64,000 nucleotides of DNA, taken from contig NZ_CP102846.1 in NCBI RefSeq assembly GCF_013307435.2, forward strand, positions 124,001 to 188,000, in the 5' to 3' direction. The translations under genes and the position numbers were made by a program. This stretch comes from Microvirga terrae (GTDB lineage: Bacteria; Pseudomonadota; Alphaproteobacteria; Rhizobiales; Beijerinckiaceae). The notes beneath the pieces were generated by a model. The model worked only from the letters and a program-made list of their open reading frames with translations, did not search any database and was not told where the DNA came from. Shown here one piece after another: positions 1 through 64,000 of the stretch; positions within the stretch are counted from its first letter, which is position 1; each line of letters opens with the position of its first letter.

Positions 1-16
1 GAATCCTCCCGTGCGG

Positions 17-631
17 TCACACGCATACTCCATACTTGATCTGGTCGAGGAGCGTCAGGACTTGGTCCGACCTACCTTGAGACACCAGGTCTAGAGGAGT
101 GGCCTGCAGCGCTTGATTATGCTCGACTAACCATAACACGCCCTGATCGCCAAAGACCTCGTGTGTCCTCGCAACGACTGTAGCGATCTCTGGCCCAGAG
201 CCCTTGAGAGACCTGAGTTGCGCAATCTGTCCTTCAAGATGAGTGATCGCTTGATCCAGCAAGGGGTCAACGTTCATCGTGGTGTAATCCTTGTCGATAG
301 GCTCATTGTCGTTTGGTCCCTTGCCTTGCCTCTGCGCAAGCAGACCCTCTTCGAAGGGAAGGTCCTCGACACGCCCATCGTGTTCATCAATAAACCGAAT
401 GTCGGCGTCTGTATAAGGCTTGAAATCCCGATCAATTTCGTTGGGCGGCATATAGACGCCCTGCGCTGCAGCGCGGAGGAATCTCAGGAGTTCGAGCTGC
501 CCTTCCTCGGTTGCCATGAGCTCACCCGGAGGGCGGCTGCCGAATATGCCGTGAGGTCCCCGTAGAAAGTCCTCAGGGTCATCGTAGAGGGCCTCAATGA
601 GTGTGCGGATCTCGTCGACGATCTGGGTCAT
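17..631 (-). CDS. MbcA/ParS/Xre toxin-binding-domain protein (DUF2384-like)
   Basis: A 204-residue soluble protein. About the last 55 residues look like the toxin-binding domain of the MbcA/ParS/Xre antitoxin family: a helix, then a WL..HNQAL..TPLDLV pattern, then a helix ending LLDQIKYGV. In that family the domain holds a RES or ParE-type toxin. The first 140 residues (acidic, with EDFLRGPHGIFG and PPNEIDRDFKPYTDADIRF) match nothing I recognise and no helix-turn-helix is visible, so it is longer than a usual DUF2384 antitoxin. Any toxin partner downstream on this strand would lie beyond the window edge. The start is the first ATG, with only a weak AGG upstream. An antitoxin role is inference from the domain. 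Confidence 0.6.
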   Translation of the reverse strand: MTQIVDEIRTLIEALYDDPEDFLRGPHGIFGSRPPGELMATEEGQLELLRFLRAAAQGVYMPPNEIDRDFKPYTDADIRFIDEHDGRVEDLPFEEGLLAQRQGKGPNDNEPIDKDYTTMNVDPLLDQAITHLEGQIAQLRSLKGSGPEIATVVARTHEVFGDQGVLWLVEHNQALQATPLDLVSQGRSDQVLTLLDQIKYGVCV

Positions 632-803
632 GCCTGAGACTCTAACATCAGGAGGGATAAACGCCAGTTCTCGGGGAGGTCATGGTTGCAATCGCGCTCA
701 CGTGAAAGATAATTCCGGTGAGGACGGCTCTCCCTACCGACTGACACCGTTGACTTCAGCGTATGAGATCGCGCCCGCTCTCTCATCTGTCACGGCAACC
801 CTC

Positions 804-1055
804 CTACCCGTCCCTGAGCGCGTAGCCACGTCGGCGCTTCCGCTGGAGCCAAGTCTCAAGAGCTTCCACGGCCATCGATTGGGTTTCGTAAAGCTCAATC
901 CGCGTCTGACCAGGCCGACCGATACGGCCCCATTCCCGGATCAACGAGGCATCACCGAACAGGCTGGTCTCGATCGACAGGACATAGTAGCGAGCCATGT
1001 TGCAGCTTGGGTCGCACCGGTGCAGGACCAGGCAGTGGATCGTATCGTGAGCCAT
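804..1055 (-). CDS. WGR domain protein
   Basis: An 83-residue protein that is almost entirely one WGR domain. The diagnostic REWGRIGRPGQ motif lies in its middle, followed by an EALETWLQRKRRRGY helix. WGR domains bind nucleic acid or assist DNA-end recognition in PARPs and MolR-like proteins; free-standing WGR proteins are common on alphaproteobacterial plasmids and their role is unknown. The start at MAHDT was chosen because the family usually begins one short segment before the MARYYVLSIE strand; an upstream ATG would add 12 residues. It stands alone between repC and the DUF2384-like gene, on the same strand. Confidence 0.75.
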   Translation of the reverse strand: MAHDTIHCLVLHRCDPSCNMARYYVLSIETSLFGDASLIREWGRIGRPGQTRIELYETQSMAVEALETWLQRKRRRGYALRDG

Positions 1056-1211
1056 TCGCCACTGTCGCGCGGGCCCCTGGACGCGGTCCAATCAAAGTCC
1101 TGAATCCTTTGCGCACCAACGATTCACATCCGTGATGCACCCTACCGCCGCTGCTCTCTAAGTCTACGCACGCTGGCCAATCCTTCATCTCGACGCGCAC
1201 GAACTCTCTTC

Positions 1212-2366
1212 CTATGCCATTCGTCGCCTCCTCATGGCGAGGATCTCGACGGCGAGGTCGATCTTGCCGGTTTTCACCATGCGGGCGAGCGCGCGGAAGT
1301 AGCCGCCCGGGTTCTTGATCCGGCTCTCGCCGCCGTTTTTGGCCACATCGTCCTCGTAGAGCTGCAGGGTGTAGATCACGGAGATCGCCGACCTGACGGT
1401 GCCGATCTCCTCCACGGCCTCGGCCCAGGCGCTCTCATGTGCCCCGAGGGAAGCCCGCAGGTAGCGGCCAGCCGAGACGATGTCGGCCAGATCCCGCACC
1501 GGCTGGCCGTAGTCGCTTAAGGTCGGGCAGGCCTCAAGGATCAATTCCGGTGATAGGTGCTCTGACGGTTGTTCGGTTGAACGAACCGCTTCAGCTTTCT
1601 TCGGAAAGCCTTTGTTACAAGCTTTGCTAGGAGATCCGTTGTTGTTATTAGAGTGACGGACTCCGAGTCCGGCATTGCCCGCTTCATAGAAGGCATCCTC
1701 AACCTGGGTTCTCAACAGCTGCCAGGCCTCCATTAGATCGGCCGGCAACGTCACCTTCGATCGGGCTGGCGTGCGGGCCTGCAGGGCCTTCAGCTCCCCT
1801 TCGAACGCGCTGCGGTCGAGCTCGGGGAAGTGCTCGGCCAAGGCCGCCAAGGCTTCTTCCGCTGCCCGCCGGCAGATCGTGACCTCATCGAACGCCCGCT
1901 TCTGCACCACTCTGAGCTGCTTCTGCTCGATGAGCATCGCCGCCCAGTCGCCTCTTCTGGCGTAGACCGGGGTGAGATCGAACCCAAAGGCATCGACCAC
2001 CTGCCCGGCCAGGTCCTTGACGGCATAGCGCTTGCCGTTGGGCGAGTCCTTGGGGGTCAGCAGCTGCAGGTCGATCAGCTGGCGCAGGATGCGCCGGATC
2101 GCCCGCTCGGTCAGGCCGGTGCGGCTCATGAGATAGTCATTCGATGGCCAGACCAGCAGCCGGTCCCATTCCTGTTCGCCCCAGCAGGCGACGAGCTCGG
2201 ACAGGACCGCCCGCTGGGCTGGCCTGAGGTCGAGCGCCTTGCCCGCATCCCGGGCGGCGGCTGAGAGTTCTTTTCGCGTTACCGTGCGCTCGGCTTCGAG
2301 CGCAAGCTTCCTTGCGGCCAGAGCGGCATGTCTCAGCCGCCGGCCTCCTGACGATGCAAGCTGCAT
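1212..2366 (-). CDS. repC: Plasmid replication initiator RepC
   Basis: A 384-residue RepC-type initiator. The N-terminal half carries the paired winged-helix region of the family: WPSNDYLMSRTGLTERAIRR recognition helix, then SPNGKRYA and AFGFDLTPVYAR. The start at MQLASS is set by a GGAGGG ribosome site 4-5 bases upstream; an ATG four codons earlier lacks one. RepC starts replication of repABC and repC-only alphaproteobacterial plasmids, with the origin inside the gene. In agreement, a locally AT-rich stretch with a hairpin lies at 1560-1660, in the low-complexity SNNNNGSPSKA linker. No repA or repB partition genes adjoin it, so it is either a solo repC module or separated from them. Copy control is probably by the antisense RNA described at 2455-2530. 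Confidence 0.88.
   Translation of the reverse strand: MQLASSGGRRLRHAALAARKLALEAERTVTRKELSAAARDAGKALDLRPAQRAVLSELVACWGEQEWDRLLVWPSNDYLMSRTGLTERAIRRILRQLIDLQLLTPKDSPNGKRYAVKDLAGQVVDAFGFDLTPVYARRGDWAAMLIEQKQLRVVQKRAFDEVTICRRAAEEALAALAEHFPELDRSAFEGELKALQARTPARSKVTLPADLMEAWQLLRTQVEDAFYEAGNAGLGVRHSNNNNGSPSKACNKGFPKKAEAVRSTEQPSEHLSPELILEACPTLSDYGQPVRDLADIVSAGRYLRASLGAHESAWAEAVEEIGTVRSAISVIYTLQLYEDDVAKNGGESRIKNPGGYFRALARMVKTGKIDLAVEILAMRRRRMA
1560..1660. other. Candidate replication origin region inside repC
   Basis: An AT-richer patch inside an otherwise GC-rich gene, including a hairpin with arms GGTTGTTC and GAACGAACC at 1567-1588. In repABC plasmids the origin maps to an AT-rich segment in the middle of repC, so this is the best candidate by analogy. 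I see no experimental or motif proof of an origin. Confidence 0.35.
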
Positions 2367-2418
2367 CGTACCCTCCATGGTGAGGGCAAAGCGGAAGCGT
2401 TCACCGAAACCGATGCTC

Positions 2419-2448
2419 TTGACAGTCAGTTTGTTGGGGTGGCATAAG
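2419..2448 (+). promoter_or_regulatory. Promoter for the candidate counter-transcribed RNA
   Basis: A consensus TTGACA (2419-2424) is followed after 18 bases by CATAAG (2443-2448), a 4/6 match to the -10 box. It points against repC, towards the hairpin terminator at 2494-2529. Confidence 0.5.
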
Positions 2449-2479
2449 GAGATTGTCACATCTTTACTTATGCCCACCC
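2436..2479 (-). repeat. repC leader stem-loop
   Basis: Long inverted repeat GGGGTGGCATAAG (2436-2448) and CTTATGCCCACCC (2467-2479), pairing with one bulged base. It would form a hairpin in the repC mRNA leader, between the terminator-like stem at 2494-2529 and the repC start. In repABC systems, competition between two such leader hairpins, switched by the counter-transcribed RNA, controls repC expression. Confidence 0.5.
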
Positions 2480-2530
2480 TCGCGGTGGTCTCCAAAGGCC
2501 CTCGAAGTTTCCAGCTTCGTGGGCCTTTTG
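2455..2530 (+). ncRNA. Candidate counter-transcribed RNA controlling repC
   Basis: Predicted RNA of roughly 75 nt antisense to the repC leader. It starts just after the TTGACA/CATAAG promoter. It ends at a strong terminator: AAAGGCCC (2494-2501) pairs with GGGCCTTT (2521-2528) and CGAAG with CTTCG, with a T run completing it at 2526-2529. Position, size and orientation match the ctRNA (incA) of repABC plasmids, which pairs with the repC leader and lowers RepC synthesis. The ends are inferred from the promoter and terminator only. Confidence 0.55.
2494..2530 (+). terminator. Rho-independent terminator of the antisense RNA
   Basis: Stem AAAGGCCC/GGGCCTTT plus CGAAG/CTTCG, one T-T mismatch, 7-base loop, then TTTT. 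Read from the minus strand the same hairpin lies in the repC leader and could attenuate it. Confidence 0.65.
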
Positions 2531-2541
2531 CTTTGCCTAGT

Positions 2542-2754
2542 TTACGTCACGGTCTTCAGCTCCTTACGAACGAAGGCTGCTTCGAGCGCATGGGTGATAG
2601 CGACTTGGCGCGAGGGGAAGAGGCCGCTCTCGACGGCCTCGTCGATGGCAGTACCGATTTCCCGAGGAAGCCAAACATTGGTTTCCCGGTCTCCCCTCTC
2701 CCGCCGTGTCTGACGGAGACGTTGAGCTCGCTTGCGACTCGCTGCATCAGCCAT
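2542..2754 (-). CDS. Ribbon-helix-helix-like DNA-binding protein
   Basis: A 70-residue basic protein. After a basic tail (RKRAQRLRQTRRERGDRE), the segment ETNVWLPREIGTAIDEAVESG fits the strand-helix-helix fold of Arc/CopG-type repressors, followed by a second helix with SRQVAITHALEAAF. The start at MADAAS is chosen because the region before it is atypical; an ATG three codons upstream is equally possible. It lies about 175 bases upstream of the repC leader on the same strand, and the palindrome and iteron-like repeats at 2826-2956 lie on its promoter side. A copy-control or autoregulatory role is therefore plausible. An antitoxin role is an alternative, but no toxin adjoins it. Confidence 0.6.
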   Translation of the reverse strand: MADAASRKRAQRLRQTRRERGDRETNVWLPREIGTAIDEAVESGLFPSRQVAITHALEAAFVRKELKTVT

Positions 2755-2825
2755 TGCGTACATCCATGATACTCGTAGCGATACGAGGATTGCCCGATTC
2801 TGGGGCGGCTGTGGAGTCGGAGCGC

Positions 2826-2854
2826 AAGAATCCATTCACAATAATTGGATTCTT
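2826..2854. repeat. 9-bp perfect inverted repeat upstream of the RHH/repC module
   Basis: AAGAATCCA (2826-2834) and TGGATTCTT (2846-2854) separated by 11 AT-rich bases. It lies 70 bases upstream of the RHH start and looks like an operator for a dimeric repressor. Confidence 0.5.
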
Positions 2855-2876
2855 CGTTGGAAAACTCCTTCAGGCA

Positions 2877-2956
2877 GAATCAATTAGCGCAAAAAGCCGA
2901 ATCAATTCGCAAGTAAAACGCTGGTTCCATGCGATCTGGCTTTACGCACTTGATTC
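2877..2956. repeat. Iteron-like repeats GAATCAAT/G-T-GC
   Basis: Three copies of a 12-bp element: GAATCAATTAGC (2877-2888), GAATCAATTCGC (2899-2910) and, inverted, GAATCAAGTGCG (2945-2956 on the minus strand). The first two lie 22 bp apart, two helical turns. The spacing and place next to the replication genes suggest binding sites for a replication or partition protein. The rest of the 2755-3252 gap shows no gene. Confidence 0.4.
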
Positions 2957-3252
2957 TACCTCCTGAGTTATGGGGTCCTTCCCTCGAGGCACATCTCGAC
3001 TTTCCTCGCTCCAAGACTCGATCTTGTGTCTTGAAGACTGAGTGCCAGTAGAAATCCAACAATCACTATTTGCGCTAGACTCAAGAGAGCCGACTTTTGG
3101 CGGAGTGATCGAGCGGTGCTCGTCAGACCTATGGCCACAGGAACCTTATTGGACTTCGACGGGGACTGAAGGGTCATCCTCCCAATAGAGTGGAGAGGAA
3201 CTCCACCTGAAGCGACCCAGTCGGGTGAGATCGACTTCACGCGAGGAGTGAC

Positions 3253-3860
3253 ATGTCAACTTGGGAGCTGCTTATGACAGCCTGGCCAAGGCGAATTTCC
3301 GCCTGAAGCGGTCACTCTCCGCGGTGTGGCATGCGCAGCCCGAACGCCATTTTGACCTTCCTAATTGGTACGTGGCCAAGTGGAGCGGTGTGCCGAGCAA
3401 TAAGGAAGAAACAATCCGGACCTACATCGGGCAGTCCGAAGACGAACTGGCAGGACGTGGCGCCGGCGGCGTAGCCACTTGGTCGTAAATCCTCGTCCTC
3501 AGGAACCCGGATCGGTACGCCATTTTCGATGCTCGGGTCGCTATGGCCCTCAACGCCCTCCAGATTGCCCAGGACCACGAACGGCCGATTTTCTTTCCCA
3601 ACCTGACCAGCAAAAATACGACCGCTAAAGCCTTCCATGATTTCATGAAGGTTCGCGACAATGGCGATGCGCACCGGGCTTACCCGTCGCGCGTCTACTC
3701 TATCTATTTGCAGGTCCTGAGAGAGGTTGCTCGCCGGGTTGAGCTTGAACCGCTCGATGAAATCGAGATGACGCTATTCGCCCAAGCCGAAGTCCTCGCA
3801 CGCAGAGCCATGTCGCACCCTTCAGGACCAGAACATTTCTCAGCGATCGCCGCTGAATAA
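3253..3860 (+). pseudogene. Broken gene of unknown function (frameshift and premature stop)
   Basis: A GAGGAG ribosome site precedes an ATG at 3253 that opens MSTWELL, but the frame is lost near 3270. One base away, the frame continues YDSLAKANFRLKRSL to a TAA at 3486-3488, and the same frame resumes at once with ILVLRNPDRYAIFDARVAMALNAL and runs to 3860. Repairing one indel and the TAA (probably AAA, Lys) would give about 202 residues. The RNPDRYAIFDARVA.ALN stretch is weakly reminiscent of DNA-glycosylase-like proteins, but I cannot name the family. Two independent lesions point to a dead gene. Confidence 0.65.
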
Positions 3861-4076
3861 TCCTGGCGTCCGAGAGTCATATTCGGCGGGAGAATTCCGG
3901 CCGGAGGCTACGAGTCTGCTCAATCAACTTCGGAAAAGCGAAAGGCTTTTTGTCTTAACTCCCGTTGCCTGAGCATGTTAGGTTCACCCGCGGCTTCCTG
4001 CCGAAACCAAGACCATCCTGATAGAAGCTCAACTGAGCGGGTCTGGATGTACCAATAATCAAAAAACGAGACCAAA

Positions 4077-6101
4077 ATGGCAAACTACTCTGTGCCGACT
4101 ATCGACGATATGGGCCTTCACAACCTTTTTAGGGAGTTCGGCACCGCGAATATCACCGCCTTCAATTTTACGTCATTGACGGTTCAATTCGCCAATGGCG
4201 GATCAGCTATGATCGAGGGCGTCGGCCTGGTTGTGGATGAGCCTCAGTACAATCCGCTGGTATCGGGGACGGTCACGACGATCCGGATTTTCAATGCCGT
4301 CCATATCGAGGTCGCCTCGATCACGGATTTGAACATCGGAGCGAATGGCCTGGGAGCGGTGCTTACGGCTGATCCGTCAGACTTCGAGTTTCCAATTAAC
4401 ATCATGCGCTACATTTTCTCTGGCGATGACAGTGTCCAGGGGAGTGACGGCTACGACGTCATTTATGTCGGTACCGGCAATGACACAGTGAGCGCAGGGG
4501 ATGGGACCGATTTCATCTATGCAGGACCTGGCGCTGCCACCATCGACGGCGGCGAAGGCCGGGATACACTGAATTTCGCGGAGGATTTCGCAGGTTACCC
4601 GACCTACACGGCGGGGCTTAACCTCAATCTCGTTGCTGGAACCGGGACAAACACGGACGGTAAGCCTCTCCTGATCTCGGGCATTGAGGATGTCGTTGGC
4701 AGCCTCGGCGATGACACCATCACAGCGAACGACTTCGACAACTTCCTTTTTGGAAATGATGGAGATGACTCCATCTCTGCCGGCGGCGGCAATGATATCC
4801 TCTATGGCGGCCGTGGCAATGACACGCTCGACGGTGGCGCCGGAGATGACATGTTCTTCATCGGCGAGATGGAGATGAACACCTACCTGACCGGTAACAA
4901 GCTTCTGATCGGCGGCGAGGGACACGATACCGCGAACCTGCTCGGATCCCTTTCTGACTTCGACTACACGTTCAACGGTGACAACAACCTCGTTTTCACT
5001 CACAAAATTTCCGGGGCAAAGTTCACAGTCACCGGTATCGAGACCATTTTCGACGGCGTGAGGACCTATACCGTCGACGACTTCAGGAGCCCCATTGAGA
5101 CTCCTCCTACGGACATATTCATCCCGGAGGATACCTTCTGGTCCTATACCATCCCTGAGAGCGTATTCGGTCCAGGGGCCGTCAACGTCAGTTTCAAGAC
5201 CGACGGCTTCCAGCCCCTGCCCTCTTGGATCACATATGACCCGGCCACTAGGACGCTCTCAGGCACGCCGCCTAAGGACGATAATGGCGCTCTGGGCCTT
5301 TCGCTGACGGCGATCGTCAATAGCTCTCCGAAGACGATCTATCTCAATATCGACTTCACACCGGTCAATGATGCTCCGACGAACCTGACCCTGAGCAACG
5401 GATCCGTGATCGAGAACCCGGCCGCCGAAGCCTTCGTTGGTCAGCTGAGTGCAACCGACGTCGACAGTGGCGCCGTGCTCACATACGAGCTGATCGATAG
5501 TGCCGGCGGCCGCTTCAAGCTCAATGGCTCGCAGCTCGTCGTCGCCGATCCTGCAAAGATCGACTATGAGCAGGCCCGCAGCCATACTGTGATTGTCAAG
5601 GTTTCCGATCAGTTCGGTGCGTCCACGACCCAGAAATTCACCATCTCCGTTCAGGACGTGGCCAAGGAAACGGCCGTCGGCGGCATGGGTGACGATCTCA
5701 TCAAGGGCGGATCGGGCAGTGACAAGCTCTACGGCGGCCTCGGCAAGGACGTGCTGACGGGTGGCAAAGGCAAGGACGCCTTTATCTTCGACACGAAGGC
5801 ATCCAAGGCCAACGCCGACAAGATCACCGACTTCAACGTCAAGGATGACTCGATCTATCTCGATAACGCGGTCTTCACGAAGCTTGGAAAAAAGGGATCG
5901 GAAAAGAGCCCGGCAAAGCTAAATCAGGACTTTTTCACCATCGGCTCGAAGGCCAAGGATAAGAACGACTATATCGTCTACGATAACAAGAAAGGCGTCC
6001 TGTACTACGATGCGGACGGTTCTGGTAAGGGCAAGGCGGTTGAGATCGCCACGCTCTCCAAGAACCTCAAGATGACCGCGGCTGACTTCTTCGTTATCTG
6101 A
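4077..6101 (+). CDS. RTX calcium-binding protein with cadherin-like domains, type I-secreted
   Basis: A 674-residue acidic secreted protein. Residues about 115-290 hold RTX nonapeptide repeats (GGxGxDxxx, such as GNDGDDSISAGGGNDIL) that bind calcium outside the cell. Residues about 340-430 form a putative Ig-like domain with SWITYDPATRTLSGTPP, and 435-535 a cadherin-like domain (SATDVDSGAVLTYEL). A second RTX block near 540-575 leads into the C-terminal segment DAFIFDT...ADKITDFN, typical of type I secretion substrates. There is no N-terminal signal peptide, as expected for that route. No ABC exporter or membrane-fusion genes are near, so secretion would depend on genes elsewhere. A surface adhesin or matrix role is inference. 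It ends at a strong terminator. Confidence 0.85.
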   Translation: MANYSVPTIDDMGLHNLFREFGTANITAFNFTSLTVQFANGGSAMIEGVGLVVDEPQYNPLVSGTVTTIRIFNAVHIEVASITDLNIGANGLGAVLTADPSDFEFPINIMRYIFSGDDSVQGSDGYDVIYVGTGNDTVSAGDGTDFIYAGPGAATIDGGEGRDTLNFAEDFAGYPTYTAGLNLNLVAGTGTNTDGKPLLISGIEDVVGSLGDDTITANDFDNFLFGNDGDDSISAGGGNDILYGGRGNDTLDGGAGDDMFFIGEMEMNTYLTGNKLLIGGEGHDTANLLGSLSDFDYTFNGDNNLVFTHKISGAKFTVTGIETIFDGVRTYTVDDFRSPIETPPTDIFIPEDTFWSYTIPESVFGPGAVNVSFKTDGFQPLPSWITYDPATRTLSGTPPKDDNGALGLSLTAIVNSSPKTIYLNIDFTPVNDAPTNLTLSNGSVIENPAAEAFVGQLSATDVDSGAVLTYELIDSAGGRFKLNGSQLVVADPAKIDYEQARSHTVIVKVSDQFGASTTQKFTISVQDVAKETAVGGMGDDLIKGGSGSDKLYGGLGKDVLTGGKGKDAFIFDTKASKANADKITDFNVKDDSIYLDNAVFTKLGKKGSEKSPAKLNQDFFTIGSKAKDKNDYIVYDNKKGVLYYDADGSGKGKAVEIATLSKNLKMTAADFFVI

Positions 6102-6119
6102 CGCTCATCTCTAATCGCT

Positions 6120-6155
6120 AAGCCCTTCCCAATGAAGGTTGGGAAGGGCTTTTCA
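6120..6155 (+). terminator. Rho-independent terminator after the RTX gene
   Basis: Stem AAGCCCTTCCCAA / TTGGGAAGGGCTT with a 6-base loop (TGAAGG), followed by a T run, 18 bases after the stop codon. Confidence 0.85.
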
Positions 6156-6230
6156 TTGGTTGGGTGATCGGCGTATCAAACCAGGGAAAGTTCCTCGGAG
6201 AGCCATGTCGCACCCATTCAACCTGGTCCA

Positions 6231-7472
6231 ATGCGTTACCGCAGCCGAGTGCTCCTCCATTTCGGAGCCTCCGGCAGGTATAGGAGCACAAATCCGGTGT
6301 CGCTAACCGGCCAGATCATTTTCATGCCGTGGGTCACGCTCCCACATGCGGTGACAATTAGTGGGATCCGGTTCTCGCCGATTGACTTGAAGGATCCGAT
6401 TTCGGTCATAGGGCCCGAAATGGCGCCTACCGTCGCAATGGCCCTTAGGCCCTACGTCGATCGGCGCGGCCATCAAATCGAGAGTTGCACAATCCTGCTG
6501 CGGCCCCGCCATCAGCAGTCCTGGAATATGCCCGACCGAATGTGGGGAGCAGCACGGCGCGCTGCCGAGATCCTGGCCCTGTCCTGTCTGGCAGAGCAGA
6601 GATTTATGGAAGGCCATTTAAGCCCCCATCTCAACGCGACGATGTTCCAGATTATCGGGCAGCGGATCACCGCCGGGTCGGACCAGATCGGTTTGTTCTA
6701 TCCGCGGCGGGGAGGTGGGCTTCGGGTAGGTGGCGTCCGTTTCAAGGATGTCGTTTTTCAGCGCCCATCCCAGGTAGAGGGTACCAGGTGCGAGGCCGTC
6801 AATGTCCGCCTCGCCAGAGCCCTTGCGAAAGCCAGCAGGTCAAAATCCCCAATCTGGGATCCGATAGCTTCCTCCCTTGAATTTTTCCTTTTGGGGAACG
6901 CCGAGGTTCCAGAACTCGATTGGGAAAGCTGCATCATGCTCTCGGCCATGGCCTTTGAGAGGCTCCTCGAGCCGGCTCAGGCCAACGCCCAAGGTGTCGC
7001 GGAGGCCCTTGCCAATCTATGGGCTCCATATGCCAGCCGGACCCTGGCTCAAGCCAAGAGGGTAAAGCCCGACAACAAGCCGGATTTCGCGAAGGTGCAG
7101 CAGGAATGGCCGCTACACCGCAAATGGATGAAAGAACTTTACGAGGCGAGGAGCTCACGCGCGCACCGCGGCCCTCGGTCTGTCTTCAGCCAAAATTGGA
7201 GAAACTTGCAGCACATGGTTATCGCTGCCTTTGTCTATCCACTCGCGATCAAACTGAAGCTCGCCAATGCAGATCTTTACCAGCTGAGCGCGCGTGAAAA
7301 GGGTGCTTGCGAGGCCCTGGATCGGCTTCTCGACAGTCACTGGGGCAAAGGCTGGGAGAAGGATCCGGAGTGGTCGAAAATTCTTTCGATGGCCGAAGCC
7401 GAGCATGAATGGTTGCGCATTATTGAAGAAGCGTACGACGAAACGACTAGGAAGGGCGAACTAGGTTCGTGA
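6231..7472 (+). CDS. HEPN-motif protein, coupled to an alpha/beta hydrolase
   Basis: A 413-residue protein I do not recognise as a whole. Residues 304-313 read YEARSSRAHR, which contains the R-x4-H signature (R307, H312) of HEPN RNases within a helical C-terminal region, like the Apea-type HEPN proteins found in defence and stress islands. The N-terminal 200 residues are mixed alpha/beta with no motif I can name. A start at 6324 (MPWVTLPH) would remove 31 residues and looks more like a natural N-terminus; neither start has a clear ribosome site. The stop overlaps the GTG start of the hydrolase (GTGA), so the two are translationally coupled. RNase activity is inferred from the motif. Confidence 0.55.
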   Translation: MRYRSRVLLHFGASGRYRSTNPVSLTGQIIFMPWVTLPHAVTISGIRFSPIDLKDPISVIGPEMAPTVAMALRPYVDRRGHQIESCTILLRPRHQQSWNMPDRMWGAARRAAEILALSCLAEQRFMEGHLSPHLNATMFQIIGQRITAGSDQIGLFYPRRGGGLRVGGVRFKDVVFQRPSQVEGTRCEAVNVRLARALAKASRSKSPIWDPIASSLEFFLLGNAEVPELDWESCIMLSAMAFERLLEPAQANAQGVAEALANLWAPYASRTLAQAKRVKPDNKPDFAKVQQEWPLHRKWMKELYEARSSRAHRGPRSVFSQNWRNLQHMVIAAFVYPLAIKLKLANADLYQLSAREKGACEALDRLLDSHWGKGWEKDPEWSKILSMAEAEHEWLRIIEEAYDETTRKGELGS

Positions 7473-8278
7473 AACGAGTGCTCGCAATTATCATCTCCGT
7501 GGTCATCGGGATCTGGCTGGCCATTGCTCTTCTTGTTTTTGTCACCCAGCGCCATCTGGTTTTCCCGCGGCACCTCTTGCCGCCGGTCGCGCGTATGGAG
7601 CAGCTCTCCCCAGAAATTCAGGAGGTCACGGTCGAGACCGCAGACGGTGAACGTCTCTATGGACTGTGGAAAGCACCGCAAGCTGGCCGCCCCGTGGTCG
7701 TGTCATTTCATGGCAACGCCAGTGCTCCGGGCTGGGCCGCAGACCGGTTCTCAACCGGGCGTTGGGCCGCTCATGGCTGGGGCGTTCTGGCTATTGCCTA
7801 TCGAGGGTATCCCGGATCGACCGGTTCTCCGAGCGAAACTGGGATCCTAGCGGATGGTGAAGCTGCGATATCCTTCGTTCAAAAGGCGGCTCCTGAGTCC
7901 GCCATTCTGGTCCACGGCCACTCGCTGGGTACAGGGGTTGCTGTCGCCATGGCGGCGGCCCATCCGGTTATCGGGGCATACCTCGAAGCGCCCTATGCAT
8001 CCCTGCTTAGTCTCGCAAAGCGGCAGTTCCGGTATCTTCCAGGATTTCTGATGCGAGACCCCATGCGATCGGATTTGCGGGTCGCTCGCGTGACAGCGCC
8101 GGTCATCGCAATCCATGGCAAACAGGATCCGGTAATTCCGGTCTCCTCTGCGAGGGAGTTGATCGGCAAGGCCACGAGCAATTCGCGATTAATCGAGGTC
8201 GACGGAGATCACGTCTCCATCCTTGGCGAGGCTGATGGTGAGGTCGAGGATTTCTTCCGGCGAGCCGTCGCGCCCTAA
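7469..8278 (+). CDS. Membrane-anchored alpha/beta hydrolase
   Basis: A 269-residue protein. Residues 5-27 are a hydrophobic membrane anchor or uncleaved signal, and the rest is an alpha/beta-hydrolase fold like the Bem46/ABHD13 group. Visible are the oxyanion region SFHGNAS, the nucleophile elbow GHSLG, an acid in HGKQDPVIP and the catalytic His in DGDHVSIL. The catalytic domain should lie outside the cytoplasmic membrane. The GTG start at 7469 overlaps the previous stop by GTGA. Substrate is unknown; the family includes esterases and lipases. It converges with the HAD-antitoxin gene, ending one base before it. Confidence 0.8.
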   Translation: MKRVLAIIISVVIGIWLAIALLVFVTQRHLVFPRHLLPPVARMEQLSPEIQEVTVETADGERLYGLWKAPQAGRPVVVSFHGNASAPGWAADRFSTGRWAAHGWGVLAIAYRGYPGSTGSPSETGILADGEAAISFVQKAAPESAILVHGHSLGTGVAVAMAAAHPVIGAYLEAPYASLLSLAKRQFRYLPGFLMRDPMRSDLRVARVTAPVIAIHGKQDPVIPVSSARELIGKATSNSRLIEVDGDHVSILGEADGEVEDFFRRAVAP

Positions 8279-8279
8279 A

Positions 8280-9488
8280 CTAATGAAAGTCATTCTCACC
8301 CTCGGCAGCTCTGACAACCTCATCGGTGTGCTTCGAGCGCAACCGGTCGATCGGAGCCTCGTCATTGGTGTATTTATGGGGCGTGACGAGCCACTCCCAC
8401 ACCTCGTCTGGTGAGGTAAAGAACGCGACAACCCGATCAAGTCCCTCAACCGGCTCTGATCCATCGAACTGCCGGACCGGGTAGATGTACTCTCCATCGT
8501 CATTGCGGAAGGCGATCGCTCTATTGGCGTCGCGCCAAGTATCCAAGGTCGCCAGGGGGACTTGAAGTCTCTCCGCCAAGTCGGTTGCGCTCAGAAGCTC
8601 GGATGCGGCCCAATCGGTTGAGTCGTCATCGACCGTTATCTTAGCAAGCAGAGCTTCGCCCTCCTCCAGGCTGACCAATCGCCCAAGTCCGGATCCTCTA
8701 ATGAAGGTAGCCGGCATGGCCGGGCTATCGGATGGCGCCTGCTGGGAGTTGCGCCCGATAACTTCATCCGCCGTGAGTGGTCGGTAGGAAGCCTCCGGGG
8801 CAGCGAAGGCTCTTGCCAGTTCCGCTTCCACGGCTGCGCCATCCTCATGGTCCTCAGATTCTGCCGCCTCGACTGCCGCCTCAATCAGCGCGACGATATC
8901 CTCGGGCAGATCACCGACGGCATAGACTTGCCTATCCAAATAGGCCTCGAAATCAGCAATCAGTATCGCTGGCATGCCAATTGCTCGTGGACCATCGACG
9001 TCTGCTGACGGCGTGTCGCCCACGAACAGGATCTCCGCCGGCTGAAGCTCCAGCCGATCGCAGACCAGGCGGAATATAGCAGGATCCGGTTTCGCCAGCC
9101 CGACCTCACAGGAGAGGATCGCGGCATCCGGAGTGTCTGGCAGGGTTGCTAGAAGTGGCGAGCCATAGGGCAGCGCCAAGTTGGAACAGACACCGATCCG
9201 GAGGCCCCGCTTCCTCAGGTTTTGCCATATTTCGGCGATCCCGGGCCGGAGGCGGATAGAGGCACATTCAGCCTGCAGGTCCGTTTCCAGTTTCGCCAAG
9301 TCGCCCTCCCCTAGTTCATGACTGACACCCGCAGCGACTTCTCGGAGGCTCAGAGGTTTTGTGAGGACCTCCTCGACCGTAATCCCTTTCACCCCTCCCC
9401 GCAGCAGGGCACGGAACGGCTGGCGCTTGTCGGTGATCTCGACCAGCGTCCCGAAAGCGTCAAAGCATATGGCTCGGATGTCACTCAT
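8280..9488 (-). CDS. HAD-superfamily hydrolase fused to an MbcA/ParS-type antitoxin domain
   Basis: A 402-residue two-part protein. Residues 1-225 are a haloacid-dehalogenase-type hydrolase: nucleophile motif DAFGTL (Asp10), CSN motif, GLAKPDP lysine motif and the acidic GDTPSADVDG motif. After an acidic linker, residues about 275-402 resemble the MbcA/ParS/Xre antitoxin domain. A helix-turn-helix-like LSATDLAERLQVPLATLDTW is followed by a YIYPVRQF strand, a GLDRVVAFF helix, W..TP, and a terminal APIDRL...DEVVRAA helix. It starts 14 bases after a ParE-like toxin gene on the same strand, so it is likely the antitoxin of that pair. What the hydrolase half does is unknown; it could modify a small phosphate compound or be a structural remnant. 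Confidence 0.7.
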   Translation of the reverse strand: MSDIRAICFDAFGTLVEITDKRQPFRALLRGGVKGITVEEVLTKPLSLREVAAGVSHELGEGDLAKLETDLQAECASIRLRPGIAEIWQNLRKRGLRIGVCSNLALPYGSPLLATLPDTPDAAILSCEVGLAKPDPAIFRLVCDRLELQPAEILFVGDTPSADVDGPRAIGMPAILIADFEAYLDRQVYAVGDLPEDIVALIEAAVEAAESEDHEDGAAVEAELARAFAAPEASYRPLTADEVIGRNSQQAPSDSPAMPATFIRGSGLGRLVSLEEGEALLAKITVDDDSTDWAASELLSATDLAERLQVPLATLDTWRDANRAIAFRNDDGEYIYPVRQFDGSEPVEGLDRVVAFFTSPDEVWEWLVTPHKYTNDEAPIDRLRSKHTDEVVRAAEGENDFH

Positions 9489-9502
9489 GATCGCTGCGCT
9501 GC

Positions 9503-9967
9503 CTATAGATCGTCCAGCTTGATCGGAATCGGGGTCTCGCCAGTGCGGCGGTTAATGAGGCCCGCGAGCTTGATGTCATCCCTGATTTCCCAAATGATTT
9601 TCCCGACCCGCTCCAACTCGTGATCATCTTGCTCGAAGGGCGGCATGAATTCGGCGATCGGAATCCAGTTCGCCTCGAAGTCGTAATCGTCGTCCAGAGG
9701 CACATCCGGAGGCAGTTGGCGCCCGTGGCGAATGGACAGGATGTGGATCTCGTTGCCAACGACCTCATAGTCCATCAGGTAGTCTCCGACGACGAGCCGG
9801 CGCATCCCCCTGATCGGCAGCTCCTCGCTCTCAAAACCCATCCCGTCGAATGCCGCCAGGTTGCGCTGGGCGTTCCGCATCTGGCGGGACAGGTTCCGCG
9901 CCGCGGCCGGGTTCAGCTTCCTTAGGTAGGCGGTCTCTCGAAGTAGATAGGCCCGGGCGTTCTCGGA
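9503..9967 (-). pseudogene. ParE/RelE-like toxin, 5' end removed by an IS6 element
   Basis: The open frame runs back without interruption to the IS6 inverted repeat at 9968 and reads SENARAYLLRET...NPAAARNLSRQMRNAQRNLAAF, then LPIRGMRRLVVGDYLMDYEVVGNEIHILSIRHGRQLPP. This is the RelE/ParE toxin fold with its typical final strand; about 50 extra residues follow. About 10-20 N-terminal residues and the start codon are missing, so the insertion appears to have inactivated it. The first internal ATG (9880) would drop the first helix. The intact downstream HAD-antitoxin gene would then be an orphan, possibly expressed from the IS. Confidence 0.65.
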
Positions 9968-10782
9968 GGGCTCCGTTGCATTAACCTCGGCCGTATAGCG
10001 AGGAGCGGTTCATCAAGGATCCGCTCCCGTGTCTCTGTTCAAGCGCCGTCGCTTCCCGGTTGAGATCATCCTGCTGTGCGTGCGCTGGTACTGCAAGTAT
10101 GGGGTCAGCTACCGTGATCTGGCAGAAATGATGTCCGAGCGCGGTGTCAGCGTCAGTCCAAGCACGATCTTTCGTTGGGTCCAACGCTATGCCCCGGAGA
10201 TCGAGAAGCGGATGCGTCCCTACCAGGGACATCGTTCAGGCTCCTGGAGAGTGGACGAGACCTATGTGCGAGTGGGCGGACGCTGGCGGTACTTGTTCCG
10301 AGCGATTGACAAACATGGTCGGCTGATCGCCTCCCTGCTGTCCGGCCGGCGTGATACTGGAGCGGCGTATCGCTTCCTGCGCAAAGCTCTGAGGGCGGCG
10401 AGCGACTATCCTCCTTCATCCATCACGACCGACAAACTGGCGTCGTATCCAAAAGCAATTCGACGCTTGCAGAACGAAGGATTGCTGCCACAGAATGTCG
10501 AGCATCGGACCTCGAAATATTTGAACAATATTCTTGAGGCGGATCACGGCGCACTCAAACGCGTAATCCGTCCGACGCGCGGCTTCCAGACGATGAAAAC
10601 CGCCGCCGCAACGTTGAAGGGTTTTGAAACCATGCGCATGATCCGCCGTGGTCATTGCATCCCGCGGACACGTCGAGCGACAGGCGAAGCCCGTCTCGTC
10701 AATCAGCTCTTCGGCCTTGCAGCCTGAATGACCCGCTCGACGGGGTTCGTTATGCCCTTTTCAAGTTACTGCAACGGTGCCC
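9968..10782 (+). mobile_element. IS6-family insertion sequence 1
   Basis: The 815-bp element is bounded by imperfect inverted repeats GGGCTCCGTTGCATTAAC (left) and GGGCACCGTTGCAGTAAC (right, on the minus strand), matching at 16 of 18 positions. It carries one transposase. The 8 bases flanking each side (TTCTCGGA and AGTTTTGG) do not match, so the usual 8-bp target duplication is absent. The left end cuts a ParE-like toxin gene. Confidence 0.8.
10029..10727 (+). CDS. IS6-family transposase
   Basis: A 232-residue DDE transposase of the IS6/IS26 type. The acidic triad is visible in DETYVRV, TTDKLASYP and LEADHGALKR. A GTG start is used, since no ATG fits the family N-terminus FKRRRFPVEIILLCVRWY. 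The gene looks intact. The element can move by replicative or conservative co-integration. Confidence 0.9.
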   Translation: MSLFKRRRFPVEIILLCVRWYCKYGVSYRDLAEMMSERGVSVSPSTIFRWVQRYAPEIEKRMRPYQGHRSGSWRVDETYVRVGGRWRYLFRAIDKHGRLIASLLSGRRDTGAAYRFLRKALRAASDYPPSSITTDKLASYPKAIRRLQNEGLLPQNVEHRTSKYLNNILEADHGALKRVIRPTRGFQTMKTAAATLKGFETMRMIRRGHCIPRTRRATGEARLVNQLFGLAA

Positions 10783-10801
10783 AGTTTTGGGTCGTTGATG
10801 G

Positions 10802-11323
10802 ATGATCTGTATGGACCACATCTTCACTAGAGCTTTGCTGAGCGAAGTTTCGCATTCCATGATCCCGCAGGAAAGTCGAATATTCGAGCCGTTTATCGGG
10901 AGCTGGGAACTGGTGGTCAGTTGGTTTGATGACCACGGGCGACTGAACCGCCAAGTGCCTGGCGAATGGCACTTCGCAAGAGTTCTCGAGGGGCGTGCCA
11001 TTCAGGACGTCTGGATTGCTCCGAATCGCGAAGAACGCGACGGGCGCGGAGAATACGGGACGAGCCTCCGGTTCTACGACAGCACTATTGGTGCCTGGCG
11101 GTCAACCTGGATCGGGCCAGTACATGGTGTCATCTATACATTTATCGCCCGAAGAGTCGGTGACCAGGTGATCCTGGAGACAACGAACGATATGGCGTTG
11201 AAGATGCGATGGTCTTTCTCGGAAATTGGTTCCAATTCATTCAAATGGAGCAATGAAGTATGGCAGAAAGGGCGATGGCGAACTCAGCAAACCTTCGATG
11301 CCCGACGGGTTCCATCCGACTAG
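10802..11323 (+). CDS. Lipocalin-like conserved protein (DUF1579-like)
   Basis: A 173-residue soluble protein. From residue 28 it reads FEPFIGSWELVVSWFDDHG, then alternating strands (RVLEGRAIQDVWI, LRFYDSTIGAWRSTWIGP, MRWSFSEIG). This is the one-domain beta-barrel pattern of DUF1579 and similar small-molecule-binding proteins, often annotated only as hypothetical. It starts 20 bases after the IS6 right end, so its native promoter may have been lost. An internal ATG at 10859, just before FEPFIGSW, may be the real start. Function unknown. Confidence 0.55.
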   Translation: MICMDHIFTRALLSEVSHSMIPQESRIFEPFIGSWELVVSWFDDHGRLNRQVPGEWHFARVLEGRAIQDVWIAPNREERDGRGEYGTSLRFYDSTIGAWRSTWIGPVHGVIYTFIARRVGDQVILETTNDMALKMRWSFSEIGSNSFKWSNEVWQKGRWRTQQTFDARRVPSD

Positions 11324-11509
11324 GTTATGTCTGACAGTCTTCGAGCCTCGTTGAGGCTGCAGGGGCTGCCCGGGTTTGAACAGCGCAGCGCGAGGGGCGA
11401 CACGGCGGCAAGGGATGAGATGAATGCCCATAGTATGTCAGAGCCGCTCGATTTTCGAAATTCTCGAAATGCAACTCCGCGAACACCGCAGCCTTTAAGG
11501 AGAGAAGTC

Positions 11510-11938
11510 ATGCCCATCATCAACGTATCAGTAACAGGCAAGCCGGACGCCATGCTGTCGGCGCAGATCGCCGAACAGGTGACGTCGATCACCCAAATTC
11601 ACCTCCGTAAGGATCCTACCATTACAGCGGTGGCCGTTCACTATCTCGACCCTGATCACTGGTTCGCGGGCGGCCAGTCACTTGCGCAGCAGGAGAAGAA
11701 CACATTCTTTCTCGACATCAAAGTCGTCGACGGTACCAACACGAAGCCAGAGCTTGCGTCGTATCTCGAGGTGATCTTTGGTGCGCTTGATTCCACGCTG
11801 GGCGGTGTGCACACAGAGAGCTACGCTCTGGTCCACGAGGTGCCCGCCGCGGCCTACGGCTTCGGCGGCAAAACACAAGAGTTTCGTTTCATTGCTGGCC
11901 GTCTTACTGCCGCAAGCGAGTTAGCTGCCCAGCCATGA
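11510..11938 (+). CDS. 4-oxalocrotonate-tautomerase-family protein
   Basis: A 142-residue protein starting MPIINVSV. The second residue is Pro, the catalytic base of the tautomerase superfamily once Met is removed. AAGGAG lies just upstream, which fixes this start and excludes the longer open frame. The length, about twice that of 4-OT, places it among the long or fused tautomerases with two beta-alpha-beta units. The second unit lacks an initiating Pro, as is usual. Substrate unknown; relatives act on aromatic breakdown intermediates or halogenated acids. Confidence 0.75.
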   Translation: MPIINVSVTGKPDAMLSAQIAEQVTSITQIHLRKDPTITAVAVHYLDPDHWFAGGQSLAQQEKNTFFLDIKVVDGTNTKPELASYLEVIFGALDSTLGGVHTESYALVHEVPAAAYGFGGKTQEFRFIAGRLTAASELAAQP

Positions 11939-12161
11939 CGAGCACGAAGTGAATGCGTTGAAGCCTGTGTCTGAGAGAATGGCGCGTCATGTGTTTGCAG
12001 ATTTCCAAGGTAAACTGTGGGATCTCGTTCAGTTCACAGATAGGCCTGACTGAGCGCTCCAGGCCGAAGTTTCGCAAACGGACTCTATGGAGCGCTCAGG
12101 CGCGGCACAAGAAAGGCCTCGTCACCCGCCATTGTCAGGAAGATGGGGCGGCTCTTGCGCC

Positions 12162-13000
12162 GGTTCCGTTGCAAACTCTAACGTATGCCAATCGGACGCC
12201 GGACGAGGGCTCAGGTTAGGCGGCCGTTCCGAAGACAGCCGCAATGAAGTCACTCTGAGCCTTCATGTCGCTCGCTGGTGCGCCCACAACCTGTCCCTTG
12301 CGGATCATCGCCATGACCTCGTAGCCCGCAATCGTCCGTGAGGCCGTCGTGAAGCACTTGAAGCCCAGCCCAGGACGGACCAGCCGTTTGATGCGCCGGT
12401 GATCCTGCTCGACGATGTTGTTGAGAAATTTCACCTGCCGGAGTTTGGCGAACCGCCAGAGCTCGCCGGCACGTTTCATAGCCTTCGTTGCAGTTGGATA
12501 GGCGGCGTTCTTGTCGACCGTGATGGTCCGTGGATTGACCGTGTGGGGCTGCCCTAATGCCTTCCGGAAGAAGCGCCGGGCGGCAGCCGCATCCCGCTTG
12601 GGCGAGAGCAGAAAGTCAATGGTCTGCCCGGTCGCGTCAACGGCGCGATAGAGATAAACACATTCACCTTTCACTCGAATGTAGGTTTCGTCCACCCGCC
12701 ATGAGCCGCTGGTCATGCGGAGGTGCGGACGGACGCGCTTGTCCAATTCGGGAGCGTAAGCCTGGATCCACCGAAACAGGGTCGTATGATCCACCTGAAT
12801 GCCGCGATCCGCAAACATCCGCTCGAGATCACGATAGCTGATGGGGAACTGCAGATACCAGCGCACTGCCCATAGGATGATCTCCGCCGTGAACTGCCGA
12901 CTCTTGAACGGATTCTTGTTACCTGCCGTCACTATGAGCGCCTCTCACTCAATCCCGTCATAGCCTGGGTGGTGGGAAGCTTCAAAGCTGCAATAGAACC
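12162..13000 (-). mobile_element. IS6-family insertion sequence 2
   Basis: An 839-bp element. The ends are GGTTCCGTTGCAAACTCTAA at 12162 and GGTTCTATTGCAGCTTTGAA read inward from 13000, sharing GGTTC-TTGCA. The flanking octamers (CTTGCGCC and ATATGGAG) differ, so no target duplication remains. The 223 bases to its left (11939-12161) hold no gene I can support. Confidence 0.75.
12216..12932 (-). CDS. IS6-family transposase
   Basis: A 238-residue DDE transposase. The triad is in DETYIRV, TVDKNAAYPTA and IVEQDHRRIKR, with the family start FKSRQFTAEIILWAVRWYLQF. It is clearly distinct from the other two IS6 transposases here, so the three elements arrived separately. It appears intact. Confidence 0.9.
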   Translation of the reverse strand: MTAGNKNPFKSRQFTAEIILWAVRWYLQFPISYRDLERMFADRGIQVDHTTLFRWIQAYAPELDKRVRPHLRMTSGSWRVDETYIRVKGECVYLYRAVDATGQTIDFLLSPKRDAAAARRFFRKALGQPHTVNPRTITVDKNAAYPTATKAMKRAGELWRFAKLRQVKFLNNIVEQDHRRIKRLVRPGLGFKCFTTASRTIAGYEVMAMIRKGQVVGAPASDMKAQSDFIAAVFGTAA

Positions 13001-13015
13001 ATATGGAGCGTCGCG

Positions 13016-13912
13016 CTAGCGCGAAGCAACCCAGCTCTTCGGCGCTGCCAGTCGTCGATGGATCATTCGAGATGATGTCCGGTGCACAATCCGAGCGAGA
13101 CGCGTTTTCTGACGCACAAGTTCGCCAACTCGATTTTTGTTAGTCCAAGCTCTATTGACCCTTGCAGCCTCGTGTCGCCTACTGAGGCGGAGTCCGTTTG
13201 CGGGATTGAAACGAGGGGCCGTGCCTGCTGTGACGAGACGCTCCGCCAAGCGCGTGCGCTCAACCTGTTTGCTGCGCGGGCGGATCCCCGCCTGTGCAAG
13301 CTCCCAAGCCGGACTTCCAATCTCGGTTCCAACAGCGGCAAGGTGCTGGCGAGCCCTTCGGCAATACTCGATGCTCAGCGCGCTCATCGCGTCTGAGCCG
13401 TGTCCGGCGCGGTACTTCATCAGCGCGCGGCACAGATCACCATCAGCCAGTCGCCAGGCTTTGGCCAGATACCCCACGCCATAGCGGAGGTTGGTCCTCG
13501 GCTCAGCCAACTCCGCGGCGGTTCCCTGAAATCCCAGCAATGCGGCAGTCTTGGGTCGCACCTGCATGAGCCCGATCTCCCCAATGCTGCCAACGGCAGA
13601 TGGATCGTACCGGCTCTCGATCCGCACCACCGCATCGACAAGAGCCGGCGGCACCCCGTTGGCTGTGGCCTCCTCGGCGATGGCAGGCAAGTACGTGGAG
13701 CGCTCTTTGAGGGCACGGGGAGGAGAAGCAATGTCCAGAACGGCAGATGTTGAGATCGGCTCAAGATCAGGAGGCGGAGGGAGGGACGCAAGCTGCCAAT
13801 CCACGTCGATTTCGAGAACATCAAAGTCAGGCGCAGCCAATCCTGAACTTGGAACAAGCGCGAGGAACATTGTCGCGTAGGCAACAAGACGCACACTGAA
13901 CATGGCCAGCAT
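13016..13912 (-). CDS. Lytic transglycosylase (SLT domain)
   Basis: A 298-residue exported protein. Residues 1-27 are a signal peptide ending SGLAA. The SLT goose-lysozyme-like domain covers about residues 75-190: the catalytic Glu is E99 in VVRIESRYDPSAVG, followed by GEIGLMQVRPKTA, NLRYGVGYL and ALMKYRAGHG. Such enzymes cleave the glycan strand of peptidoglycan in the periplasm; on plasmids they often serve conjugation or secretion systems, but none is seen here. The C-terminal 90 residues are basic and variable. The stop lies 15 bases from the IS6 right end, so the original downstream context is gone. Confidence 0.85.
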   Translation of the reverse strand: MLAMFSVRLVAYATMFLALVPSSGLAAPDFDVLEIDVDWQLASLPPPPDLEPISTSAVLDIASPPRALKERSTYLPAIAEEATANGVPPALVDAVVRIESRYDPSAVGSIGEIGLMQVRPKTAALLGFQGTAAELAEPRTNLRYGVGYLAKAWRLADGDLCRALMKYRAGHGSDAMSALSIEYCRRARQHLAAVGTEIGSPAWELAQAGIRPRSKQVERTRLAERLVTAGTAPRFNPANGLRLSRRHEAARVNRAWTNKNRVGELVRQKTRLARIVHRTSSRMIHRRLAAPKSWVASR

Positions 13913-14130
13913 CCCTTGAGGGTGGGGCTCTACTTAGCTTTTCGCAAATGTGTTGACGGACGGTTTATGCGGGCTGGTTCCGAAACGCAGCGGATGCGGC
14001 TGATCAGCAGAGGTTCAGACAGCTTTCATGTTTCAGCAGTAACAATACAGGATGTCCGCTCCAATCTTAACAATAAAGCCGTTCCAAGGCTGGTGAGGAG
14101 CAAGACACATCTAACAAGTGGCTGGGAAAT

Positions 14131-14769
14131 ATGCTTAGAAAAACTGAAGATATACCTACAACTCTCACCAGGGAGCTGGACCCACTTGAGCGGCTGATCG
14201 CACAAGTTCAAGAGCCGCTGCCATCGCACGAGTTTACCCTCACCGACAGCTTCATTGAACTCATTGAGGAAAGCTTGGCACGGGGCTGGATCTATTCAAC
14301 CGCCTTGCAGGAGCTGATTGCCGCTATGGATCCGCGGCTGGCCGGCTTTGCCGTCGACGCGTTGGCGCAGATCTTCGACTTTGAGGAGGTGCAGGTCTGG
14401 GCCAACTCCACCCGATCGATGCCCACGCGGTCGCATGGCGCCGTTGCTATGCGCAATGCCGCCTTTCTGCTCATCCAGCTTAAAGCAATGGGCTTTCAGG
14501 TTGACGATGCGCCGCTCAGCGCTCGAATGAGGCCGTTGCTGGCCAGCAAGAAGGTCCTCGTCGGTCGGGAGTTCTACGTCTTCTGGCAGCAGGAGCTGGA
14601 AGGCAAGCGCGAGGCCTTCGTTCTCTATACCGCCCCTTCTTCGCCAACCGCGACAGCCAAAGATGTGACCTTGCCGCTGGGACACACTATGCGGGTCATC
14701 TCCGATGGAACACGCCCGATCGGCATCGAGGTCAGATCGCCCCTATCGACGAAGATCGGTCCGGTTTAG
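14131..14769 (+). CDS. Conserved hypothetical protein, 212 residues
   Basis: A soluble, mostly helical protein that I do not recognise. Visible are an N-terminal helical half (FTLTDSFIELIEESL, YSTALQELIAAMDPRLAGFAVDALAQIF) and a C-terminal half with strands (KVLVGREFYVFW, EAFVLYTAPSS). There is no signal peptide or membrane segment. A GGGAAAT stretch before the ATG is a weak ribosome site. It stands alone between the transglycosylase (divergent) and an untidy region. No function is proposed. Confidence 0.5.
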   Translation: MLRKTEDIPTTLTRELDPLERLIAQVQEPLPSHEFTLTDSFIELIEESLARGWIYSTALQELIAAMDPRLAGFAVDALAQIFDFEEVQVWANSTRSMPTRSHGAVAMRNAAFLLIQLKAMGFQVDDAPLSARMRPLLASKKVLVGREFYVFWQQELEGKREAFVLYTAPSSPTATAKDVTLPLGHTMRVISDGTRPIGIEVRSPLSTKIGPV

Positions 14770-14996
14770 CGCTGGCCGACCTGACAGTGATCGACCAGAG
14801 GCTGCCGGAGTGGCACGTGCGGAGAAAGAGCGGACATCGCTGTGGGGCGAGCCTGCTCTTTCGAAGCATCAGGGTAGTGCCGATAGACCAATCCCTGTGA
14901 ATCCCGTGGAGAACGGGGACAATCGGGAGAATGGTCACTGGCCGTTGCTCACAGAGGCCCAGAACTCGTTTTTGCTTCCATTGAGTTAACCGAACC

Positions 14997-15486
14997 TTAG
15001 CAGGTCCAGAGGCGCTGGAGCACGCTGATGCGCCATGCCCTTGCCTGCACGGCCGCGATTTGATCCTGGATCTCTCCGGCCGCCCGACGCCGAGAGGAGA
15101 AGCCCGTGAGCCCGTCGTCCCAATGGACCTTGTTCCTCGCCCGCCCCGGCCGTGACCGGCAGCACGTCGTCAAAGACCCCAGAGGCGAGCCCCGTCTCAT
15201 GTTTGGTGAAGATGATGGGACGCGGATCAACGATCGCCTCGCCCGGTACCTTGTCGGGAGTCTGAATGCAGGCCTTCATCCGGAAGACCCGGACCCAGAC
15301 CGGGGTTGGTTCCTGGACAGCCCGGGAGACGGCGACGCGCAGGATCCGGCCGTTCTCATTTGCGATCCGGATTTCGAAACAAGGCTCGAGATCCTTGAGA
15401 CAGGAAACCTCGATGAGGATCAGGCGCTGGGCCGACGAGTGACAGCGCTCATCAATACCTATTTCCTCCAGGACGAACGTTCCCAT
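14997..15486 (-). pseudogene. Possible frameshifted hypothetical gene
   Basis: On the minus strand, one frame from MGTFVLEEIGIDER (start 15486) has mostly G/C third positions and runs through VLPVTAGAGEE. Around 15130 the better coding sense moves to another frame, VHWDDGLTGFSSRRRAAGEIQDQIAAVQARAW, ending at 14997. This suggests one gene with a frameshift. An open frame on the other strand (15106-15546) shares codon boundaries and cannot be excluded. No family recognised. Confidence 0.35.
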
Positions 15487-15546
15487 CCAAGCACGTCCTC
15501 TTCCAGCCCTCGGACGGGGCGAGAGCCATCCAAGTCTAGACAGTGA

Positions 15547-15906
15547 GGGTTTGGGAGCCAGCAACGACCACAAAGGGCGGGTGGCGACGGTGACCGTCGC
15601 GTTCTGGATCGAACGAACGCAGAGGGAGGACTACCCTGTGCATCCTTGGGGTGGGTCCGATTCAGCCAATCCCCCCGACAGGCAACTGCCTTGTTTTCCT
15701 TCAGGTCTGGCTGAAATCATCTCTCATACTGGGTTCGCTGACAGACCCTCTAGGGCCAGTGAACTGGACCTTTGTGACCTAAAAATCACCCACAGCCACA
15801 CCTTACCCTGCACCATTAGCCTCACGGAGACTCTATCGAACCACATGGAACCCTGAGCCTTTTGTTGTCATTTTTCTCATACAAGCGAACATAGTAACTC
15901 TTGAGC
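15547..15906. other. Stretch without a supported gene
   Basis: About 360 bases between the uncertain gene and the HNH gene. I see no convincing open frame, terminator or repeat in it. Confidence 0.5.
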
Positions 15907-16707
15907 TTATATGATCTCTCCGGAAGAACTCGACTTGAGATCACCAGGAGCGAACACAGGGAATGACGGGAAGTCAGGTCGGTCGAAGTACGACCGTTTC
16001 AGAGCCGTGATAGCTGCGACAGCAAAAGCCTCACGAAAGGACGCAAAGAATAATCCGTTACCTCTCTCCTCCGTGATTGCCCACGAAAACTGAAACTGAT
16101 CACTGACCTCCATTTTGCCCATGCGTAATGTATCAAGCGGCGGAAGGAGGCCGAGGAGGTCTTGTGGTAGTTCTCCTCGGATCGCTTGAGCATTTGAGTA
16201 CCAGATCGGCATAACGCCTCCATCATGGGGAACCCGCGCCTTGAACGCCTCAGCATGGAGCGCGAGTCCCATTTTTGCACCAAACACCTTCATGTGCTTC
16301 GTCAAGATTGGGCCATCAGCCCTCATGATGCCGCTGTCCGGGTGAACACCCAGGCGCTTCACTTCCAGCTTCTCCCCTGCCCTTCGCGTCCGCATCTCCT
16401 CAAGCAGCCCCGGCACGTTCTGGTGAACAGACAGCAGGAGTTTCCTGAACTCGCCCGCTTCCATCTGGGTGGTCGGGTCTGGAGAAAGGCGACCAATCAA
16501 AGATGCTACAATATCAGAATGGCTCGTCCCATTGTTGCACGAACGGCAACTCGGAAACTCCAAGCCCTTTGGCCGCTGTTTGCCTCGGAACATCATCCGG
16601 GGCGGCATATGCTCAATCGTATCTGCCCGCTCGCCGCAGTAGATGCATCGAGGGTCCCGTCCGAGGATGCTCGCGTGTGCGCGCCTTTTTGCCTTACTCT
16701 CGCCCAT
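15907..16707 (-). CDS. HNH-type endonuclease-like protein
   Basis: A 266-residue protein. The N-terminal 65 residues carry a zinc-knuckle HNH pattern: CIYC near residue 22, IEHMPPRMMF, then FPSCRSCNNGTS with the second Cys pair and an Asn-rich end. HNH nucleases of this shape cut DNA in defence systems or mobile elements. The remaining 200 residues are unique, with no second domain I can identify. It stands alone, and no methyltransferase or defence partner adjoins it. Nuclease activity is inferred from the motif. Confidence 0.6.
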   Translation of the reverse strand: MGESKAKRRAHASILGRDPRCIYCGERADTIEHMPPRMMFRGKQRPKGLEFPSCRSCNNGTSHSDIVASLIGRLSPDPTTQMEAGEFRKLLLSVHQNVPGLLEEMRTRRAGEKLEVKRLGVHPDSGIMRADGPILTKHMKVFGAKMGLALHAEAFKARVPHDGGVMPIWYSNAQAIRGELPQDLLGLLPPLDTLRMGKMEVSDQFQFSWAITEERGNGLFFASFREAFAVAAITALKRSYFDRPDFPSFPVFAPGDLKSSSSGEII

Positions 16708-16921
16708 AGCTCGATCCGGTCAATCAGCCTAATACTACATTCGCCTTCGAGGACATCGATACCAGCGAATGCGGGGTCTCAATAGACCCCAGCGCGCAGC
16801 TATCCCTTCATGTCAGCCAAGCTAATAGTGATCCGAAGCGGCAAAGTGTGACTGTAATGGGGAACCCCGCTTCCAGACCCTGGTTGGCCTGATACGCGAC
16901 GGGACCGGAAAGGACGAGCCA

Positions 16922-17086
16922 ATGATCTGTCAGTTCTGCCAACAGGACGTGAAGGACCCCTGCCGTGACACGCAGGAGATGCGACATCGAGCCATGAGCC
17001 ACGTGGAGCGCTGCGAGAGGGCTCTTAGGGATGACCTCAGTGATGGGATCAATCCCAGCGATGGTCAGAGCGCCAGGAGCATCTGA
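16922..17086 (+). CDS. Tiny Cys/His zinc-knuckle protein (paralogue A)
   Basis: A 54-residue protein starting MICQFCQQDVKDPC, with a C-x2-C-x7-C-x12-H-x3-C pattern (C3, C6, C14, H27, C31) that should bind zinc. A second copy at 20557-20691 keeps all five ligands and the surrounding PCR.T.E...RA..H.ERC frame. This conservation between two copies is the main evidence that such a short frame is real. Function unknown; protein or nucleic-acid contact is plausible. It ends 17 bases before the next small gene. Confidence 0.6.
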   Translation: MICQFCQQDVKDPCRDTQEMRHRAMSHVERCERALRDDLSDGINPSDGQSARSI

Positions 17087-17102
17087 AGAGGCGGAGTTCG
17101 AG

Positions 17103-17309
17103 ATGACGAAGAACCCTTGGCTCAGCCTCTGGCTCAGTGCCGCGAACACCTGGGCCGGGGCCGCCCGAGGCTTCTGGACGGTAGAGATGCAGCGTCAGCA
17201 GAAGGCGATGCTGAATGAGATGACGAAGCCAAAAGGGCGGCTCGCCACCAAAGGCTCGTCCAAAAAAGCGTCAGCAGGGGTGCGGAAGAAGTCCAAGGGG
17301 CGGTCCTGA
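17103..17309 (+). CDS. Small hypothetical protein with amphipathic helix
   Basis: A 68-residue protein starting MTKNPWLSLWLSAANTWAGA, with GGAG upstream. The first 40 residues form an amphipathic helix (WLSAANTWAGAARGFWTVEMQRQQKAML) reminiscent of phasin-like granule proteins; the tail is basic (KKASAGVRKKSKGRS) as in nucleic-acid-binding tails. It probably shares a transcript with the Cys-rich protein 17 bases upstream. Function not known. Confidence 0.5.
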   Translation: MTKNPWLSLWLSAANTWAGAARGFWTVEMQRQQKAMLNEMTKPKGRLATKGSSKKASAGVRKKSKGRS

Positions 17310-17416
17310 CACTGCCAATCCTGATTCCTCACCGCCTCCGCTCCCGCCCCGCGCCCGCTTTGGGCAAGCCCTGCGGTTGCCCAGAGTGAAAGATCATAAG
17401 CCGAAACGGCGTAGAG

Positions 17417-17821
17417 ATGGTCCACTATGACAACACGCCCACCGTCGTGGTGGTACTGGTGCCTCTCCGAGGCGGCTTGCTGATGGTTCGCCGTGCGCTT
17501 GCGGGCGAAGGTTATGGTAAGCTTGCTCTTCCCGGTGGCTACCAGATGCTGGGACAGACTTGGCAGGAGGCCGGTGCGCAGGAGGTGCTGGAGGAGACAG
17601 GCGTCATCGTATCCCCAGAGGCGCTCCAGATTGTAGACGTGGAGACCACTCCTGATCGGCGGCAGAATCTGCTGTTCTGCCAAAGTCCGCTCGTCGAGCA
17701 CGAGGGCGGGTTTGTCCATGACGCCGAGGTCTCAGAAGTACTTGTCGTCTATGAACCCGTCGAAACAGCATTCCTCCTTCACACGCGCATGGTCGGAAAG
17801 TTCTTCCAGCAGACGCTATGA
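17417..17821 (+). CDS. Nudix hydrolase with altered Nudix box
   Basis: A 134-residue single-domain Nudix protein. The box reads G-YQMLG-Q-TWQEAGA-QEVLEETGV. Compared with GX5EX7REUXEEXGU, the first Glu and the Arg are both Gln, while the metal-binding EVLEE core is kept. Typical Nudix enzymes hydrolyse nucleoside diphosphates linked to another group. The two changes may weaken or alter activity. The gene is isolated in its neighbourhood. Confidence 0.8.
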   Translation: MVHYDNTPTVVVVLVPLRGGLLMVRRALAGEGYGKLALPGGYQMLGQTWQEAGAQEVLEETGVIVSPEALQIVDVETTPDRRQNLLFCQSPLVEHEGGFVHDAEVSEVLVVYEPVETAFLLHTRMVGKFFQQTL

Positions 17822-17843
17822 GGCCAGGGACTTGCAGCCGATC

Positions 17844-18056
17844 TCAGGTCGGGTGACCCTCTGTATCTTCGATCTCAGGCGACTGCTCCACAGGTATCTG
17901 CTGATCCGGCACTTTGGCATTCTCGCTCGGATCGTGCTTTCCGTCCTGATGATCCGCGTTGCCGGTTCCGTCTTCCTGCACACCATTACGGCGGCTGCTG
18001 TTGACGCTCAGGTTCTCTAACCCTGTATCCTGGTTTGGTTGCTTGTTTCCCGCCAT
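17844..18056 (-). CDS. Small hydrophilic disordered protein
   Basis: A 70-residue protein, MAGNKQPNQDTG..., very rich in Asp, Glu, Asn and Gln, with no hydrophobic core. A strong GAGGAGG ribosome site lies directly before the ATG, which is the best support for it being expressed. It resembles the small hydrophilic stress-type proteins common in this family of bacteria. No function proposed. Confidence 0.5.
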   Translation of the reverse strand: MAGNKQPNQDTGLENLSVNSSRRNGVQEDGTGNADHQDGKHDPSENAKVPDQQIPVEQSPEIEDTEGHPT

Positions 18057-18120
18057 GGCCTCCTCCTCGGGATATCTCATCCTCTAGGAGAACGGTGGCC
18101 GCAGTGCTCGGTTGCAGAAC

Positions 18121-18288
18121 CTACCCCGTCACCGCCTGTCTGATCCGAGCAGCCGCATCTATCGGGTTGATACCATCCGTGTACCAATCCAAGATCGCCA
18201 AATAGAGGCTATTTCGCAGAAGTGGGTGATGCTCAGGGGGAAGGTGCTCTTCGACAGCCTCCAGGTATCGCGAGAAGGGCTTTAGCAT
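18121..18288 (-). CDS. Small hypothetical protein, 55 residues
   Basis: Short frame MLKPFSRYLEAVEEHL...LYLAILDWYTDGINPIDAAARIRQ, with a GGAG ribosome site 8 bases before the ATG. Composition and helix pattern look like a real small helical protein. It is on the same strand as the disordered protein at 17844 and 65 bases upstream of it. Not recognised. Confidence 0.5.
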   Translation of the reverse strand: MLKPFSRYLEAVEEHLPPEHHPLLRNSLYLAILDWYTDGINPIDAAARIRQAVTG

Positions 18289-18543
18289 CGAACCAGCCTC
18301 CGTTGATGGTCATCAATCCGGGACAGTGTCCTTCCAAGTAGAGCATCAATGGAGCAGCATTTTGTCTTTCGCCCTCCACTCAAATTCGGAGCATGATCCA
18401 ATGTTACGAGAGGATAAGATGCTGAAGCCGTGCACCGCTGCGCTGCATCTGGCGCTCGCGCGGCAACTTTAGAGCAGCACGGAACCTTCCTTGTCGTTCT
18501 GCGCTGATATCGACTCCGTGCTCTTCCGGCTGCGGGATTAGCC

Positions 18544-18771
18544 ATGCCCGACGACCCTGACAAGACCTTGCAGGAGTTGTGTCAGCGAATAGTCAGTGAG
18601 GGGTTGCCGAAACTCTCGGCAGAGGCATTGCGCGTGTTCAAACGGGAGGAGCGGCGCGGTCCGAGGTTGGCCCAGCCGACTGCGTCCAAACCTCTGCTCA
18701 GCCTGTCCACAGAGGCACTCCGACTGGTCCATGAGAAATCCAATCCTGCATGGCCGTGGAACCAGCGATAA
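18544..18771 (+). CDS. Small hypothetical protein, 75 residues
   Basis: MPDDPDKTLQELCQRIVSEGLPKLSAEALRVFKREERRG... consists of one or two helices and a flexible tail, with an internal repeat-like LS.EALR.. (LSAEALRVF, LSTEALRLV). No signal peptide or known domain. The upstream ribosome site is weak. It is probably real by composition, but unnamed. Confidence 0.4.
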   Translation: MPDDPDKTLQELCQRIVSEGLPKLSAEALRVFKREERRGPRLAQPTASKPLLSLSTEALRLVHEKSNPAWPWNQR

Positions 18772-18880
18772 CTGACTCTCCCGGCACTTAATCTCCGGTC
18801 GTTCAGCTAACCGTGGCGGTTGGGGTGACAGCGCTTCTTGGTGAAATGCTTCTGCCGTTCGATGACCTTGGCCGAAGCCA

Positions 18881-19114
18881 TCACTTCCCTGTCACTGCGG
18901 GGTGTTCCTCAGTGAGGGTTCCAATCAGACGCAGCAATTCCTGCTGTTCCGGACCCGAGCCGCGACTCAAGAAGGCCACGACATCCTCATGTTCCACATG
19001 TCCTCCCGACGCCAGATTGGCTTCATGATGGACAAACACAGTCCCTGAAGGGTCTGCAATCAGGAACCAGCGGTCACCGCTCGGGCTTTCGTAGAGCTTA
19101 CGCGCCTTCTTCAT
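18881..19114 (-). CDS. Conserved small hypothetical protein
   Basis: A 77-residue protein, MKKARKLYESPSGDRWFLIAD..., with FVHHEANLASGG and FLSRGSGPEQQELLRLIGTL. This N-terminal pattern recurs in small proteins of Methylobacteriaceae and Bradyrhizobiaceae whose role is unknown. A GGAG sequence precedes the ATG. Monocistronic. Confidence 0.6.
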   Translation of the reverse strand: MKKARKLYESPSGDRWFLIADPSGTVFVHHEANLASGGHVEHEDVVAFLSRGSGPEQQELLRLIGTLTEEHPAVTGK

Positions 19115-19252
19115 GGAGGCTCCTGTCGGATCGACATGGTGGAGTTATTAAAACGTATTTGGTCGGAAGGCAGAAAGCACTCTCTGCGTGGCCAACGTTC
19201 TTCAGCGGGAACCTGAGCCGCAAATTCAGCAAGGGTTTGAGAACGGAGTTCC

Positions 19253-19513
19253 TCACTCAAATGAGGCTGGGTCTAACAGTTCAAAGGGCTCTGCTGGGAT
19301 TATCGTCGAGATCGCATGCTTGTACACGACCTGTGTCCCGCTACCTCGGGCAAGCTGCACCGTATAACTGTCAAACCGTTTGATCCGGCCCACGAGCTTG
19401 ATCCCGTTCACAAGGAACATCATAACCTCAATTTCACTGTCGCGAAGGTGTTTGAGGAACATGTCCTGGATCGTTGGGGTCTTTTGTACAGTCACGGTTG
19501 ACCCCCTCGGCAT
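19253..19513 (-). CDS. hfq: Hfq-family RNA chaperone (plasmid paralogue)
   Basis: An 86-residue Sm-like protein. Sm1 is IEVMMFLVNGIKLVGRIKRFDSYTVQL and Sm2 contains VVYKHAISTIIP, the near-invariant YKHA signature of Hfq. Hfq hexamers pair small RNAs with mRNAs. The start at MPRGST was chosen to match the family length; an upstream frame would add 21 unlikely residues. Differences from a standard Hfq are the distal face start KTPTIQDMFLKHLRDSE in place of ...LQDxFLNxxRK and a short acidic tail. The gene follows a 94-residue gene by 10 bases, so they form one transcript. A chromosomal hfq is presumably also present, making this a second, possibly specialised copy. Confidence 0.8.
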   Translation of the reverse strand: MPRGSTVTVQKTPTIQDMFLKHLRDSEIEVMMFLVNGIKLVGRIKRFDSYTVQLARGSGTQVVYKHAISTIIPAEPFELLDPASFE

Positions 19514-19523
19514 GTGGCACCGC

Positions 19524-19808
19524 TCATAGTCGACGCTGGGTAACTGGAATTGCGGGAAGCCGCTCCACCTCAACAACCCTCGTCGCTTGTGGCAACTTCC
19601 GCTCAGCGTAGTCCCGTATCGGTCTTGCTGTCTCGCGAAGACGAAGGCTGAGCCGCTCGATCTCGGGCACCACCATCGGCGCTCCGTGCGCCGCTACCAT
19701 CTCGGCGAGGTCTTCAGGAAGGGCATCAACGTGCTCTTGGAGGAGGAGAAGGGCTGCACGGATGGTACTCAACTCTCGTTCGTCCACAACAAGGGCGAGT
19801 TTCTTCAT
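19524..19808 (-). CDS. Hypothetical protein upstream of the Hfq paralogue
   Basis: A 94-residue helical protein: MKKLALVVDERELSTIRAALLLLQEHVDALPEDL..., then IERLSLRLRET and RKLPQATRVVEVERLP. It ends 10 bases before the Hfq start, so it is likely co-transcribed and perhaps acts with it. No domain is recognised and no membrane segment is seen. Confidence 0.55.
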   Translation of the reverse strand: MKKLALVVDERELSTIRAALLLLQEHVDALPEDLAEMVAAHGAPMVVPEIERLSLRLRETARPIRDYAERKLPQATRVVEVERLPAIPVTQRRL

Positions 19809-19966
19809 GGGGGTGCATCGGCCTCTAAGCTTGTCCTTTCAGGCTACAGGCGGATGCGGCAGAAAGAAGGCGATCAGTCTGCGGGCAAACGCTCCCGATT
19901 GATCAAGCTTAAAGCAACGCTTCCTTAATCCACCTCGCAGACGATTCCATCTGAAAGGGTGTGATC

Positions 19967-20395
19967 ATGGCTGTGGGAGCGAGACTATCCAAGGAGCCCC
20001 TACGCCGGAACCGCTTCCTGAAATCCAAACCTGCAGATGCTCCCTGGCTGGCTGGGCTTGCTGTAGGGCTTTTGGCTGTGATCCTCGTTGCCGGATTTCC
20101 TGCCCAGGCAGATGAATTCGATGCACTGGCCGTATACAGCGCGGCAAGACCTCTCAATGATCGCTGGCAGGCTTGTGCCGCATCCTATGTCAGGCGTCGG
20201 CTCCAATCCCATGTTCCGTCAGACTCGCTTGCGAAGGACGCTTTACGCAGTTGTCAGCCTCAGGAGAACGAGCTCCTTCGCTTCTTTACCAGCAGGATCG
20301 GGCAAAGGTCTGCCAAGACTGTGGTGACGGTCCTGCGCCAACGATATCGATCTGACCTTGCCGCAGCTATCGATGAGCATAGAGCCCGAGAATAG
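19967..20395 (+). CDS. Exported hypothetical protein
   Basis: A 142-residue protein with a basic start, a hydrophobic stretch at about residues 28-47 (WLAGLAVGLLAVILVAGFPAQA) ending at a signal-peptidase-like AQA, and a mature helical domain with two Cys (WQACAASYVRRRL, DALRSCQ). A disulfide in the periplasm is possible. AAGGG lies before the ATG. No family named. The small Cys-rich paralogue B follows 160 bases downstream. Confidence 0.55.
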   Translation: MAVGARLSKEPLRRNRFLKSKPADAPWLAGLAVGLLAVILVAGFPAQADEFDALAVYSAARPLNDRWQACAASYVRRRLQSHVPSDSLAKDALRSCQPQENELLRFFTSRIGQRSAKTVVTVLRQRYRSDLAAAIDEHRARE

Positions 20396-20556
20396 GAACC
20401 CTGCTTCCATAAGCGGGTTAGGTTGGCCTACAGCCACTGAGGGCGACAGCAGTAAGATCGGATCGATCACCGGTGCCGAGCCGTTTCTCCGACGATACGC
20501 GGAACTCCGGTCGTGCAACTTTGTTGGCCTGACAGCCTAACCAAGAGGTCGCACCA

Positions 20557-20691
20557 ATGATCTGTCCATTCTGCAAGCAAGAGGTCGATGAACCCTGCCG
20601 CAACACTGTTGAGGTGCAGCGGCGAGCCAGCGAGCACATTGAGCGATGCGATAAGGCTCTGCGAAACCTGAAAGGGATCGTGTTTGGCTAA
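20557..20691 (+). CDS. Tiny Cys/His zinc-knuckle protein (paralogue B)
   Basis: A 44-residue protein, MICPFCKQEVDEPCRNTVEV..., with C3, C6, C14, H27 and C31 spaced exactly as in the 54-residue paralogue at 16922. The third-position changes between the copies keep the protein, which is a sign of selection. It is probably a zinc-bound mini-domain; function unknown. Confidence 0.6.
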   Translation: MICPFCKQEVDEPCRNTVEVQRRASEHIERCDKALRNLKGIVFG

Positions 20692-20981
20692 ACGTGTCGG
20701 TTGGCGTAGCGCCGACTTGGTGAGATTCTTCAGTCCTTCCAACACCTTCGCGGGCGCAAGGCTCACATGATTGCTTGCCAACCCACCCGAAGTCTCCAAC
20801 AAAAACCCCGTCCGTGGACGAGGTAAGGTGACTCAGGAGAAATCATGTTGCGTAAGGCAATGTCGCCCCATCTGGGTCAGTTCGTGCCGCTGACGAAAGA
20901 AAGGTGAGCCGAACGAAGGGGCGTGGCTTCCCGTCATTATGGCATGCGCCACTTGGCGCGGATAAGACAATGGAGAACGAT

Positions 20982-21635
20982 ATGCTCCATAAGCATCTCG
21001 CATTGGCTCTTCTCGGTACGATCCTAATCTCAGCCCCGGCGCTGTCCCAGACCAACCAGCCCGCAGGCTCGACCACAGCTCCTCCTACCGGTTCAACGGC
21101 AGCCCCTTCGGCGGGTGACCCGAGCTTCGGCGCGAAGGAACCAGTCCGCATGAACACCGGTAACTGGATGACCCAGGAGCAGCCGGGGCAGTGGCGCGCC
21201 TCCAAGCTCGAAGGGTTGAATGTCTACAATCAGAACAATGAGAAGATCGGCGACATCAGCGAAGTGATCGTGGACAGCAGCGGCACAATCCAGGCCGTGG
21301 TGGTGGGCGTCGGCGGGTTCCTGGGCATCGGCGAACGGGACGTAGCGATCCCGTTCGATCAGATCAAGTTCGTCAACGAGCCGCGTGCAGTGGCGACCAC
21401 AGCCACCACGACCGATCCGAATGCCCCAGCAGCGCCACGAGCACCGGCCACAACAACAACAGCGCCAGCGGCTCCGGGGACAGTCGATCCGAACGCGCCG
21501 ACCACCACGGGAACAGTGGCGACCGATCAGAGGGCCGGTGCTGCAAACCGCTCGGCTCCGGATCATGCGCTACTGACAACCAACATGACCAAGGATCAGC
21601 TAAAGGCGGCTCCCGAGTTCAAATACGCCCGCTGA
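20982..21635 (+). CDS. Exported PRC-barrel domain protein
   Basis: A 217-residue protein. The signal peptide MLHKHLALALLGTILISAPALSQ is fixed by GGAG five bases upstream. A Thr/Pro/Ala-rich linker follows, then a PRC barrel at about residues 60-130 (ASKLEGLNVYNQNNEKIGDISEVIVD...GVGGFLGIGERDVAIPFDQI). A second low-complexity TTT/APAAP region and a short conserved end (TKDQLKAAPEFKYA) complete it. PRC-barrel proteins of this kind are common in Hyphomicrobiales envelopes and stress regulons; the ligand is unknown. A terminator follows. Confidence 0.8.
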   Translation: MLHKHLALALLGTILISAPALSQTNQPAGSTTAPPTGSTAAPSAGDPSFGAKEPVRMNTGNWMTQEQPGQWRASKLEGLNVYNQNNEKIGDISEVIVDSSGTIQAVVVGVGGFLGIGERDVAIPFDQIKFVNEPRAVATTATTTDPNAPAAPRAPATTTTAPAAPGTVDPNAPTTTGTVATDQRAGAANRSAPDHALLTTNMTKDQLKAAPEFKYAR

Positions 21636-21655
21636 GACGATCAATCCTTCCAAGG

Positions 21656-21676
21656 AGGGGCCGCGAGGCCCCTTTC
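21656..21676 (+). terminator. Terminator after the PRC-barrel gene
   Basis: Stem AGGGGCC/GGCCCCT with a GCGA tetraloop, followed by TT, 20 bases after the stop. The T run is short. Confidence 0.6.
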
Positions 21677-21741
21677 GCTATATTGCGGCTGTCTCGGAGG
21701 CGCACCGAGATTTGCTCTCCGCTGGAAGTCGAGCGCAGCGC

Positions 21742-22035
21742 TTATTCGATGATCTCGACGATCCGACCAGTGCGCGGGTCAACCAGCACCGTTCGGTCGT
21801 TCACAATCGAATAGCGATAGGGATTGCGAAGGCCGACACTGGCCGGGAGCGGTGAAAGCCGTGCACGCGCTGGCGCGGGTTGCCCAACTGTCACTGGTTC
21901 GGCGACCCGGATCGAGGGGCTCCGTTGCGCCGCCACATAAGTGCGCACCCGCCGCGCCTCCTCAGTGGTCAGAATGCCTCCCACCGCTGCACCGGCCACA
22001 CCACCGACCGCCGCGCCGACTGGACCACCTACAAC
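21742..22035 (-). pseudogene. DUF1236-family protein, N-terminus cut off by an IS6 element
   Basis: The frame reads VVGGPVGAAVGGVAGAAVGGI straight out of the IS6 end at 22036, then LTTEEARRVRTYV, and closes with NDRTVLVDPRTGRIVEIIE. This is the glycine-zipper plus C-terminal DUF1236 pattern of exported envelope proteins. The signal peptide and start are missing, so the gene is decapitated; an internal ATG at 21999 would make only the cytoplasmic stub. Confidence 0.7.
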
Positions 22036-22862
22036 GGTTCTGTCGCAACTCGGGAATAGGGATGAGAAAGCAGCAGGTGGATCGAAAACCGCTTATGCGG
22101 CAAGCAGATGGAACTGCTCGGCGAGCGATAGCTGCTGCTTGCAGGCATATTCCGCCTGTCCTTTACGCATCATATGGATCAACTCGATGCCGCCCAGGAT
22201 CACGCGGGCGCTGTCAGCCGACTTGAAGCCAAGCATCGGACGCACGCGCCGTTTGACGGCGCGGTGATCCTGCTCGATGCGGTTGTTGAGGTATTGGCTC
22301 TGCCGGATCCTGATCGGTTTCAGCGTGCATCCCGATCTGTCCTGCAGCCGGCTCTCGGCATCACACGACAGGATGGCTTCCCGATTGGTCTGGCTGCCGT
22401 CGATCACAATCCGCTCGGGCCGGCCATGTCGCTTGAGTGCCTTGCGCAGGAACCGTTTGGCCGCAGTCAGATTGCGCCGCTCACTGAACCAGAACTCCAC
22501 TGTGTCGCCGTTGCTGTGGACTGCCCGGTAGAGATACATCCATCGGCCGCGGACCTTGATGTAGGTTTCGTCGATATGCCACTTGCCAGTGACCGCTCGC
22601 TTGCGGCGATTGAACCGCTCCAGTAATTGGGGTGAGTAGCGGGTGACGCATCTGTGAATGGTCGCGTGATCAACGGAGATGCTGCGCTCGGCCATCATCT
22701 CCTCAAGGTTCAGCAGGCTCAAATTGTAAGCCAAATACCACCGGACGCACAGCAGGATTACGGATCTATCGAATTGCCTGCCCTTGAACATCTTGCTTCA
22801 TCCTCTCCCGCCAGGGCAGGCCAGAGCCGTTCAAGAGGTAAGAAAGAGTTGCGACAGATCCC
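22036..22862 (-). mobile_element. IS6-family insertion sequence 3
   Basis: An 827-bp element with inverted repeats GGTTCTGTCGCAACTC (from 22036) and GGATCTGTCGCAACTC (inward from 22862). The adjoining octamers differ (CCTACAAC, ATCTTTGC). Both neighbours are the headless 3' parts of two different genes, so the element marks a deletion or fusion joint rather than a simple insertion. Confidence 0.85.
22093..22791 (-). CDS. IS6-family transposase
   Basis: A 232-residue DDE transposase beginning MFKGRQFDRSVILLCVRWYL, with the triad in DETYIKV, VIDGSQTN and RIEQDHRAVKRR. It is full length and intact. It belongs to a subgroup distinct from the two other IS6 elements of the window. Confidence 0.9.
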   Translation of the reverse strand: MFKGRQFDRSVILLCVRWYLAYNLSLLNLEEMMAERSISVDHATIHRCVTRYSPQLLERFNRRKRAVTGKWHIDETYIKVRGRWMYLYRAVHSNGDTVEFWFSERRNLTAAKRFLRKALKRHGRPERIVIDGSQTNREAILSCDAESRLQDRSGCTLKPIRIRQSQYLNNRIEQDHRAVKRRVRPMLGFKSADSARVILGGIELIHMMRKGQAEYACKQQLSLAEQFHLLAA

Positions 22863-22964
22863 ATCTTTGCCACGCTCGCGCGCCTTGCTGAGTTACACAG
22901 GAACGGTGTGCTGACGGATGAGGAGTTTGCCGCCAAGAGGGCAGAGTTGCTGGCCCGCATCTAA
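22863..22964 (+). pseudogene. SHOCT-domain protein, only the C-terminal end left
   Basis: Directly after the IS6 end the plus strand reads IFATLARLAELHRNGVLTDE then EFAAKRAELLARI and a stop. That is the SHOCT oligomerisation motif that closes many membrane proteins. Everything 5' of it is gone. Confidence 0.65.
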
Positions 22965-23143
22965 GGATCAAGTTCAGCTCACCGTTATGTTCAGCCGATC
23001 ATCCGCTATATCTCAACTGGGGCGGACCAGGGATTCTGGTCCTGTCGCGATTTCCGGGCCACAGACACAGAGAAGATGCCTGAGCGAACGGTAGGCTATC
23101 ATGCGACGAGCCGCGCGAATTGCTTCGGAAGGTTTCCTGCGGA

Positions 23144-23389
23144 TCAACGCTGACGCACCTGAACGAAGTAGGCCGCGATCGGCGCTTCGCCGAGAGCCTT
23201 GCAGGCTTCCAGCCGATGCAAGCCTTCGACCAGAACAAACGGCTTGCCATCGGGCCGCACGAGAACGGGTGCCTGCCGCCCCTTCCGGATGATGCTCTCG
23301 GCAAGGGCTGCAACCTTGTGCGATTCAAGTGTTTGACGTCGCACCGGCACATAGAAATCTGCGATGGCGATTGTCTGCCTCTTCATCAT
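23144..23389 (-). CDS. ParB/Srx-like N-terminal domain protein
   Basis: An 81-residue protein. It has the ParB-like nuclease fold core: IADFYVPVRR, HKVAALAESIIRKGRQAPVLVR, then FVLVEGLHRLEACKALGE with the GxHRxxA motif of the ParB/sulfiredoxin family. There is no helix-turn-helix or dimerisation domain, so it is not a full partition ParB. It may use a nucleotide through the GxHR motif. The function of such stand-alone domains is unknown. It is not near repC. Confidence 0.7.
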   Translation of the reverse strand: MMKRQTIAIADFYVPVRRQTLESHKVAALAESIIRKGRQAPVLVRPDGKPFVLVEGLHRLEACKALGEAPIAAYFVQVRQR

Positions 23390-23544
23390 CGCGGCGCCTC
23401 CGGTCTCTCGTCATGATGATCAAAGCTTAGGCGCCGCAGATCGGCTTGCCGAGGAACATGCGATCCCAGATTGAATTGCCCGAGATGGGCAGCTTGGCAG
23501 GAGGTTGGCGTTGCTGTGCTGGCTCCCTCACATGGAGACATCTC

Positions 23545-23748
23545 ATGAGCAAACTCACGGCATTGCTTGGCTTTCTCTTCCTGGCTGCTTCATCGGCCTG
23601 GGCGCAGACCCCTGCCCCCTCCCCTGCGCCCGGCGCTCCCTCCGCGGCAACAAGTGGAGGGATCGCTGACTACTGGTGGATCATCCTGCTGGTGATCGTT
23701 GTCGCCGCCGCGATCTGGTATTTCTCCCGCAGCCGCAGGGGCGTGTAA
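23545..23748 (+). CDS. Small membrane protein with signal peptide
   Basis: A 67-residue protein. Signal sequence MSKLTALLGFLFLAASSAWA is fixed by GGAG 7 bases upstream; a Pro/Ala-rich spacer follows, then one transmembrane helix (YWWIILLVIVVAAAIWYF) and a basic cytoplasmic end RSRRGV. Many alphaproteobacteria carry such LPXTG-like or gliding-motility-type small anchors. Function unknown. A terminator lies 80 bases after it. Confidence 0.6.
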   Translation: MSKLTALLGFLFLAASSAWAQTPAPSPAPGAPSAATSGGIADYWWIILLVIVVAAAIWYFSRSRRGV

Positions 23749-23830
23749 TCGAGCATCCGGCAGGAACGGACCCATGGCATCAGGCGTTAATCTGCAGCCC
23801 TTTGATGCTCCTGACGGTCCTATCGACATG

Positions 23831-23857
23831 AACCCGGCTCCGCGCCGGGTTCTTTTT
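23831..23857 (+). terminator. Rho-independent terminator
   Basis: AACCCGGC / GCCGGGTT stem with a 5-base loop, then CTTTTT. It lies 80 bases after the small membrane protein gene. Confidence 0.8.
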
Positions 23858-23935
23858 GATCTGGGCTGACATCAGCGAGCACTCACCCGTTTTCTGGCGT
23901 GCCCTGACACATGAGGAGCAGGGCAGACGCGCTGA

Positions 23936-25144
23936 TCATTGGGGTGTTTCAGGCGACATCGGAGCGGCATCGGCTGGAGTCCGTGCTCCAGATCGCTCCT
24001 GAGCACCCAGTGGCGTGCCAAGCTGCTGCCTTACCCCGGCCAGCTGGCTCTGAGCATCAGCGAGGTCCTGACGAGTGGCCTGAAGCCGCCCCTCCAGTTC
24101 TGCAACCTCCCGGTTGCGCGCGGCCAAGTCATCCGTTGCTCTCGCCAATTGGGCCTGAAGATCAGCCCGCTGCTGAGTTACCTGGTTCTGAATTTCAGTC
24201 TGTTCCCATGTCAGGCGGTCCCGCTCCGAGCGGAGGGTGGTCAGCTCTGCCTGAGTGGATGCTTGTGCCTCACGCGCCTGCTGGAGGCGTTGCTCGACCT
24301 CCGTGAGCTCTGATCTCCTTGACGACAGCTCCTGGGTAGCTTGGGATACCGTCTCACGAGCAGCTGCTTCCTGACGGCGAGCATCTTCGAGCTGGCGGCT
24401 CACATCGGTCATTTCCTGCCTGCGTGTCGCGAGCGTCTGCTCGCTTGTGGCAATCTCCTCCTTCACAGAAGCCAGCCGTTGCTCCGCCTGCTGGAGCTGG
24501 TTCTGGATCTCCGGCAGGCGCTGCGACAGTGCCGTGACACTGCGGCCCAGCTCAGCGGCTCTTTGCTCGTTGGCTTGCAGCGTTTGCTGAGCAGTGGCGG
24601 TCTGGGTCTGAACCTCGGTTCGGGCCTGGGTGAGTTGCGTCAGTTGCTGCTGTTGCGTCTGCAGGTCCTGCAGAGTGCCGGTGAGCTGCGCTTGGGCCTG
24701 CTCCCGCGCCTGCGTCACTTGGGCCAGCTGTTGCTGGGTTGTCTGGAGCGACTGCTGCACGGTCCCGAGCTGAGCCTGAAGCTGGTCACGAGATTGCGCT
24801 GTCTGCGCGAGTTGCTGCTGCGACGTCTGGGCCGTTTGCTGCAGGGTTGCAACTTGCGCCTGGGTCTGCTCTCGAGCCTGAGCGACTTGGGCCAGCTGCT
24901 GCTCCGCACCAGCGACCCTGGCCTGCAAGTCTGCCAGAGTTCCTCCAGTGCGCTGCTGCTCGTCGAGCTGCCGTCGCAGGGTGGCTTCAGTTTGCTGAAG
25001 GCGGATCAGTTCCGTTTGGGCTTTCTGCCGCTGGTCGGAGGAAGAGAGCCCGACGCCAAGGGCCAAAAGCCAGCCCAGGATGGCAGCTCCAGCCAATGCC
25101 AAAGTTACAGGCCGCTTCATCTCGGAGCGGTAGTCGACTGCCAT
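23936..25144 (-). CDS. Long Gln-rich coiled-coil inner-membrane protein
   Basis: A 402-residue protein. The ATG at 25144 has AGGAG six bases upstream, which rejects a longer upstream frame. After a basic start (MAVDYRSEMKRP) one transmembrane helix (VTLALAGAAILGWLLALGVGL) anchors it; about residues 35-385 are a continuous coiled coil with near-repeats such as QQLAQ..Q.R.Q.QAQ. A Pro-rich tail follows. The topology places the coiled coil in the periplasm. Internal repeats at DNA level are visible at 24600-24900. It is divergent from the YciE-like gene. A structural or spacer role is inferred. Confidence 0.7.
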   Translation of the reverse strand: MAVDYRSEMKRPVTLALAGAAILGWLLALGVGLSSSDQRQKAQTELIRLQQTEATLRRQLDEQQRTGGTLADLQARVAGAEQQLAQVAQAREQTQAQVATLQQTAQTSQQQLAQTAQSRDQLQAQLGTVQQSLQTTQQQLAQVTQAREQAQAQLTGTLQDLQTQQQQLTQLTQARTEVQTQTATAQQTLQANEQRAAELGRSVTALSQRLPEIQNQLQQAEQRLASVKEEIATSEQTLATRRQEMTDVSRQLEDARRQEAAARETVSQATQELSSRRSELTEVEQRLQQAREAQASTQAELTTLRSERDRLTWEQTEIQNQVTQQRADLQAQLARATDDLAARNREVAELEGRLQATRQDLADAQSQLAGVRQQLGTPLGAQERSGARTPADAAPMSPETPQ

Positions 25145-25333
25145 CGTGATCTCCTGCGCGTGGGCTGCTCGATCTAACGCAGAGCCGTGACGAGCGTTGC
25201 TCACTTCTGCACCAAAAGCAGCCCTTCGGTTCGCGCTGACCATTGGCTGCTCCGATGCCAAGAAACCGCACGGAACGCTCAGCTCCGTCACGGATTATCC
25301 GTATCGCTGCGCTATTGGATCAGGAGACTAACA

Positions 25334-25822
25334 ATGGCTGACAAGGATTTGAAAGCTCTCTTTCTGCATCAGCTCAAGGATACGTATTTCGCCGAGAACG
25401 CCATCCTCAAGGCCTTGCCGCAGATGGCGGAAGCTGCGCAGGCCGAGGAACTCAAGGGCGCCTTTGCCGTCCACCTGAAGGAAACGGAGGGGCAGGTGAA
25501 GCGACTTGAGAAGGTATTCCAGCTGTTGGGCGAGAAGCCTGCGGGAATTGAGTGCAAAGCCATTCAGGGCATTATTGAGGAAGGTCAGGAAATCCTGCAG
25601 GAGTTCAGCGGCGGCGAGGCTCTCGATGCTGGGCTGATCGCAGCGGCCCAGGCGGTGGAGCATTACGAGATCACCCGCTACGGCACCTTGCTCGCGTGGG
25701 CTAAGCAGCTTGGCCTCTCCGAGGCTGAGGAACTTATCCAAGAGACCCTGGTCGAGGAAGAGAATACCGACCAGATCCTCTCAGAGTTGGCTGAGGACGC
25801 TATCAATCCTGCTGCCGCGTAG
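25334..25822 (+). CDS. YciE/YciF-type ferritin-like protein (DUF892)
   Basis: A 162-residue four-helix-bundle protein. It has the family opening LKALFLHQLKDTYFAENAIL, metal-ligand-type Glu/His in helices 1-4 (HLKETEGQVKRLEKVF, AVEHYEITRYGTLLAWA), and the closing LVEEENTDQILSELAE. YciE and YciF proteins are induced in general stress and bind a di-metal site; their chemistry is unsettled. A GGAG stands before the ATG at 25334. It is one of several general-stress-type genes clustered at 20.9-28 kb. Confidence 0.85.
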   Translation: MADKDLKALFLHQLKDTYFAENAILKALPQMAEAAQAEELKGAFAVHLKETEGQVKRLEKVFQLLGEKPAGIECKAIQGIIEEGQEILQEFSGGEALDAGLIAAAQAVEHYEITRYGTLLAWAKQLGLSEAEELIQETLVEEENTDQILSELAEDAINPAAA

Positions 25823-25910
25823 GAGACCGAAGGAGGACCTGACCAGAAAGCCGCCCCATCAGGAGCGGCTTGAATAGCCAGCGCCAGTTTCCAGACTATC
25901 CGCATTATGC

Positions 25911-27539
25911 TTACGGAATAGTCCCGTGTCTTTGGAGAGGGCCCACATTGGGCTCAAGAGATCCGTCGCCGTTCGGAAGGGTGAGATGAAAGACGGCTCC
26001 GTGCGGGACATTGTCGGTCACCCACAGTTTTCCGCCATGGCTCTCGATGATCGACCGGCTGAACATGAGCCCCATCCCCATTCCATCCGGCTTCGTACTG
26101 AAGAATGGTTCGAAGATGCGGTCCTTGAAGTTGGGCTCTATGCCCGGCCCGGTATCCGCTACGGATACAAGGATCCCTCTACTCTTCAACCGTTTTGATG
26201 TGACATGCACGACCCGGGGCCGATCACTTATGGTACCCATCGCTTCGCCCGCGTTGGCAATGAGGTTCGAGATGACCTGTTGAAGCTGTGACGGGTTTCC
26301 GGTGGCACGGGGCAGCTTGGCATCGAGATCAGCCCTGATCGTGACACCGGCCATCCGGGCTTCTTCCCTCCAATGTTGTAGGACGTCTTCGATGAGGTGG
26401 TTCAGGTCGAGCGGCACACGCTCTTGGGCATCCCTCCGGAAGAGTCTCCTGATCCCGTCGACCACATCTCGGGCACGATGACCGTCACGGGCGATCCGCT
26501 CCAGTGCGGCTCGCACTTCCTCGGTCTGTGAGACTTCCTGATCGAGCCATCGAAGGCCGGCCCCGGCGTTTATGACGATACTTGCCAGCGGCTGGTTGAT
26601 CTCATGGGCGATCGAGGCTGACAAGGCCTCCATGGTCGTCAGGCGGCTTTCACGCGCCAGACGCTCGGAATGAACCGAGCGGGCGAGACGGGCTTGCAGG
26701 GTCGTCGCTTCCGAGAGCAAAACGAGGAGAACGATGCTCGCGGAGACCAGTCCGTACAGCCGCCCGGCCCACCAGCCAAGGTTGAGGCGGGTGCCGCCGG
26801 TGACATATGTCAGCGTGATATTCTCGATCAGCAGCGTACAGAGCACGACCATCAGCCACAGATCGAGACTCGAGCGACGGCGAACCCACAAGGATACGAG
26901 TCCGATTAGATAGAGGCAAATCGCTGCGATCGGAACGGCATGCCAGAGTGGGGCGACGTTCCTGTTATCGATCATGAACTTCGGGAGTTTGTCAGGGTGG
27001 ACAATGGCAACCCAAGCCACTGCCCCTGCAAGGCTGGCGATCAGAGCAGTTCTGCGCACGATGATCATGGGTATGGAGCGTTGCGGCTCATCGCCGGTGG
27101 AGTCCCGGTCCTTTGTCAGGGCATAGGCGATGACGAAGAGGGGAAAGCTCAGGCGCCGGACGGCGGCAAGCGTAGCCGTGCTTTCGATGTTGCTGCCCAT
27201 CCCAAGGGGCGCAAACACGTCAGGCAGCGTGACCACCCACGGGATGACCAGAAGCCCTGAGAATAGATAGCCAGACGACAGGGTGAGAACGGCCCACGAC
27301 TTTTGAACGGAGAACAGGGCCAATAAGAGGGTCGAGGTGAGCAGTTCAACAAGGAAGACCGCGACGGCATAGGCCGGGAGCAGGACTTCTGTCCCTGTTG
27401 TCCGGAGCCGCGCGTAGGGGATGGTAATCAGCAAGGCGAGGACCAAGGTGGCGAGCCCCGCGCCAGCCAGCCACTTCTCGGCCCGGCTGGGAGGCGCCGT
27501 GGACAACAGGAACGGATCAGGGCCGCGACTATCGGGCAT
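25911..27539 (-). CDS. Membrane sensor histidine kinase (MASE4-like)
   Basis: A 542-residue kinase. The first 300 residues form about eight transmembrane segments with loops like LPDVFAPLGMGSN, matching the MASE4-type integral sensor domain. The transmitter follows: H box SASIAHEINQPLASIVINAGA, N box ISNLIANAGEAM, G1 VADTGPGIE, F EPFFSTKPDGMGMGL. This is the HPK4-like group often paired with LuxR-type regulators. No receiver protein follows, and the only response regulator nearby (28211-28618) is dead. The start MPDSRG was chosen to drop an upstream tail without a ribosome site. Confidence 0.85.
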   Translation of the reverse strand: MPDSRGPDPFLLSTAPPSRAEKWLAGAGLATLVLALLITIPYARLRTTGTEVLLPAYAVAVFLVELLTSTLLLALFSVQKSWAVLTLSSGYLFSGLLVIPWVVTLPDVFAPLGMGSNIESTATLAAVRRLSFPLFVIAYALTKDRDSTGDEPQRSIPMIIVRRTALIASLAGAVAWVAIVHPDKLPKFMIDNRNVAPLWHAVPIAAICLYLIGLVSLWVRRRSSLDLWLMVVLCTLLIENITLTYVTGGTRLNLGWWAGRLYGLVSASIVLLVLLSEATTLQARLARSVHSERLARESRLTTMEALSASIAHEINQPLASIVINAGAGLRWLDQEVSQTEEVRAALERIARDGHRARDVVDGIRRLFRRDAQERVPLDLNHLIEDVLQHWREEARMAGVTIRADLDAKLPRATGNPSQLQQVISNLIANAGEAMGTISDRPRVVHVTSKRLKSRGILVSVADTGPGIEPNFKDRIFEPFFSTKPDGMGMGLMFSRSIIESHGGKLWVTDNVPHGAVFHLTLPNGDGSLEPNVGPLQRHGTIP

Positions 27540-27785
27540 CCGTGCATCTCTGCCGTGCGGTGTTCCATCGGAATTTAGAGCACAACCCCAGGAACAAAGT
27601 AAGGGCGTAATCCCGCCAAGCAAGCGGCACGTAGCTAGCTCCGTCTATGATCGGCTCAGTTGGGCGAGTTCGGGGCGCTCGTCCGGGGTGAGCGGACGCG
27701 GGAGTCCTTCAGGCGGCGCGGCATGGACACCTCGCAGCACGAGGATCAGCGCGCCACTTTGCCATATCCGATGCCAGATGACCCA

Positions 27786-28013
27786 CTAGTGTCGCGTCGG
27801 CTCCAAGCAAAGAGAGGCCAAGACCCTGCCGGATGAGTCAACGATATTAAGCCACCAGCCCTGCCAGGATGCGCCAACCTCAATCGCCTCATTCCGAAGG
27901 TCGTCGATGGCTGCCAAGGCCTGAGCCTTGGCATGATCAAGATCGGAGACCTCGATTCCTTCGTCATCGAGGATCTCCTCGTGGCTGTTCACTAGGTGAA
28001 AGTAGCAGCGCAT
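27786..28013 (-). CDS. DUF6894-family small protein
   Basis: A 75-residue protein, MRCYFHLVNSHEEILDDEGIEVSDLDHAKAQALAAI..., with the family pattern YFHL.......D..G.E..DL..A...A and a closing strand VDSSGRVLASLCL. Such proteins are abundant in Hyphomicrobiales and their role is unknown. Monocistronic. Confidence 0.75.
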   Translation of the reverse strand: MRCYFHLVNSHEEILDDEGIEVSDLDHAKAQALAAIDDLRNEAIEVGASWQGWWLNIVDSSGRVLASLCLEPTRH

Positions 28014-28210
28014 GAGCAGTGTCGAGTCTTCAGTCTTCGTTCCAGATAGTCATACTTTATAAATACTCGGGCCGAAAACAACGTGAGTTGTTCATAGCAG
28101 TTAGTACAAAACAGAGCGCACTAGGGAACTATGAAGACTTGCCACTTCCGATAGGAACGACCCTGCACCAGTTGCTGGCGGCTCTTAATTAATAGATGTC
28201 ATTTTATCTT

Positions 28211-28618
28211 ATGTCTTGCCTCGAACATCGCACGGTTATACTTGCTGTAGATCAGCCGCTAGTGCACATCTTCATCGCCGATTTTATGATGAAGCTGGCT
28301 TCGAGGTGTTTGAGGCGGCGGATGCAGATGAAGCTTTGACGATCCTGAAGGTCAAACCCGATGTTTAAGCCATTATTAGTGATGTTGAGATGCCTCGCGA
28401 TTCGATGAACGGGTTTGCGCTGGCTCGAACCGTCCGGGAGCAATGGCTGGAGATTGGGATCGTGATTACGCCAGGGCGAGAGCGCCCCCGGCCCTGACGA
28501 GTTGCCGGAAGAAATTGTCTTTCTCGCCAAGCTCTACCTGCCAGATGCCGTCACTCAGGTGATCCGACTGAGGGCCACGCCCCAAGCGGTCGAGACGGCG
28601 CCTGCTAACATCATGTAA
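28211..28618 (+). pseudogene. Decayed single-domain response regulator
   Basis: The conceptual translation is a CheY-like receiver: VILAVDQPLV, then FEVFEAADADEALTILKVKPDV, AIISDVEMPRDSMNGFALARTVREQW, IGIVITPGRERP, ELPEEIVFLAKLYLPDAVTQVI. It needs frame changes near 28290 and 28490, and a TAA interrupts it after KPDV. The phospho-acceptor Asp (ISDVEMP) survives, but Lys of the SKPY motif has become KLY. At least three lesions show a long-dead gene. It may once have paired with a nearby histidine kinase. Confidence 0.75.
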
Positions 28619-28832
28619 TTTCGCAGAAGGCCGGGTGGCACGACGCCTCGGACGCTCTCTTGTGGTACGGATGGTTCCAGAGATTGTTCACCACGAGAGC
28701 GAGAAGAACGACGCTCAGGAGCAGGATCAGGAGCAGGGCGACACGGGACAGTCGTTCGTGGCGGGCTAGTTGGGCCTGCGCCGCTTCAAGCTTTTGGCGG
28801 CGCTCATCCTGATCATGGTCTTTGCGCGGCAT
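28611..28832 (-). CDS. Small single-pass membrane protein
   Basis: A 73-residue protein: a highly charged N-terminal part (MPRKDHDQDERRQKLEAAQ), one transmembrane helix (VALLLILLLSVVLLALVV) and a short His/Cys-containing end. The helix and charges predict an N-in inner-membrane protein. It overlaps the tail of the dead response regulator, convergent. Not recognised. Confidence 0.45.
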   Translation of the reverse strand: MPRKDHDQDERRQKLEAAQAQLARHERLSRVALLLILLLSVVLLALVVNNLWNHPYHKRASEASCHPAFCEIT

Positions 28833-29026
28833 GGCTGGCCAATCTACTAGTTTAGAACTAAACTAATATCTGCCTCGCGCATCTAGGAACATTGTCCAAA
28901 AGTTCGAATATGGTCGTTTATGGACCCTGAGTAACAGAGTTCCGTCGCCGGGAAGATCATCATCAGAAGCCCATCTATCCTATGCAGTCTCGGTCGAACT
29001 TGCTTCGTGCTGGATGAGGCTGAGAC

Positions 29027-29878
29027 ATGAACTGGATTTCCGAAGTCGTCCGTCCGAAGATCAAGACGCTCTTCAAGCGCGAGACGCCGGACAATCTCTG
29101 GATCAAGTGCCCGGAGACCGGGCAGGTGGTGTTCCACAAGGACGTGGAGGCGAACCAGTGGGTGATCCCGGGCTCCAACCACCACATGCGCATCTCGGCC
29201 ACACAGCGCCTGCAGCTCATGTTCGACGGGGCTACCTGGCTCGACGTGGCCGTACCGGAGGTGCCGGTCGATCCGCTCAAGTTCCGTGACGAGAAGCGCT
29301 ATGTCGACCGCCTGAAGGACGCCCGTGCCAAGACCGGCCAGCAGGACGCGTTCAAGGTCGGCTTCGGCCGGGTCGACGAGCTGCCGATGACCATTGCGGT
29401 CCAGGATTTCGGCTTCATGGGCGGCTCGCTCGGCATGGCGGCCGGCGAGGCCTTCATCAAGGGGGCCGAGACGGCCCTCGACAAGAAGACTCCCTACGTG
29501 CTCTTCGCCGGCTCCGGCGGCGCGCGCATGCAGGAGGGCATCCTGTCCCTCATGCAGATGCCCCGCACCACGGTGGCGATCCGCCGCCTGCGCGACGCGA
29601 AGCTGCCCTACATCGTCGTGCTCACCAACCCGACCACCGGCGGCGTGACCGCCTCCTACGCCATGCTCGGCGACGTGCATCTGGCCGAGCCGGGCGCGCT
29701 CATCGGCTTCGCCGGCCCGCGCGTGATCGAGCAGACCATCCGCGAGAAGCTGCCCGACGGCTTCCAGCGCTCCGAATATCTGAAGGAGCACGGCATGGTG
29801 GACGCGGTCGTGCACCGGCACGACCTCAAGGCCACCGTCGCGCGCCTGTCGCGCCTTTCAGTACAGCCTCACCTATAG
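29027..29878 (+). CDS. accD: Acetyl-CoA carboxylase carboxyltransferase beta subunit (altered C-terminus)
   Basis: A 283-residue AccD: start [16 protein letters not shown], then [10 protein letters not shown] without the four-Cys zinc finger, as in other alphaproteobacteria. The crotonase-fold core is complete: [48 protein letters not shown]. With AccA it transfers carboxyl from biotin to acetyl-CoA, the first step of fatty-acid synthesis. After VARLSRL the usual last 20 or so residues are replaced by SVQPHL and a stop. Codons are far richer in G/C at third positions than the neighbours, as in a core chromosomal gene. This suggests a recent partial copy moved from the chromosome. Whether it is active or essential here is unknown. 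Confidence 0.9.
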
Positions 29879-29929
29879 CAGCTTAATTTTGCGGAAGCGC
29901 CCGTTTGGAATGCGGATCTGCCGGAGGTG

Positions 29930-30022
29930 ATGATGGATGCTGAAGCAGAGTACTTCCGCCTGAGGCAGGATGCACATCCCGGCTGGGACGGTGAGGCCTA
30001 CCAGCGCCGCCTGGCAGGATGA
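29930..30022 (+). CDS. Possible 30-residue protein
   Basis: MMDAEAEYFRLRQDAHPGWD... ending QRRLAG, directly preceded by GGAGGTG. The strong ribosome site is the only support, and the frame is short; it may also be a remnant. Confidence 0.3.
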   Translation: MMDAEAEYFRLRQDAHPGWDGEAYQRRLAG

Positions 30023-30153
30023 CGAGCACAGTCGATCAGCTTCGCCAGGACAGTAGGTTTCCACGGCCTCCCGCTCACGTCATCGAACTTGGCTCCGGCG
30101 GCGGTCACAGGGTGTAGGCACGTGTAAGTGCAACTGTGGCAGCCCGTAGGCCT

Positions 30154-30357
30154 TTATGATTGTGGAGCGTCACCCGCTCGAGCAGATGCTATGGCTTGAT
30201 GACCTTCAGGCGTGCTCATCCAGGTGAGAGCTTCTGCCCGGCAGGTGAATTTCTCTCGACAGATCCTGGGCGTCAGCTTTCCGCGCACAGGGACAACCAC
30301 CCGCCAGGATCGCTTCAGCTCCATTGGATATGCGGCAGGATGCTCTTTGCTCATCAT
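30154..30357 (-). CDS. Small conserved hypothetical protein
   Basis: A 67-residue protein, MMSKEHPAAYPMELKRSWRV..., with VPVRGKLTPRICREKFTCRAEALTWMSTPEGH. Small proteins with the LTPR.CRE.F..RAEA..W pattern are familiar from Methylobacteriaceae, with no known role. GGAAGG lies just before the second ATG. Confidence 0.5.
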   Translation of the reverse strand: MMSKEHPAAYPMELKRSWRVVVPVRGKLTPRICREKFTCRAEALTWMSTPEGHQAIASARAGDAPQS

Positions 30358-30402
30358 ACCTTCCCAACGTCCTGCTCGAAGGGGCACAACAATCAGCCCC
30401 AA

Positions 30403-30730
30403 GGTTCTTGACCGAAGGCGAGCTGCACTGGGCAGTATACCTAGATCCTAATTAGGAGGAGGTTAATATCGTGCTTGTACTTCTCCTAAACCGTGCTCCA
30501 AACGTGCTCCTATGGAACCCATGAGATAATTATAGGGATCAGCGCGGCCTTACTTCTAGTCAGCGGGGTCGCTCTAGACGGCAAGAGAACCCGACCAAGT
30601 TCACCGATGAGAGGGATCGAGCGTTCTGGGGCTTGGCCGGGAAACGGGTGTTCCAAGCTGCGGGGTTCCCGACTGAACGATGTGTGAACACGGAACAGCA
30701 TCCGATGCGGCAGCTAAAGAATAGGGGCGC
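30403..30730. other. Stretch without a supported gene
   Basis: About 330 bases; an AGGAGGT at 30460-30466 leads only into a 17-codon frame. I see no RNA gene or terminator. Confidence 0.4.
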
Positions 30731-30994
30731 TCACCGCTCCCAAGTGTCCCTATGCCTATTGTTGGTTTTGATCTGAGGCTCGCCGAGCCAATCACAAAGA
30801 TCCTCTAACGAGGCGAAGATATGCTCGATTTCCGTGAAAGGTGCCGGCCTCCATGCTGGAGGCAAATCCTCGAGCAGTTCCGCTGTCCACGTATAAGGCT
30901 GGTAGGAGCTGTTGCGCACCACACTAGCTACGACCTCTCCGTTCAAAAGGAGATCATAGGCGCCGGGCGCCAGCTGGATCAGGCTGTAGGTCAT
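30731..30994 (-). CDS. Small conserved protein, coupled to the upstream gene
   Basis: An 87-residue protein, MTYSLIQLAPGAYDLLLNGEVVASVVR..., with APFTEIEHIFASLEDLCDWLG. It looks like a compact alpha/beta protein of a kind common in this bacterial family, function unknown. Its ATG overlaps the stop of the upstream 70-residue gene (ATGA), so the two are made together. Confidence 0.65.
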   Translation of the reverse strand: MTYSLIQLAPGAYDLLLNGEVVASVVRNSSYQPYTWTAELLEDLPPAWRPAPFTEIEHIFASLEDLCDWLGEPQIKTNNRHRDTWER

Positions 30995-31203
30995 TGCAGG
31001 CTCTCGTCCGAGGCCAGCTGGCGATCGATCCACTCTCGGGCCATGGCGAGGACTGTCTCCCGTTCCGGAGCCATAACCAGGGTGGGCTTCTGGTCGGGCC
31101 GGGTCACGAGGGCCATCCAGTCCAGGCCGCTTGGGTTGAGACGGATGCGGTAGTCGTGATGGTCGACGAGGTCAGTGTCCTGAGAGGGAGAGGGATCGGT
31201 CAT
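30991..31203 (-). CDS. Small hypothetical protein, first gene of a pair
   Basis: A 70-residue protein, MTDPSPSQDTDLVDHHDYRIRLNPSGLDWMALVTRPDQ..., then MAREWIDRQLA. Short strands followed by a helix. It starts 78 bases downstream of the tRNA gene on the same strand and overlaps the next gene by ATGA. The longer upstream frame would run into the tRNA and is rejected. Confidence 0.6.
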   Translation of the reverse strand: MTDPSPSQDTDLVDHHDYRIRLNPSGLDWMALVTRPDQKPTLVMAPERETVLAMAREWIDRQLASDESLQ

Positions 31204-31280
31204 CATGGGACGGGTAGGTCTGTTGTGCGGCAGTAACGTCTGGAATGGGCTGCACGCCTTTGCTGGGCTGGGTTGATATG

Positions 31281-31356
31281 TGGTGGGCCCGGAGGGACTT
31301 GAACCCCCGACCCGACCGTTATGAGCGGCCGGCTCTAACCATATAGCTACAGGCCC
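31281..31356 (-). tRNA. tRNA with CAT anticodon (Met or Ile2)
   Basis: A complete cloverleaf of 76 nt including an encoded CCA. Acceptor GGGCCTG pairs with CGGGCCC (one G-U pair); the anticodon stem is GGCCG/CGGTC (one G-U) with loop CTCATAA and anticodon CAT (complement at 31321-31323). The T arm is GGGGG-TTCAAGT-CCCTC. The D arm keeps GGTTAGA. CAT serves elongator Met or, when the C is changed to lysidine, Ile for AUA codons; the sequence alone does not decide, though it is not an initiator (standard G1-C72 pair). A tRNA on a plasmid often marks an integration site or a translocated chromosomal fragment. Confidence 0.9.
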
Positions 31357-31364
31357 CACCATCT

Positions 31365-31391
31365 GCCATCCGCTCAACGTTGGCGGATGGC
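31365..31391. repeat. Long palindrome just upstream of the tRNA
   Basis: Arms GCCATCCGC (31365-31373) and GCGGATGGC (31383-31391) flank T plus the self-complementary CAACGTTG. The dyad begins 9 bases before the tRNA 5' end. It lacks a T run, so it is not a classic terminator; a recombination or protein-binding site is possible. Confidence 0.5.
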
Positions 31392-31504
31392 CCGTGCCTC
31401 CCCTGACACAGGCAGCCGCAGCGGATCAAGTGGCCAATGTTGCCCCCGCAGGCGACCTGGCAGAAATCCTCCCCGATGCGAGCTCAACCGTCTTGAGGAC
31501 GCGA

Positions 31505-32182
31505 TCACCGCCCTTGCGGCTGCAACGAACGGGCGAGTTCCCGGATCACTCTATCCTCAATGTTGAGCCCATCGAGCTCCTGGTCAGTCTCTGGATCCAA
31601 TGCGGCTTCCGATGTCTCGGACACACGCGACACCTCAGCCGGGTGCAGCTGGGGCTCGCCAACCCGGTTGTCCAAGGCATCGAGCAGGCCGTGGAGGGCC
31701 TCATTCGTGACCTCGACGGCCGGAACAGAGGGCAGACCCGTGAGAGCCAGAGAGCGGACCTGGTAGGCGGCTTCACTGGTGACCTCGGGACCAAACCAAG
31801 CAGGCGGCTGGAACTTGCGTGCCGTCTTGTCTTGTTTGAACGTGATGCTGATCAGATCGAGCGGTGCCGGGGTGACGAACCGCTGGATGGTAGCACCATG
31901 TGAGCCAATGGCCATGGGAATGCTCAGATACTCGGCCTGTCCGGCGGTTAACTCGAGCAGCGCCTCGGCTTGAGCCTGTGAGATCTCAGCCGGCTCCTCG
32001 CGCGGGCCGGCCACATGGTGAGCAATCAGGATGAGGTGGGCGGTCTCACCTGAAACCTGGACGTGGGCGCTCCGGTCCGTCCGATCCGGGAAGAAGCCTT
32101 GTCGCACGAGATGGCCTCCCCTCTCCCTCTCGATCAGGCGAGCCAGAGCGGAGGCGAGCAGGAAGACACGGGTGGTGCTCAT
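31505..32182 (-). CDS. Degenerate CYTH-like domain protein
   Basis: A 225-residue protein. The order resembles the CYTH (adenylate cyclase / thiamine triphosphatase) tunnel: ...ARLIERERGGHLVRQGFFP, SAHVQVSGETAHLILI, a helix near QAQAEALLELT, VTPAPLDLISITF, then PPAWFGPEVTSEAAYQVRSLAL like the CYTH C-terminus W.G.EVT.D.RY.N..LA. The N-terminal EXEXK motif is missing, so catalysis is doubtful. A GGAGG nine bases upstream fixes the start at MSTTRV. The acidic C-terminal 60 residues are extra. It might bind an inorganic polyphosphate or nucleotide; this is inference. Confidence 0.5.
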   Translation of the reverse strand: MSTTRVFLLASALARLIERERGGHLVRQGFFPDRTDRSAHVQVSGETAHLILIAHHVAGPREEPAEISQAQAEALLELTAGQAEYLSIPMAIGSHGATIQRFVTPAPLDLISITFKQDKTARKFQPPAWFGPEVTSEAAYQVRSLALTGLPSVPAVEVTNEALHGLLDALDNRVGEPQLHPAEVSRVSETSEAALDPETDQELDGLNIEDRVIRELARSLQPQGR

Positions 32183-32507
32183 CGGGTCAATCCTCCGCAG
32201 CGGTACTGTTGGTCGAGCAACTCCTTCCAAGCTAGGGTTTAAGGATCGATCCGGGAAGGGACTGGCGCTGCCTTGATTGTCTTAGAGTATTTGAGGTTAA
32301 AGGAGCCGAGCTGGCCCAAGCAGCTTCGAAGTTCTGTCAAAACGTTCATCAGCTATTCACTGCCCAATGAAGGTAGTGTCCGATCGGCCGAAGCGCGCGC
32401 TTCTACAATGCAGTATGCCTCATGTGAGCACTCCGCTAAGAACATGATTTGGCTATCGACCCCGTCAGGGGCATCCCTTCCCAGTCAGATCCCGTCGTGC
32501 ACTAACC
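32183..32507. other. Stretch without a supported gene
   Basis: About 325 bases between the CYTH-like gene and the next gene; no convincing frame, RNA or repeat seen. Confidence 0.4.
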
Positions 32508-33161
32508 TCACCAGGATGCAGGATGGAGGCGCCGCTTCCAGCGTTCTTGTCGCGGGAGTTGAACGGAGGCAGCTTGGCGCTTGGTCAGTCTACTCTTGAC
32601 CACTTTCGGCGATGTCAGCGTTGGTGAACAAGGCAACTCGGCTCCTGCTGTTTGCTCAAAATCATCCATTGGTTGCTGAGGATCCACCTGCTCAACCACC
32701 ATGGGAGCCTTCCTCGTCGGCTTCCGCGACCTGTCTTTCGCACTTTTAGCCTGCACTGGCTGAGTATCTTGAACGGAAATCGGGTCTTGTTCCGGAGCAA
32801 TGTCAACTTGGGGCACAGATCCGCTGGTCTCCGGCACATCAGAGTGTGCCTCCTTCGCGTCCCCGGAGGCGCTCGTTGTCAGAGCAAGCTCCATCTGTTC
32901 CTGATGAGGCTCCCCTACAGAGACCTTGCGCTGGACAGGTTCAGCGGCCCCCGAACTACCCCACATCGGTTCGACAATGCTCGGCAGGATGCGAGGGACA
33001 GGAGAGATCTCGGCGGCTGCTTGAGGCTCCTCCTTCTGAACTATCTGGGACATCTCATCCTGCCTCGGCTCGAAGAGGCGCCTTGGCGGGAGAGAATTGA
33101 TCTGACCTGGAGTGCGGGATTTCTTAATCTCGATCGAAAAAGGCTTGGTGTTCCGCTTCAT
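32508..33161 (-). CDS. Disordered hypothetical protein
   Basis: A 217-residue protein. The conserved-looking opening is MKRNTKPFSIEIKKSRTPGQ and LPPRRLFEP; the middle is acidic and Gln/Pro-rich, and the end is basic (KSRLTKRQ, RQERWKRRL). A phrase RILPSIVEPMW recurs in similar proteins of the group. No folded domain is apparent. Probably a DNA- or protein-binding flexible factor, function not known. Confidence 0.5.
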   Translation of the reverse strand: MKRNTKPFSIEIKKSRTPGQINSLPPRRLFEPRQDEMSQIVQKEEPQAAAEISPVPRILPSIVEPMWGSSGAAEPVQRKVSVGEPHQEQMELALTTSASGDAKEAHSDVPETSGSVPQVDIAPEQDPISVQDTQPVQAKSAKDRSRKPTRKAPMVVEQVDPQQPMDDFEQTAGAELPCSPTLTSPKVVKSRLTKRQAASVQLPRQERWKRRLHPASW

Positions 33162-33453
33162 GTCATATGCTGATGATGGTGTAGGAAAGATAGTGACCTA
33201 AGATCTCGCGTGTACGACGTCAATACCAGAAGCACACGCCGCCTTCCATCAGGACTGTCGGACCTTCGAATGACTCTAGAATAGGTGCTGCTTTACTGCT
33301 TCTTCAAGACATCGTGAGAGCACTGAACCCACGCTACGGTCGCCAGGAGCTACAGCCGGCGGACTGATCAGGGTGGACTTGCAGATTGCTGTCAACAAGC
33401 ACCCTCCCCTCACCATTTAAGCCGTGTCTCTCGAGCAAACGCAGGAGTGTGGG

Positions 33454-33735
33454 TTAAGCGGCCAGCACGTTGCGTGAGGCGGTGATCTGGAACAGATAGA
33501 ACCCGTTAAACCGCACACCAGCTCGGGCGGCCCATTCATCAAAGCCTGCCGGGCTCCTGTCCGACGGCCGCAGCGTCTGCTCAAACCTCCAGCCACTCGG
33601 ATCAAGGAACCCGGGAACCGGGCGATCCTCCGGCACGGCACAGAGAAGTTCGGGCCGCGGCGTGTTGCGGAACAGGTTATAGGTGCACCCCCGTGCGGGT
33701 GCTCTGGCTGGAGCCAAGTGCTGAATGAATGACAT
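33454..33735 (-). CDS. Conserved small hypothetical protein
   Basis: A 93-residue protein, MSFIQHLAPARAPARGCTYNLFRNTPRPELLCAVPED..., then PVPGFLDPSGWRFE and FNGFYLFQI. The dense aromatic pattern and the fixed phrase YNLFRNT-RPEL-CAVPED are familiar from Methylobacteriaceae genomes. Function unknown. The start at MSF removes 14 odd residues. Confidence 0.6.
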   Translation of the reverse strand: MSFIQHLAPARAPARGCTYNLFRNTPRPELLCAVPEDRPVPGFLDPSGWRFEQTLRPSDRSPAGFDEWAARAGVRFNGFYLFQITASRNVLAA

Positions 33736-33951
33736 GACGCCCCCCGAGCCGGCGCTTGCAAACAACTGCTCGTGCACCGCGTCTGAGATCGCTTTACACC
33801 AGACAGAGGAATTTAATATTACCCTTGTGGGGTATCAAAGGCAGGCGGGCTCTGCCAGAAGAAAAAGGTCTGCTGCCTCGGTCGAGGTGCCGTCAAGTCA
33901 GTGTGCACTCAAAGACACTAATCTGCTCACAAGAATGGCGATCCGCAGTTC

Positions 33952-34167
33952 TCACGCCGGGCGTTTCCCGGCACTCACCTCCGCCGTGGACGGTCGTGCG
34001 TAGACCAGCCGCCGGTGCCAAGGGCACCAGCTTGAGCCCTCTTGCGTCTCACTCCCGCAAAAGATTGCTCTGGACTGATCGTCCGAGACGATGAAGCGAC
34101 ACTGACGCGCCTGGAGCTTGAACAAGGTGGTTCGGGTCTGCTGCGACGGCTGGCTGATCTCAGGCAT
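33952..34167 (-). CDS. GcrA-like zinc-motif mini-protein
   Basis: A 71-residue protein. Its core CRFIVSDDQSRAIFCGSETQ then SSWCPWHRRLVY matches the C-terminal GcrA motif (C..P......FCG......YC..H..........Y). GcrA proteins are alphaproteobacterial transcription co-activators that recognise methylated GANTC with sigma-70. This one lacks the N-terminal DNA-binding half, so it could compete with GcrA for RNA polymerase; that is inference. Confidence 0.55.
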   Translation of the reverse strand: MPEISQPSQQTRTTLFKLQARQCRFIVSDDQSRAIFCGSETQEGSSWCPWHRRLVYARPSTAEVSAGKRPA

Positions 34168-34439
34168 GGCTCTGATATCCGATTCATGGACCAGAGTGCA
34201 ACACGATCAGGGCTCAGAAGAGTTCCGCGCCGGCGTGATCTATCAACAGATAGATTGAGACAGTCAGGGTATCGGACGGGGCGATTTCACAAGGCGATCG
34301 ACATTACTTCGTATGGGAGTTGAGGGCATAGGGTGATGAGTGCAATCGCTGCCGAAGCCGCAGTGGCCGTCAACCCGAAGGGTCAATCCGGTTCCCACGG
34401 CGGTTCACATTGGGGCAGCAGTTCAATGGCGCACGGGGC

Positions 34440-34780
34440 CATGACGAGCATGCGATCTACAGGTATATATTCCAGAGCAGCCCCTGCTCCTAAAGAAACG
34501 GCGTCTGCGGGAGAGAGCGTGCCTTTGCCATGTGCTTCGTAGGGGCTGAGGTAGTGCTTGAGACCTGTGACCAGCGCGACGTGGTGAACGGTGCCGGCAG
34601 GACGCAGCCTATCTAGGACATTGCGCACCGTGGCCGCGTCAACCCGGATATTCTCGGCTCCCACCGCCTGGCGTGAACAGGTTGTGATCAACCGGCTTCC
34701 GCCTTGACCTTTGCAATCGCCGCGCAGAGAGGCCTCATCCTTAAGGTCGGCCGCAACTGGCGTCACGGCTGCCTTGCTGG
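34440..34780 (-). pseudogene. Fragment of an NAD-dependent epimerase-like gene
   Basis: The minus strand encodes ENIRVDAATVRNVLDRLRPAG then VHHVALVTGLKHYLSPYEAHGKGTL, nearly the same as residues about 95-140 of the intact gene at 49372-50433. Upstream AAVTPVAADLKDEASL matches its GVTPIAVDLHDAAAL. An extra base near 34515 then breaks the frame, and neither the NAD motif nor the C-terminal half is found. This is a decayed second copy. Confidence 0.7.
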
Positions 34781-34800
34781 ATCCAGCACGTTCCAGCGAT

Positions 34801-35160
34801 CTGCCGCGAGATGCGAAGCCCTGGCACTTCCCACGATACTGTTGAAGCCTATCACCAATGGACCGAGCCATGCGGTCGCGTTCCGTTCCATCAATTCCAT
34901 CAGCGGTCGGGGCGGTACCCGGCACCTCGTCATGCTCCCAATTGTGCGGAGCGCTCGGGCCTCGCTCTTGTACCCAGCGCATCGTCAACCCATACAAACG
35001 TGCAATCGAGACAGTCACGTGGACAATTGGCGTGAAGCGCGCCCGCGATCATCATCACCATACCGAGGAGTAACTCTGTACGGCTGCGAATGACCGTGCT
35101 CACGACTACTGAGGGTATGAGTCCGCCCTAGCCAGGCGTCGATCTTAGGGAAAGGAGGCT
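34801..35160. other. Stretch without a supported gene
   Basis: About 360 bases; only out-of-frame remnants and no clear signal. It joins the epimerase remnant to the small exported gene. Confidence 0.4.
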
Positions 35161-35163
35161 TCG

Positions 35164-35448
35164 ATGCGGCGTGCCGAAATCTGGGCGGTCTTCAATAACG
35201 CCTTGGCTGTCGTGATGACGATCATTGTCATCTCAGCTTTCTTCTACTCCCTCCCCGCTCGGGCCGAGCGGGAGCAGTCTCCCAAACACCAGACAACGCA
35301 TGCAGTGCATCACCACCTTCATAACAACGTCATGCCTACGGATGTGAAACGTCAACCGGTTTTCGTGAGCACGACTGCGCGCCTACCGAGGCGAGTTGAG
35401 ACTGCGTTAGGGAGGGTCAGACCGCATTACAAAGGGATGATTCGGTAG
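35164..35448 (+). CDS. Small exported or single-pass protein
   Basis: A 94-residue protein with AAAGGAGG directly upstream. A hydrophobic segment at about residues 12-32 (ALAVVMTIIVISAFFYSLPARA) ends in an ARA-like cleavage site; the mature part is His-rich (HAVHHHLHNN) and basic. The His cluster could bind metal. Not recognised. Confidence 0.6.
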   Translation: MRRAEIWAVFNNALAVVMTIIVISAFFYSLPARAEREQSPKHQTTHAVHHHLHNNVMPTDVKRQPVFVSTTARLPRRVETALGRVRPHYKGMIR

Positions 35449-35611
35449 GCGTGCCTGTCAGCACGACCGATCCGCGAGATCGACTGCCGTATGGCCTTGG
35501 CACTAAACCTCACTTGCACACTTCACCTCCTATCGCTCCACATTCAGCAAAGATAATGCGTTCCGTTTCACTGAGCCCGATGACAGGGCCTGAGAGCTCG
35601 GGCAGGTTTCA

Positions 35612-35863
35612 ATGAGAATCCTTGGCATCCTGATGGACCCGTCGCCGCGAACGAACCCACGGCTCAATCAGTGCAGCCGATGTGGACACTGCAGGAAGCC
35701 CTACGTATTCCGGCGTGGCTTCCTTGCCAAGATCGAGCATAGGACGAAGGAGATGGTGCGTGACGAGGATGGCTCATGGTATCTAAAGCGAGATGTCGGG
35801 GTGTACGCCTGCCATTCGCTCGAGTGCTTCCTTGCGATGATCGAGCCAAACGGGCATGCATAA
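35612..35863 (+). CDS. Small Cys-rich hypothetical protein
   Basis: An 83-residue protein with CSRCGHC near residue 21 and CHSLEC near 68, a possible split zinc site. Between them is KIEHRTKEMVRDEDGSWYLKRDVGVYAC. Function unknown; this layout suggests a zinc-ribbon-like fold. An AGG precedes the ATG at poor spacing. Confidence 0.55.
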   Translation: MRILGILMDPSPRTNPRLNQCSRCGHCRKPYVFRRGFLAKIEHRTKEMVRDEDGSWYLKRDVGVYACHSLECFLAMIEPNGHA

Positions 35864-36130
35864 GCTTCTCTCTACTCGACGGTATGAGGTCAACCGCTTA
35901 CATGCGTTCCACATCCCTAGATTAAGGCTCAAGCAACATCACGTAATACCATTTTGATCGATGGTCTCAGCTCGAATGCAGAAGCTGTGGTATGTAATTG
36001 GCGCAGTGTCCACGCCTGAGACGCCGCTATGGATCTAGGCCTATACTGGCTTGACAGTGCCAATTTTCCTCTCGTCGAGGTTTATGCTTACCCTCACAGT
36101 CTTGCATTTTGGAATCGGAAGGCAGAAGAC

Positions 36131-36922
36131 ATGGACCTGAAATGGAGCGGCCAGACAGCTCTCGTCACCGGCTCTACTGGCGGCATTGGTCTTGGGATTG
36201 CCCACCGGCTTGCTGCCGAGGGCGCGGAGGTGATCATCTCCGGACGTGGCGCGGAAAAGGTCAATACCGCCGTACGTGGGATCAAGATCTCCAGCGGCAA
36301 CTCGGTGCGTGGTGTCGTTTCTGATGTGACGACCGCTGATGGGGCGTCTGCCCTGCTTGAAGAAGCGGGACAGGTGGACATCCTCGTCAACAATCTCGGT
36401 ATCTATGAGAGCAAAGCGTTCGGCGACATCACAGATGATGACTGGATGCGTTTCTTTGATGTGAATGTGGTCAGTGGGGTACGGCTCGCGCGAGCAGCTT
36501 TTCCAGCAATGCTTCACCGTAATCAGGGACGCATTATATTTGTGTCGAGCGAGTCAGCCCTGTCAGTTCCAAAGGAAATGATCCACTACGCCGTAACAAA
36601 GACAGCACAACTGTCCCTTGCCCGCGGACTCGCAGAACTGACCAGAGGGACAAGAGTCACTGTTAATTCCGTCCTGCCCGGTCCAACCCGCGCGGAAGGT
36701 ATAGAAAGCTTCCTACGCAGCCAAGCGAGTAATCCCTCTGCTTCGATGGCGACAATTGAGGCCGAGTTCTTCGCAAAGGCCCGGCAATCGTCGCTTTTGC
36801 AGCGCATGATCGATCCTAGCGAAATAGCGAGCCTCGTCGCATACCTAGCAAGCCCTTTAGCGTCCGCGACAAACGGCGCGGCATTGCGTGTCGAAGGTGG
36901 GCTCATCTCAACGATAGCTTAG
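36131..36922 (+). CDS. Short-chain dehydrogenase/reductase
   Basis: A 263-residue classical SDR. The cofactor motif is TGSTGGIGLGIA (TGxxxGxG), followed by NNLG, the catalytic Ser in VSSESAL and YAVTK (Tyr-x3-Lys), and PG near PGPTRAEG. The dinucleotide phosphate pocket contains SGR, fitting NADP(H). The start at MDLKWSG is preceded by GGAAGG; upstream codons are atypical. Substrate cannot be told from sequence. The gene stands alone. Confidence 0.85.
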   Translation: MDLKWSGQTALVTGSTGGIGLGIAHRLAAEGAEVIISGRGAEKVNTAVRGIKISSGNSVRGVVSDVTTADGASALLEEAGQVDILVNNLGIYESKAFGDITDDDWMRFFDVNVVSGVRLARAAFPAMLHRNQGRIIFVSSESALSVPKEMIHYAVTKTAQLSLARGLAELTRGTRVTVNSVLPGPTRAEGIESFLRSQASNPSASMATIEAEFFAKARQSSLLQRMIDPSEIASLVAYLASPLASATNGAALRVEGGLISTIA

Positions 36923-37261
36923 CCTTCGAACTCTTAAGGTGGCGAAGGTGTGAATCAGAGCCTCTGATTGAGGAGGTATGGTCTGCCGGCTTTGCTTCTG
37001 CTAAGCGAGCGTCAGATGGCGCATATCTAACGAACGAATCTGCTTGTCCATGCCTCGCCTCAGATGGACGGCCGGCGGGTTGTAGCGGGATCGCGAATGT
37101 GATCTGCAGCAGCCTGCTGGATCCTGTGCGTGACCGATCACCCTGGAACATCGGATCAATCAGGCTGGGATACCTCTCGCCGCATCTGATGTTCTCAGGG
37201 AAGGCGAACATATCCTAGGAGATCTCGGATAGCCGAACTCTGGATCGATGATTTCTGAATC
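36923..37261. other. Stretch without a supported gene
   Basis: About 340 bases after the SDR gene; no good frame, RNA or terminator seen. Confidence 0.4.
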
Positions 37262-37450
37262 GTGCGCCGAGGCAACCTGATTGCGATGACATTCATGTTG
37301 GACGGCCGGCCTTACACGTTCTGCATCAATGGCGACCAATTGTTCGACCCGACAGTCTCTCAGGCTCAAGTCGCGGCAGCAGACTACGTATATGACGACC
37401 TCCGCAAGTTTGCCACGGAACTCGCCAAACTCGCCTCAACCGAGTCGTAG
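37262..37450 (+). CDS. Small hypothetical protein, 62 residues
   Basis: A frame reading FMLDGRPYTFCINGDQLFDPT then AADYVYDDLRKFATELAKL; the helix end and strand start look coherent. A GTG at 37262 or the ATG at 37286 may start it. Support is composition only. Confidence 0.35.
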   Translation: MRRGNLIAMTFMLDGRPYTFCINGDQLFDPTVSQAQVAAADYVYDDLRKFATELAKLASTES

Positions 37451-37503
37451 CGGCAAGACATCTCCGATACAGCCGCGCTACCCTGTGGAGTCACACAGCC
37501 GCT

Positions 37504-37746
37504 TCATGGAGCCTCGTTGTAGCCCCGCGCGCGCCACTCATGTTCAACCTGCTCTCGCGTCTTCGCAAGCTCGACCGCTTGGCTGATATCGGCAATCCAC
37601 ATCATCGATACAGAGACTTTCGGGTCCGGGCAGCGCCCCGTATCTAGAAACAGAACATGGCCCAGGACCTCACGAACCGCGCCGATCCGGTGGCCATCGG
37701 ATGTCAGTACATCCATTCCCTTGTGGATCTTGTCGAGTTCGATCAC
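37504..37746 (-). CDS. DUF2171-family protein
   Basis: An 80-residue protein with a GTG start (GGAG seven bases upstream): VIELDKIHKGMDVLTSDGHRIGAVREV then LFLDTGRC and WIADISQAVELAKTREQVEHEW. It has the PRC-barrel-like DUF2171 pattern I.....V...DG..IG.V, common in Hyphomicrobiales, where it is thought to be stress-linked. Role unknown. Confidence 0.65.
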   Translation of the reverse strand: MIELDKIHKGMDVLTSDGHRIGAVREVLGHVLFLDTGRCPDPKVSVSMMWIADISQAVELAKTREQVEHEWRARGYNEAP

Positions 37747-38374
37747 TGTACATCTCCGGCGCGAGAATGGGGATGGTTCAGGCTCAATACCGCAAGGACG
37801 CGACGGATAGTTTACTACGAGGCTGAGAAGCATCACTTCCTTTAGGTGGCGGACAAAGTGAGCCAGACCGACTTTTGAACGTCGTGAATGCTCCCCATTA
37901 TACTCTGATCAAATGGAGATCAGAAGAGCCCTTTGCTTCCAGGTTTAGCGGATGCCGGAGCGGATCGAGCAGTCATTCATCATGGGCTGCTGCCGCTTGG
38001 CCTTCGACCTTGCTCTTGCGTAGCGCTGGCTGTTTTGCCTCAAAGGATAGAACTCGAACAGCACGAGGGCGAACGATCACCCGCACCGGGAAAGGCTTTC
38101 CCCGTTTTTGCTGATGCCCCGAACCCAACGCCGGTAGCAGGCGCTGCGAAATCTTTAAGATGGTTATCAGCGCTTACTTCAGGAGGCCTCAGGCTATCCG
38201 AACCACCAGACGAAGTTGATGCACGAAAGCTGTCGCTTCCCGCCAGGGTTCACGACTGAGCGGCATTGCCGTAAGTTGCCGTAACCTTGTTGTATGACGA
38301 TGGCAGCGGTCCGGAAGGTGCGGCATAGAACGAACAAGCCCTATACGCCTCAGTTAATGGCTTCGTGGGGCGCT
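37747..38374. other. Long stretch with no supported gene
   Basis: About 630 bases. Open frames at 37875-38260 have conflicting composition in all readings and no ribosome site. Probably remnants. Confidence 0.4.
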
Positions 38375-38975
38375 TCAGTGGCTGAGGGCAGCGTGAGGTC
38401 CAGGGATCGCGATCAATAGCCACCAAGATCGCGAGACGCTGCTCAAGGGCTTCAACCCACCTACAACAGAAGGCGTCACCGTATGCTCAAGATTTCCCCC
38501 GAGCAGGCCGTTTAACGGCGCCTGACCGCCGAGCCAAACCTCGCCGATGCGTGTTTCAGGCCGCCTGATCTCCGGACAGGTTTCCAGGTCGTTCAGAGCG
38601 TCGCTCATGCCAAGGGGCTCGCATCCCGACAAATAGAGTGTTCGGTCTATGATGCGGCGGCGTGTGTTCCAGGGAAACGGGGCCCCATGCTGCATCGGGT
38701 GCTGAAATTCGGCTAGAGGTACGCTCAGCAGATTAGCCGCCTCTCGAATACCCAGGGACAAGTGGCACCTGGACAGGGTCTCCATCAGGATTGCAGTCCA
38801 AAAGCAGTGGCTCTCGCAGGTCGTTGGCTGACACGGAACCGTGCCTGGCCTCCTGGATCAAAGTCGCCGAAATGCGATAACCGACAAGCTCCTGTCGCGA
38901 AAGCTGCTCACGAAGCAGAGCGTCGTACCTGGTTTGGAGATTACAAACATGGTGGTTACTTATGCCGCTGTCCAC
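38375..38975 (-). pseudogene. Probable frameshifted hypothetical gene
   Basis: Two overlapping minus-strand frames look like one protein. The first (38975-38733) reads CNLQTRYDALLREQLSRQEL, ISATLIQEARHG; the second (38785-38375) continues with LSRCHLSLGIREAANLLSVP, which resembles a helix-turn-helix, and later IGEVWLGGQAPLNGLLGGN. The shift lies around 38740-38785. The phrase LGIREAA.LL.V resembles TniQ/TnsD-like or site-specific regulator proteins; that is a weak guess. Confidence 0.4.
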
Positions 38976-39267
38976 GATGGGAGTGATGGAGGCCTAGAGC
39001 CTCTGCAGCGATAGGGCTTGAACAATCGTGCCGAGAACAGTTATCAGAGGTCGGGGTAGCGCGAGCGTATCAGGACGCGCTTCAATTCTCTCGGGCAGGC
39101 CCAGCGCGTTCTCTCGATTAATGATCAGGTTGCAAGTTTCTTTCCGCATCCTGCCAACACAAATGCTGCCGGTCCATCGCATGATCCTTGTTCGCGAGTT
39201 CCGTCTCTGAGCAGAGGTTTCTGGCTTCGAGGCAGCCTCCGACATACCCGTTCAGGAAGAGTCGGCT
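38976..39267. other. Region upstream of the small frames, downstream of the kinase
   Basis: About 290 bases. A minus-strand frame contains LPERIEARPDTLALPRPLITVL, which looks protein-like but has no proper start. Left unannotated. Confidence 0.35.
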
Positions 39268-42200
39268 CTAACTCAATCCGTTAAGGTGACGATGTCGTGC
39301 CGCTGGTCTGCTCGCTCTATTCTCAGCGGCAACGTCCTCCTGCCATGGTGGAAGCGTGAACTGGAGCCTGGCGCCGCGAGGCTCGTTCGGGCTCGCCCAC
39401 AGGCGCCCGCCATGCGCCTCGATGATCGAGCGGCAGATCGACAGCCCCATGCCCATGCCGCTGGCCTTGGTCGTGTAAAACGCCTCGAACACCTGCTCGA
39501 TCCCCTGCGCGTCCAGCCCCGGGCCGGTATCCCGCACGCTGACAAGCACATCGCCCGCCCCGTCCTGCTCCGTCCGGATCACCACCTCCCGCGCCCCCTC
39601 GTGCACCCCGCTCAGCGCCTCGATCGCGTTCACGATCAGGTTGAGCATCACCTGCTGCAGCTGCACCCGGTCGCCGCAGATGAGCGGCAGGTTCTCGGCC
39701 AGCTCGGCCGTGACTGAGACGCGGCTCTTCATCGCCTCGGTGCGGGTCAGCTCGATCACCTCCCGGATCGGGCCGTTGATCGCCAGCACATCCTGCTGGG
39801 CCGGCGCCTTCTTGATCAGAGCCCGGATCCGGTGGATGACCTCGCCGGCGCGCGCGCCGTTCTTGACGATCTGGGCCAGCAACTGGCGCACCTCGTCCAG
39901 ATCCGGCGGCTGACGCCCCAGCCAGCGCAGCGCCGCCTGCGCGCTGATCACCGTGGCGGCGATCGGCTGGTTGACCTCGTGCGCAATCGAGCCGGTCAGC
40001 TGGCCCATGGTGGTGACCCGGTTGGCATGCGCCAGCTCCAGTTGCACCTCACGGTAGCGCCGCTCGCTCTCGCGCGCTTCCGCTTCCGCCCGCTTGCGCT
40101 CGCTCAGGTCGAGAATATAGGCCACCCCCTGGTCGGGCGGCTCATCGAAGCAGGCTGCCCCGATCAGCACCGGCACCCGGCTGCCGTCCCGGCGGAAGAA
40201 CTCCTTCTCGCGCGCTTTCATCATGCCGGTCGTCTTCAGCTCCTCCGCCTCCTCGAGTACATGCGCCTCCTGCCATTCCGGCGGCGTCATGTCGAACCAG
40301 CGCATGCCCGCGGCCACATCCTCGCGGGTGTACTGGACCATGCGCAGGAAGGCATCGTTGGCATCGAGCAGACGCCCGTCCAGGTCCCAGATGACGATCC
40401 CGATCACGTCGGCGTCGACCAGGCGCCGGATCCTGGCCTCGCGCTCCGCCAAGTCCTTGTACAGGCGGGTATTCTCGAGCGAGACCGCCGCCTGGGAGGC
40501 GAGCAGCTTGAGCACGGGAATGCGGGCCGGGGCGAACACCCGGGGGGTCAGGTTGTTCTCGAGGTAGAGCAGCCCGATGACCTTGGCCTGGTTGAGCAGC
40601 GGCAGGCAGAGCACGGACCGGACCTGGTGCTGGCGGATGTAGGCATCGGCGGCGAACGAGGACTGCGCCGCATCGTCGAGAACGACGCTCTCGCGGGTGC
40701 GCAGGGCATAGTGCAGCACTGCCCCCGGCAGCCGGTCGGGGGACACGGGCTCGTCGCGCAGGCACACGCTGACCTGGTCGCCGCGGGTTGTGGCCTCGGC
40801 CGCCACGTGCTGCTCGGCCCCATGCGTCAGGATCAGCACGCCGCGTTCGGCGCCGGCCTGCTCGAGGGCGGTGCGCACGAGCGTCTCAAGCAGCTTGTCG
40901 AGCACGATCTCGCCCGAGACTGCCTGCGACACCTTGATCACGGTGGACAGATCCAGGTGTTCGACCGGCGCGGCGATCGTGGTTGCAGGAGCAGGCTCTT
41001 CTGCTCTCAGGTGCGGGTACATCGCCTCAAGGTGCCGCACCTTGCCCTCAGCACCCCACTGCTGGTAGCCAGAGCGAGCGTTTCGCCAGTAGAGCTGCGC
41101 GAAATTGTCGAAGCCACGCGCGGCATAGAAGCGGGAGGCGAGCTCGTGAGTAAGCGCTTCGTTGTGGATAAATCCATTCTGGCGCGCGGACCGCAGTGCC
41201 AGTTCGTAGCCGCGCATCGCGTCAGCGTCATCGCCCGAGATCCGGGCCAGCTCGGCGCCAAGAAGCGCGGCGCGGTGCTCGAAGTTATCCGGCCCAATCT
41301 CTGCCCACTTCTGAAGCTGTACGTGATGCAACCTAATGGCAGCGATGTACGCCTCGCGGTCGCTCCCCGATACCGTGTCACAACGCGCCACGTGCGCCAA
41401 GCCGCTATAGAAGTGATACTCCGCCTCCTCAATGAGAGACGACGTCGTCGACAGGAGCTGATACGCGTTGGTTGCGGCGTGTAGTGCGGTGGCGTAGTCG
41501 CCGGCCAGGTAGCGCGCCTGCAGCTTCCGGATCCAGTAGAAACACGCGGCAATTCCGAGCTCCGGATTTGTACCGAACCGCTTCTCGGTGAGATGCTCAT
41601 CGTACTCGACGTCGTTGAAGCTGCCAAACGTCGGGGTTACCCCCCGGAGCGTCCGGACCAATGCGAGCTGCGTGGTAAGAAACTCGACGACGAGCGGAAA
41701 CTGTGCGTTTCGTGCATATTCGAGACCCTGCTCAATCTCACGCTGCGCGTCTGGCAATGCCTCGCCGGCAAAGAGCAGATCCGAAGCGAGGATGTTGCGC
41801 GTGTACGCGCCATAGGTGAGGTCACCGACCCGATTGGCGACCTCGAACGCACGACGCACCAGATCGGACGCCGTCCGTATGTGCCTCATCCAGCCAATGA
41901 CAAAGATCGAGAAGCAGAGGAATGTGCTCGCCTCGAACCTCTTCAAGCCCCGCCGCTCCACGAACTGGTAGCCGAGTTGACCAAAACGCCACCCGGCCTC
42001 GTAGTTGTTGAACCGCGGCCCGGCAATTCGCCCAAGCAAAACATAGGACAGGCACGACGCGTCGCAGACGCCGCGCTCGAGACTGAGACTGATCGCTTTG
42101 CAGATCGTCAGTGACGCGAGGTTCGGAGCTGTGAAAGCCGCGGTCGAAAAGAGCTTGCTGAGCACCTCGGCGGTCGCGAGCGATGCGGGATCCGTCATCA

Positions 42201-44847
42201 GAGGTAGATCGATGAGCGTTTCGATCGATCGCTCGCCAAGCGTAGTCCATATCCTCTCGTACTCCGCTTGCACCTCGCCATCCGTGGGCGCCGCCGTCCA
42301 TGTAATACCGACGCCTCGAAGATAGTCGAGACAAACGTCGACTGCGCGGCTGTTCTGATCGAGAAATGTGTACACATCGAGCTGAAGGCACGCTACGCTA
42401 GCCTGCTCTACCGCCGTGGTTGCACGTTCCGACAGCGTAAGCAGATGCTGCTCGGCCGCGGGCAATTGCCCAGTGAGGAACTCGCATTCCGCTTGGTTCA
42501 TTGCGAGCGCGAAGCACAGTTCGTGACGCCGTTCCCAGGCATCGCCGCCTAACAGCTGTCTGCCCGCCGCGAGATAGCTCAATGCCGACGCGTAGGCGAC
42601 CGAGGACTTCGCGCGGAGCGCCGCGCGCAGGTTGTATTCTGCCAACTGCTCCCGCTCCTCACGTGCGGTCATCAACTTGGCGCCTCGGTTGAGCTGATTC
42701 ACGATTTCGAAGATCGCCTCATCAAGTGTCGCTGCGGGGATCCGCGCCACGAGGAGCCTGCCGATCCGCAGATGGACCTGTGCGCGCTGTGCAGCCGGGA
42801 TCAGAGAATACGCCGCTTCCTGCACGCGATCGTGGATGAAGCGGTAGCGATTGTCCTGGCGTTCGATGAGCTGCTGACGGACGGCCGACCACAAGGCCGC
42901 GTGGACCTGCTCCTCCGACATCTGCAGGACGACCGTCAGTATCGCCGCCTCGGCGACATTTCCGAGGCAGGCTAGCTGCGGCAGCGCCTGCTGTGTCTCG
43001 GCCGGCAGACGCGCCAGTTTGGCCACCATGAGATCCACGACGTTGTCGGTGTACCGCTTGGCGTGGATCAGCTCAAGGTTCCACGACCAGCGTGAGCCCG
43101 CATGGTCAAACCACAGCAGCCCCTCCTCGAAGAGCGACGAGAGAAACTGCATCACGAAAAACGGATTGCCTTCCGTTTTCTCGTATACCAGCTCCGCAAG
43201 CGGAGTGGCATGCTGCGCTTCGCAGTGCAGGGTGTGGGCGAGCAACCGCTCGATGTGCCGTCGCGCGAGCGGGGCGAGCGCGAGCTCGTGGATCCGGCCG
43301 CCGGCGCGCTTGATCGCCTCGAGCCTGCGTCGGAGCGGGTGGGCGGCATCCACTTCGTTGTCGCGGTAGGCCCCAATCAGCATCAGATTATGCAAGTCGC
43401 CCCGGGTCAGTACATCTTCGAGCAGATCGAGCGTTGCCGCATCGAGCCACTGCAGGTCGTCGAGGAACAGAGCCAGCGGATGTTCGGGCTGCGCGAATAC
43501 GGCTATAAATCGGCGAAATACGAGCTGAAACCGATGCTGCGCCTGCTGCGGCTCCAGTTCCGGCACCGGCGGTTGCTCTCCGATGATCAGTCGCAGCTCC
43601 GGAATGAGATCGGTCATCAGCCGGGCGTTTGGGGCGAGCGCCTCGATCAGCGCGTCGCGCCAGGTAGCCAATTCCACGTCGCTCTTCGCCAGAAGAGGCC
43701 TGACGAGGCCTTGAAAAGCTTGGGTCAGGGTTGCATAGGGTATGTCGCGCTTGTATTGATCGAACTTCCCGGCGGCAAACATCCCCCGGGGCGGAATGAG
43801 TACCTTGTGCAGCTCATTGACGACGGACGACTTTCCGATCCCCGAGTACCCGGAGACCAGTACGAGTTCCACGGCGCCATTCGCGGCGACACGATCGAAC
43901 GTGGCGATGAGCGTTTCGATTTCGTTCTCACGTCCATAGAGATGCTCGGGAATCAGCAACCGGTCCGACGCGTCCTGCGTCCCGAGCGGAAAAGGCTGCA
44001 CTCGTCCCACGGCCTTCCACTCGTCCAGGCATCGGCGCAGGTCCGCGATGAGGCCCGCCGCCGTCTGGTAGCGGTCGTCCGCAGTTTTCGCCAACAGCTT
44101 CAGGACGATCGCCGACAGCTGCGCTGGTACCGCGGCGTTGCGCAGGTTGGGAGGATCCGGCTGGCGGGCGATGTGGCAGTGGATCCACTCCATGGGATCA
44201 GCGGCCACAAACGGCAGCGTACCGGTGAGCATCTCGTAGAAGATGACCCCCAAGGCGTAGAGGTCGCTCCTGGAGTCAATTGAGCGATTCATGCGCCCGG
44301 TCTGCTCGGGGGCCATGTAGGCGAGCGTGCCGGCGATGGTCTCGGGCGGCTCAGGCGTTTGGCGCTCGCGCGCCAGGCGCGAGGCGATGCCGAACCCGGT
44401 CAGGCGCACCTGCCCGTCGGGGCAGCCGACGAGGATGTGGGCGGGCTTGAGGTCCTTGTGGATGAGACCGCGCTGGTGGAGCTGGCCCAGAGCTGTCGCG
44501 ATGCCGATCGCCAGCGACAGAAACTGTCCTATCTCTAAGGGGGAGCCAAGCCGCCGGGCGAGCGGCTCGCCGCCGGGATCCTCCAGCACCAGGATGGTCC
44601 GGCCCCGCTCGCGCTTCAGCGCGAGCGGACGCAGCGCCCAAGCAGCATCAAGCTCGTCCTTCAGGCTGAATGAGTGCGCCAGCCGCTCGAGACTGGCGGG
44701 CGAGGGATACTCTGTAGCCGGAACCACGACCAGAACGGCAGTCTGATCGGGATTGCTTCGTTGTCTGCAGAGTGCGCGTTCGCCGTCCTGCCACAAAACC
44801 TGGAAGGTTTCAGTTCCCTCACCCTTGACCTGAAGGGATGGGTCCAT
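39268..44847 (-). CDS. Trifunctional Ser/Thr-kinase, ATPase and sensor histidine kinase
   Basis: A very large cytoplasmic signalling protein of 1859 residues. Residues about 80-280 are a protein-kinase domain with HKDLKP (about 130-135) and APE, but the DFG motif reads GFG, losing the metal-binding Asp. An AAA/NACHT-like ATPase follows, with the P-loop SGYSGIGKSS at about 332-341 and FLDDLQWLD as Walker B. Then come a long helical repeat region, a GAF domain (about 1330-1490), a PAS domain and the histidine kinase (GSIAHEVNQPIA with His near 1625, NLIVNAIEAL, DTGPGLD, GMGMGL). The ATG at 44847 has GGAG; a TTG lies six codons before. No cognate response regulator adjoins it. The long helical part probably senses proteins or assembles oligomers. 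Confidence 0.85.
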   Translation of the reverse strand: MDPSLQVKGEGTETFQVLWQDGERALCRQRSNPDQTAVLVVVPATEYPSPASLERLAHSFSLKDELDAAWALRPLALKRERGRTILVLEDPGGEPLARRLGSPLEIGQFLSLAIGIATALGQLHQRGLIHKDLKPAHILVGCPDGQVRLTGFGIASRLARERQTPEPPETIAGTLAYMAPEQTGRMNRSIDSRSDLYALGVIFYEMLTGTLPFVAADPMEWIHCHIARQPDPPNLRNAAVPAQLSAIVLKLLAKTADDRYQTAAGLIADLRRCLDEWKAVGRVQPFPLGTQDASDRLLIPEHLYGRENEIETLIATFDRVAANGAVELVLVSGYSGIGKSSVVNELHKVLIPPRGMFAAGKFDQYKRDIPYATLTQAFQGLVRPLLAKSDVELATWRDALIEALAPNARLMTDLIPELRLIIGEQPPVPELEPQQAQHRFQLVFRRFIAVFAQPEHPLALFLDDLQWLDAATLDLLEDVLTRGDLHNLMLIGAYRDNEVDAAHPLRRRLEAIKRAGGRIHELALAPLARRHIERLLAHTLHCEAQHATPLAELVYEKTEGNPFFVMQFLSSLFEEGLLWFDHAGSRWSWNLELIHAKRYTDNVVDLMVAKLARLPAETQQALPQLACLGNVAEAAILTVVLQMSEEQVHAALWSAVRQQLIERQDNRYRFIHDRVQEAAYSLIPAAQRAQVHLRIGRLLVARIPAATLDEAIFEIVNQLNRGAKLMTAREEREQLAEYNLRAALRAKSSVAYASALSYLAAGRQLLGGDAWERRHELCFALAMNQAECEFLTGQLPAAEQHLLTLSERATTAVEQASVACLQLDVYTFLDQNSRAVDVCLDYLRGVGITWTAAPTDGEVQAEYERIWTTLGERSIETLIDLPLMTDPASLATAEVLSKLFSTAAFTAPNLASLTICKAISLSLERGVCDASCLSYVLLGRIAGPRFNNYEAGWRFGQLGYQFVERRGLKRFEASTFLCFSIFVIGWMRHIRTASDLVRRAFEVANRVGDLTYGAYTRNILASDLLFAGEALPDAQREIEQGLEYARNAQFPLVVEFLTTQLALVRTLRGVTPTFGSFNDVEYDEHLTEKRFGTNPELGIAACFYWIRKLQARYLAGDYATALHAATNAYQLLSTTSSLIEEAEYHFYSGLAHVARCDTVSGSDREAYIAAIRLHHVQLQKWAEIGPDNFEHRAALLGAELARISGDDADAMRGYELALRSARQNGFIHNEALTHELASRFYAARGFDNFAQLYWRNARSGYQQWGAEGKVRHLEAMYPHLRAEEPAPATTIAAPVEHLDLSTVIKVSQAVSGEIVLDKLLETLVRTALEQAGAERGVLILTHGAEQHVAAEATTRGDQVSVCLRDEPVSPDRLPGAVLHYALRTRESVVLDDAAQSSFAADAYIRQHQVRSVLCLPLLNQAKVIGLLYLENNLTPRVFAPARIPVLKLLASQAAVSLENTRLYKDLAEREARIRRLVDADVIGIVIWDLDGRLLDANDAFLRMVQYTREDVAAGMRWFDMTPPEWQEAHVLEEAEELKTTGMMKAREKEFFRRDGSRVPVLIGAACFDEPPDQGVAYILDLSERKRAEAEARESERRYREVQLELAHANRVTTMGQLTGSIAHEVNQPIAATVISAQAALRWLGRQPPDLDEVRQLLAQIVKNGARAGEVIHRIRALIKKAPAQQDVLAINGPIREVIELTRTEAMKSRVSVTAELAENLPLICGDRVQLQQVMLNLIVNAIEALSGVHEGAREVVIRTEQDGAGDVLVSVRDTGPGLDAQGIEQVFEAFYTTKASGMGMGLSICRSIIEAHGGRLWASPNEPRGARLQFTLPPWQEDVAAENRASRPAARHRHLNGLS

Positions 44848-45239
44848 CTGGGGCTCCGCTGGCAAGCTGGGGGGCAGTCAGTCTCGTCTCGTAGTGGCTA
44901 CGACCAGCTTAATCTCACGGTTTTGCCATTGCCAAGGGGGAGATGGTATCAGCCTTGGGAGGAGAGCCACAGTTCTTCAACCTGCGGACGGGACCTATCA
45001 GCCCCGGGCGGCTTGTATGGTTTGTTCGACGGAACGGAGCGCGAGCGTCCCAGCTGGTTGTCCTCGTTGCCACCAATGGCGTGCAGGAGCGGTGGCCGGT
45101 CGGCGCCGTGGCAGGCTCGAAGCGATGAATAAACGAAAGCTCGGTATGGTTATGGCATTTCAATCTAGGCTTTTTCAGCCGTCGTAAGGCGGAATGGAAA
45201 GGGTCCCATTCATCCGAACCGGTTCGGGTGCCGGTGGGA
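44848..45239. other. Stretch without a supported gene
   Basis: About 390 bases upstream of the large kinase. It presumably holds its promoter, but I cannot point to convincing boxes. Confidence 0.35.
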
Positions 45240-45480
45240 CTAGGCGACCTTCGGCAGCAATGCCTTGATGTTAGCTCGGCCCAATTCGAGGAAGCGGGGC
45301 AGTTTCAGGGTTTGGCCAAGGCTCCCGGCCGGCTCGTTGACCGCGAAGCCCGGATCACCCGTGGCGATCTCCAACAGGATCCCGTTTAGATCGCGAAGGA
45401 AGAGCCCAGAAGTACTTGCGCTCCTACTGCTCCGTGGCGCGGATGCTGTGGTTTACAGGGAGCTGCAGGAACCGAGTCCT
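45240..45480 (-). pseudogene. C-terminal remnant of a glyoxalase-type ring-cleaving dioxygenase
   Basis: The minus strand reads GLFLRDLNGILLEIATGDPG, then FAVNEPAGSLGQTLKLPRFLE and a stop. This is the end of VOC-superfamily proteins (FRDP-G-LFEIATD-PGFA-DE...LG..L.LP). Just upstream, ERKYFW fits the expected YF but is one frame away and preceded by a stop. The metal-binding Glu (LLEIA) is present, but most of the protein is gone. Confidence 0.65.
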
Positions 45481-45804
45481 TGGGTAGAGGTGCCTCGATC
45501 GTCGCTGGTGGTCACAAATCCCAGTAGCTCCTCCTGACCTACGCCGCGAATTACCAGCAGCATGCCATCCCGCCGCACTCGAATGTTAAGGCGAGGATGA
45601 GGTCCTTGCGCTGGGTTCTGGCAAATCCGGACCTTCAGCGCTGGCATCGCAGCGACCAAGATGAAGCGTGCAATCAGCGTTATACCGGCCGGATCATATT
45701 CCTGAGCGTCTTGTATTGCGCCCCACATGGTGGTGACCAGCCTACGAAGTGCCGCTGCAGCGACGATGTCCCGGAGACGTGGAGCATGCAAATCCTGCAT
45801 CCAT
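45481..45804. other. Stretch between two gene remnants
   Basis: About 320 bases. A minus-strand frame of 115 codons (45800-45453) is open but resembles nothing and has no ribosome site. Not annotated as a gene. Confidence 0.35.
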
Positions 45805-46034
45805 TTCGCGAGATTGTCCTCAGGCGATCGCGATCAAACTCAGGACCAATGGCTCATCCGGTATCGCCTATGACAGCGTCCGTGATGCGAAGGGCGAATG
45901 CATCGCCATCTTCCGCCCGAAGGTGTTGTTCAACTGCCGTCAAGAGCGCCAACTCACCTAGGTTTGGGATGGCGCTGTAATCTCCACGATCTATGAGAAG
46001 AGAGATTTGACCCTCTGGCTCCTCCTCTCCTGAG
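45805..46034 (+). pseudogene. RES-domain toxin, C-terminal remnant
   Basis: Plus-strand frame LRTNGSSGIAYDSVRDAKGE then CIAIFRPKVLFNCRQERQLT, a TAG, and VWDGAVISTIYE. It matches the end of RES toxins (LR..GS.GI.Y.SVR..GGEC.A.FRP.....R...HL.Y.WDG). The TAG takes the place of the conserved Tyr before WDG. RES toxins cleave NAD+ and pair with Xre/MbcA antitoxins, the same antitoxin family seen twice elsewhere in the window. The N-terminal half is missing. Confidence 0.65.
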
Positions 46035-46642
46035 CTCATAGCTCAAGTTTCCACACCAAAGCCCTTTCGATCCCTCCCCTTCGGTCTTGATGCGGGAGAT
46101 AAATCCGCTGGTCCCTGCATGTACGATTACCAGTCGAAATCCGACATCGCACCTATCGCGGTTGAGGTGCGGCAGCTGCCGGCGGCAGTTCTCCCATCGC
46201 TTTCGGCAATGGTAATCGCCACAGATTCAAAGAAGTCTCCTGTCTCGTACGCCGTGCTCGTGCGCGTCGCCTGCTGGGTCAGACGATGCGATCCAGTACT
46301 TGTCTAGTGTCTGACCCTATCGCATGTGCCTGAAGTAGCCCGAGGTATCCGCGATGACCTCGCACTCCACATCGAGCGGGCAAGGACTTCCACCAGCCCA
46401 GCAGCGCCGGAGGCCTCTGCAAGAAAGAAGTGGCTTGCCTCGTCGACCTGATCCGCCGCCATACCCCTGAACGACCGCCTGCATGAGACCCGACTGCGCC
46501 TGACCCGCTGGGGACTAGGAAACCTCCCGTGTACTCCGACTTACCCCTACGCAAAATGGCGTAATCCCCGCTATGTACACATCGAATAGGCTCGAAATCT
46601 GCGGCATCGACGGCAACGGGATTGGGGACTTCACCACCAAAG
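46035..46642. other. Long stretch with no supported gene
   Basis: About 600 bases; open frames overlap on both strands and none has coding-like composition throughout. Confidence 0.4.
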
Positions 46643-47356
46643 TCAGAAACTCCCATACTTTCGCCAAGATGAATCTGCGCTTTGATCCCCGTAGCGCGCG
46701 GGACTGTCCGATGGTTGACGGCCTCGGGCATGGACTACGCCGGCACCTGTGAGCCGCAGGACATTGAACTGTCCATAGGTATCGTCGAGCTCAAGCGGAA
46801 TCGGACCCCATCCTTGGGCCGAGGCGCTACCGATCTCAGCCAGTTCAAACTCTATCCCTTTCGGGAGGTCAATTCGCACTCGGTGTTCCTCGCCGGTGGC
46901 AGGGCTGATGATCGGTCGTCCGCTCGCTACGAGCCGTCCCACGATAGAAACACTGGCCCTTCGCCGATCGATGTCAGCCTCGAACGCAATCGGTGCGAAT
47001 ATCGGCTCATGCACCGTGCTCGCCATGGCGTGGAAGACCCACCAATGGGTCTTCGCTTCCTGGGTCTCTCCACCGTGAATAATCGTGGCCAGAGCCTGAC
47101 GCTGACGCTCGTCCGCGCGTTCGTCGATGACGGCCTGCATTGTGCCACCACCCTCGAAGATGGCTCCTGGCCATGCATAGAACAGAGCCACGTGCAGGTT
47201 ACCCAACGGCACGTCACCAAAATGGCCTCTGTCAATTCGGACCACCTCGAAACCGCGGCAGTTTCCGTGTGATGGTCTTCGCTCGAATTGGCAGGGGCAG
47301 CCATAATCACAGTTGCAGCTGCCAAATGAGATTCCTTCCACGTACCAGTCAATCAT
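46643..47356 (-). CDS. DUF1326-family protein
   Basis: A 237-residue protein. The family start is clear: MIDWYVEGISFGSCNCDYGCPCQFE with a CNCxxGCPCQ motif, likely a metal or thiol site. Later HWWVFHAMASTVHEPIFAPI and PKGIEFELAEIGSA follow. The family normally stops shortly after a GAGVVHA-type strand; here about 25 extra residues follow, perhaps from a frameshift near the end. DUF1326 proteins are usually next to a DUF2182 membrane protein, as here (48 bases apart, same strand). Biochemical role unknown. Confidence 0.8.
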   Translation of the reverse strand: MIDWYVEGISFGSCNCDYGCPCQFERRPSHGNCRGFEVVRIDRGHFGDVPLGNLHVALFYAWPGAIFEGGGTMQAVIDERADERQRQALATIIHGGETQEAKTHWWVFHAMASTVHEPIFAPIAFEADIDRRRASVSIVGRLVASGRPIISPATGEEHRVRIDLPKGIEFELAEIGSASAQGWGPIPLELDDTYGQFNVLRLTGAGVVHARGRQPSDSPARYGDQSADSSWRKYGSF

Positions 47357-47404
47357 GGTGATCCTTCCCACCGAAATGCGGTGCGTCCTGTGAATGCGAT
47401 GCGG

Positions 47405-48262
47405 TCAGAGCGCTCCAGCCAGCACTACGATGCCGGCGCCGACCATCGTTGCCGCACTCGCCCGGATCAGACATGTGCCGTGCGGGGTGATCTTTTCCAG
47501 TAGGACATAGAGGGCAATACCCCCTATCCAAAACGGGTTCATAATGCCCCCGACAAACAGCAGTCCCATCAGGAACCAGCAGCACCCGACGCAAAAGCCG
47601 CCATGCAGTAGGCCCATGCGGAAGCCGCCTACGGCTCCGGGGCGCCAATGTTCAGCGATGAAGCCGATGGGCGAACGGCAGCGCGTGAGGCAGATACCCT
47701 TGATGGGCGAAAACTGATAGAGACCAGCGGCGATGAGGATGGCGGCAGCAAGGACGGGACCCGCCGCCATCGTCATGGGGGAGATGAAGCCGGATACTTC
47801 TAGGCCCCATTGGACAAGGGTAGCACAGAGACTGAACGATCCCCACACCGCGAGATATCCGGCCGTCAGAGCGCTTGCCATGAGAGAAGGTGACCCACCC
47901 CGATCCTTGCGAAGGTGGAGAGATGTGGCGAGCAGGACCAATGGCATGGCACTGGGCAGCATCATTGCAGCCATCATAATCCACCACATCAGAAAGATCA
48001 GAGCCGCATGGGACGGCGACCACGGGGCAACGCGCATTGTGATTGAACCAATCATATCTCCCATTTCACCGTCGGAGCTTATTATTGTACTCGCGCCGAT
48101 CAGCGTCCACGCCCATGCTGAGATTGTAATGAACGCGAGGCCAGAGATCACCAGCACTTGATCGCGCTGCAACACCGCAAGGTTGAAAAGATCGAGCGCC
48201 CAGTGCATGTCGACATCATGTCTGGCGTTAGCCACGTGATGGACCTTACTTGGTTCTGCCAT
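47405..48262 (-). CDS. DUF2182 integral membrane protein
   Basis: A 285-residue membrane protein with about six transmembrane helices. The family signature MWWIMMAAMMLPSAMPLVLL (a Met-rich membrane motif) is followed by LYQFSPIKGICLTRCRSP and the His/Cys/Gly-rich GLLHGGFCVGCCWFLMGLLF. Conserved Met, Cys and His suggest binding of a soft metal such as copper; this is inference. First gene of the DUF2182-DUF1326 pair. Confidence 0.8.
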   Translation of the reverse strand: MAEPSKVHHVANARHDVDMHWALDLFNLAVLQRDQVLVISGLAFITISAWAWTLIGASTIISSDGEMGDMIGSITMRVAPWSPSHAALIFLMWWIMMAAMMLPSAMPLVLLATSLHLRKDRGGSPSLMASALTAGYLAVWGSFSLCATLVQWGLEVSGFISPMTMAAGPVLAAAILIAAGLYQFSPIKGICLTRCRSPIGFIAEHWRPGAVGGFRMGLLHGGFCVGCCWFLMGLLFVGGIMNPFWIGGIALYVLLEKITPHGTCLIRASAATMVGAGIVVLAGAL

Positions 48263-48286
48263 CCTGGTCCCCATCAGAGGAGGCAC

Positions 48287-48699
48287 CCCGGTCGGGAATT
48301 GGAGCGGTGGCGACCCCAGCGCCCTTTATGGAGCTCGCAGCTCGAGCCAACAACACCGTTTTGTCCCTGGATCAGGACAGAGGCACAACGATTTGTGACA
48401 AAATCGGGTGAAACATTGATAGCAGTTTAGAGGATTGGAATCGTCGCTCGAAAGGACGTCGCGGAACTGTACGTTGCCGGGCTAGTTCCAGAACGACAGC
48501 CCGAGGAATCTTTTCTGAATGATAATGAGTTCGCTCTCCGATGCACCTGGAGCATCCATGAACAAATCGTAATGCTCGAATCAACCGACCGTTCACCTGC
48601 CTAGGTGTCTCCCCTCGCGGGGGCTCACAGAAAAACGAGGACTGTTCTACGACTTACTCCACAGTTGGTCTTGCTGCTACCGTCTCGGCAATTGTCTGT
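48287..48699. other. Stretch without a supported gene
   Basis: About 410 bases upstream of the DUF2182 gene. Probably its promoter region; I see no clear boxes. Confidence 0.35.
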
Positions 48700-48900
48700 T
48701 TGGCGGCGACAGCTGCGTTAGCAGGACCTCTTCCGGTTGGTACTACCTTTCACAAAAGCGAGATCGTTCAGACTCAGTTTCGGGACCATGGTCGCCGTTT
48801 TGGTCCACCTCGGCGAATTTGTAAGACGGAGGTTGTCCGGCGCTGGGTACGAGGCCGCCCAATTCTAGAGCGCGTCCAGCGCTGCCGTACCGTACAGTAG
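48700..48900 (+). CDS. Small exported basic protein, start uncertain
   Basis: The frame continues upstream as a hydrophobic signal-like segment (TVSAIVCLAATAALAG) without an ATG, and 48700 is a TTG. The mature part has two Cys (RICKTEVV, RVQRCRT) and many Arg. A terminator follows directly, which argues that a transcript ends here. The start codon may have been lost. Confidence 0.35.
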   Translation: MAATAALAGPLPVGTTFHKSEIVQTQFRDHGRRFGPPRRICKTEVVRRWVRGRPILERVQRCRTVQ

Positions 48901-48911
48901 TAGCATCCAAC

Positions 48912-48938
48912 GCAAAGGGTTCCCAGGAGCCCTTTTGC
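48912..48938 (+). terminator. Hairpin terminator
   Basis: GCAAAGGG pairs with CCCTTTTGC (one bulge), 11-base loop, 11 bases after the small exported gene. Confidence 0.5.
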
Positions 48939-48966
48939 ATACCGATTTCTCAAGATGCCTAGTTGA

Positions 48967-49344
48967 TTGACGAGGATGTTTGTCTGCTGGTACTTCAGTT
49001 GCGATCACGCCAAGGCAGCCTATCATCACCTCGTTGAGGACCGGAAGAATTCCCGTTTCAACCAAATCGCCTTCTACGGTCGAGAGACCTACATGGTCGT
49101 TAGCGGAAGAATGCTCAAATTGTTCTCAGCTCTCCCCAAGATCAAAGCTGACGATCCGCTGCACACAACCATCGACACTGTAGGCGCCCCGTGTAAGCCC
49201 AAGACAGTCTGGGTGGCATGCCGCAGTCTGGAGCCGGACAATATCAAGCGATACAGATTAGAACTGGTGGCATTTGCCGCCCAATGCCTGATCATTGCTG
49301 CCCAACCGCAGCAACTCATGGCACGCTTTGCCTGCATTCTGTAG
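48967..49344 (+). CDS. Hypothetical protein, 125 residues
   Basis: MTRMFVCWYFSCDHAKAAYHHLVEDRKNSRFNQIAF... with VACRSLEPDN and a hydrophobic C-terminal helix. Several Cys. No domain known; AT-richer than its neighbours. It ends 27 bases from the convergent epimerase gene. Support is limited to an uninterrupted frame. Confidence 0.35.
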   Translation: MTRMFVCWYFSCDHAKAAYHHLVEDRKNSRFNQIAFYGRETYMVVSGRMLKLFSALPKIKADDPLHTTIDTVGAPCKPKTVWVACRSLEPDNIKRYRLELVAFAAQCLIIAAQPQQLMARFACIL

Positions 49345-49371
49345 CGAATGCCAAAGATCGGCAGGTCAGGA

Positions 49372-50433
49372 TTAAGGGATCAACCGGTCAGCTCTGAACT
49401 CTGCAAAGGGGTCAAAGAAGGCGTCATCGGTCGGCTGGTAGGCGGTAAAGCCCAGACGACGGCTCTTCGACATGTCGGTCACGACCTCGATCGGCCTTCC
49501 GAGATCCGCATCCGTGTGCCAAGGCGATGCAAGACGGCCGAGGTCTGGCTCAAACAAGCCCTCGCGCTCGGCAATCTCACGCCAAATAGGGGCGTCCTCC
49601 TCCATCTGCTCTTCCAGGGGCAGGACGGACCCGTCAAACGGGGCGGGGTCAAGGTCCAACCATTCGGCAAGGCGTGCCCACATCCAGTTCCAGCGAAAGA
49701 CATCACCGTTGACCACGTTGAATGCCTGATTAATGGCGGCAGGGGTCGTCGCTGCCCAGAGAAGATGTCTGGCGAGCAGCCGGGCATCGGTCACGTCGGT
49801 CAACCCATTCCATTGTGCCGCCGAGCCTGGAAAGCGGAAGGGACGTCCCGTCTCGCGGCAGAGTGTGGCATAGACGGCCAGGGTCGTTCCCATGTTCATG
49901 GCGTTGCCCACGGCCTTGCCGATGACCGTATGCGGGCGATGGATGCTCCAGGTGAAACCGTCGCGCTGGGCTGCCGTGAATACCTCGTCCTCCTGCGCAT
50001 AGTAGAAGTTCTCGACGTCGAGCCGGCCTTGATCTTCGCGGAACGGTGTCTGCGGGAGCGTGCCCTTGCCATAGGCCTCAAAGGGGCCAAGGTAGTGCTT
50101 GAGACCCGTGACCAGTGCGACGTGTCGGACCGAGCCGGCCGGCCGCAGCCCATTCAGGAGATTGCGCACCATGGCGGCATTGACGCGGATGTTCTCTGCT
50201 TCCGTCGCCTGGCGTGACCAGGTGGTGATGAACACGGCCTCCGGCTTGACCTCGGCAAGAGCCAATGCGAGTGCGGCCGCGTCGTGGAGATCGACCGCGA
50301 TCGGCGTCACGCCCGTCTGCGCTGGCAGTCTTCGGGCCACACCGAGAACCTCCCAGCCCTCAGCGGCCAGCAGCGCTGCCGTTGCGCTCCCGACGACACC
50401 GCTCACTCCTGCCACCAACGCCGTCTTAGCCAT
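49372..50433 (-). CDS. NAD-dependent epimerase/reductase (PRISE-like extended SDR)
   Basis: A 353-residue extended SDR. The cofactor motif GVSGVVGSA (GxxGxxG) is at the N-terminus. The long insert LVTGLKHYLGPFEAYGKG and active-site region FYYAQEDEVF, with Tyr, fit the PRISE (progesterone 5-beta-reductase/iridoid synthase) group rather than sugar epimerases; W..HRPHTVIG and a substrate lid (WNWMWARLAEWL) follow. Such enzymes reduce enones with NADPH. A decayed relative lies at 34440-34780, so the family was once present twice. Monocistronic. Confidence 0.85.
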   Translation of the reverse strand: MAKTALVAGVSGVVGSATAALLAAEGWEVLGVARRLPAQTGVTPIAVDLHDAAALALALAEVKPEAVFITTWSRQATEAENIRVNAAMVRNLLNGLRPAGSVRHVALVTGLKHYLGPFEAYGKGTLPQTPFREDQGRLDVENFYYAQEDEVFTAAQRDGFTWSIHRPHTVIGKAVGNAMNMGTTLAVYATLCRETGRPFRFPGSAAQWNGLTDVTDARLLARHLLWAATTPAAINQAFNVVNGDVFRWNWMWARLAEWLDLDPAPFDGSVLPLEEQMEEDAPIWREIAEREGLFEPDLGRLASPWHTDADLGRPIEVVTDMSKSRRLGFTAYQPTDDAFFDPFAEFRADRLIP

Positions 50434-50807
50434 TGCAGCCTCCTGGTTCGGAGATAGTAGCTAGGCATCGTAGCCGTCGGTCGCTAGAGGAGACCGTCCG
50501 GTACCTTGTTGGCTACCCTGTCGTCATTGCTGCCGGGTGCCGCTTCGACCAAGCCAGGTGAGGTCGTGCAGGAGAACAACCTGTCAGATCTCTCAGGCTG
50601 ACATGATGCTCCTCGACCACATCTCTCTCGTGACGACAGCCGGTAGAACTCGATTCGATGAAGTCGGAGAAATGTCGGTCGCCCACTTCCGATGCTTCGG
50701 ATCAACCTCTACTCGTGCAACACCTAGTCACAGTACCGTCCTTTGTCGGATTTTCATTGAACCTCGGCGCGGCACTGTGCCGGCAAAACGCAGAAGGTCG
50801 TAGGGAA
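50434..50807. other. Stretch without a supported gene
   Basis: About 370 bases between two divergent genes; no good frame or RNA structure seen. Holds their promoters. Confidence 0.35.
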
Positions 50808-51428
50808 ATGAAAAAGCTTGGAGTTGCTCTTTTGACGGCTGCCGCGCTCAGTGTAGCGGCAGCATCAAGTGCTGAAGCTCGCGGCTTCGGCGGTTTCCAC
50901 GGTGGTGGGTTCCACGGCGGTGGCTTTGGCGGTTTCCATGGTGGTTATGGCGGCTTCCGCGGTGGCTATGGCGGCTTCCGCGGTGGCTATGGCGGCTTCC
51001 ATCCGAGCGGCTTTGGTGGCCTCCGCGGTGGTTACGGCGGCTATGGCGGCTTCCACCGAGGGTTCGGCTACTATCGAGGGTACGGCTTTCACCGGGGATT
51101 TGATGGCTTCGGGGCCGGCCTGTTCGCCGGTAACCTATTCGGTGTATACGGCTACCCGTATGATTACGGCTATCGGGCTGATTACGGGTACCCAGCGTAC
51201 GACTATTATCCCTATCGCTATCCGGACTACGGCTACTACCGTTACCCCGCCTACAGCTACTTCCCCTACAGCTATCCGGCACAAAGGGTTGTCATCGTTC
51301 GGCGACCTCGCCATACCGTCCATATGCACAGAAGGCATCGGATAGCCACCACTTCGCCGCACCAGCTTCGGGGCGTGCATGCGCGCTTCGCGCCGTCGCA
51401 GCGGGTTGGCGAGGCGCGTGCTCAATGA
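50808..51428 (+). CDS. Secreted Gly/Tyr-rich repeat protein
   Basis: A 206-residue protein. The signal peptide MKKLGVALLTAAALSVAAASSAEA is preceded by AGGG. The mature N-terminal half is built of GGFHGG, GGYGGFRG and similar repeats; the next part is Tyr/Pro/Asp-rich (YGYPYDYGYRADYG). A basic end RRPRHTVHMHRRHR follows. Such proteins coat the cell surface or bind divalent ions, but specifics are unknown. Repeats at DNA level at 50890-51060 could drive length changes. Confidence 0.65.
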   Translation: MKKLGVALLTAAALSVAAASSAEARGFGGFHGGGFHGGGFGGFHGGYGGFRGGYGGFRGGYGGFHPSGFGGLRGGYGGYGGFHRGFGYYRGYGFHRGFDGFGAGLFAGNLFGVYGYPYDYGYRADYGYPAYDYYPYRYPDYGYYRYPAYSYFPYSYPAQRVVIVRRPRHTVHMHRRHRIATTSPHQLRGVHARFAPSQRVGEARAQ

Positions 51429-51655
51429 CGCGGCTCGGCTAAGCTAGTTGACACGAACTAGGACTGCAAAGATCAGATCTCAGCCGGCTCTCACTTGCTT
51501 TGATAAAGTTGTCATGGCCAGTGCTGGTGGAGCCGGCGTAGCGAGGCGACTACTCGCATTGGAACCTTAGAAGGATCGCCGCGAATGAGGTCTCAAATCG
51601 AGCCAGCCGCGGCATGATCGTACCCGGTGGCCGAGGAGCAAACGACAAGAGGTCC

Positions 51656-52137
51656 ATGAGCATCGCATTCATCCGTTCCAGAGGGGCGGAGCCGCCGATC
51701 AGGATCCCGGCAATCGGGCTCGATCTCCACGTCCGCATGCCCCGCTCGGCGGCCGGTGACGCCTTCACCATCATCGAGACGACCAATGCGCCCGGAGCTG
51801 GCCCGCCGCGGCATCGGGACGCGAAGCGGAGATCTTCCGCGTCCTCGAAGGGCGCTACCGCTACGAGGTCGAGGGCCGCCGCTTCTATGCCGAGGAAGGC
51901 GATGTGGTGAGCATCCCGGGCGGCGCCGAGCATGGCTTTGTCAACGTGACCGATAAGCCTGCCCGCCAATACATCCTGATCACGCCGGCCCTGGATGCTG
52001 CTGCCTTCATCACCGAGCTTGCCGGCGTCATGAAGGAGGGTGTGCCGGACCGCTTGGTCCTCGACGCCTTCGGCGCCCGGTGGCAGGTGGAGTTCCCCGG
52101 ACCGCCGGTGAGCCGCACCGAAACCCCGACGGGCTGA
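51656..52137 (+). pseudogene. Frameshifted cupin-domain protein
   Basis: The first frame from ATG 51656 reads MSIAFIRSRGAEPPIRIPAI... and ...APGAGPPRHR; past 51820 the cupin continues one frame away: EIFRVLEGRYRYEVEGRRFY, AEEGDVVSIPGGAEHGFVNV, ITPALDAAAFI. Joined, they give a typical small single-domain cupin with the HxH...E and later H ligands. One indel near 51816 interrupts it. Confidence 0.7.
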
Positions 52138-52221
52138 GGCGCAGCACGCCATCGGCAACAGAACCTGCACTGCCCCAGAACGGCTCCTGGCCGACCAACC
52201 GAGACCGCAATAACAGATGCA

Positions 52222-52647
52222 ATGCACCATTTGCCTGAAGGATCCCTGCCTCTCCATGGCCAGAAACCACACCGGATGCCCCATTGGTGCTGGGTGGATC
52301 CCGTCACAGGAGCGCTCCTGGTTCTCGCGAAGCTGGCTGGGTGGGTGAACGTCGAAAGCTGGCCCATCCTGATCAGGGCGGTCATACTGCTGGCCGGCGC
52401 GGCTTTCGCGGCGGTTGATCACGCGGAGATCCTCGCTGTCCAGACCGGCGAACCGTTCGGATCGATCCTCCTCACCCTTGCGATCACAACCCTGGAAGTT
52501 GGGCCAAACATCTCCGTGATGGTGGCGGGGGAGCCGAGGCCAGTGACCGCGACCATGCAGTCTACCCAGTCCAAATATGACCCTCGCTCGGGGCGGGATT
52601 ACCTCACTACCCGCGCCGCCGACTCCCTGAAGACAAATGCCGACTAG
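52222..52647 (+). pseudogene. Truncated Ca2+/H+ antiporter (ChaA-like)
   Basis: Residues read LVLAKLAGWVNVESWPILIR, AAFAAVDHAEILAVQTGEPFG, LLTLAITTLEVG, ISVMVAGEPRPVTA: the first helices of bacterial calcium:proton antiporters, including the PFGSILLTL-TTLEV acidic helix. Then the frame turns to unrelated sequence and stops after 141 residues, where a complete protein has over 350. The gene was cut, probably by insertion of the IS481 element that follows. Confidence 0.7.
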
Positions 52648-52660
52648 GTGTGGGTTCTGA

Positions 52661-53585
52661 TCAGGTTGTTCCGGCGAGGGTGTGAGCCGGTGTTCGTCGG
52701 CCGAGGCTACCATGCGGGCGCTGCTGATTGTACCAGGTCAGCCACCGCGGCAGGTCGGCGGCTCTCGCATGGGATGAGCTGAACGGGATCGCATAGGCCC
52801 ATTCCCGCAGCAGCGTCTGGATGAAGCGCTCGGCCGTGCCATTGGTCTTGGACGTGTAGGGCCTCGTGCGGACGTGCCGGATCCCGAGCAGCCGCAGCGC
52901 CTCGCGGAACAGCCGTGCGACGTACCCTGACCCGTTGTCTGTCATCACCCGCTCGGCCCGGATGCCACGCGCTCTGAACCGGCGTAGCGCCCGTACCAGG
53001 AAGGCCGTGGTGGAGCGGCGGGTCTCATCCGGCAGCACCTCGACGCAGGCGAGCCGGGTGGCGTCATCGATGGCCACATGAAAGCAGTCGTACCCAGCAC
53101 TGGGGTTGCGCCGATCACCCGTGATGCGATGACCCACCCGCTCGAAGCAGGCCAACTTCTTGATGTCCAGGTGGATCAACTCGCCGGGGTGCTGGCGCTG
53201 GTAGCGCCGCGGCGGCTCCTTTGGCTCCGGGGCTGTCAGGCGACCCAAGCCACGCCGGATGAGCCAGGCTGGGACAGTGGAGCGGACCAGCTTCAGCTTG
53301 CCGGCGATCTCGTCGGCCGTCAGCCGGTACTCCCGCCGGAGGTGCTCGATTACGCCAATCCAGTACGCGGCCGTGCGATTGGCCACCGTCGTGGGACGGA
53401 AGGAGCGCTTCTCCAGTCCGCTTGGACCTTCAGCCTTGAAGCGGGCCAGCCACTTGCGCGCTCCGCTCGCTGATGCCGAAGCCTCGGGTCACCTCTCGGA
53501 TTGCCTAGCCGTCTTCGAGGATACGGCGGATCATTTCCGCTCGACCCAAGCGGGTCGTACGGGCATTCTGATGCGGGTTGTTTAT
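52661..53585 (-). pseudogene. IS481-family transposase, inactivated
   Basis: The C-terminal 241 residues are open and contain the DDE catalytic core (HLDIKKLACFE, VMTDNGSGYVARLF, TNGTAERFIQTLL). Upstream the N-terminus NNPHQNARTTRLGRAEM then IREVTRGFGISERSARKWLARFKAEG is hit by a TAG at 53508 and a frameshift near 53460, and the expected ATG before NNPHQN is ATA. Three lesions leave it unable to move by itself. Its terminal repeats could not be placed. Confidence 0.8.
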
Positions 53586-53803
53586 CTCTCAGGTCCATCA
53601 GGGGTTCGTGTCGCAACGACCACCTTCAGGCCCTCAGACGGGATGAACAACCTCCTCAGAGCTCACACCAAGCGGCCCATTCGCTGAAATAACTTTGTGT
53701 CCAGCAAGATCTCGCAGACCAGGGGCTCCTGGATAAGCATGAGGAAATTCGACCCCCATTAACATACGTGACGTCTAAGCCTCACGCGGGAGCTGCCGAA
53801 ACT

Positions 53804-54898
53804 CTAATCCTGAACGGTGATAGGCTTCGCGCGCCGAGCGTTTGCAAGGCTTATCGCCCATATTATGAGGAAAAGCACAATCACCAGCATGCCAAGCACT
53901 TCGAAGTTGTCACCAAGTCCGTAAACAGTGTCCCAGAATGGCCCGTGAACCGACAGTTTGTCACCAATGATGCTCACCACTTGTATCGTAGCGATGAACA
54001 CAGCCAATACTACAGAAACCGACGTCACAACCAAGTTGTAACGGATTTTCCGCGTAGGATCGATAAACGCCCAGTCGTACACTTTCAACATAAGGAGACC
54101 CTCAGTTGCGTCGACAAGCGACATGCCTGCGGCGAACAGGATAGGAAAGATTACTATCAAGCTTGGCTGCAGTCCCTGTGCAGCATGGGTTGCGGAAATA
54201 CCGAAGATTGCAATCTCAGTTGCGGTATCGAAGCTCAGGGCAAACAGAAAGCCCACAGGCATCATATGCCAGCTCTTATTCACGAATCGAAACAACGGTC
54301 GAAACATGCGCGAGAACAAACCGCCCCCAATCAACAGTGCTTCCAGTTGCTCCCGCGAGCCTCCGTGACCTGATTTCATGCGACGGTACGCTTTGAGGGT
54401 GGAAGCTAGGATTGCGGCATTCAAAACGGCGATCCCAGCGAGGAACGTGATAGTCACAGACGTGCTAACGGCCTCTCCGAGAGAGCGGTAACTGTCGAAG
54501 ATCTCCAGGGTGGCCGCGGCATATGCCGCTAAGATTGAGACAACCACGATGAGAGCCGAATGCCCTACAGCAAAGAAGAAGCCAGTTGCCACTGGACGTT
54601 GCCCATTCTGAACCAGTTGGCGAGTTGCATTGTCAATTGCGGCGATGTGATCGGCATCGACTGCGTGCCGGAGGCCGAGCATATACACGACAGAGGCGAC
54701 ACCCAGAAGCGAGGGATTATCCCAGAAGACAACAAGTGCCCAGAGCCAGGCCCCAACATTCAGTACTGCCAGAGTGAGATAGAGAGCAGCAACTCTAAAC
54801 CGTTGAGCTGCGTACATGGACTGTATACCTCCTTTGATGCCCTTCTGATCTAAGGTCATGGACAACCTCGGTTGTTGCTGTGCGCTAGTCATATTCAC
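53804..54898 (-). CDS. NiCoT-family nickel/cobalt transporter
   Basis: A 364-residue transporter with about eight transmembrane helices. The metal-sensing motif RHAVDADHIAAIDN (HX4DH) is in helix II, and FALSFDTATEIAIF and LFAAGMSLVDATEG are the other conserved segments. NiCoT proteins import Co2+ or Ni2+ across the inner membrane. A GTG start overlaps the channel gene by GTGA; an ATG two codons later is also possible. As last gene of the operon it resembles NhlF, the cobalt supplier of Co-type nitrile hydratase in Rhodococcus. This supports cobalt as the metal of the enzyme here. Confidence 0.85.
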   Translation of the reverse strand: MNMTSAQQQPRLSMTLDQKGIKGGIQSMYAAQRFRVAALYLTLAVLNVGAWLWALVVFWDNPSLLGVASVVYMLGLRHAVDADHIAAIDNATRQLVQNGQRPVATGFFFAVGHSALIVVVSILAAYAAATLEIFDSYRSLGEAVSTSVTITFLAGIAVLNAAILASTLKAYRRMKSGHGGSREQLEALLIGGGLFSRMFRPLFRFVNKSWHMMPVGFLFALSFDTATEIAIFGISATHAAQGLQPSLIVIFPILFAAGMSLVDATEGLLMLKVYDWAFIDPTRKIRYNLVVTSVSVVLAVFIATIQVVSIIGDKLSVHGPFWDTVYGLGDNFEVLGMLVIVLFLIIWAISLANARRAKPITVQD

Positions 54899-55722
54899 GA
54901 ACTCCGGCTTGTGCTGTGAGATGATCCAATTACCCTGCTATGCTCCTCACCTGTTTGTGCGCTTGACTCCGCCGATACACCTAGGACAGAGGACGCTAAT
55001 ACTGGATCGATGCTCGCCCGCACTGGACTACCAAAATTTCGGTAGAGAGTGTTGATGGTAAGTTGCGCTAGGGCACCTCCGGCCAACTGAGACACGATGT
55101 AGATGACCGCGCCAACTACCGATTGTTCAGTAATACGACTTGCACCGAGGAGCGCAAAGGATAGTGCCGGGTTAGCTAACGAGGAGGGAGCTGCAGAGAT
55201 GCACGCCATTAGCCAGCCTGCTGCTACGACCGGTACAACCTCAATCCGAGAGGCGCGAACGCAACAAAGTACGACGGCTACGAGTCCAGCGCTCACTATG
55301 AATTCGCTCGCGGCACTGCGAAGGACGTCTGCTGCTTCGGACGAATCCGTAGATTGGATCCCAAAAAGCAAACGTGCGAGTTGTATTCCCAATGCTGCCC
55401 CAAGCACCTGAGCTAGAACATAGCTCATGGTACTTGGTCCATCTCGCTCACCTGAAAGCCATTGAAGTAGAGTGAATACGGGGTTGAAATGACCTCCCGA
55501 CAGAGGCCCAAAGGCCAGTATGAGACTGCCAAGCGCCCCAGGTATTGCTAACGCGCCCGAGACGTGCCCCGGCTGACTCCATAAGGAAGAGGAGAACACC
55601 GATCCGGCAACCACGATGGAAAGTAGCATCGTCCCGAGCGCTTCGGCGGTTGCACGTTTGACGAGCGGGACACTGCTATTGCGCTCGTAGTAGCATATGC
55701 CGCTGTGATCGCCCGCTCTCAT
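54895..55722 (-). CDS. MIP-family channel (aquaporin-like) with atypical selectivity motifs
   Basis: A 275-residue channel with six transmembrane helices and two half-helices. The first signature is HFNPVF (NPV for NPA), the second SLANPALSFALL, in which the Arg after NPA in the selectivity filter is Leu. The filter is therefore wider or less polar than in aquaporins and may pass small amides, nitriles, acids or ammonia; that is inference. A TTG nine codons earlier would overlap the previous gene by 23 bases; the ATG at 55722 is preferred. It is tightly packed within the nitrile-hydratase operon. Confidence 0.75.
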   Translation of the reverse strand: MRAGDHSGICYYERNSSVPLVKRATAEALGTMLLSIVVAGSVFSSSLWSQPGHVSGALAIPGALGSLILAFGPLSGGHFNPVFTLLQWLSGERDGPSTMSYVLAQVLGAALGIQLARLLFGIQSTDSSEAADVLRSAASEFIVSAGLVAVVLCCVRASRIEVVPVVAAGWLMACISAAPSSLANPALSFALLGASRITEQSVVGAVIYIVSQLAGGALAQLTINTLYRNFGSPVRASIDPVLASSVLGVSAESSAQTGEEHSRVIGSSHSTSRSS

Positions 55723-55726
55723 GTGC

Positions 55727-56086
55727 TCACGATCCCATTCTCCGTTCAACTTCGGACAGCGTTGCGGCCCAATTCTGCTCCACCGCTTCCATTTTTCGGG
55801 CGAGTTCCTCGGGCGTTAATATTCCCTTTTCAAACAAAATATTGGCGAACGCGGCAATCCACCGCTCATAATAGCTAAGGTGGGCGATAACCTCACTTCC
55901 AAGAGCTTCAACCCCACGACGCTTCTCCTCTGTGTTGATGATCTTGTGATAGTCTAAGACGTCGGCAAGCGCGTGGCAGCGCTTCTCCCACGGTTCGAGT
56001 TCATGCTCAACTCTGCTGATCTGATCTGCGGGAAGACCACCGATGTCATTGGGGAGACGTGTTAACAGGTGTTCAGATCCTGACAT
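55727..56086 (-). CDS. Nitrile hydratase beta subunit, N-terminal half (separate gene)
   Basis: A 119-residue protein matching the helical N-terminal domain of the NHase beta subunit: LPNDIGGLP...EPWEKRCHALADVL, then SYYERWIAAFANILFEKGIL-TPEELARK. The C-terminal barrel is absent and is encoded separately at 56731. A three-gene layout of this kind is known for thiocyanate hydrolase (ScnB) and the toyocamycin nitrile hydratase (ToyK). It starts 2 bases after the alpha gene. Confidence 0.75.
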   Translation of the reverse strand: MSGSEHLLTRLPNDIGGLPADQISRVEHELEPWEKRCHALADVLDYHKIINTEEKRRGVEALGSEVIAHLSYYERWIAAFANILFEKGILTPEELARKMEAVEQNWAATLSEVERRMGS

Positions 56087-56088
56087 AA

Positions 56089-56727
56089 TTAAACTCCCCC
56101 GTCGCTATTGAGAGCGGGCACAACACCAATCATTGAATCTCGCGTGACGAGAGCTGCCAGTTGCTCCTCATTTAGGTGTTCTGTGGACTCTGGACGCATT
56201 GGAAGGACAAGATAGCGAACCATTGCTGTCGAGTCGCTGACGCGGACCTCGACGTCATCTGGAACATGCGTTCCAAACTCTGCGAGAACGGCACGTGGCT
56301 CGTAAACTGCACGCGCTCGGTACGGCTTTAGCTTGTACCAGTCAGGTGGGAGGCCTAGCACAGGTCGCGGGTAGCAGGAGCAAAGGGTACAAACAACGAG
56401 GTTGTGCACCCTCGGGGTGTTCTCAAGAACAACCAGCTGCGTATCGTCGTAGAAACTAATGTCCAGTTCCTCACAGGCCGCGCGGCCGTTCTCCAGAAGA
56501 CGTTGGCGAAATTCGGGATCAATCCACGCGCGTGCCACTACCTTTGCTCCAAGCGCAGGAGTTCTTGAGTCGAGTACTTCAATTTGGCGCCTGATCTCTC
56601 CCGGCTTGATCAAGCCTTTTTCGATGAGGAGTTCTTGAACAGCGGCCTCCATCACGTCGAAATAGCTAGGAGCGCTGGTATTGGAGATCTCGCTGTGTGA
56701 ATGGTGATGGTGTTCAGAATGAGCCAC
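56089..56727 (-). CDS. Cobalt-type nitrile hydratase alpha-like subunit
   Basis: A 212-residue metal subunit. The metal site VCTLCSC (C113, C116, C118; Thr marks the cobalt type, Ser the iron type) is followed by YPRPVLGLPPDWYK, and EVRVSDSTAMVRYLVLP and LVTRDSMIGVV close it. In the family two of the three Cys are oxidised to sulfinic and sulfenic acids. It hydrates nitriles to amides; the related thiocyanate hydrolase gamma subunit converts SCN- to carbonyl sulfide. Tyr-Pro after CSC and TRDSMIGV favour a nitrile substrate. The N-terminal MAHSEHHHHSHSE is His-rich and might hold cobalt. It sits between the two beta half-genes, 2-3 bases from each. Confidence 0.85.
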   Translation of the reverse strand: MAHSEHHHHSHSEISNTSAPSYFDVMEAAVQELLIEKGLIKPGEIRRQIEVLDSRTPALGAKVVARAWIDPEFRQRLLENGRAACEELDISFYDDTQLVVLENTPRVHNLVVCTLCSCYPRPVLGLPPDWYKLKPYRARAVYEPRAVLAEFGTHVPDDVEVRVSDSTAMVRYLVLPMRPESTEHLNEEQLAALVTRDSMIGVVPALNSDGGV

Positions 56728-56730
56728 GTC

Positions 56731-57081
56731 TTACTCTCCCGCGAGCCAGGTTTCGAAGATGTCGATCTGAAGTCTGTCAGATGAGGATCCATTGTAGCTC
56801 GACCAAATCGAAGCCATTGGAACGGCGATTCGATAGTAATAGCCCTTCCATCCAGCATTTTTGCCGTAACCTTCCTCTTCATTGTCAATCGCTCTGGGCC
56901 GGACAACCGACAGCACGGTAGCCCGCTGTCCGCGTAAGTACGATGGAACACGATAATGGCCGATGGGTGAACGGGTGAGGATTCTCACTTGGTCTCCAGG
57001 TCCAAAGGCTGGAATTTCACCGAGTGCTGCGACGGGCTGCTCGGACTTTGACAGATCGTTCTGGGACAGTTCATTCATCAC
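56731..57081 (-). CDS. Nitrile hydratase beta subunit, C-terminal half (separate gene)
   Basis: A 116-residue protein matching the SH3-like barrel of the NHase beta subunit: FGPGDQVRIL, GHYRVPSYLRGQRATVL, YYRIAVPMASIWSSY, LQIDIFETWL. Compare ScnA of thiocyanate hydrolase and ToyL. It is the promoter-proximal gene, with AAAGGAG ahead of the ATG, so the barrel subunit is made first. The short extra loop NEEEGYGKNAGWKG near the middle is unusual and may shape the active-site entry. Confidence 0.8.
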   Translation of the reverse strand: MMNELSQNDLSKSEQPVAALGEIPAFGPGDQVRILTRSPIGHYRVPSYLRGQRATVLSVVRPRAIDNEEEGYGKNAGWKGYYYRIAVPMASIWSSYNGSSSDRLQIDIFETWLAGE

Positions 57082-58694
57082 TTAACGCTCCTTTCAGCCT
57101 GATGGTCTCACACTTGCGAGATACTGTCCTAGGCGTGATACGTTCGCTGTATTCTGTGCTTATGTCATGATCAGTGAGGGCACGCAGAGATGTCAGCTGT
57201 GAGCGATCGTTACCTTCCGGTTGGCATTCATTTACCAAACCAAGTCGCAGCCGTCTCTAGAGTTCTAATTCGCGGTTGGATGTGCAGCAATTATACAGCG
57301 GTATATAAAGATCTGGCGCCCCGGCGATGGCCCCCGGGGAGGCGAAGTTGGGAGCAAAGGGATACGGTTCGTTGCTACCCTTCGAGATCGAAGCTGCATT
57401 TATGATCTGCAGCCTGAAGCGAGTCAGCCTGAGCGCAAATGATGAGACCGTGAATCTGCTCATGAGAGCACGAGGCTGGGAGCTGTGCTGACCTGCCGCA
57501 ATCATTCGCGAGCTTTCAGAAAGCCCAGGTTCGCGAAACGGCTAAAGCGCACATTCCATGATGATGGTCTGCTCGTCCCCGCAATAGCTGTCACGAATTG
57601 CCTTGGAGATCAACCTGGCATAGAGGTTCCTAGCGATAACGCATAATGGGACTACCAGCCTCGTCCTCGCTCTTTCGCTGGCTGGACGCTCGATCTCCCC
57701 CATCAGTGCTGCGTCGATCCGTTTTTGCTTGCGGGCAGGCGCCCCGGACACATCTCGTACGTCCTGACCGTTCCAGGCAGTTCGCCCGACAACCCGAAAT
57801 CTCTGCTCGTCGCTGCTGCAAAGCCTTCGGAGCCAACTAGAATAGCACCCCTACTGGTTTTGTGCCGCCCCTGACGACTACATCCACAATACGTAGGATG
57901 CGCACCCACACAGGCCTCGCTGTTCGACGCCCATGGGCGAGCCTACGTCACCTCAGATCGATGTTTCATACCGTCGACTATTAGCTGGCTCGCGGACAAA
58001 GGCATGCCCCCCTCAAGCTCTCATAACTCCTCGCCGCCACTGCACTCGACATATAGGTCGAGTTACGTCGGGCGAGCTCCAGGCGGTCCGCGGTGCCCAG
58101 GGTGACTTTGTCCGCAGATGGATCATTCAAACATTTTCGGAAGGGCTTTGTATTGGGCGTTTCCGTCGACCCCCTAAAAGGACCGGCCCTCCGACGTGAG
58201 ACCGTAAAGATGCTGAACGTCGAGCTGACACAAATGTTATGTTAGAGTGTGCAGAATTGTGCTGAGCGTTGTGAACACAGTTAGACAGGGCTTTCGAGAA
58301 GATCCACAGACTCTCTTTCGGCACACCGGGTCTTCGTTGTAGACTTTCTGGGCCGATCATTAAAAATCGTCGATGGAGCGATTATGTATCCCAACGAGAT
58401 TCGGGCGTTCTTGAAAGACCTAGCGGAGCCCCAGCTGCATACTGATGGCGTGATGCTTGCTAGTGTCGACGCAAGACTGGTTTGCATGTTAGCCCCCTCA
58501 CTTTTGCCGCCGTCTTGGGCGGCCTCTTTTTGAGGGAAATCCTACGGCAACAACGAAGCTTTGGTACGAGTCTCGGTGCATTAGGAGGCCATGAATAATG
58601 TGCTAGCATCGATCGCGACGTTGTCGACAGATCCAGGGTCATAACGCTCCTCAAGCTCGAGGTTCCGTATTACACTCCTGGCGGAGATCAGACT
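57082..58694. other. Long intergenic region
   Basis: About 1.6 kb. Its left end should hold the nitrile-hydratase operon promoter. Open frames at 57542-57751 (minus) and 58384-58530 (plus, MYPNEIRAFLKDLAEPQ) are short and unsupported. A hairpin GCCGCC-GTCTTG-GGCGGC with CTTTTT follows at 58505-58533 and is probably a terminator. Confidence 0.4.
58505..58533 (+). terminator. Terminator-like hairpin
   Basis: GCCGCC/GGCGGC stem, then CTCTTTTT. No certain gene ends at it, so it may belong to a lost gene. Confidence 0.5.
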
Positions 58695-59147
58695 ATGCAC
58701 GCTTCTAGCGCTAGAAGCCTAACCGGTATCGCTATCGCCGGTATTATTTCCGGGGCGGTGGTGGCAACCGCCATCGGTCATGAGCATAGGCTGTCAGCGG
58801 ACAGCCATGGGCATTCATCACAGCGCACAGCCAAGCGGACAATCTCACCTGATGAAGAGGCCTTCATCACGCAGAGCAATGCTGCCATGAGCAAGATGAT
58901 GGCTGAGATGGCGGCTGGTCCATCTGGTGACATCGATCGGGATTTCGTTGCGATGATGATCCCGCATCATCAAGGCGCCATCGACATGGCGGCGGCCGTA
59001 CTCCGCTTTGGCCGCAACGAGCAGATCCGACGTCTCGCGCAGGAGATTATCGTCACGCAGCAGCAGGAGATCGCCGCCATGCGGCTTGCGATCGGCGATC
59101 CGCCTCACTCCGTGGGCGGATCCCCAGCGGAGCCGGCATCACCTTAG
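58695..59147 (+). CDS. Exported DUF305-family protein
   Basis: A 150-residue protein with a hydrophobic signal-like start (LTGIAIAGIISGAVVATAIG). The DUF305 core has FVAMMIPHHQGAIDMAAAVL and EIIVTQQQEIAAM, with Met/His pairs in a ferritin-like helical bundle. Relatives (CopM) bind copper or silver in the periplasm. It ends 32 bases before the beta-propeller gene, with which it is probably co-transcribed. Confidence 0.85.
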   Translation: MHASSARSLTGIAIAGIISGAVVATAIGHEHRLSADSHGHSSQRTAKRTISPDEEAFITQSNAAMSKMMAEMAAGPSGDIDRDFVAMMIPHHQGAIDMAAAVLRFGRNEQIRRLAQEIIVTQQQEIAAMRLAIGDPPHSVGGSPAEPASP

Positions 59148-59179
59148 CTCCCGTGCCAGTACAGGAAGGGACGAGACCC

Positions 59180-60631
59180 ATGAAGCGACAGGTTGTGACA
59201 CTTGCAGTCATGGCGATGGTTGCCAGCTCCACCGCCATAGGGGTTCAGGCCGGACAGGCTCCCGGGGCAGCAGCCGATCCGGACGTGAGGATCAGCCATC
59301 GGGACCGGGTTTATGCGGCCGAACAGTTCTCAAACACAGTGTCCGTCACAGATCCTACTGACAACAGGTTGCTTGGCGTCATCCGATTGGGCGAACCCCA
59401 GCCGGCCAACTTCAGCCCGCTCTATCGGGGCCAGGTTCTTGTCCACGGGATGGGCTTCTCTCCTGACCACAAGACCCTTGCGGTCGTGTCCATCGGGTCG
59501 AACTCCGTTACTTTCATCGACACCGCCACGAATGCGGTCAAGCATACGACCTACGTCGGGCGTTCGCCTCACGAGGCCTTCTTCACGCCCGATGGAAAAG
59601 AGGTCTGGGTCACTGTGCGTGGTGAAGACTATGTGGCTGTTCTCGACGGCGCGACCTTTGAGGAAAAGAGCCGGATCCAGGTGCCAGGTGGACCAGGCAT
59701 GCAGATCTTCTCACCGGATGGGACCTATGGCTACGTCTGCTCCTCCTTCAACCCCGAAACGGTTGTGATCTCCGTTGCCGATCACCGGATTGTCGGGCGA
59801 GTGAAACAGGAATCTCCGTTCTGCCCGAACATTGCCGCGACACCGGATGGCCGGCAGGTCTGGTTCACCTTGAAGGATGTCGGCCGTACCATGGTGTTCG
59901 AGGCCCAGCCTCCGTTCTCCGTTCTGAAGACTCTCGACACCGGGCCCATCACCAACCATGTCAATTTTGCGTGGACGCCTCAGGGCTCCTTTGCCTATGT
60001 GACCGTCGGTGGGTTGAACGAGGTGAAGGTCTTTCGGACCGACGACTTCTCGCCCGTCGGGACGATCCCGACCGGAAACCTCCCGCATGGGGTGTGGCCG
60101 TCAGGCGACGGCAGCCGGATCTATGTCGGTCTTGAGAATAGCGACGCCCTTGCTGTGATCGACACCGCGACAAACCAAGTGGTTGCGACCATTCCGATCG
60201 GACAGGCCCCCCAGGCCCTTGTTTACGTGCCGAACGCTGTTCCCGACGGGGATGGGACGAGTGGTCTGCAACCGCTCGGCGTGGCCGGGCAAGCCACCCA
60301 CATCGTGCTCGCCCCTGTCAGGGGCGGCACCGCACCGACAAGCGTATCACTGTTCGACCAGGGGCTGACCCAGATCCTCCAAGCCTCCGTTGCCGGACTG
60401 GAGCCCAGGAAGCCTTACGTTCTGGCGCTGGCAAGTCATCCGGATGGCACAGGCGTCGTTGAACCCCTGTCAGCCTTTATGACCAATCCAGCCGGCTCTG
60501 CCATTGTCAATGCAACCGGTCCAATCCGCCAAATCGTCCAGGGAAGGGAGCCTGCCCAACGCCGCTATCTGATGGTCGTACCGGGGACAGCGACTGACAT
60601 GGGCCCCCCCGTTCAGGTTCAGGTTGAATGA
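59180..60631 (+). CDS. Exported YVTN-type beta-propeller protein
   Basis: A 483-residue protein. The signal peptide MKRQVVTLAVMAMVASSTAI is preceded by GGAAGGGA. Residues 45-370 are seven-bladed propeller repeats with the YVTN-like phrase (TLAVVSIGSNSVTFIDTATN, VWVTVRGEDYVAVLDGAT, IYVGLENSDALAVIDTATN). The last 110 residues are a separate beta domain with no name. Co-transcribed with the DUF305 protein. Such pairs recur with metal-handling genes; electron transfer is not implied, since no heme motif is seen. Confidence 0.8.
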   Translation: MKRQVVTLAVMAMVASSTAIGVQAGQAPGAAADPDVRISHRDRVYAAEQFSNTVSVTDPTDNRLLGVIRLGEPQPANFSPLYRGQVLVHGMGFSPDHKTLAVVSIGSNSVTFIDTATNAVKHTTYVGRSPHEAFFTPDGKEVWVTVRGEDYVAVLDGATFEEKSRIQVPGGPGMQIFSPDGTYGYVCSSFNPETVVISVADHRIVGRVKQESPFCPNIAATPDGRQVWFTLKDVGRTMVFEAQPPFSVLKTLDTGPITNHVNFAWTPQGSFAYVTVGGLNEVKVFRTDDFSPVGTIPTGNLPHGVWPSGDGSRIYVGLENSDALAVIDTATNQVVATIPIGQAPQALVYVPNAVPDGDGTSGLQPLGVAGQATHIVLAPVRGGTAPTSVSLFDQGLTQILQASVAGLEPRKPYVLALASHPDGTGVVEPLSAFMTNPAGSAIVNATGPIRQIVQGREPAQRRYLMVVPGTATDMGPPVQVQVE

Positions 60632-61217
60632 ACACTGTCATATGTCAGCCTGGGTTAGAGGCTGGCAAATAGTTACCCTATTTTTCGGGTGAGGTGTCGC
60701 AGCAGCATCCGGCTAAGGTGGAACAAAGAAGCATCTCGCAATTTTCAATCAGGCATTCGTAGCATTGGCAAACCACCGGTTAGCGCATCGTGCGGAAAAG
60801 TGGACCCGGCTTTCCGCGCCGAACGATGCACCGCTTAAAGGATTGAGCATCGGGTCCGATCCCAAAAGTGGACGCAACCTCCGGCGTCTTCGGGATAACT
60901 CCAGATTACTGAGGTGCAGAACGCGTTGGGTCCGGATTCTCGTCCGATGCTCTAGCGGTCAACGAACTGATGGTCCACTCAGCGCTCCAGCGGCGAGCGA
61001 TCGCCTGGAAGCCAGTTCGCGTTGGCTCCGTGTCAGCCCACGTCGGAGCGACCCTGACCTATCATTGCTGCGGGATGGATTATACCAATCCACTGAACTG
61101 ATAATTCGACTTTGCGGTGGGGTGCCTGACGTGACTCTTGTCCGCACATCTGGTAGCCGCGGGTTAATCGAAAATTCTGGGTGAGACGCCGATTAGGCGA
61201 CAGAGCAGAAGCCGACG
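60632..61217. other. Stretch without a supported gene
   Basis: About 590 bases; no convincing frame in either strand, no repeats seen. Confidence 0.4.
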
Positions 61218-61326
61218 ATGACTCAATACGCCGGTCTGGATATATCACAAGGGGATACCACGAACTTCAGCGCCGATAAGCACGGCTGCCTGTTGCGCGG
61301 CACGGTAGCGACTGATCCTCTCATGT
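61218..61326 (+). pseudogene. IS110-family transposase, N-terminal remnant
   Basis: MTQYAGLDISQGDTTNFSAD then GCLLRGTVATDP and a stop: the start of an IS110 DEDD transposase (Y.GLD.S....V.D..G....G.V.TDP), keeping the first acidic residue (GLDIS). Nothing after it is recognisable, so the element is a short fossil. Confidence 0.6.
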
Positions 61327-62404
61327 AGACGATAGTTCAACGCCAAACGAGGACGTGTGGACAGATTTGATCAGGATGATGGTCAGAGAAGCACCTAACG
61401 TAGCGTGATTGGGAACGCTTGAGGTTTCGACGCTCGTCATCGAAATCAGTGGGAAGGGTGTTCGTCTCGTGGCTGGTAGATGACGCACATTGAGGACTCC
61501 GATAGGAAGATTCCGACTTCTGATGTGCCACCAAAGATGTGTATGTGGGGAACGGAGTATCGCGAATAGCGACCCCGAAACTGCCCCTTGCACGCGATCC
61601 CTGAGAGACTTTCAGGACATCTGGAAGGGTCTTGGTTACCAGACAACTCGTCTCATGGAGTTCGGGATTACATCAGCGGTCGTAGGCGCAACCTTCGTAC
61701 CGACGCACTAAGCCATTGTACCGATGCCGTTGCCCAGAGTATAATGGATTGCTCGTGCCGGCTGATGTACTCTAATCTTAATAAAGCATACAGTGAGCCC
61801 ATTGCATCGGAAGTTCAGTAAGTGTGTCAAAATGTATGTTTCAGATTTTAGATAAAGGATGAGACCATAGGGGTTGTTGTAATCATCACCAAGACAAGCA
61901 AGTGACACATGGCACTCGTAACGGGCACCGCGAATTTCCAGTCCGAAATGCGGCACCTATCTTCACTTTTTCTCATTTCACTGCCTGCTCTCCAGGCTGA
62001 AATGAAACGTCTTTGCATCCTGGCTCAGTGTTGGGATTAAGTCCACCGGACCATAAGCATCAGCAATGCGGTCCGGCCATTATGGCCCGGTGGCGCACTA
62101 TAAAGATCGCCGAGGGTACCAAGGTCGCTGCTAAACTTCAGCAGCAGAGCTTCGTTATCCAGTCCGCCACCGTCTGGAGCCACACGGGACGTGCTTCAAA
62201 TATGACACACATCTGACTGGGCCTCTAACCATATCCATGAAGGATCTCGCTTGTCTCGCCGATCAGTGGATTGGCTCTGGCCACAATACTGACGGTGACA
62301 TACTTGGCCGCCCTGCTCAGTCTACGACAAACGGGATCAGTGTCGGACTGCCGAGCGCTGCGGTTCCGATCACGAACATGCGGCTGTAGAGGAGTGAGCG
62401 CGCC
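61327..62404. other. Decayed intergenic stretch
   Basis: About 1.1 kb, lower in G+C than the genes around it. Many stops in all frames. Likely remains of mobile DNA; nothing assignable apart from the IS110 start. Confidence 0.4.
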
Positions 62405-63667
62405 ATGGATAACTCCTGCGGCTGTGAGCCTGCAACCGGCAAGGCCGGCCTGAACCGACGCCACATCGCCGCCGTCGCCGCTGGGGTCCTCGGCAGCGTC
62501 ATCGGACCGAGTGTCGGCCTTGCGGCCTCGCGCTCGGATCTGCGTCATGTGCCCCAGCGTGAAACGGAGCGCACTCCGGTTTCTCCGGAGGCGGCTTCGG
62601 CCGCTGAGATTGCAGGCATGTCAGGTGTGCGCCTGTGGGCTGACAACCCGGACACCTTCCTCCCGCTCGTACAGAATCTGTGGGCACAGCGTGATGTCTC
62701 ATGGCTTTCGCTTTCGGGTGGTGGTGACGACGGAGCATATGGTGCAGGCGTGCTGGCCGGCTGGACGGCCTCTGGAGGCCGGCCTGAGTTCGCCGTCGTG
62801 ACCGGTGTCAGCACGGGCGCGCTCATCGCTCCTTTTGCGTTCTTGGGACCGCGCTACGATGAAGTACTCAAACGGGTCTACACGACGATCAGCGCCGCCG
62901 ATGTATTCGAGTTTGGAGGAAGTGCCGAGAGTCTACTCTCTAGCTGGCCGCTAAGCGACACGATCGCCCGCTGGATCACGCCTGGGCTCCTTCTCGAAGT
63001 GGCGGCGGAACATCGGCGTGGCCGCCGACTCTTCGCTCTGACCACGAATGTCGATGCTCAGCGACCCGTGTTATGGAACATGGGCGCGATTGCGGCCCAT
63101 GGCGGGCCTGAAGCGGTAACGTTGTTCTGCAAGGTACTGCTCGCCTCAGCCAGCATTCCGGGTCTCTTCCAGCCTGTCATGATTGATGTCGTGGGCGACA
63201 ACCGACACTTCCAGGAGATGCATGTGGACGGCAGCGCGAGCGCATACCTTTTTGTGGCGCCCCAGCCAATGCTGCTGGACAATCAGGCCATCGAACGCCT
63301 ACCAGTCGACCACCTGTACCTGGTGGTCAACAACACGCTCCGACCCAACTTTGCGCTCACTGAGCGCATCACCTCGGCGGTACTCGGGCGCGCCATGTCA
63401 GTGGGCACCAAGGCTTTCGCGGCTCTCGAACTCGCGGTGATCTTTCAGATCAGCCGAAGCCAAGGCATCGATTTCAACCTGACATTTGTGGCCGATGACT
63501 TCAACAGGCCGAGTTCGGGACCATTTGACCCAACTTACATGGCAGCGCTCTTCGAGCACGGCTACACTCGGGCGGCTTCGAAGGAAGCGTTCGCAAAGGC
63601 GTTCGCACCTGCTCCCGAGGCGGTAGATCGGGATTTCACAGGAAGGAAACGTTTAGAGTTTCGGTAG
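62405..63667 (+). CDS. Patatin-like phospholipase, exported
   Basis: A 420-residue protein. An Arg-Arg-containing leader (LNRRHIAAVAAGVLGSVIGPSVGLAA) suggests a Tat-type or lipoprotein-like signal (there are also two Cys at residues 5 and 7). The patatin core: oxyanion loop SGGGDDGAYGAGVLAGW, the catalytic Ser136 in GVSTG, and Asp275 in DGS (DGG or DGA is usual). The Ser-Asp dyad is intact, so acyl-hydrolase activity on phospholipids or esters is expected. Conserved C-terminal FNLTFVADDF follows. Monocistronic. Confidence 0.85.
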   Translation: MDNSCGCEPATGKAGLNRRHIAAVAAGVLGSVIGPSVGLAASRSDLRHVPQRETERTPVSPEAASAAEIAGMSGVRLWADNPDTFLPLVQNLWAQRDVSWLSLSGGGDDGAYGAGVLAGWTASGGRPEFAVVTGVSTGALIAPFAFLGPRYDEVLKRVYTTISAADVFEFGGSAESLLSSWPLSDTIARWITPGLLLEVAAEHRRGRRLFALTTNVDAQRPVLWNMGAIAAHGGPEAVTLFCKVLLASASIPGLFQPVMIDVVGDNRHFQEMHVDGSASAYLFVAPQPMLLDNQAIERLPVDHLYLVVNNTLRPNFALTERITSAVLGRAMSVGTKAFAALELAVIFQISRSQGIDFNLTFVADDFNRPSSGPFDPTYMAALFEHGYTRAASKEAFAKAFAPAPEAVDRDFTGRKRLEFR

Positions 63668-63851
63668 CATTGGGACCAGCGCAAGATCGGCTCCTGAGCG
63701 AGCACCGTTATTATCAACAAAAAACAGCAACTTTCGAGAGAAGCTTGATTCCACCGGTCTCCGTTCGGCGCAGCTCGCGTCCAAGCGCGGAGCAGAATAT
63801 GGCCAGGAGCCGCGCGGTGAGCGGTATTCGCGCTCACAAGGTCTCGGTGAT

Positions 63852-64000
63852 TTAGCGTTCCTTGCCCGTGCGCTGTGACGCCCCGCCTGTGTCAACCCGT
63901 TTCGGCCAGCGGAAGCCAACCTCGTTGACGTAGAGATTTGCCAGATACAGGCTGATGGGGTGGAACACGCCCAGGACGGTGAGGCGAATGCGATAGTTGA
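63852..64000 (-). CDS. C-terminal part of a hypothetical protein, running off the window
   Basis: An open minus-strand frame ending at 63852: NYRIRLTVLGVFHPISLYLA, NLYVNEVGFRWPKRVD, then a polar end. Hydrophobic and aromatic stretches resemble a membrane or exported protein. The start lies outside the window. Confidence 0.45.
   Translation of the reverse strand, partial: NYRIRLTVLGVFHPISLYLANLYVNEVGFRWPKRVDTGGASQRTGKER

Follow-up and report, generated by a model that had tools for sequence, protein, structure and literature searches.

A predicted three-part cobalt enzyme related to nitrile hydratase and thiocyanate hydrolase, encoded with a MIP channel and a cobalt importer in Microvirga terrae

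Introduction

Nitrile hydratases (NHases) are workhorse industrial enzymes that are usually coupled to an amidase, and a NiCoT gene (NhlF) is known beside NHase. Thiocyanate hydrolase provides a route from thiocyanate to carbonyl sulfide (COS), and its pocket residues are gamma Arg136 and beta Arg90. The toyocamycin nitrile hydratase ToyJKL has three subunits and acts on a nucleoside nitrile. One report assigns NhlF to the NiCoT family (PMC2667541), and another gives the thiocyanate hydrolase gene order as alpha-beta-gamma-activator (PMC7193024).

Here, a 64,000-nucleotide stretch of Microvirga terrae DNA (the window) is described in which five intact genes follow one another on the minus strand: the C-terminal half of a beta subunit, a cobalt-type alpha subunit, the N-terminal half of a beta subunit, a MIP channel, and a NiCoT transporter. 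Thiocyanate hydrolase was represented by ScnABC of Thiobacillus thioparus (PDB 2dd4) and by loci of Azospirillum ramasamyi (L196) and Roseomonas marmotae (L197), both with a named scnC gene and both found by searching with a ScnB fragment. Like the window's alpha, thiocyanate hydrolase carries the cobalt motif CTLCSCYPRP, and the conserved Arg of the beta N-domain has a basic neighbour in L196 too (Arg instead of the Lys of the window type, with the same charge). Both loci also have a cobalt importer nearby (HupE or CbtAB), as does the operon described here. In contrast to the C-alpha-N order of the window, the metal subunit of L196 and L197 comes last, after one larger gene (N and C parts fused in L196), and L196 has an activator-like ORF, whereas no separate one was recognised among the ORFs listed for 50000-61000 of the window. 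The annotation of L196 and L197 shows neither a MIP nor a DUF302 gene.

Two-subunit Co-NHases (L001; PDB 3qxe, 1ugp) share the superfamily and the metal motif with the window but have a full beta subunit, an activator gene, and a Trp in alpha. Unnamed genes in the order N-C-alpha (L103, L170, L179, and others) also have a split beta subunit; they differ in order and in the absence of a MIP from the stretch examined. ToyJKL shares with the operon the division into three subunits.

Results

Layout of the operon

The gene packing and motifs of the original prediction were borne out: all reading frames are open, with 3, 2, and 4 bases between successive genes and then a 4-base overlap of MIP and NiCoT, and VCTLCSC (alpha), NPV and NPA-Leu (MIP) are present as noted (Table 1). 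Alternative starts are a GTG at 57081 for the C-half and a TTG at 55749 for the MIP, which would overlap the N-half. In a promoter scan, sites were no commoner than in shuffled sequence.

Table 1. Features of the operon in window coordinates; gene coordinates follow the likeliest start codons
Feature	Position	Strand	Details
Beta C-terminal half (SH3-like barrel)	56731..57078	-	115 aa; ATG at 57078; PF02211 (NHase_beta_C) 9e-13
Shine-Dalgarno-like AAAGGAG ahead of C-half ATG	57088..57094	-	sequence
Metal-binding alpha (corresponds to gamma in thiocyanate hydrolase)	56089..56727	-	212 aa; GTG start; Pfam NHase_alpha 3.5e-82
Cobalt-ligand motif CTLCSC, alpha residues 113-118	56374..56391	-	sequence
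Alpha Arg121, site of NHase Trp / thiocyanate hydrolase Arg	56365..56367	-	alignment
Beta N-terminal half	55727..56086	-	119 aa; PF21006 (NHase_beta_N) 2.6e-17
Beta N-half Lys55, adjoins conserved Arg	55922..55924	-	alignment
MIP channel	54895..55722	-	275 aa; ATG at 55722; Pfam MIP 2.5e-19
First MIP motif NPV	55477..55485	-	sequence
Second MIP motif NPA, then Leu replacing the filter Arg	55162..55173	-	sequence
NiCoT-family cobalt/nickel importer	53804..54898	-	364 aa; HAVDADH signature; Pfam NicO 6.9e-77

The divided beta is no artefact of a broken gene, since all ORFs are open from end to end and 78/78 complete loci share the division. The same genome encodes an ordinary two-subunit Co-NHase (L001) on the chromosome-sized contig C1, and the operon is therefore not an ordinary NHase with a broken beta subunit. 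An ordinary NHase whose full beta lies elsewhere was also ruled out, as the full-beta L001 has its own alpha gene and an activator-like ORF.

A separate lineage

The window-type C-half, which marks a lineage of its own, is encoded at 80 other loci, and one genome collection has 79 loci with it. The order C-half, alpha, N-half is found in all 78 complete loci of the 80. The arrangement is not due to chance, because the C-half recurs in the 79 loci of the collection and the order is kept throughout. The predicted three-gene, cobalt-type enzyme with a divided beta subunit is thus upheld. The C-half relatives comprised 204 proteins of 64-203 aa, the window's own included, of which 120 were listed. 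Carriers include Rhizobium, Azospirillum, Sphingomonas, Pseudomonas, and Flavobacterium; the loci span 45 genus labels, some of which are not genus names, and Rhizobium is over-represented with 12 loci, all with a MIP. A Streptomyces relative (L134) has the order N-C-alpha and the same Lys/Arg pair, followed by an aquaporin, a hypothetical gene, and a NiCoT gene.

The controls were 76 rows (41 N-C-alpha and 35 full-beta), in which L103 and L185 are the same genome place counted twice. Locus groups were assigned by script, and L111 was filed under N-C-alpha though it resembles a full-beta NHase. Flanks measured about 1.5 kb on each side in the controls, whereas those of the window type reached up to 6 kb; the comparison therefore covers close neighbours only. 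Class-wide searches with the MIP and the C-half (385 genomes each) found the window-type pair in the window's own genome only, with next-best scores of 186 vs 280 bits and 86 vs 181 bits, respectively, and thus give little information on frequency.

Pocket residues

An alpha Arg and a beta Lys are paired in 79/79 aligned sequences of the lineage, the window included. The thiocyanate hydrolase locus L196 has Arg at both positions, and the gamma Arg after CSCYP is also found in L197. Full-beta NHases mostly have Trp (alpha; 30 of the 31 rows read) and Ser (beta). Most N-C-alpha loci share the alpha-site Arg, whereas their beta site is Leu in 29/33 rows with a readable motif. The pocket table leaves out rows without a readable beta motif (8/41 N-C-alpha, 4/35 full-beta) and one of the two thiocyanate hydrolase rows. 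In PDB 3vyh_A, Arg occupies the site where the same NHase in 4ob1_A has Trp. On the alpha fragment of the window, the thiocyanate hydrolase gamma chain 3vyg_C, which presumably carries the reverse residue swap, scores 4.2 bits under the other gamma chain of this enzyme, as would fit such a swap. Judged by alignment, Arg121 of alpha and Lys55 of the beta N-half would line the active pocket.

Alpha subunit

The window alpha just passes the NHase alpha profile TIGR01323 (255.7 bits, cut-off 249.85), and three other members of the lineage fall slightly under that cut-off (246.6, 248.2, and 241.1). Against the thiocyanate hydrolase gamma profile TIGR03887 it reaches 224 bits, under the cut-off of 291.45; no protein in 398 genomes of the phylum exceeded this cut-off. 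In a PDB search the alpha subunit scored 231 bits with an NHase vs 173 with ScnC.

In the alpha tree, a branch with support 99 separates the full-beta alphas from the window type, so the latter does not branch within ordinary two-subunit NHases. In a larger tree, ScnC sits on a long branch amid N-C-alpha proteins. Neither a sister position of the window-type alpha to the full-beta alphas (p-AU 0.766) nor a clade of window type, Streptomyces, and thiocyanate hydrolase, with its long branches (p-AU 0.793), was rejected; in both tests the constrained tree outscored the quick unconstrained one, whose search had overlooked it, and the trees do not fix the order of the deep alpha branches. The predicted label 'nitrile hydratase' serves as a family name only for this enzyme: its Arg/Lys pocket is more like that of thiocyanate hydrolase, although overall scores are closer to NHase.

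Beta halves and activator

The C-half scored 38.5 bits with an NHase vs 26.8 with ScnA in the PDB search, and the best PDB match of the N-half was ScnB (2dd4_B, 1.8e-9). The N-domain tree, built on 103 columns, has long branches for ScnB and the activators; it places the N-half among split beta N-halves, and a branch with support 100 separates this half from full-beta N-domains and Co-NHase activators. Within this tree, a group with support 97 and long branches unites the window type, Streptomyces, ScnB, and the activator-like ORF beside scnC, which itself resembles the N-half (E about 1e-7). Given this resemblance, the N-half may double as an activator. As anticipated, the usual NHase activator is not visible in the window ORFs or in relatives: no separate one was recognised by eye among the ORFs listed for 50000-61000, and two activator queries on the lineage loci gave 72 matches, all to the N-half itself, in a search that a very diverged activator could escape.

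MIP channel

A MIP gene is present in 39/77 lineage loci and lies immediately 3' of the N-half on the same strand in 36 of them, which span Alpha-, Beta-, and Gammaproteobacteria; the predicted association with the operon thus holds in other genomes. The remaining 38 loci, including all five of Bacteroidota, show no MIP in the stretch examined. An extra gene separates N-half and MIP in L069 and L071, and the MIP of L065 lies 5 kb off. Among the 76 control rows, with their shorter flanks, none has a MIP gene. No NHase-MIP operon came up in the open-access papers searched.

The window MIP passes the Pfam MIP profile, to which fold comparison adds 'aquaporin fold' only, and departs from the water/glycerol (AqpZ/GlpF) type, having NPV and NPAL vs two NPA and Arg. 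The first motif is NPL in 47/54 operon MIPs and near kin, and the filter Arg occurs in 0/54 aligned relatives (37 operon, 17 database), the Streptomyces MIP apart; these counts omit L065 and P0016 (incomplete) and L067 (frame change near the second motif). AqpS-like aquaglyceroporins (Sinorhizobium meliloti aqpS, H27) belong to the same MIP family; their relatives in the class differ from the operon MIPs. Among the 29 best other MIPs of the class, none of which has an NHase gene in the stretch examined, the filter Arg site is Val in all 29, and the first motif is NPA in 22 and NPL in one. Operon MIPs and near kin lie on one side of a branch with support 100 from the other sampled MIPs. Of the two motifs originally taken as pointers to an unusual substrate, the first indeed marks the operon MIPs; the filter Leu is less telling, because all 29 other MIPs have Val there. 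The Streptomyces MIP (L134) has canonical NPA and NPAR, and an Arg-less filter is therefore not needed everywhere.

Cobalt importer and other neighbours

The importer called from the sequence was confirmed by its NiCoT signature and NicO domain, and it falls narrowly under the TIGR00802 cut-off (323.1 bits, cut-off 333.05). Cobalt/nickel importers of several families recur in the same stretch in 47/78 loci, namely in 34/39 MIP-bearing vs 13/39 MIP-less loci (Fisher p 1.9e-6, kinship ignored). Other neighbours are an MBL hydrolase, alpha/beta hydrolases, an SDR, P460, and DUF302. The neighbour scan covered 132 of 244 eligible proteins (140 drawn, eight left out). Amidase was not among the 25 commonest families of these 132 proteins, a list in which small families do not appear, and a COS hydrolase was not noticed among the 25 of 110 families shown.

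Discussion

Proposed function

Based on the C-alpha-N order, the Lys/Arg pair, the co-occurrence of MIP and importer, and the Streptomyces version, we propose a three-part cobalt enzyme for a small anionic nitrile, with supply by NiCoT and a MIP for the neutral partner, and regard this overall reading as evenly balanced. The sequences themselves establish the family of each protein, the gene order and its conservation, the residues at the two aligned sites, and the channel motifs; from these we infer the cobalt, the assembly, the lining of the pocket, the charge of the substrate, and what the channel passes. A cobalt-dependent member of the nitrile hydratase/thiocyanate hydrolase superfamily is highly likely, and a working C-alpha-N heterotrimer very likely. 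Alpha would hold cobalt(III) in the CTLCSC claw, the two half-beta proteins would jointly replace a single beta subunit, and NiCoT would import cobalt. A pocket lined by Arg121 and Lys55 would most likely take a small anionic nitrile, and an anionic substrate seems on balance slightly favoured. Thiocyanate, which would yield COS and ammonia, would be the leading candidate, with a small carboxylated nitrile next; thiocyanate itself as the substrate is rather unlikely. The MIP, with its Arg-less filter, would most likely let a neutral product (COS, NH3, amide) out or a neutral small substrate in, and it probably serves the substrate or product of this enzyme. Against the overall reading stand the missed TIGR03887 cut-off, the closer match of alpha and C-half to NHase, the beta Lys instead of Arg, the 38/77 MIP-less loci, the canonical Streptomyces MIP, the two thiocyanate hydrolase loci with neither MIP nor DUF302 annotated, the COS hydrolase that was not noticed among the neighbour families shown, and the poorly ordered deep alpha branches.

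Alternative explanations

The enzyme could instead be a true NHase that acts on small neutral nitriles or turns HCN into formamide; Arg and Lys would then form salt bridges within the trimer, and nitrile or amide would cross through the MIP. The TIGR01323 result and the PDB scores of alpha and C-half agree with this, an anion is less suited to a MIP than neutral nitriles, HCN, and amides are, and the alpha-site Arg also occurs in most N-C-alpha loci. The Trp of full-beta NHases is, however, absent in 79/79 sequences, and no amidase is among the 25 commonest neighbour families; we consider this explanation possible but doubtful. A plain ScnABC thiocyanate hydrolase with reshuffled genes would account for the gamma-site Arg, the basic beta residue, the split beta subunit, the ScnB match of the N-half, and the shared N-domain group, and the joint alpha clade was not rejected. 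Such an enzyme is nevertheless rather unlikely given the TIGR03887 score, the nearness of alpha and C-half to NHases, the different gene order, the lack of a recognised separate activator, and the position of ScnC amid N-C-alpha proteins.

For the channel, the rival is an AqpS-like metalloid pore of a detoxification island that hitch-hikes beside an unrelated enzyme. The nearest other MIPs include some source-named arsenate reductase or lying beside arsC/aqpS annotations, and the hydrolases, SDR, P460, and DUF302 resemble a mixed stress island. A chance neighbour is disfavoured by the same-strand adjacency in 36/77 loci across three proteobacterial classes, the well-separated subfamily with its own first motif, and 0/76 control rows, and a second, unlike MIP accompanies the Streptomyces version, which leaves hitch-hiking improbable. 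The N-half might also descend from an activator that came to replace the beta N-domain, so that C-alpha-N corresponds to beta minus N, alpha, and activator. It occupies the activator's place in beta-alpha-activator operons, all activator-query matches fall on it, no separate activator was recognised, and the activator-like ORF beside scnC is similar to it and shares its group. The N-domain tree disfavours this origin by placing the N-half with split N-halves, and the N-half keeps the beta Arg beside Lys, an Arg that has no counterpart in P14K (PMC4709657). A former activator is thus very improbable.

Significance

Returning to the proposed anionic-nitrile enzyme, it may be tentatively regarded as a third functional branch beside NHase and thiocyanate hydrolase, comprising an Arg/Lys trimer, an anionic nitrile, and a hydrophobic-filter MIP passing COS, HCN, NH3, or a small amide. 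If true, a third type would add an as yet unassigned route for nitrile or thiocyanate nitrogen in many bacteria and possibly a COS source, and with the attached pore one could ask directly whether COS, HCN, or nitriles pass through channels of the aquaporin family. To our knowledge, no other channel of that family has been linked to a single metalloenzyme of nitrile chemistry.

Plasmid CP050110 has no MIP annotated. Among the plasmid records with a close C-half, at least 8 of 13 are also among the MIP matches listed (30 of 68 records). In the plasmid records examined, proteins of this lineage carry no annotation beyond 'nitrile hydratase subunit alpha' or 'SH3-like domain-containing protein'.

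The operon and its genomic setting

The original prediction of five close-packed genes on one strand holds, as all of them are intact and separated by gaps of 3, 2, and 4 bases, followed by one 4-base overlap. Their products, in order, are a beta C-half on its own, an alpha subunit of the cobalt type, a beta N-half likewise on its own, a channel of the MIP family, and a NiCoT importer; AAAGGAG precedes the ATG of the first gene (C-half). The GC content of the operon stretch is 53.6% compared with 58.8% for the window, which sits on a 556-kb contig. Among the 37 genomes of the genus in the set, a close C-half is encoded only by the window's genome (the next one in the genus has an E-value of 1.3e-5), and the operon has therefore probably been acquired. 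That it represents the genome's ordinary nitrile hydratase (NHase) was rejected: the 5.3-Mb contig encodes another alpha, with its own full beta (219 aa) and an activator-like ORF, and this alpha carries the usual CYPW.

Coordinates of the operon, its surroundings, and features of related loci
Feature	Location	Coordinates	Strand	Remarks
Five-gene operon	window	57078-53804	-	
Transposase-like gene	window	52661-53386		integrase core; adjoins operon stretch; DNA identity to two Microvirga plasmids 85% and 80%
DUF305 protein and YncE-like beta-propeller protein	window	58695-60631	+	upstream of operon, opposite strand
Glycine/tyrosine-rich repeat protein	window	50658-51428	+	GGFHGGYGGF type; no Pfam match
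Split-beta operon	L134, Streptomyces sp. NBC_01176 plasmid	3657-7429		N-C-alpha, canonical-motif aquaporin, hypothetical gene, NiCoT
Thiocyanate hydrolase	L196, Azospirillum ramasamyi	5875-7897		
ORF without annotation	L196	7145-7897		activator-like stretch at its end
DUF302 protein	L008	8065-8493		
Broken copy	L132, Rhizobium sp. C104	8969-11204		IS21 element within alpha region
Broken copy	L062, Rhizobium sp. Root708	6318-6980		alpha split in two pieces
Second, diverged N-half, then MIP	L065, Pseudomonas abietaniphila	11383-12287		about 5 kb from complete operon; stretch ends inside MIP

A separate lineage

With the 116-aa C-half as query and a length range that excludes most full-length betas, a protein search delivered 204 proteins, one of them the window's own. 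Scanning a one-genome-per-species collection yielded 79 C-half loci, to which one more (L083) was added from relatives; all three subunit genes are present in 78 of these 80 loci, invariably in the order C-alpha-N (78/78). The lineage extends over Alpha-, Beta-, and Gammaproteobacteria, Bacteroidota, Acidobacteriota, Verrucomicrobiota, and Planctomycetota. Since the copies in two Rhizobium strains are broken, some strains seem able to do without the operon.

In the alpha tree, the 22 rows of the lineage cluster together (support 93), with the Streptomyces plasmid protein beside them (89), and they fall outside the full-beta NHase clade (99), which also includes L111; the corresponding supports in a smaller alpha tree are 81 and 99. 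An alpha branching inside the ordinary two-subunit NHases would have counted against the original prediction; it lies outside the full-beta clade in both trees. The AU test rejected neither one alpha clade of the lineage with thiocyanate hydrolase (p-AU 0.793) nor one of the lineage with the full-beta alphas (p-AU 0.766).

Related systems are arranged differently. A second split-beta NHase-like kind with the order N-C-alpha occurs in many Alphaproteobacteria (L103-L105, L107-L110, L121, L167-L195), and a MIP was not found in the examined stretch of these loci. In the thiocyanate hydrolase loci L196 and L197, a single gene, in which the N and C halves are fused (as read in L196), precedes the named genes. 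The actinobacterial L134 operon has its own canonical-motif aquaporin, which suggests that a MIP has been paired with such an enzyme repeatedly.

Pocket residues and candidate substrate

Two pocket positions reportedly decide between thiocyanate and nitriles (Yamanaka and colleagues, 2013). The beta position was located by counting back from the YY..W motif and scoring the residue that precedes the conserved Arg in rows where this Arg is retained. It is Lys in 79/79 members of the lineage (window included) and in the Streptomyces operon, Arg in the thiocyanate hydrolase locus L196, and Ser (25/31) or Phe (3/31) in readable full-beta rows. The second split-beta kind mostly has Leu here (29 of 33 readable rows) and Arg, Lys, or Val in alpha. 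In alpha, Arg follows CSCYP throughout the lineage (79/79) and also in L196 and L134; of the 31 full-beta rows read, 30 have Trp there (30/35 counting all full-beta rows). Among PDB chains, the NHase alpha 3vyh_A has Arg at this position and 4ob1_A, the same enzyme, Trp. Compared with 1ire_A, 3vyh_A scores 4.1 bits higher, and 3vyg_C falls 4.2 bits short of the other gamma chain of thiocyanate hydrolase; these differences are consistent with a role of the two positions in substrate choice.

From the combination of cobalt import, two basic residues at the pocket positions, and a pore that lacks its arginine, we infer that the substrate is a small anionic nitrile, with thiocyanate as first candidate. 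The split, cobalt-type enzyme would receive its metal from the importer, and the pore would pass the neutral partner of the reaction. Overall similarity, however, points the opposite way, toward NHases: in the PDB, alpha and C-half both obtain higher scores with NHases than with ScnC and ScnA, and the N-half is the sole subunit nearest to thiocyanate hydrolase (ScnB). These scores are among the strongest points against the anionic-nitrile reading, together with the missed thiocyanate hydrolase cut-off (TIGR03887, 224 vs 291.45 bits), the half of the loci that are MIP-less, and the canonical motifs of the Streptomyces MIP.

A full-text search of open-access papers gave none joining nitrile hydratase, thiocyanate hydrolase, and aquaporin, and no title among the matches listed dealt with an NHase that combines a split beta and a channel. 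The available passages of PMC2667541, PMC3557214, and PMC12625717 describe no such NHase-channel operon; PMC4284471 contains all three of the terms nitrile hydratase, aquaporin, and cobalt transporter. In the accessible portions of a review (PMC7193024), C-alpha-N is not among the orders named for NHase and thiocyanate hydrolase genes, and aquaporin is absent. Excerpts of PMC10098168 treat thiocyanate hydrolases as a gene tree, and those of a review of prokaryotic aquaporins (PMC6912568) report the rare first motifs NPV, NPI, and NPS, without NPL.

Cobalt supply and maturation

One or more kinds of cobalt/nickel importer (NiCoT, a smaller NicO type, CbiM, or CbtA) are encoded anywhere in the examined stretch of 47/78 complete loci, namely 34/39 with a MIP vs 13/39 without. 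The thiocyanate hydrolase loci L196 and L197 have HupE or CbtAB. That several importer families fill one role, together with the CTLCSC motif, favors cobalt over iron as the metal.

According to the available parts of PMC3511329 and PMC4709657, Co-NHase maturation uses an activator protein, and a reference title within them states that P15K promotes thiocyanate hydrolase expression. The usual NHase activator had been noted as missing unless a half-beta protein takes its part, and indeed no separate activator was recognized in the lineage's loci, as all matches of two activator queries (72/72) are the N-half itself. The N-half occupies the activator's place in the operon; in the tree, it groups with beta N-halves, a branch of support 100 separating it from Co-NHase activators. 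Because of this grouping and the retained beta Arg, we interpret the N-half as a structural subunit. In L196, the activator-like ORF next to scnC is placed near the N-half, on a long branch, and a double role as subunit and activator is therefore possible.

Neighboring genes

The examined stretches of the 78 complete loci also encode DUF302 proteins (33), MBL-fold hydrolases (26), and P460 cytochromes (7), and alpha/beta hydrolases, SDR, AraC, and two-component regulators recur. Amidase is not among the 25 commonest of 110 families (132 neighbor proteins scanned), and a full-text search gave no paper linking at least two of SH3-like, P460, DUF302, and NHase. The DUF302 protein, present in L008 and other loci, often directly follows the MIP or the N-half, and DUF305 also occurs in 2/132 neighboring proteins of relatives. 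In Rhizobium leguminosarum and a relative (L081, L198, L133), the gene after the operon encodes a cytochrome P460, with a sulfite oxidase gene slightly beyond it in L133, and CbtAB as well as a PAS sensor kinase system lie on the opposite strand in L198 and L133.
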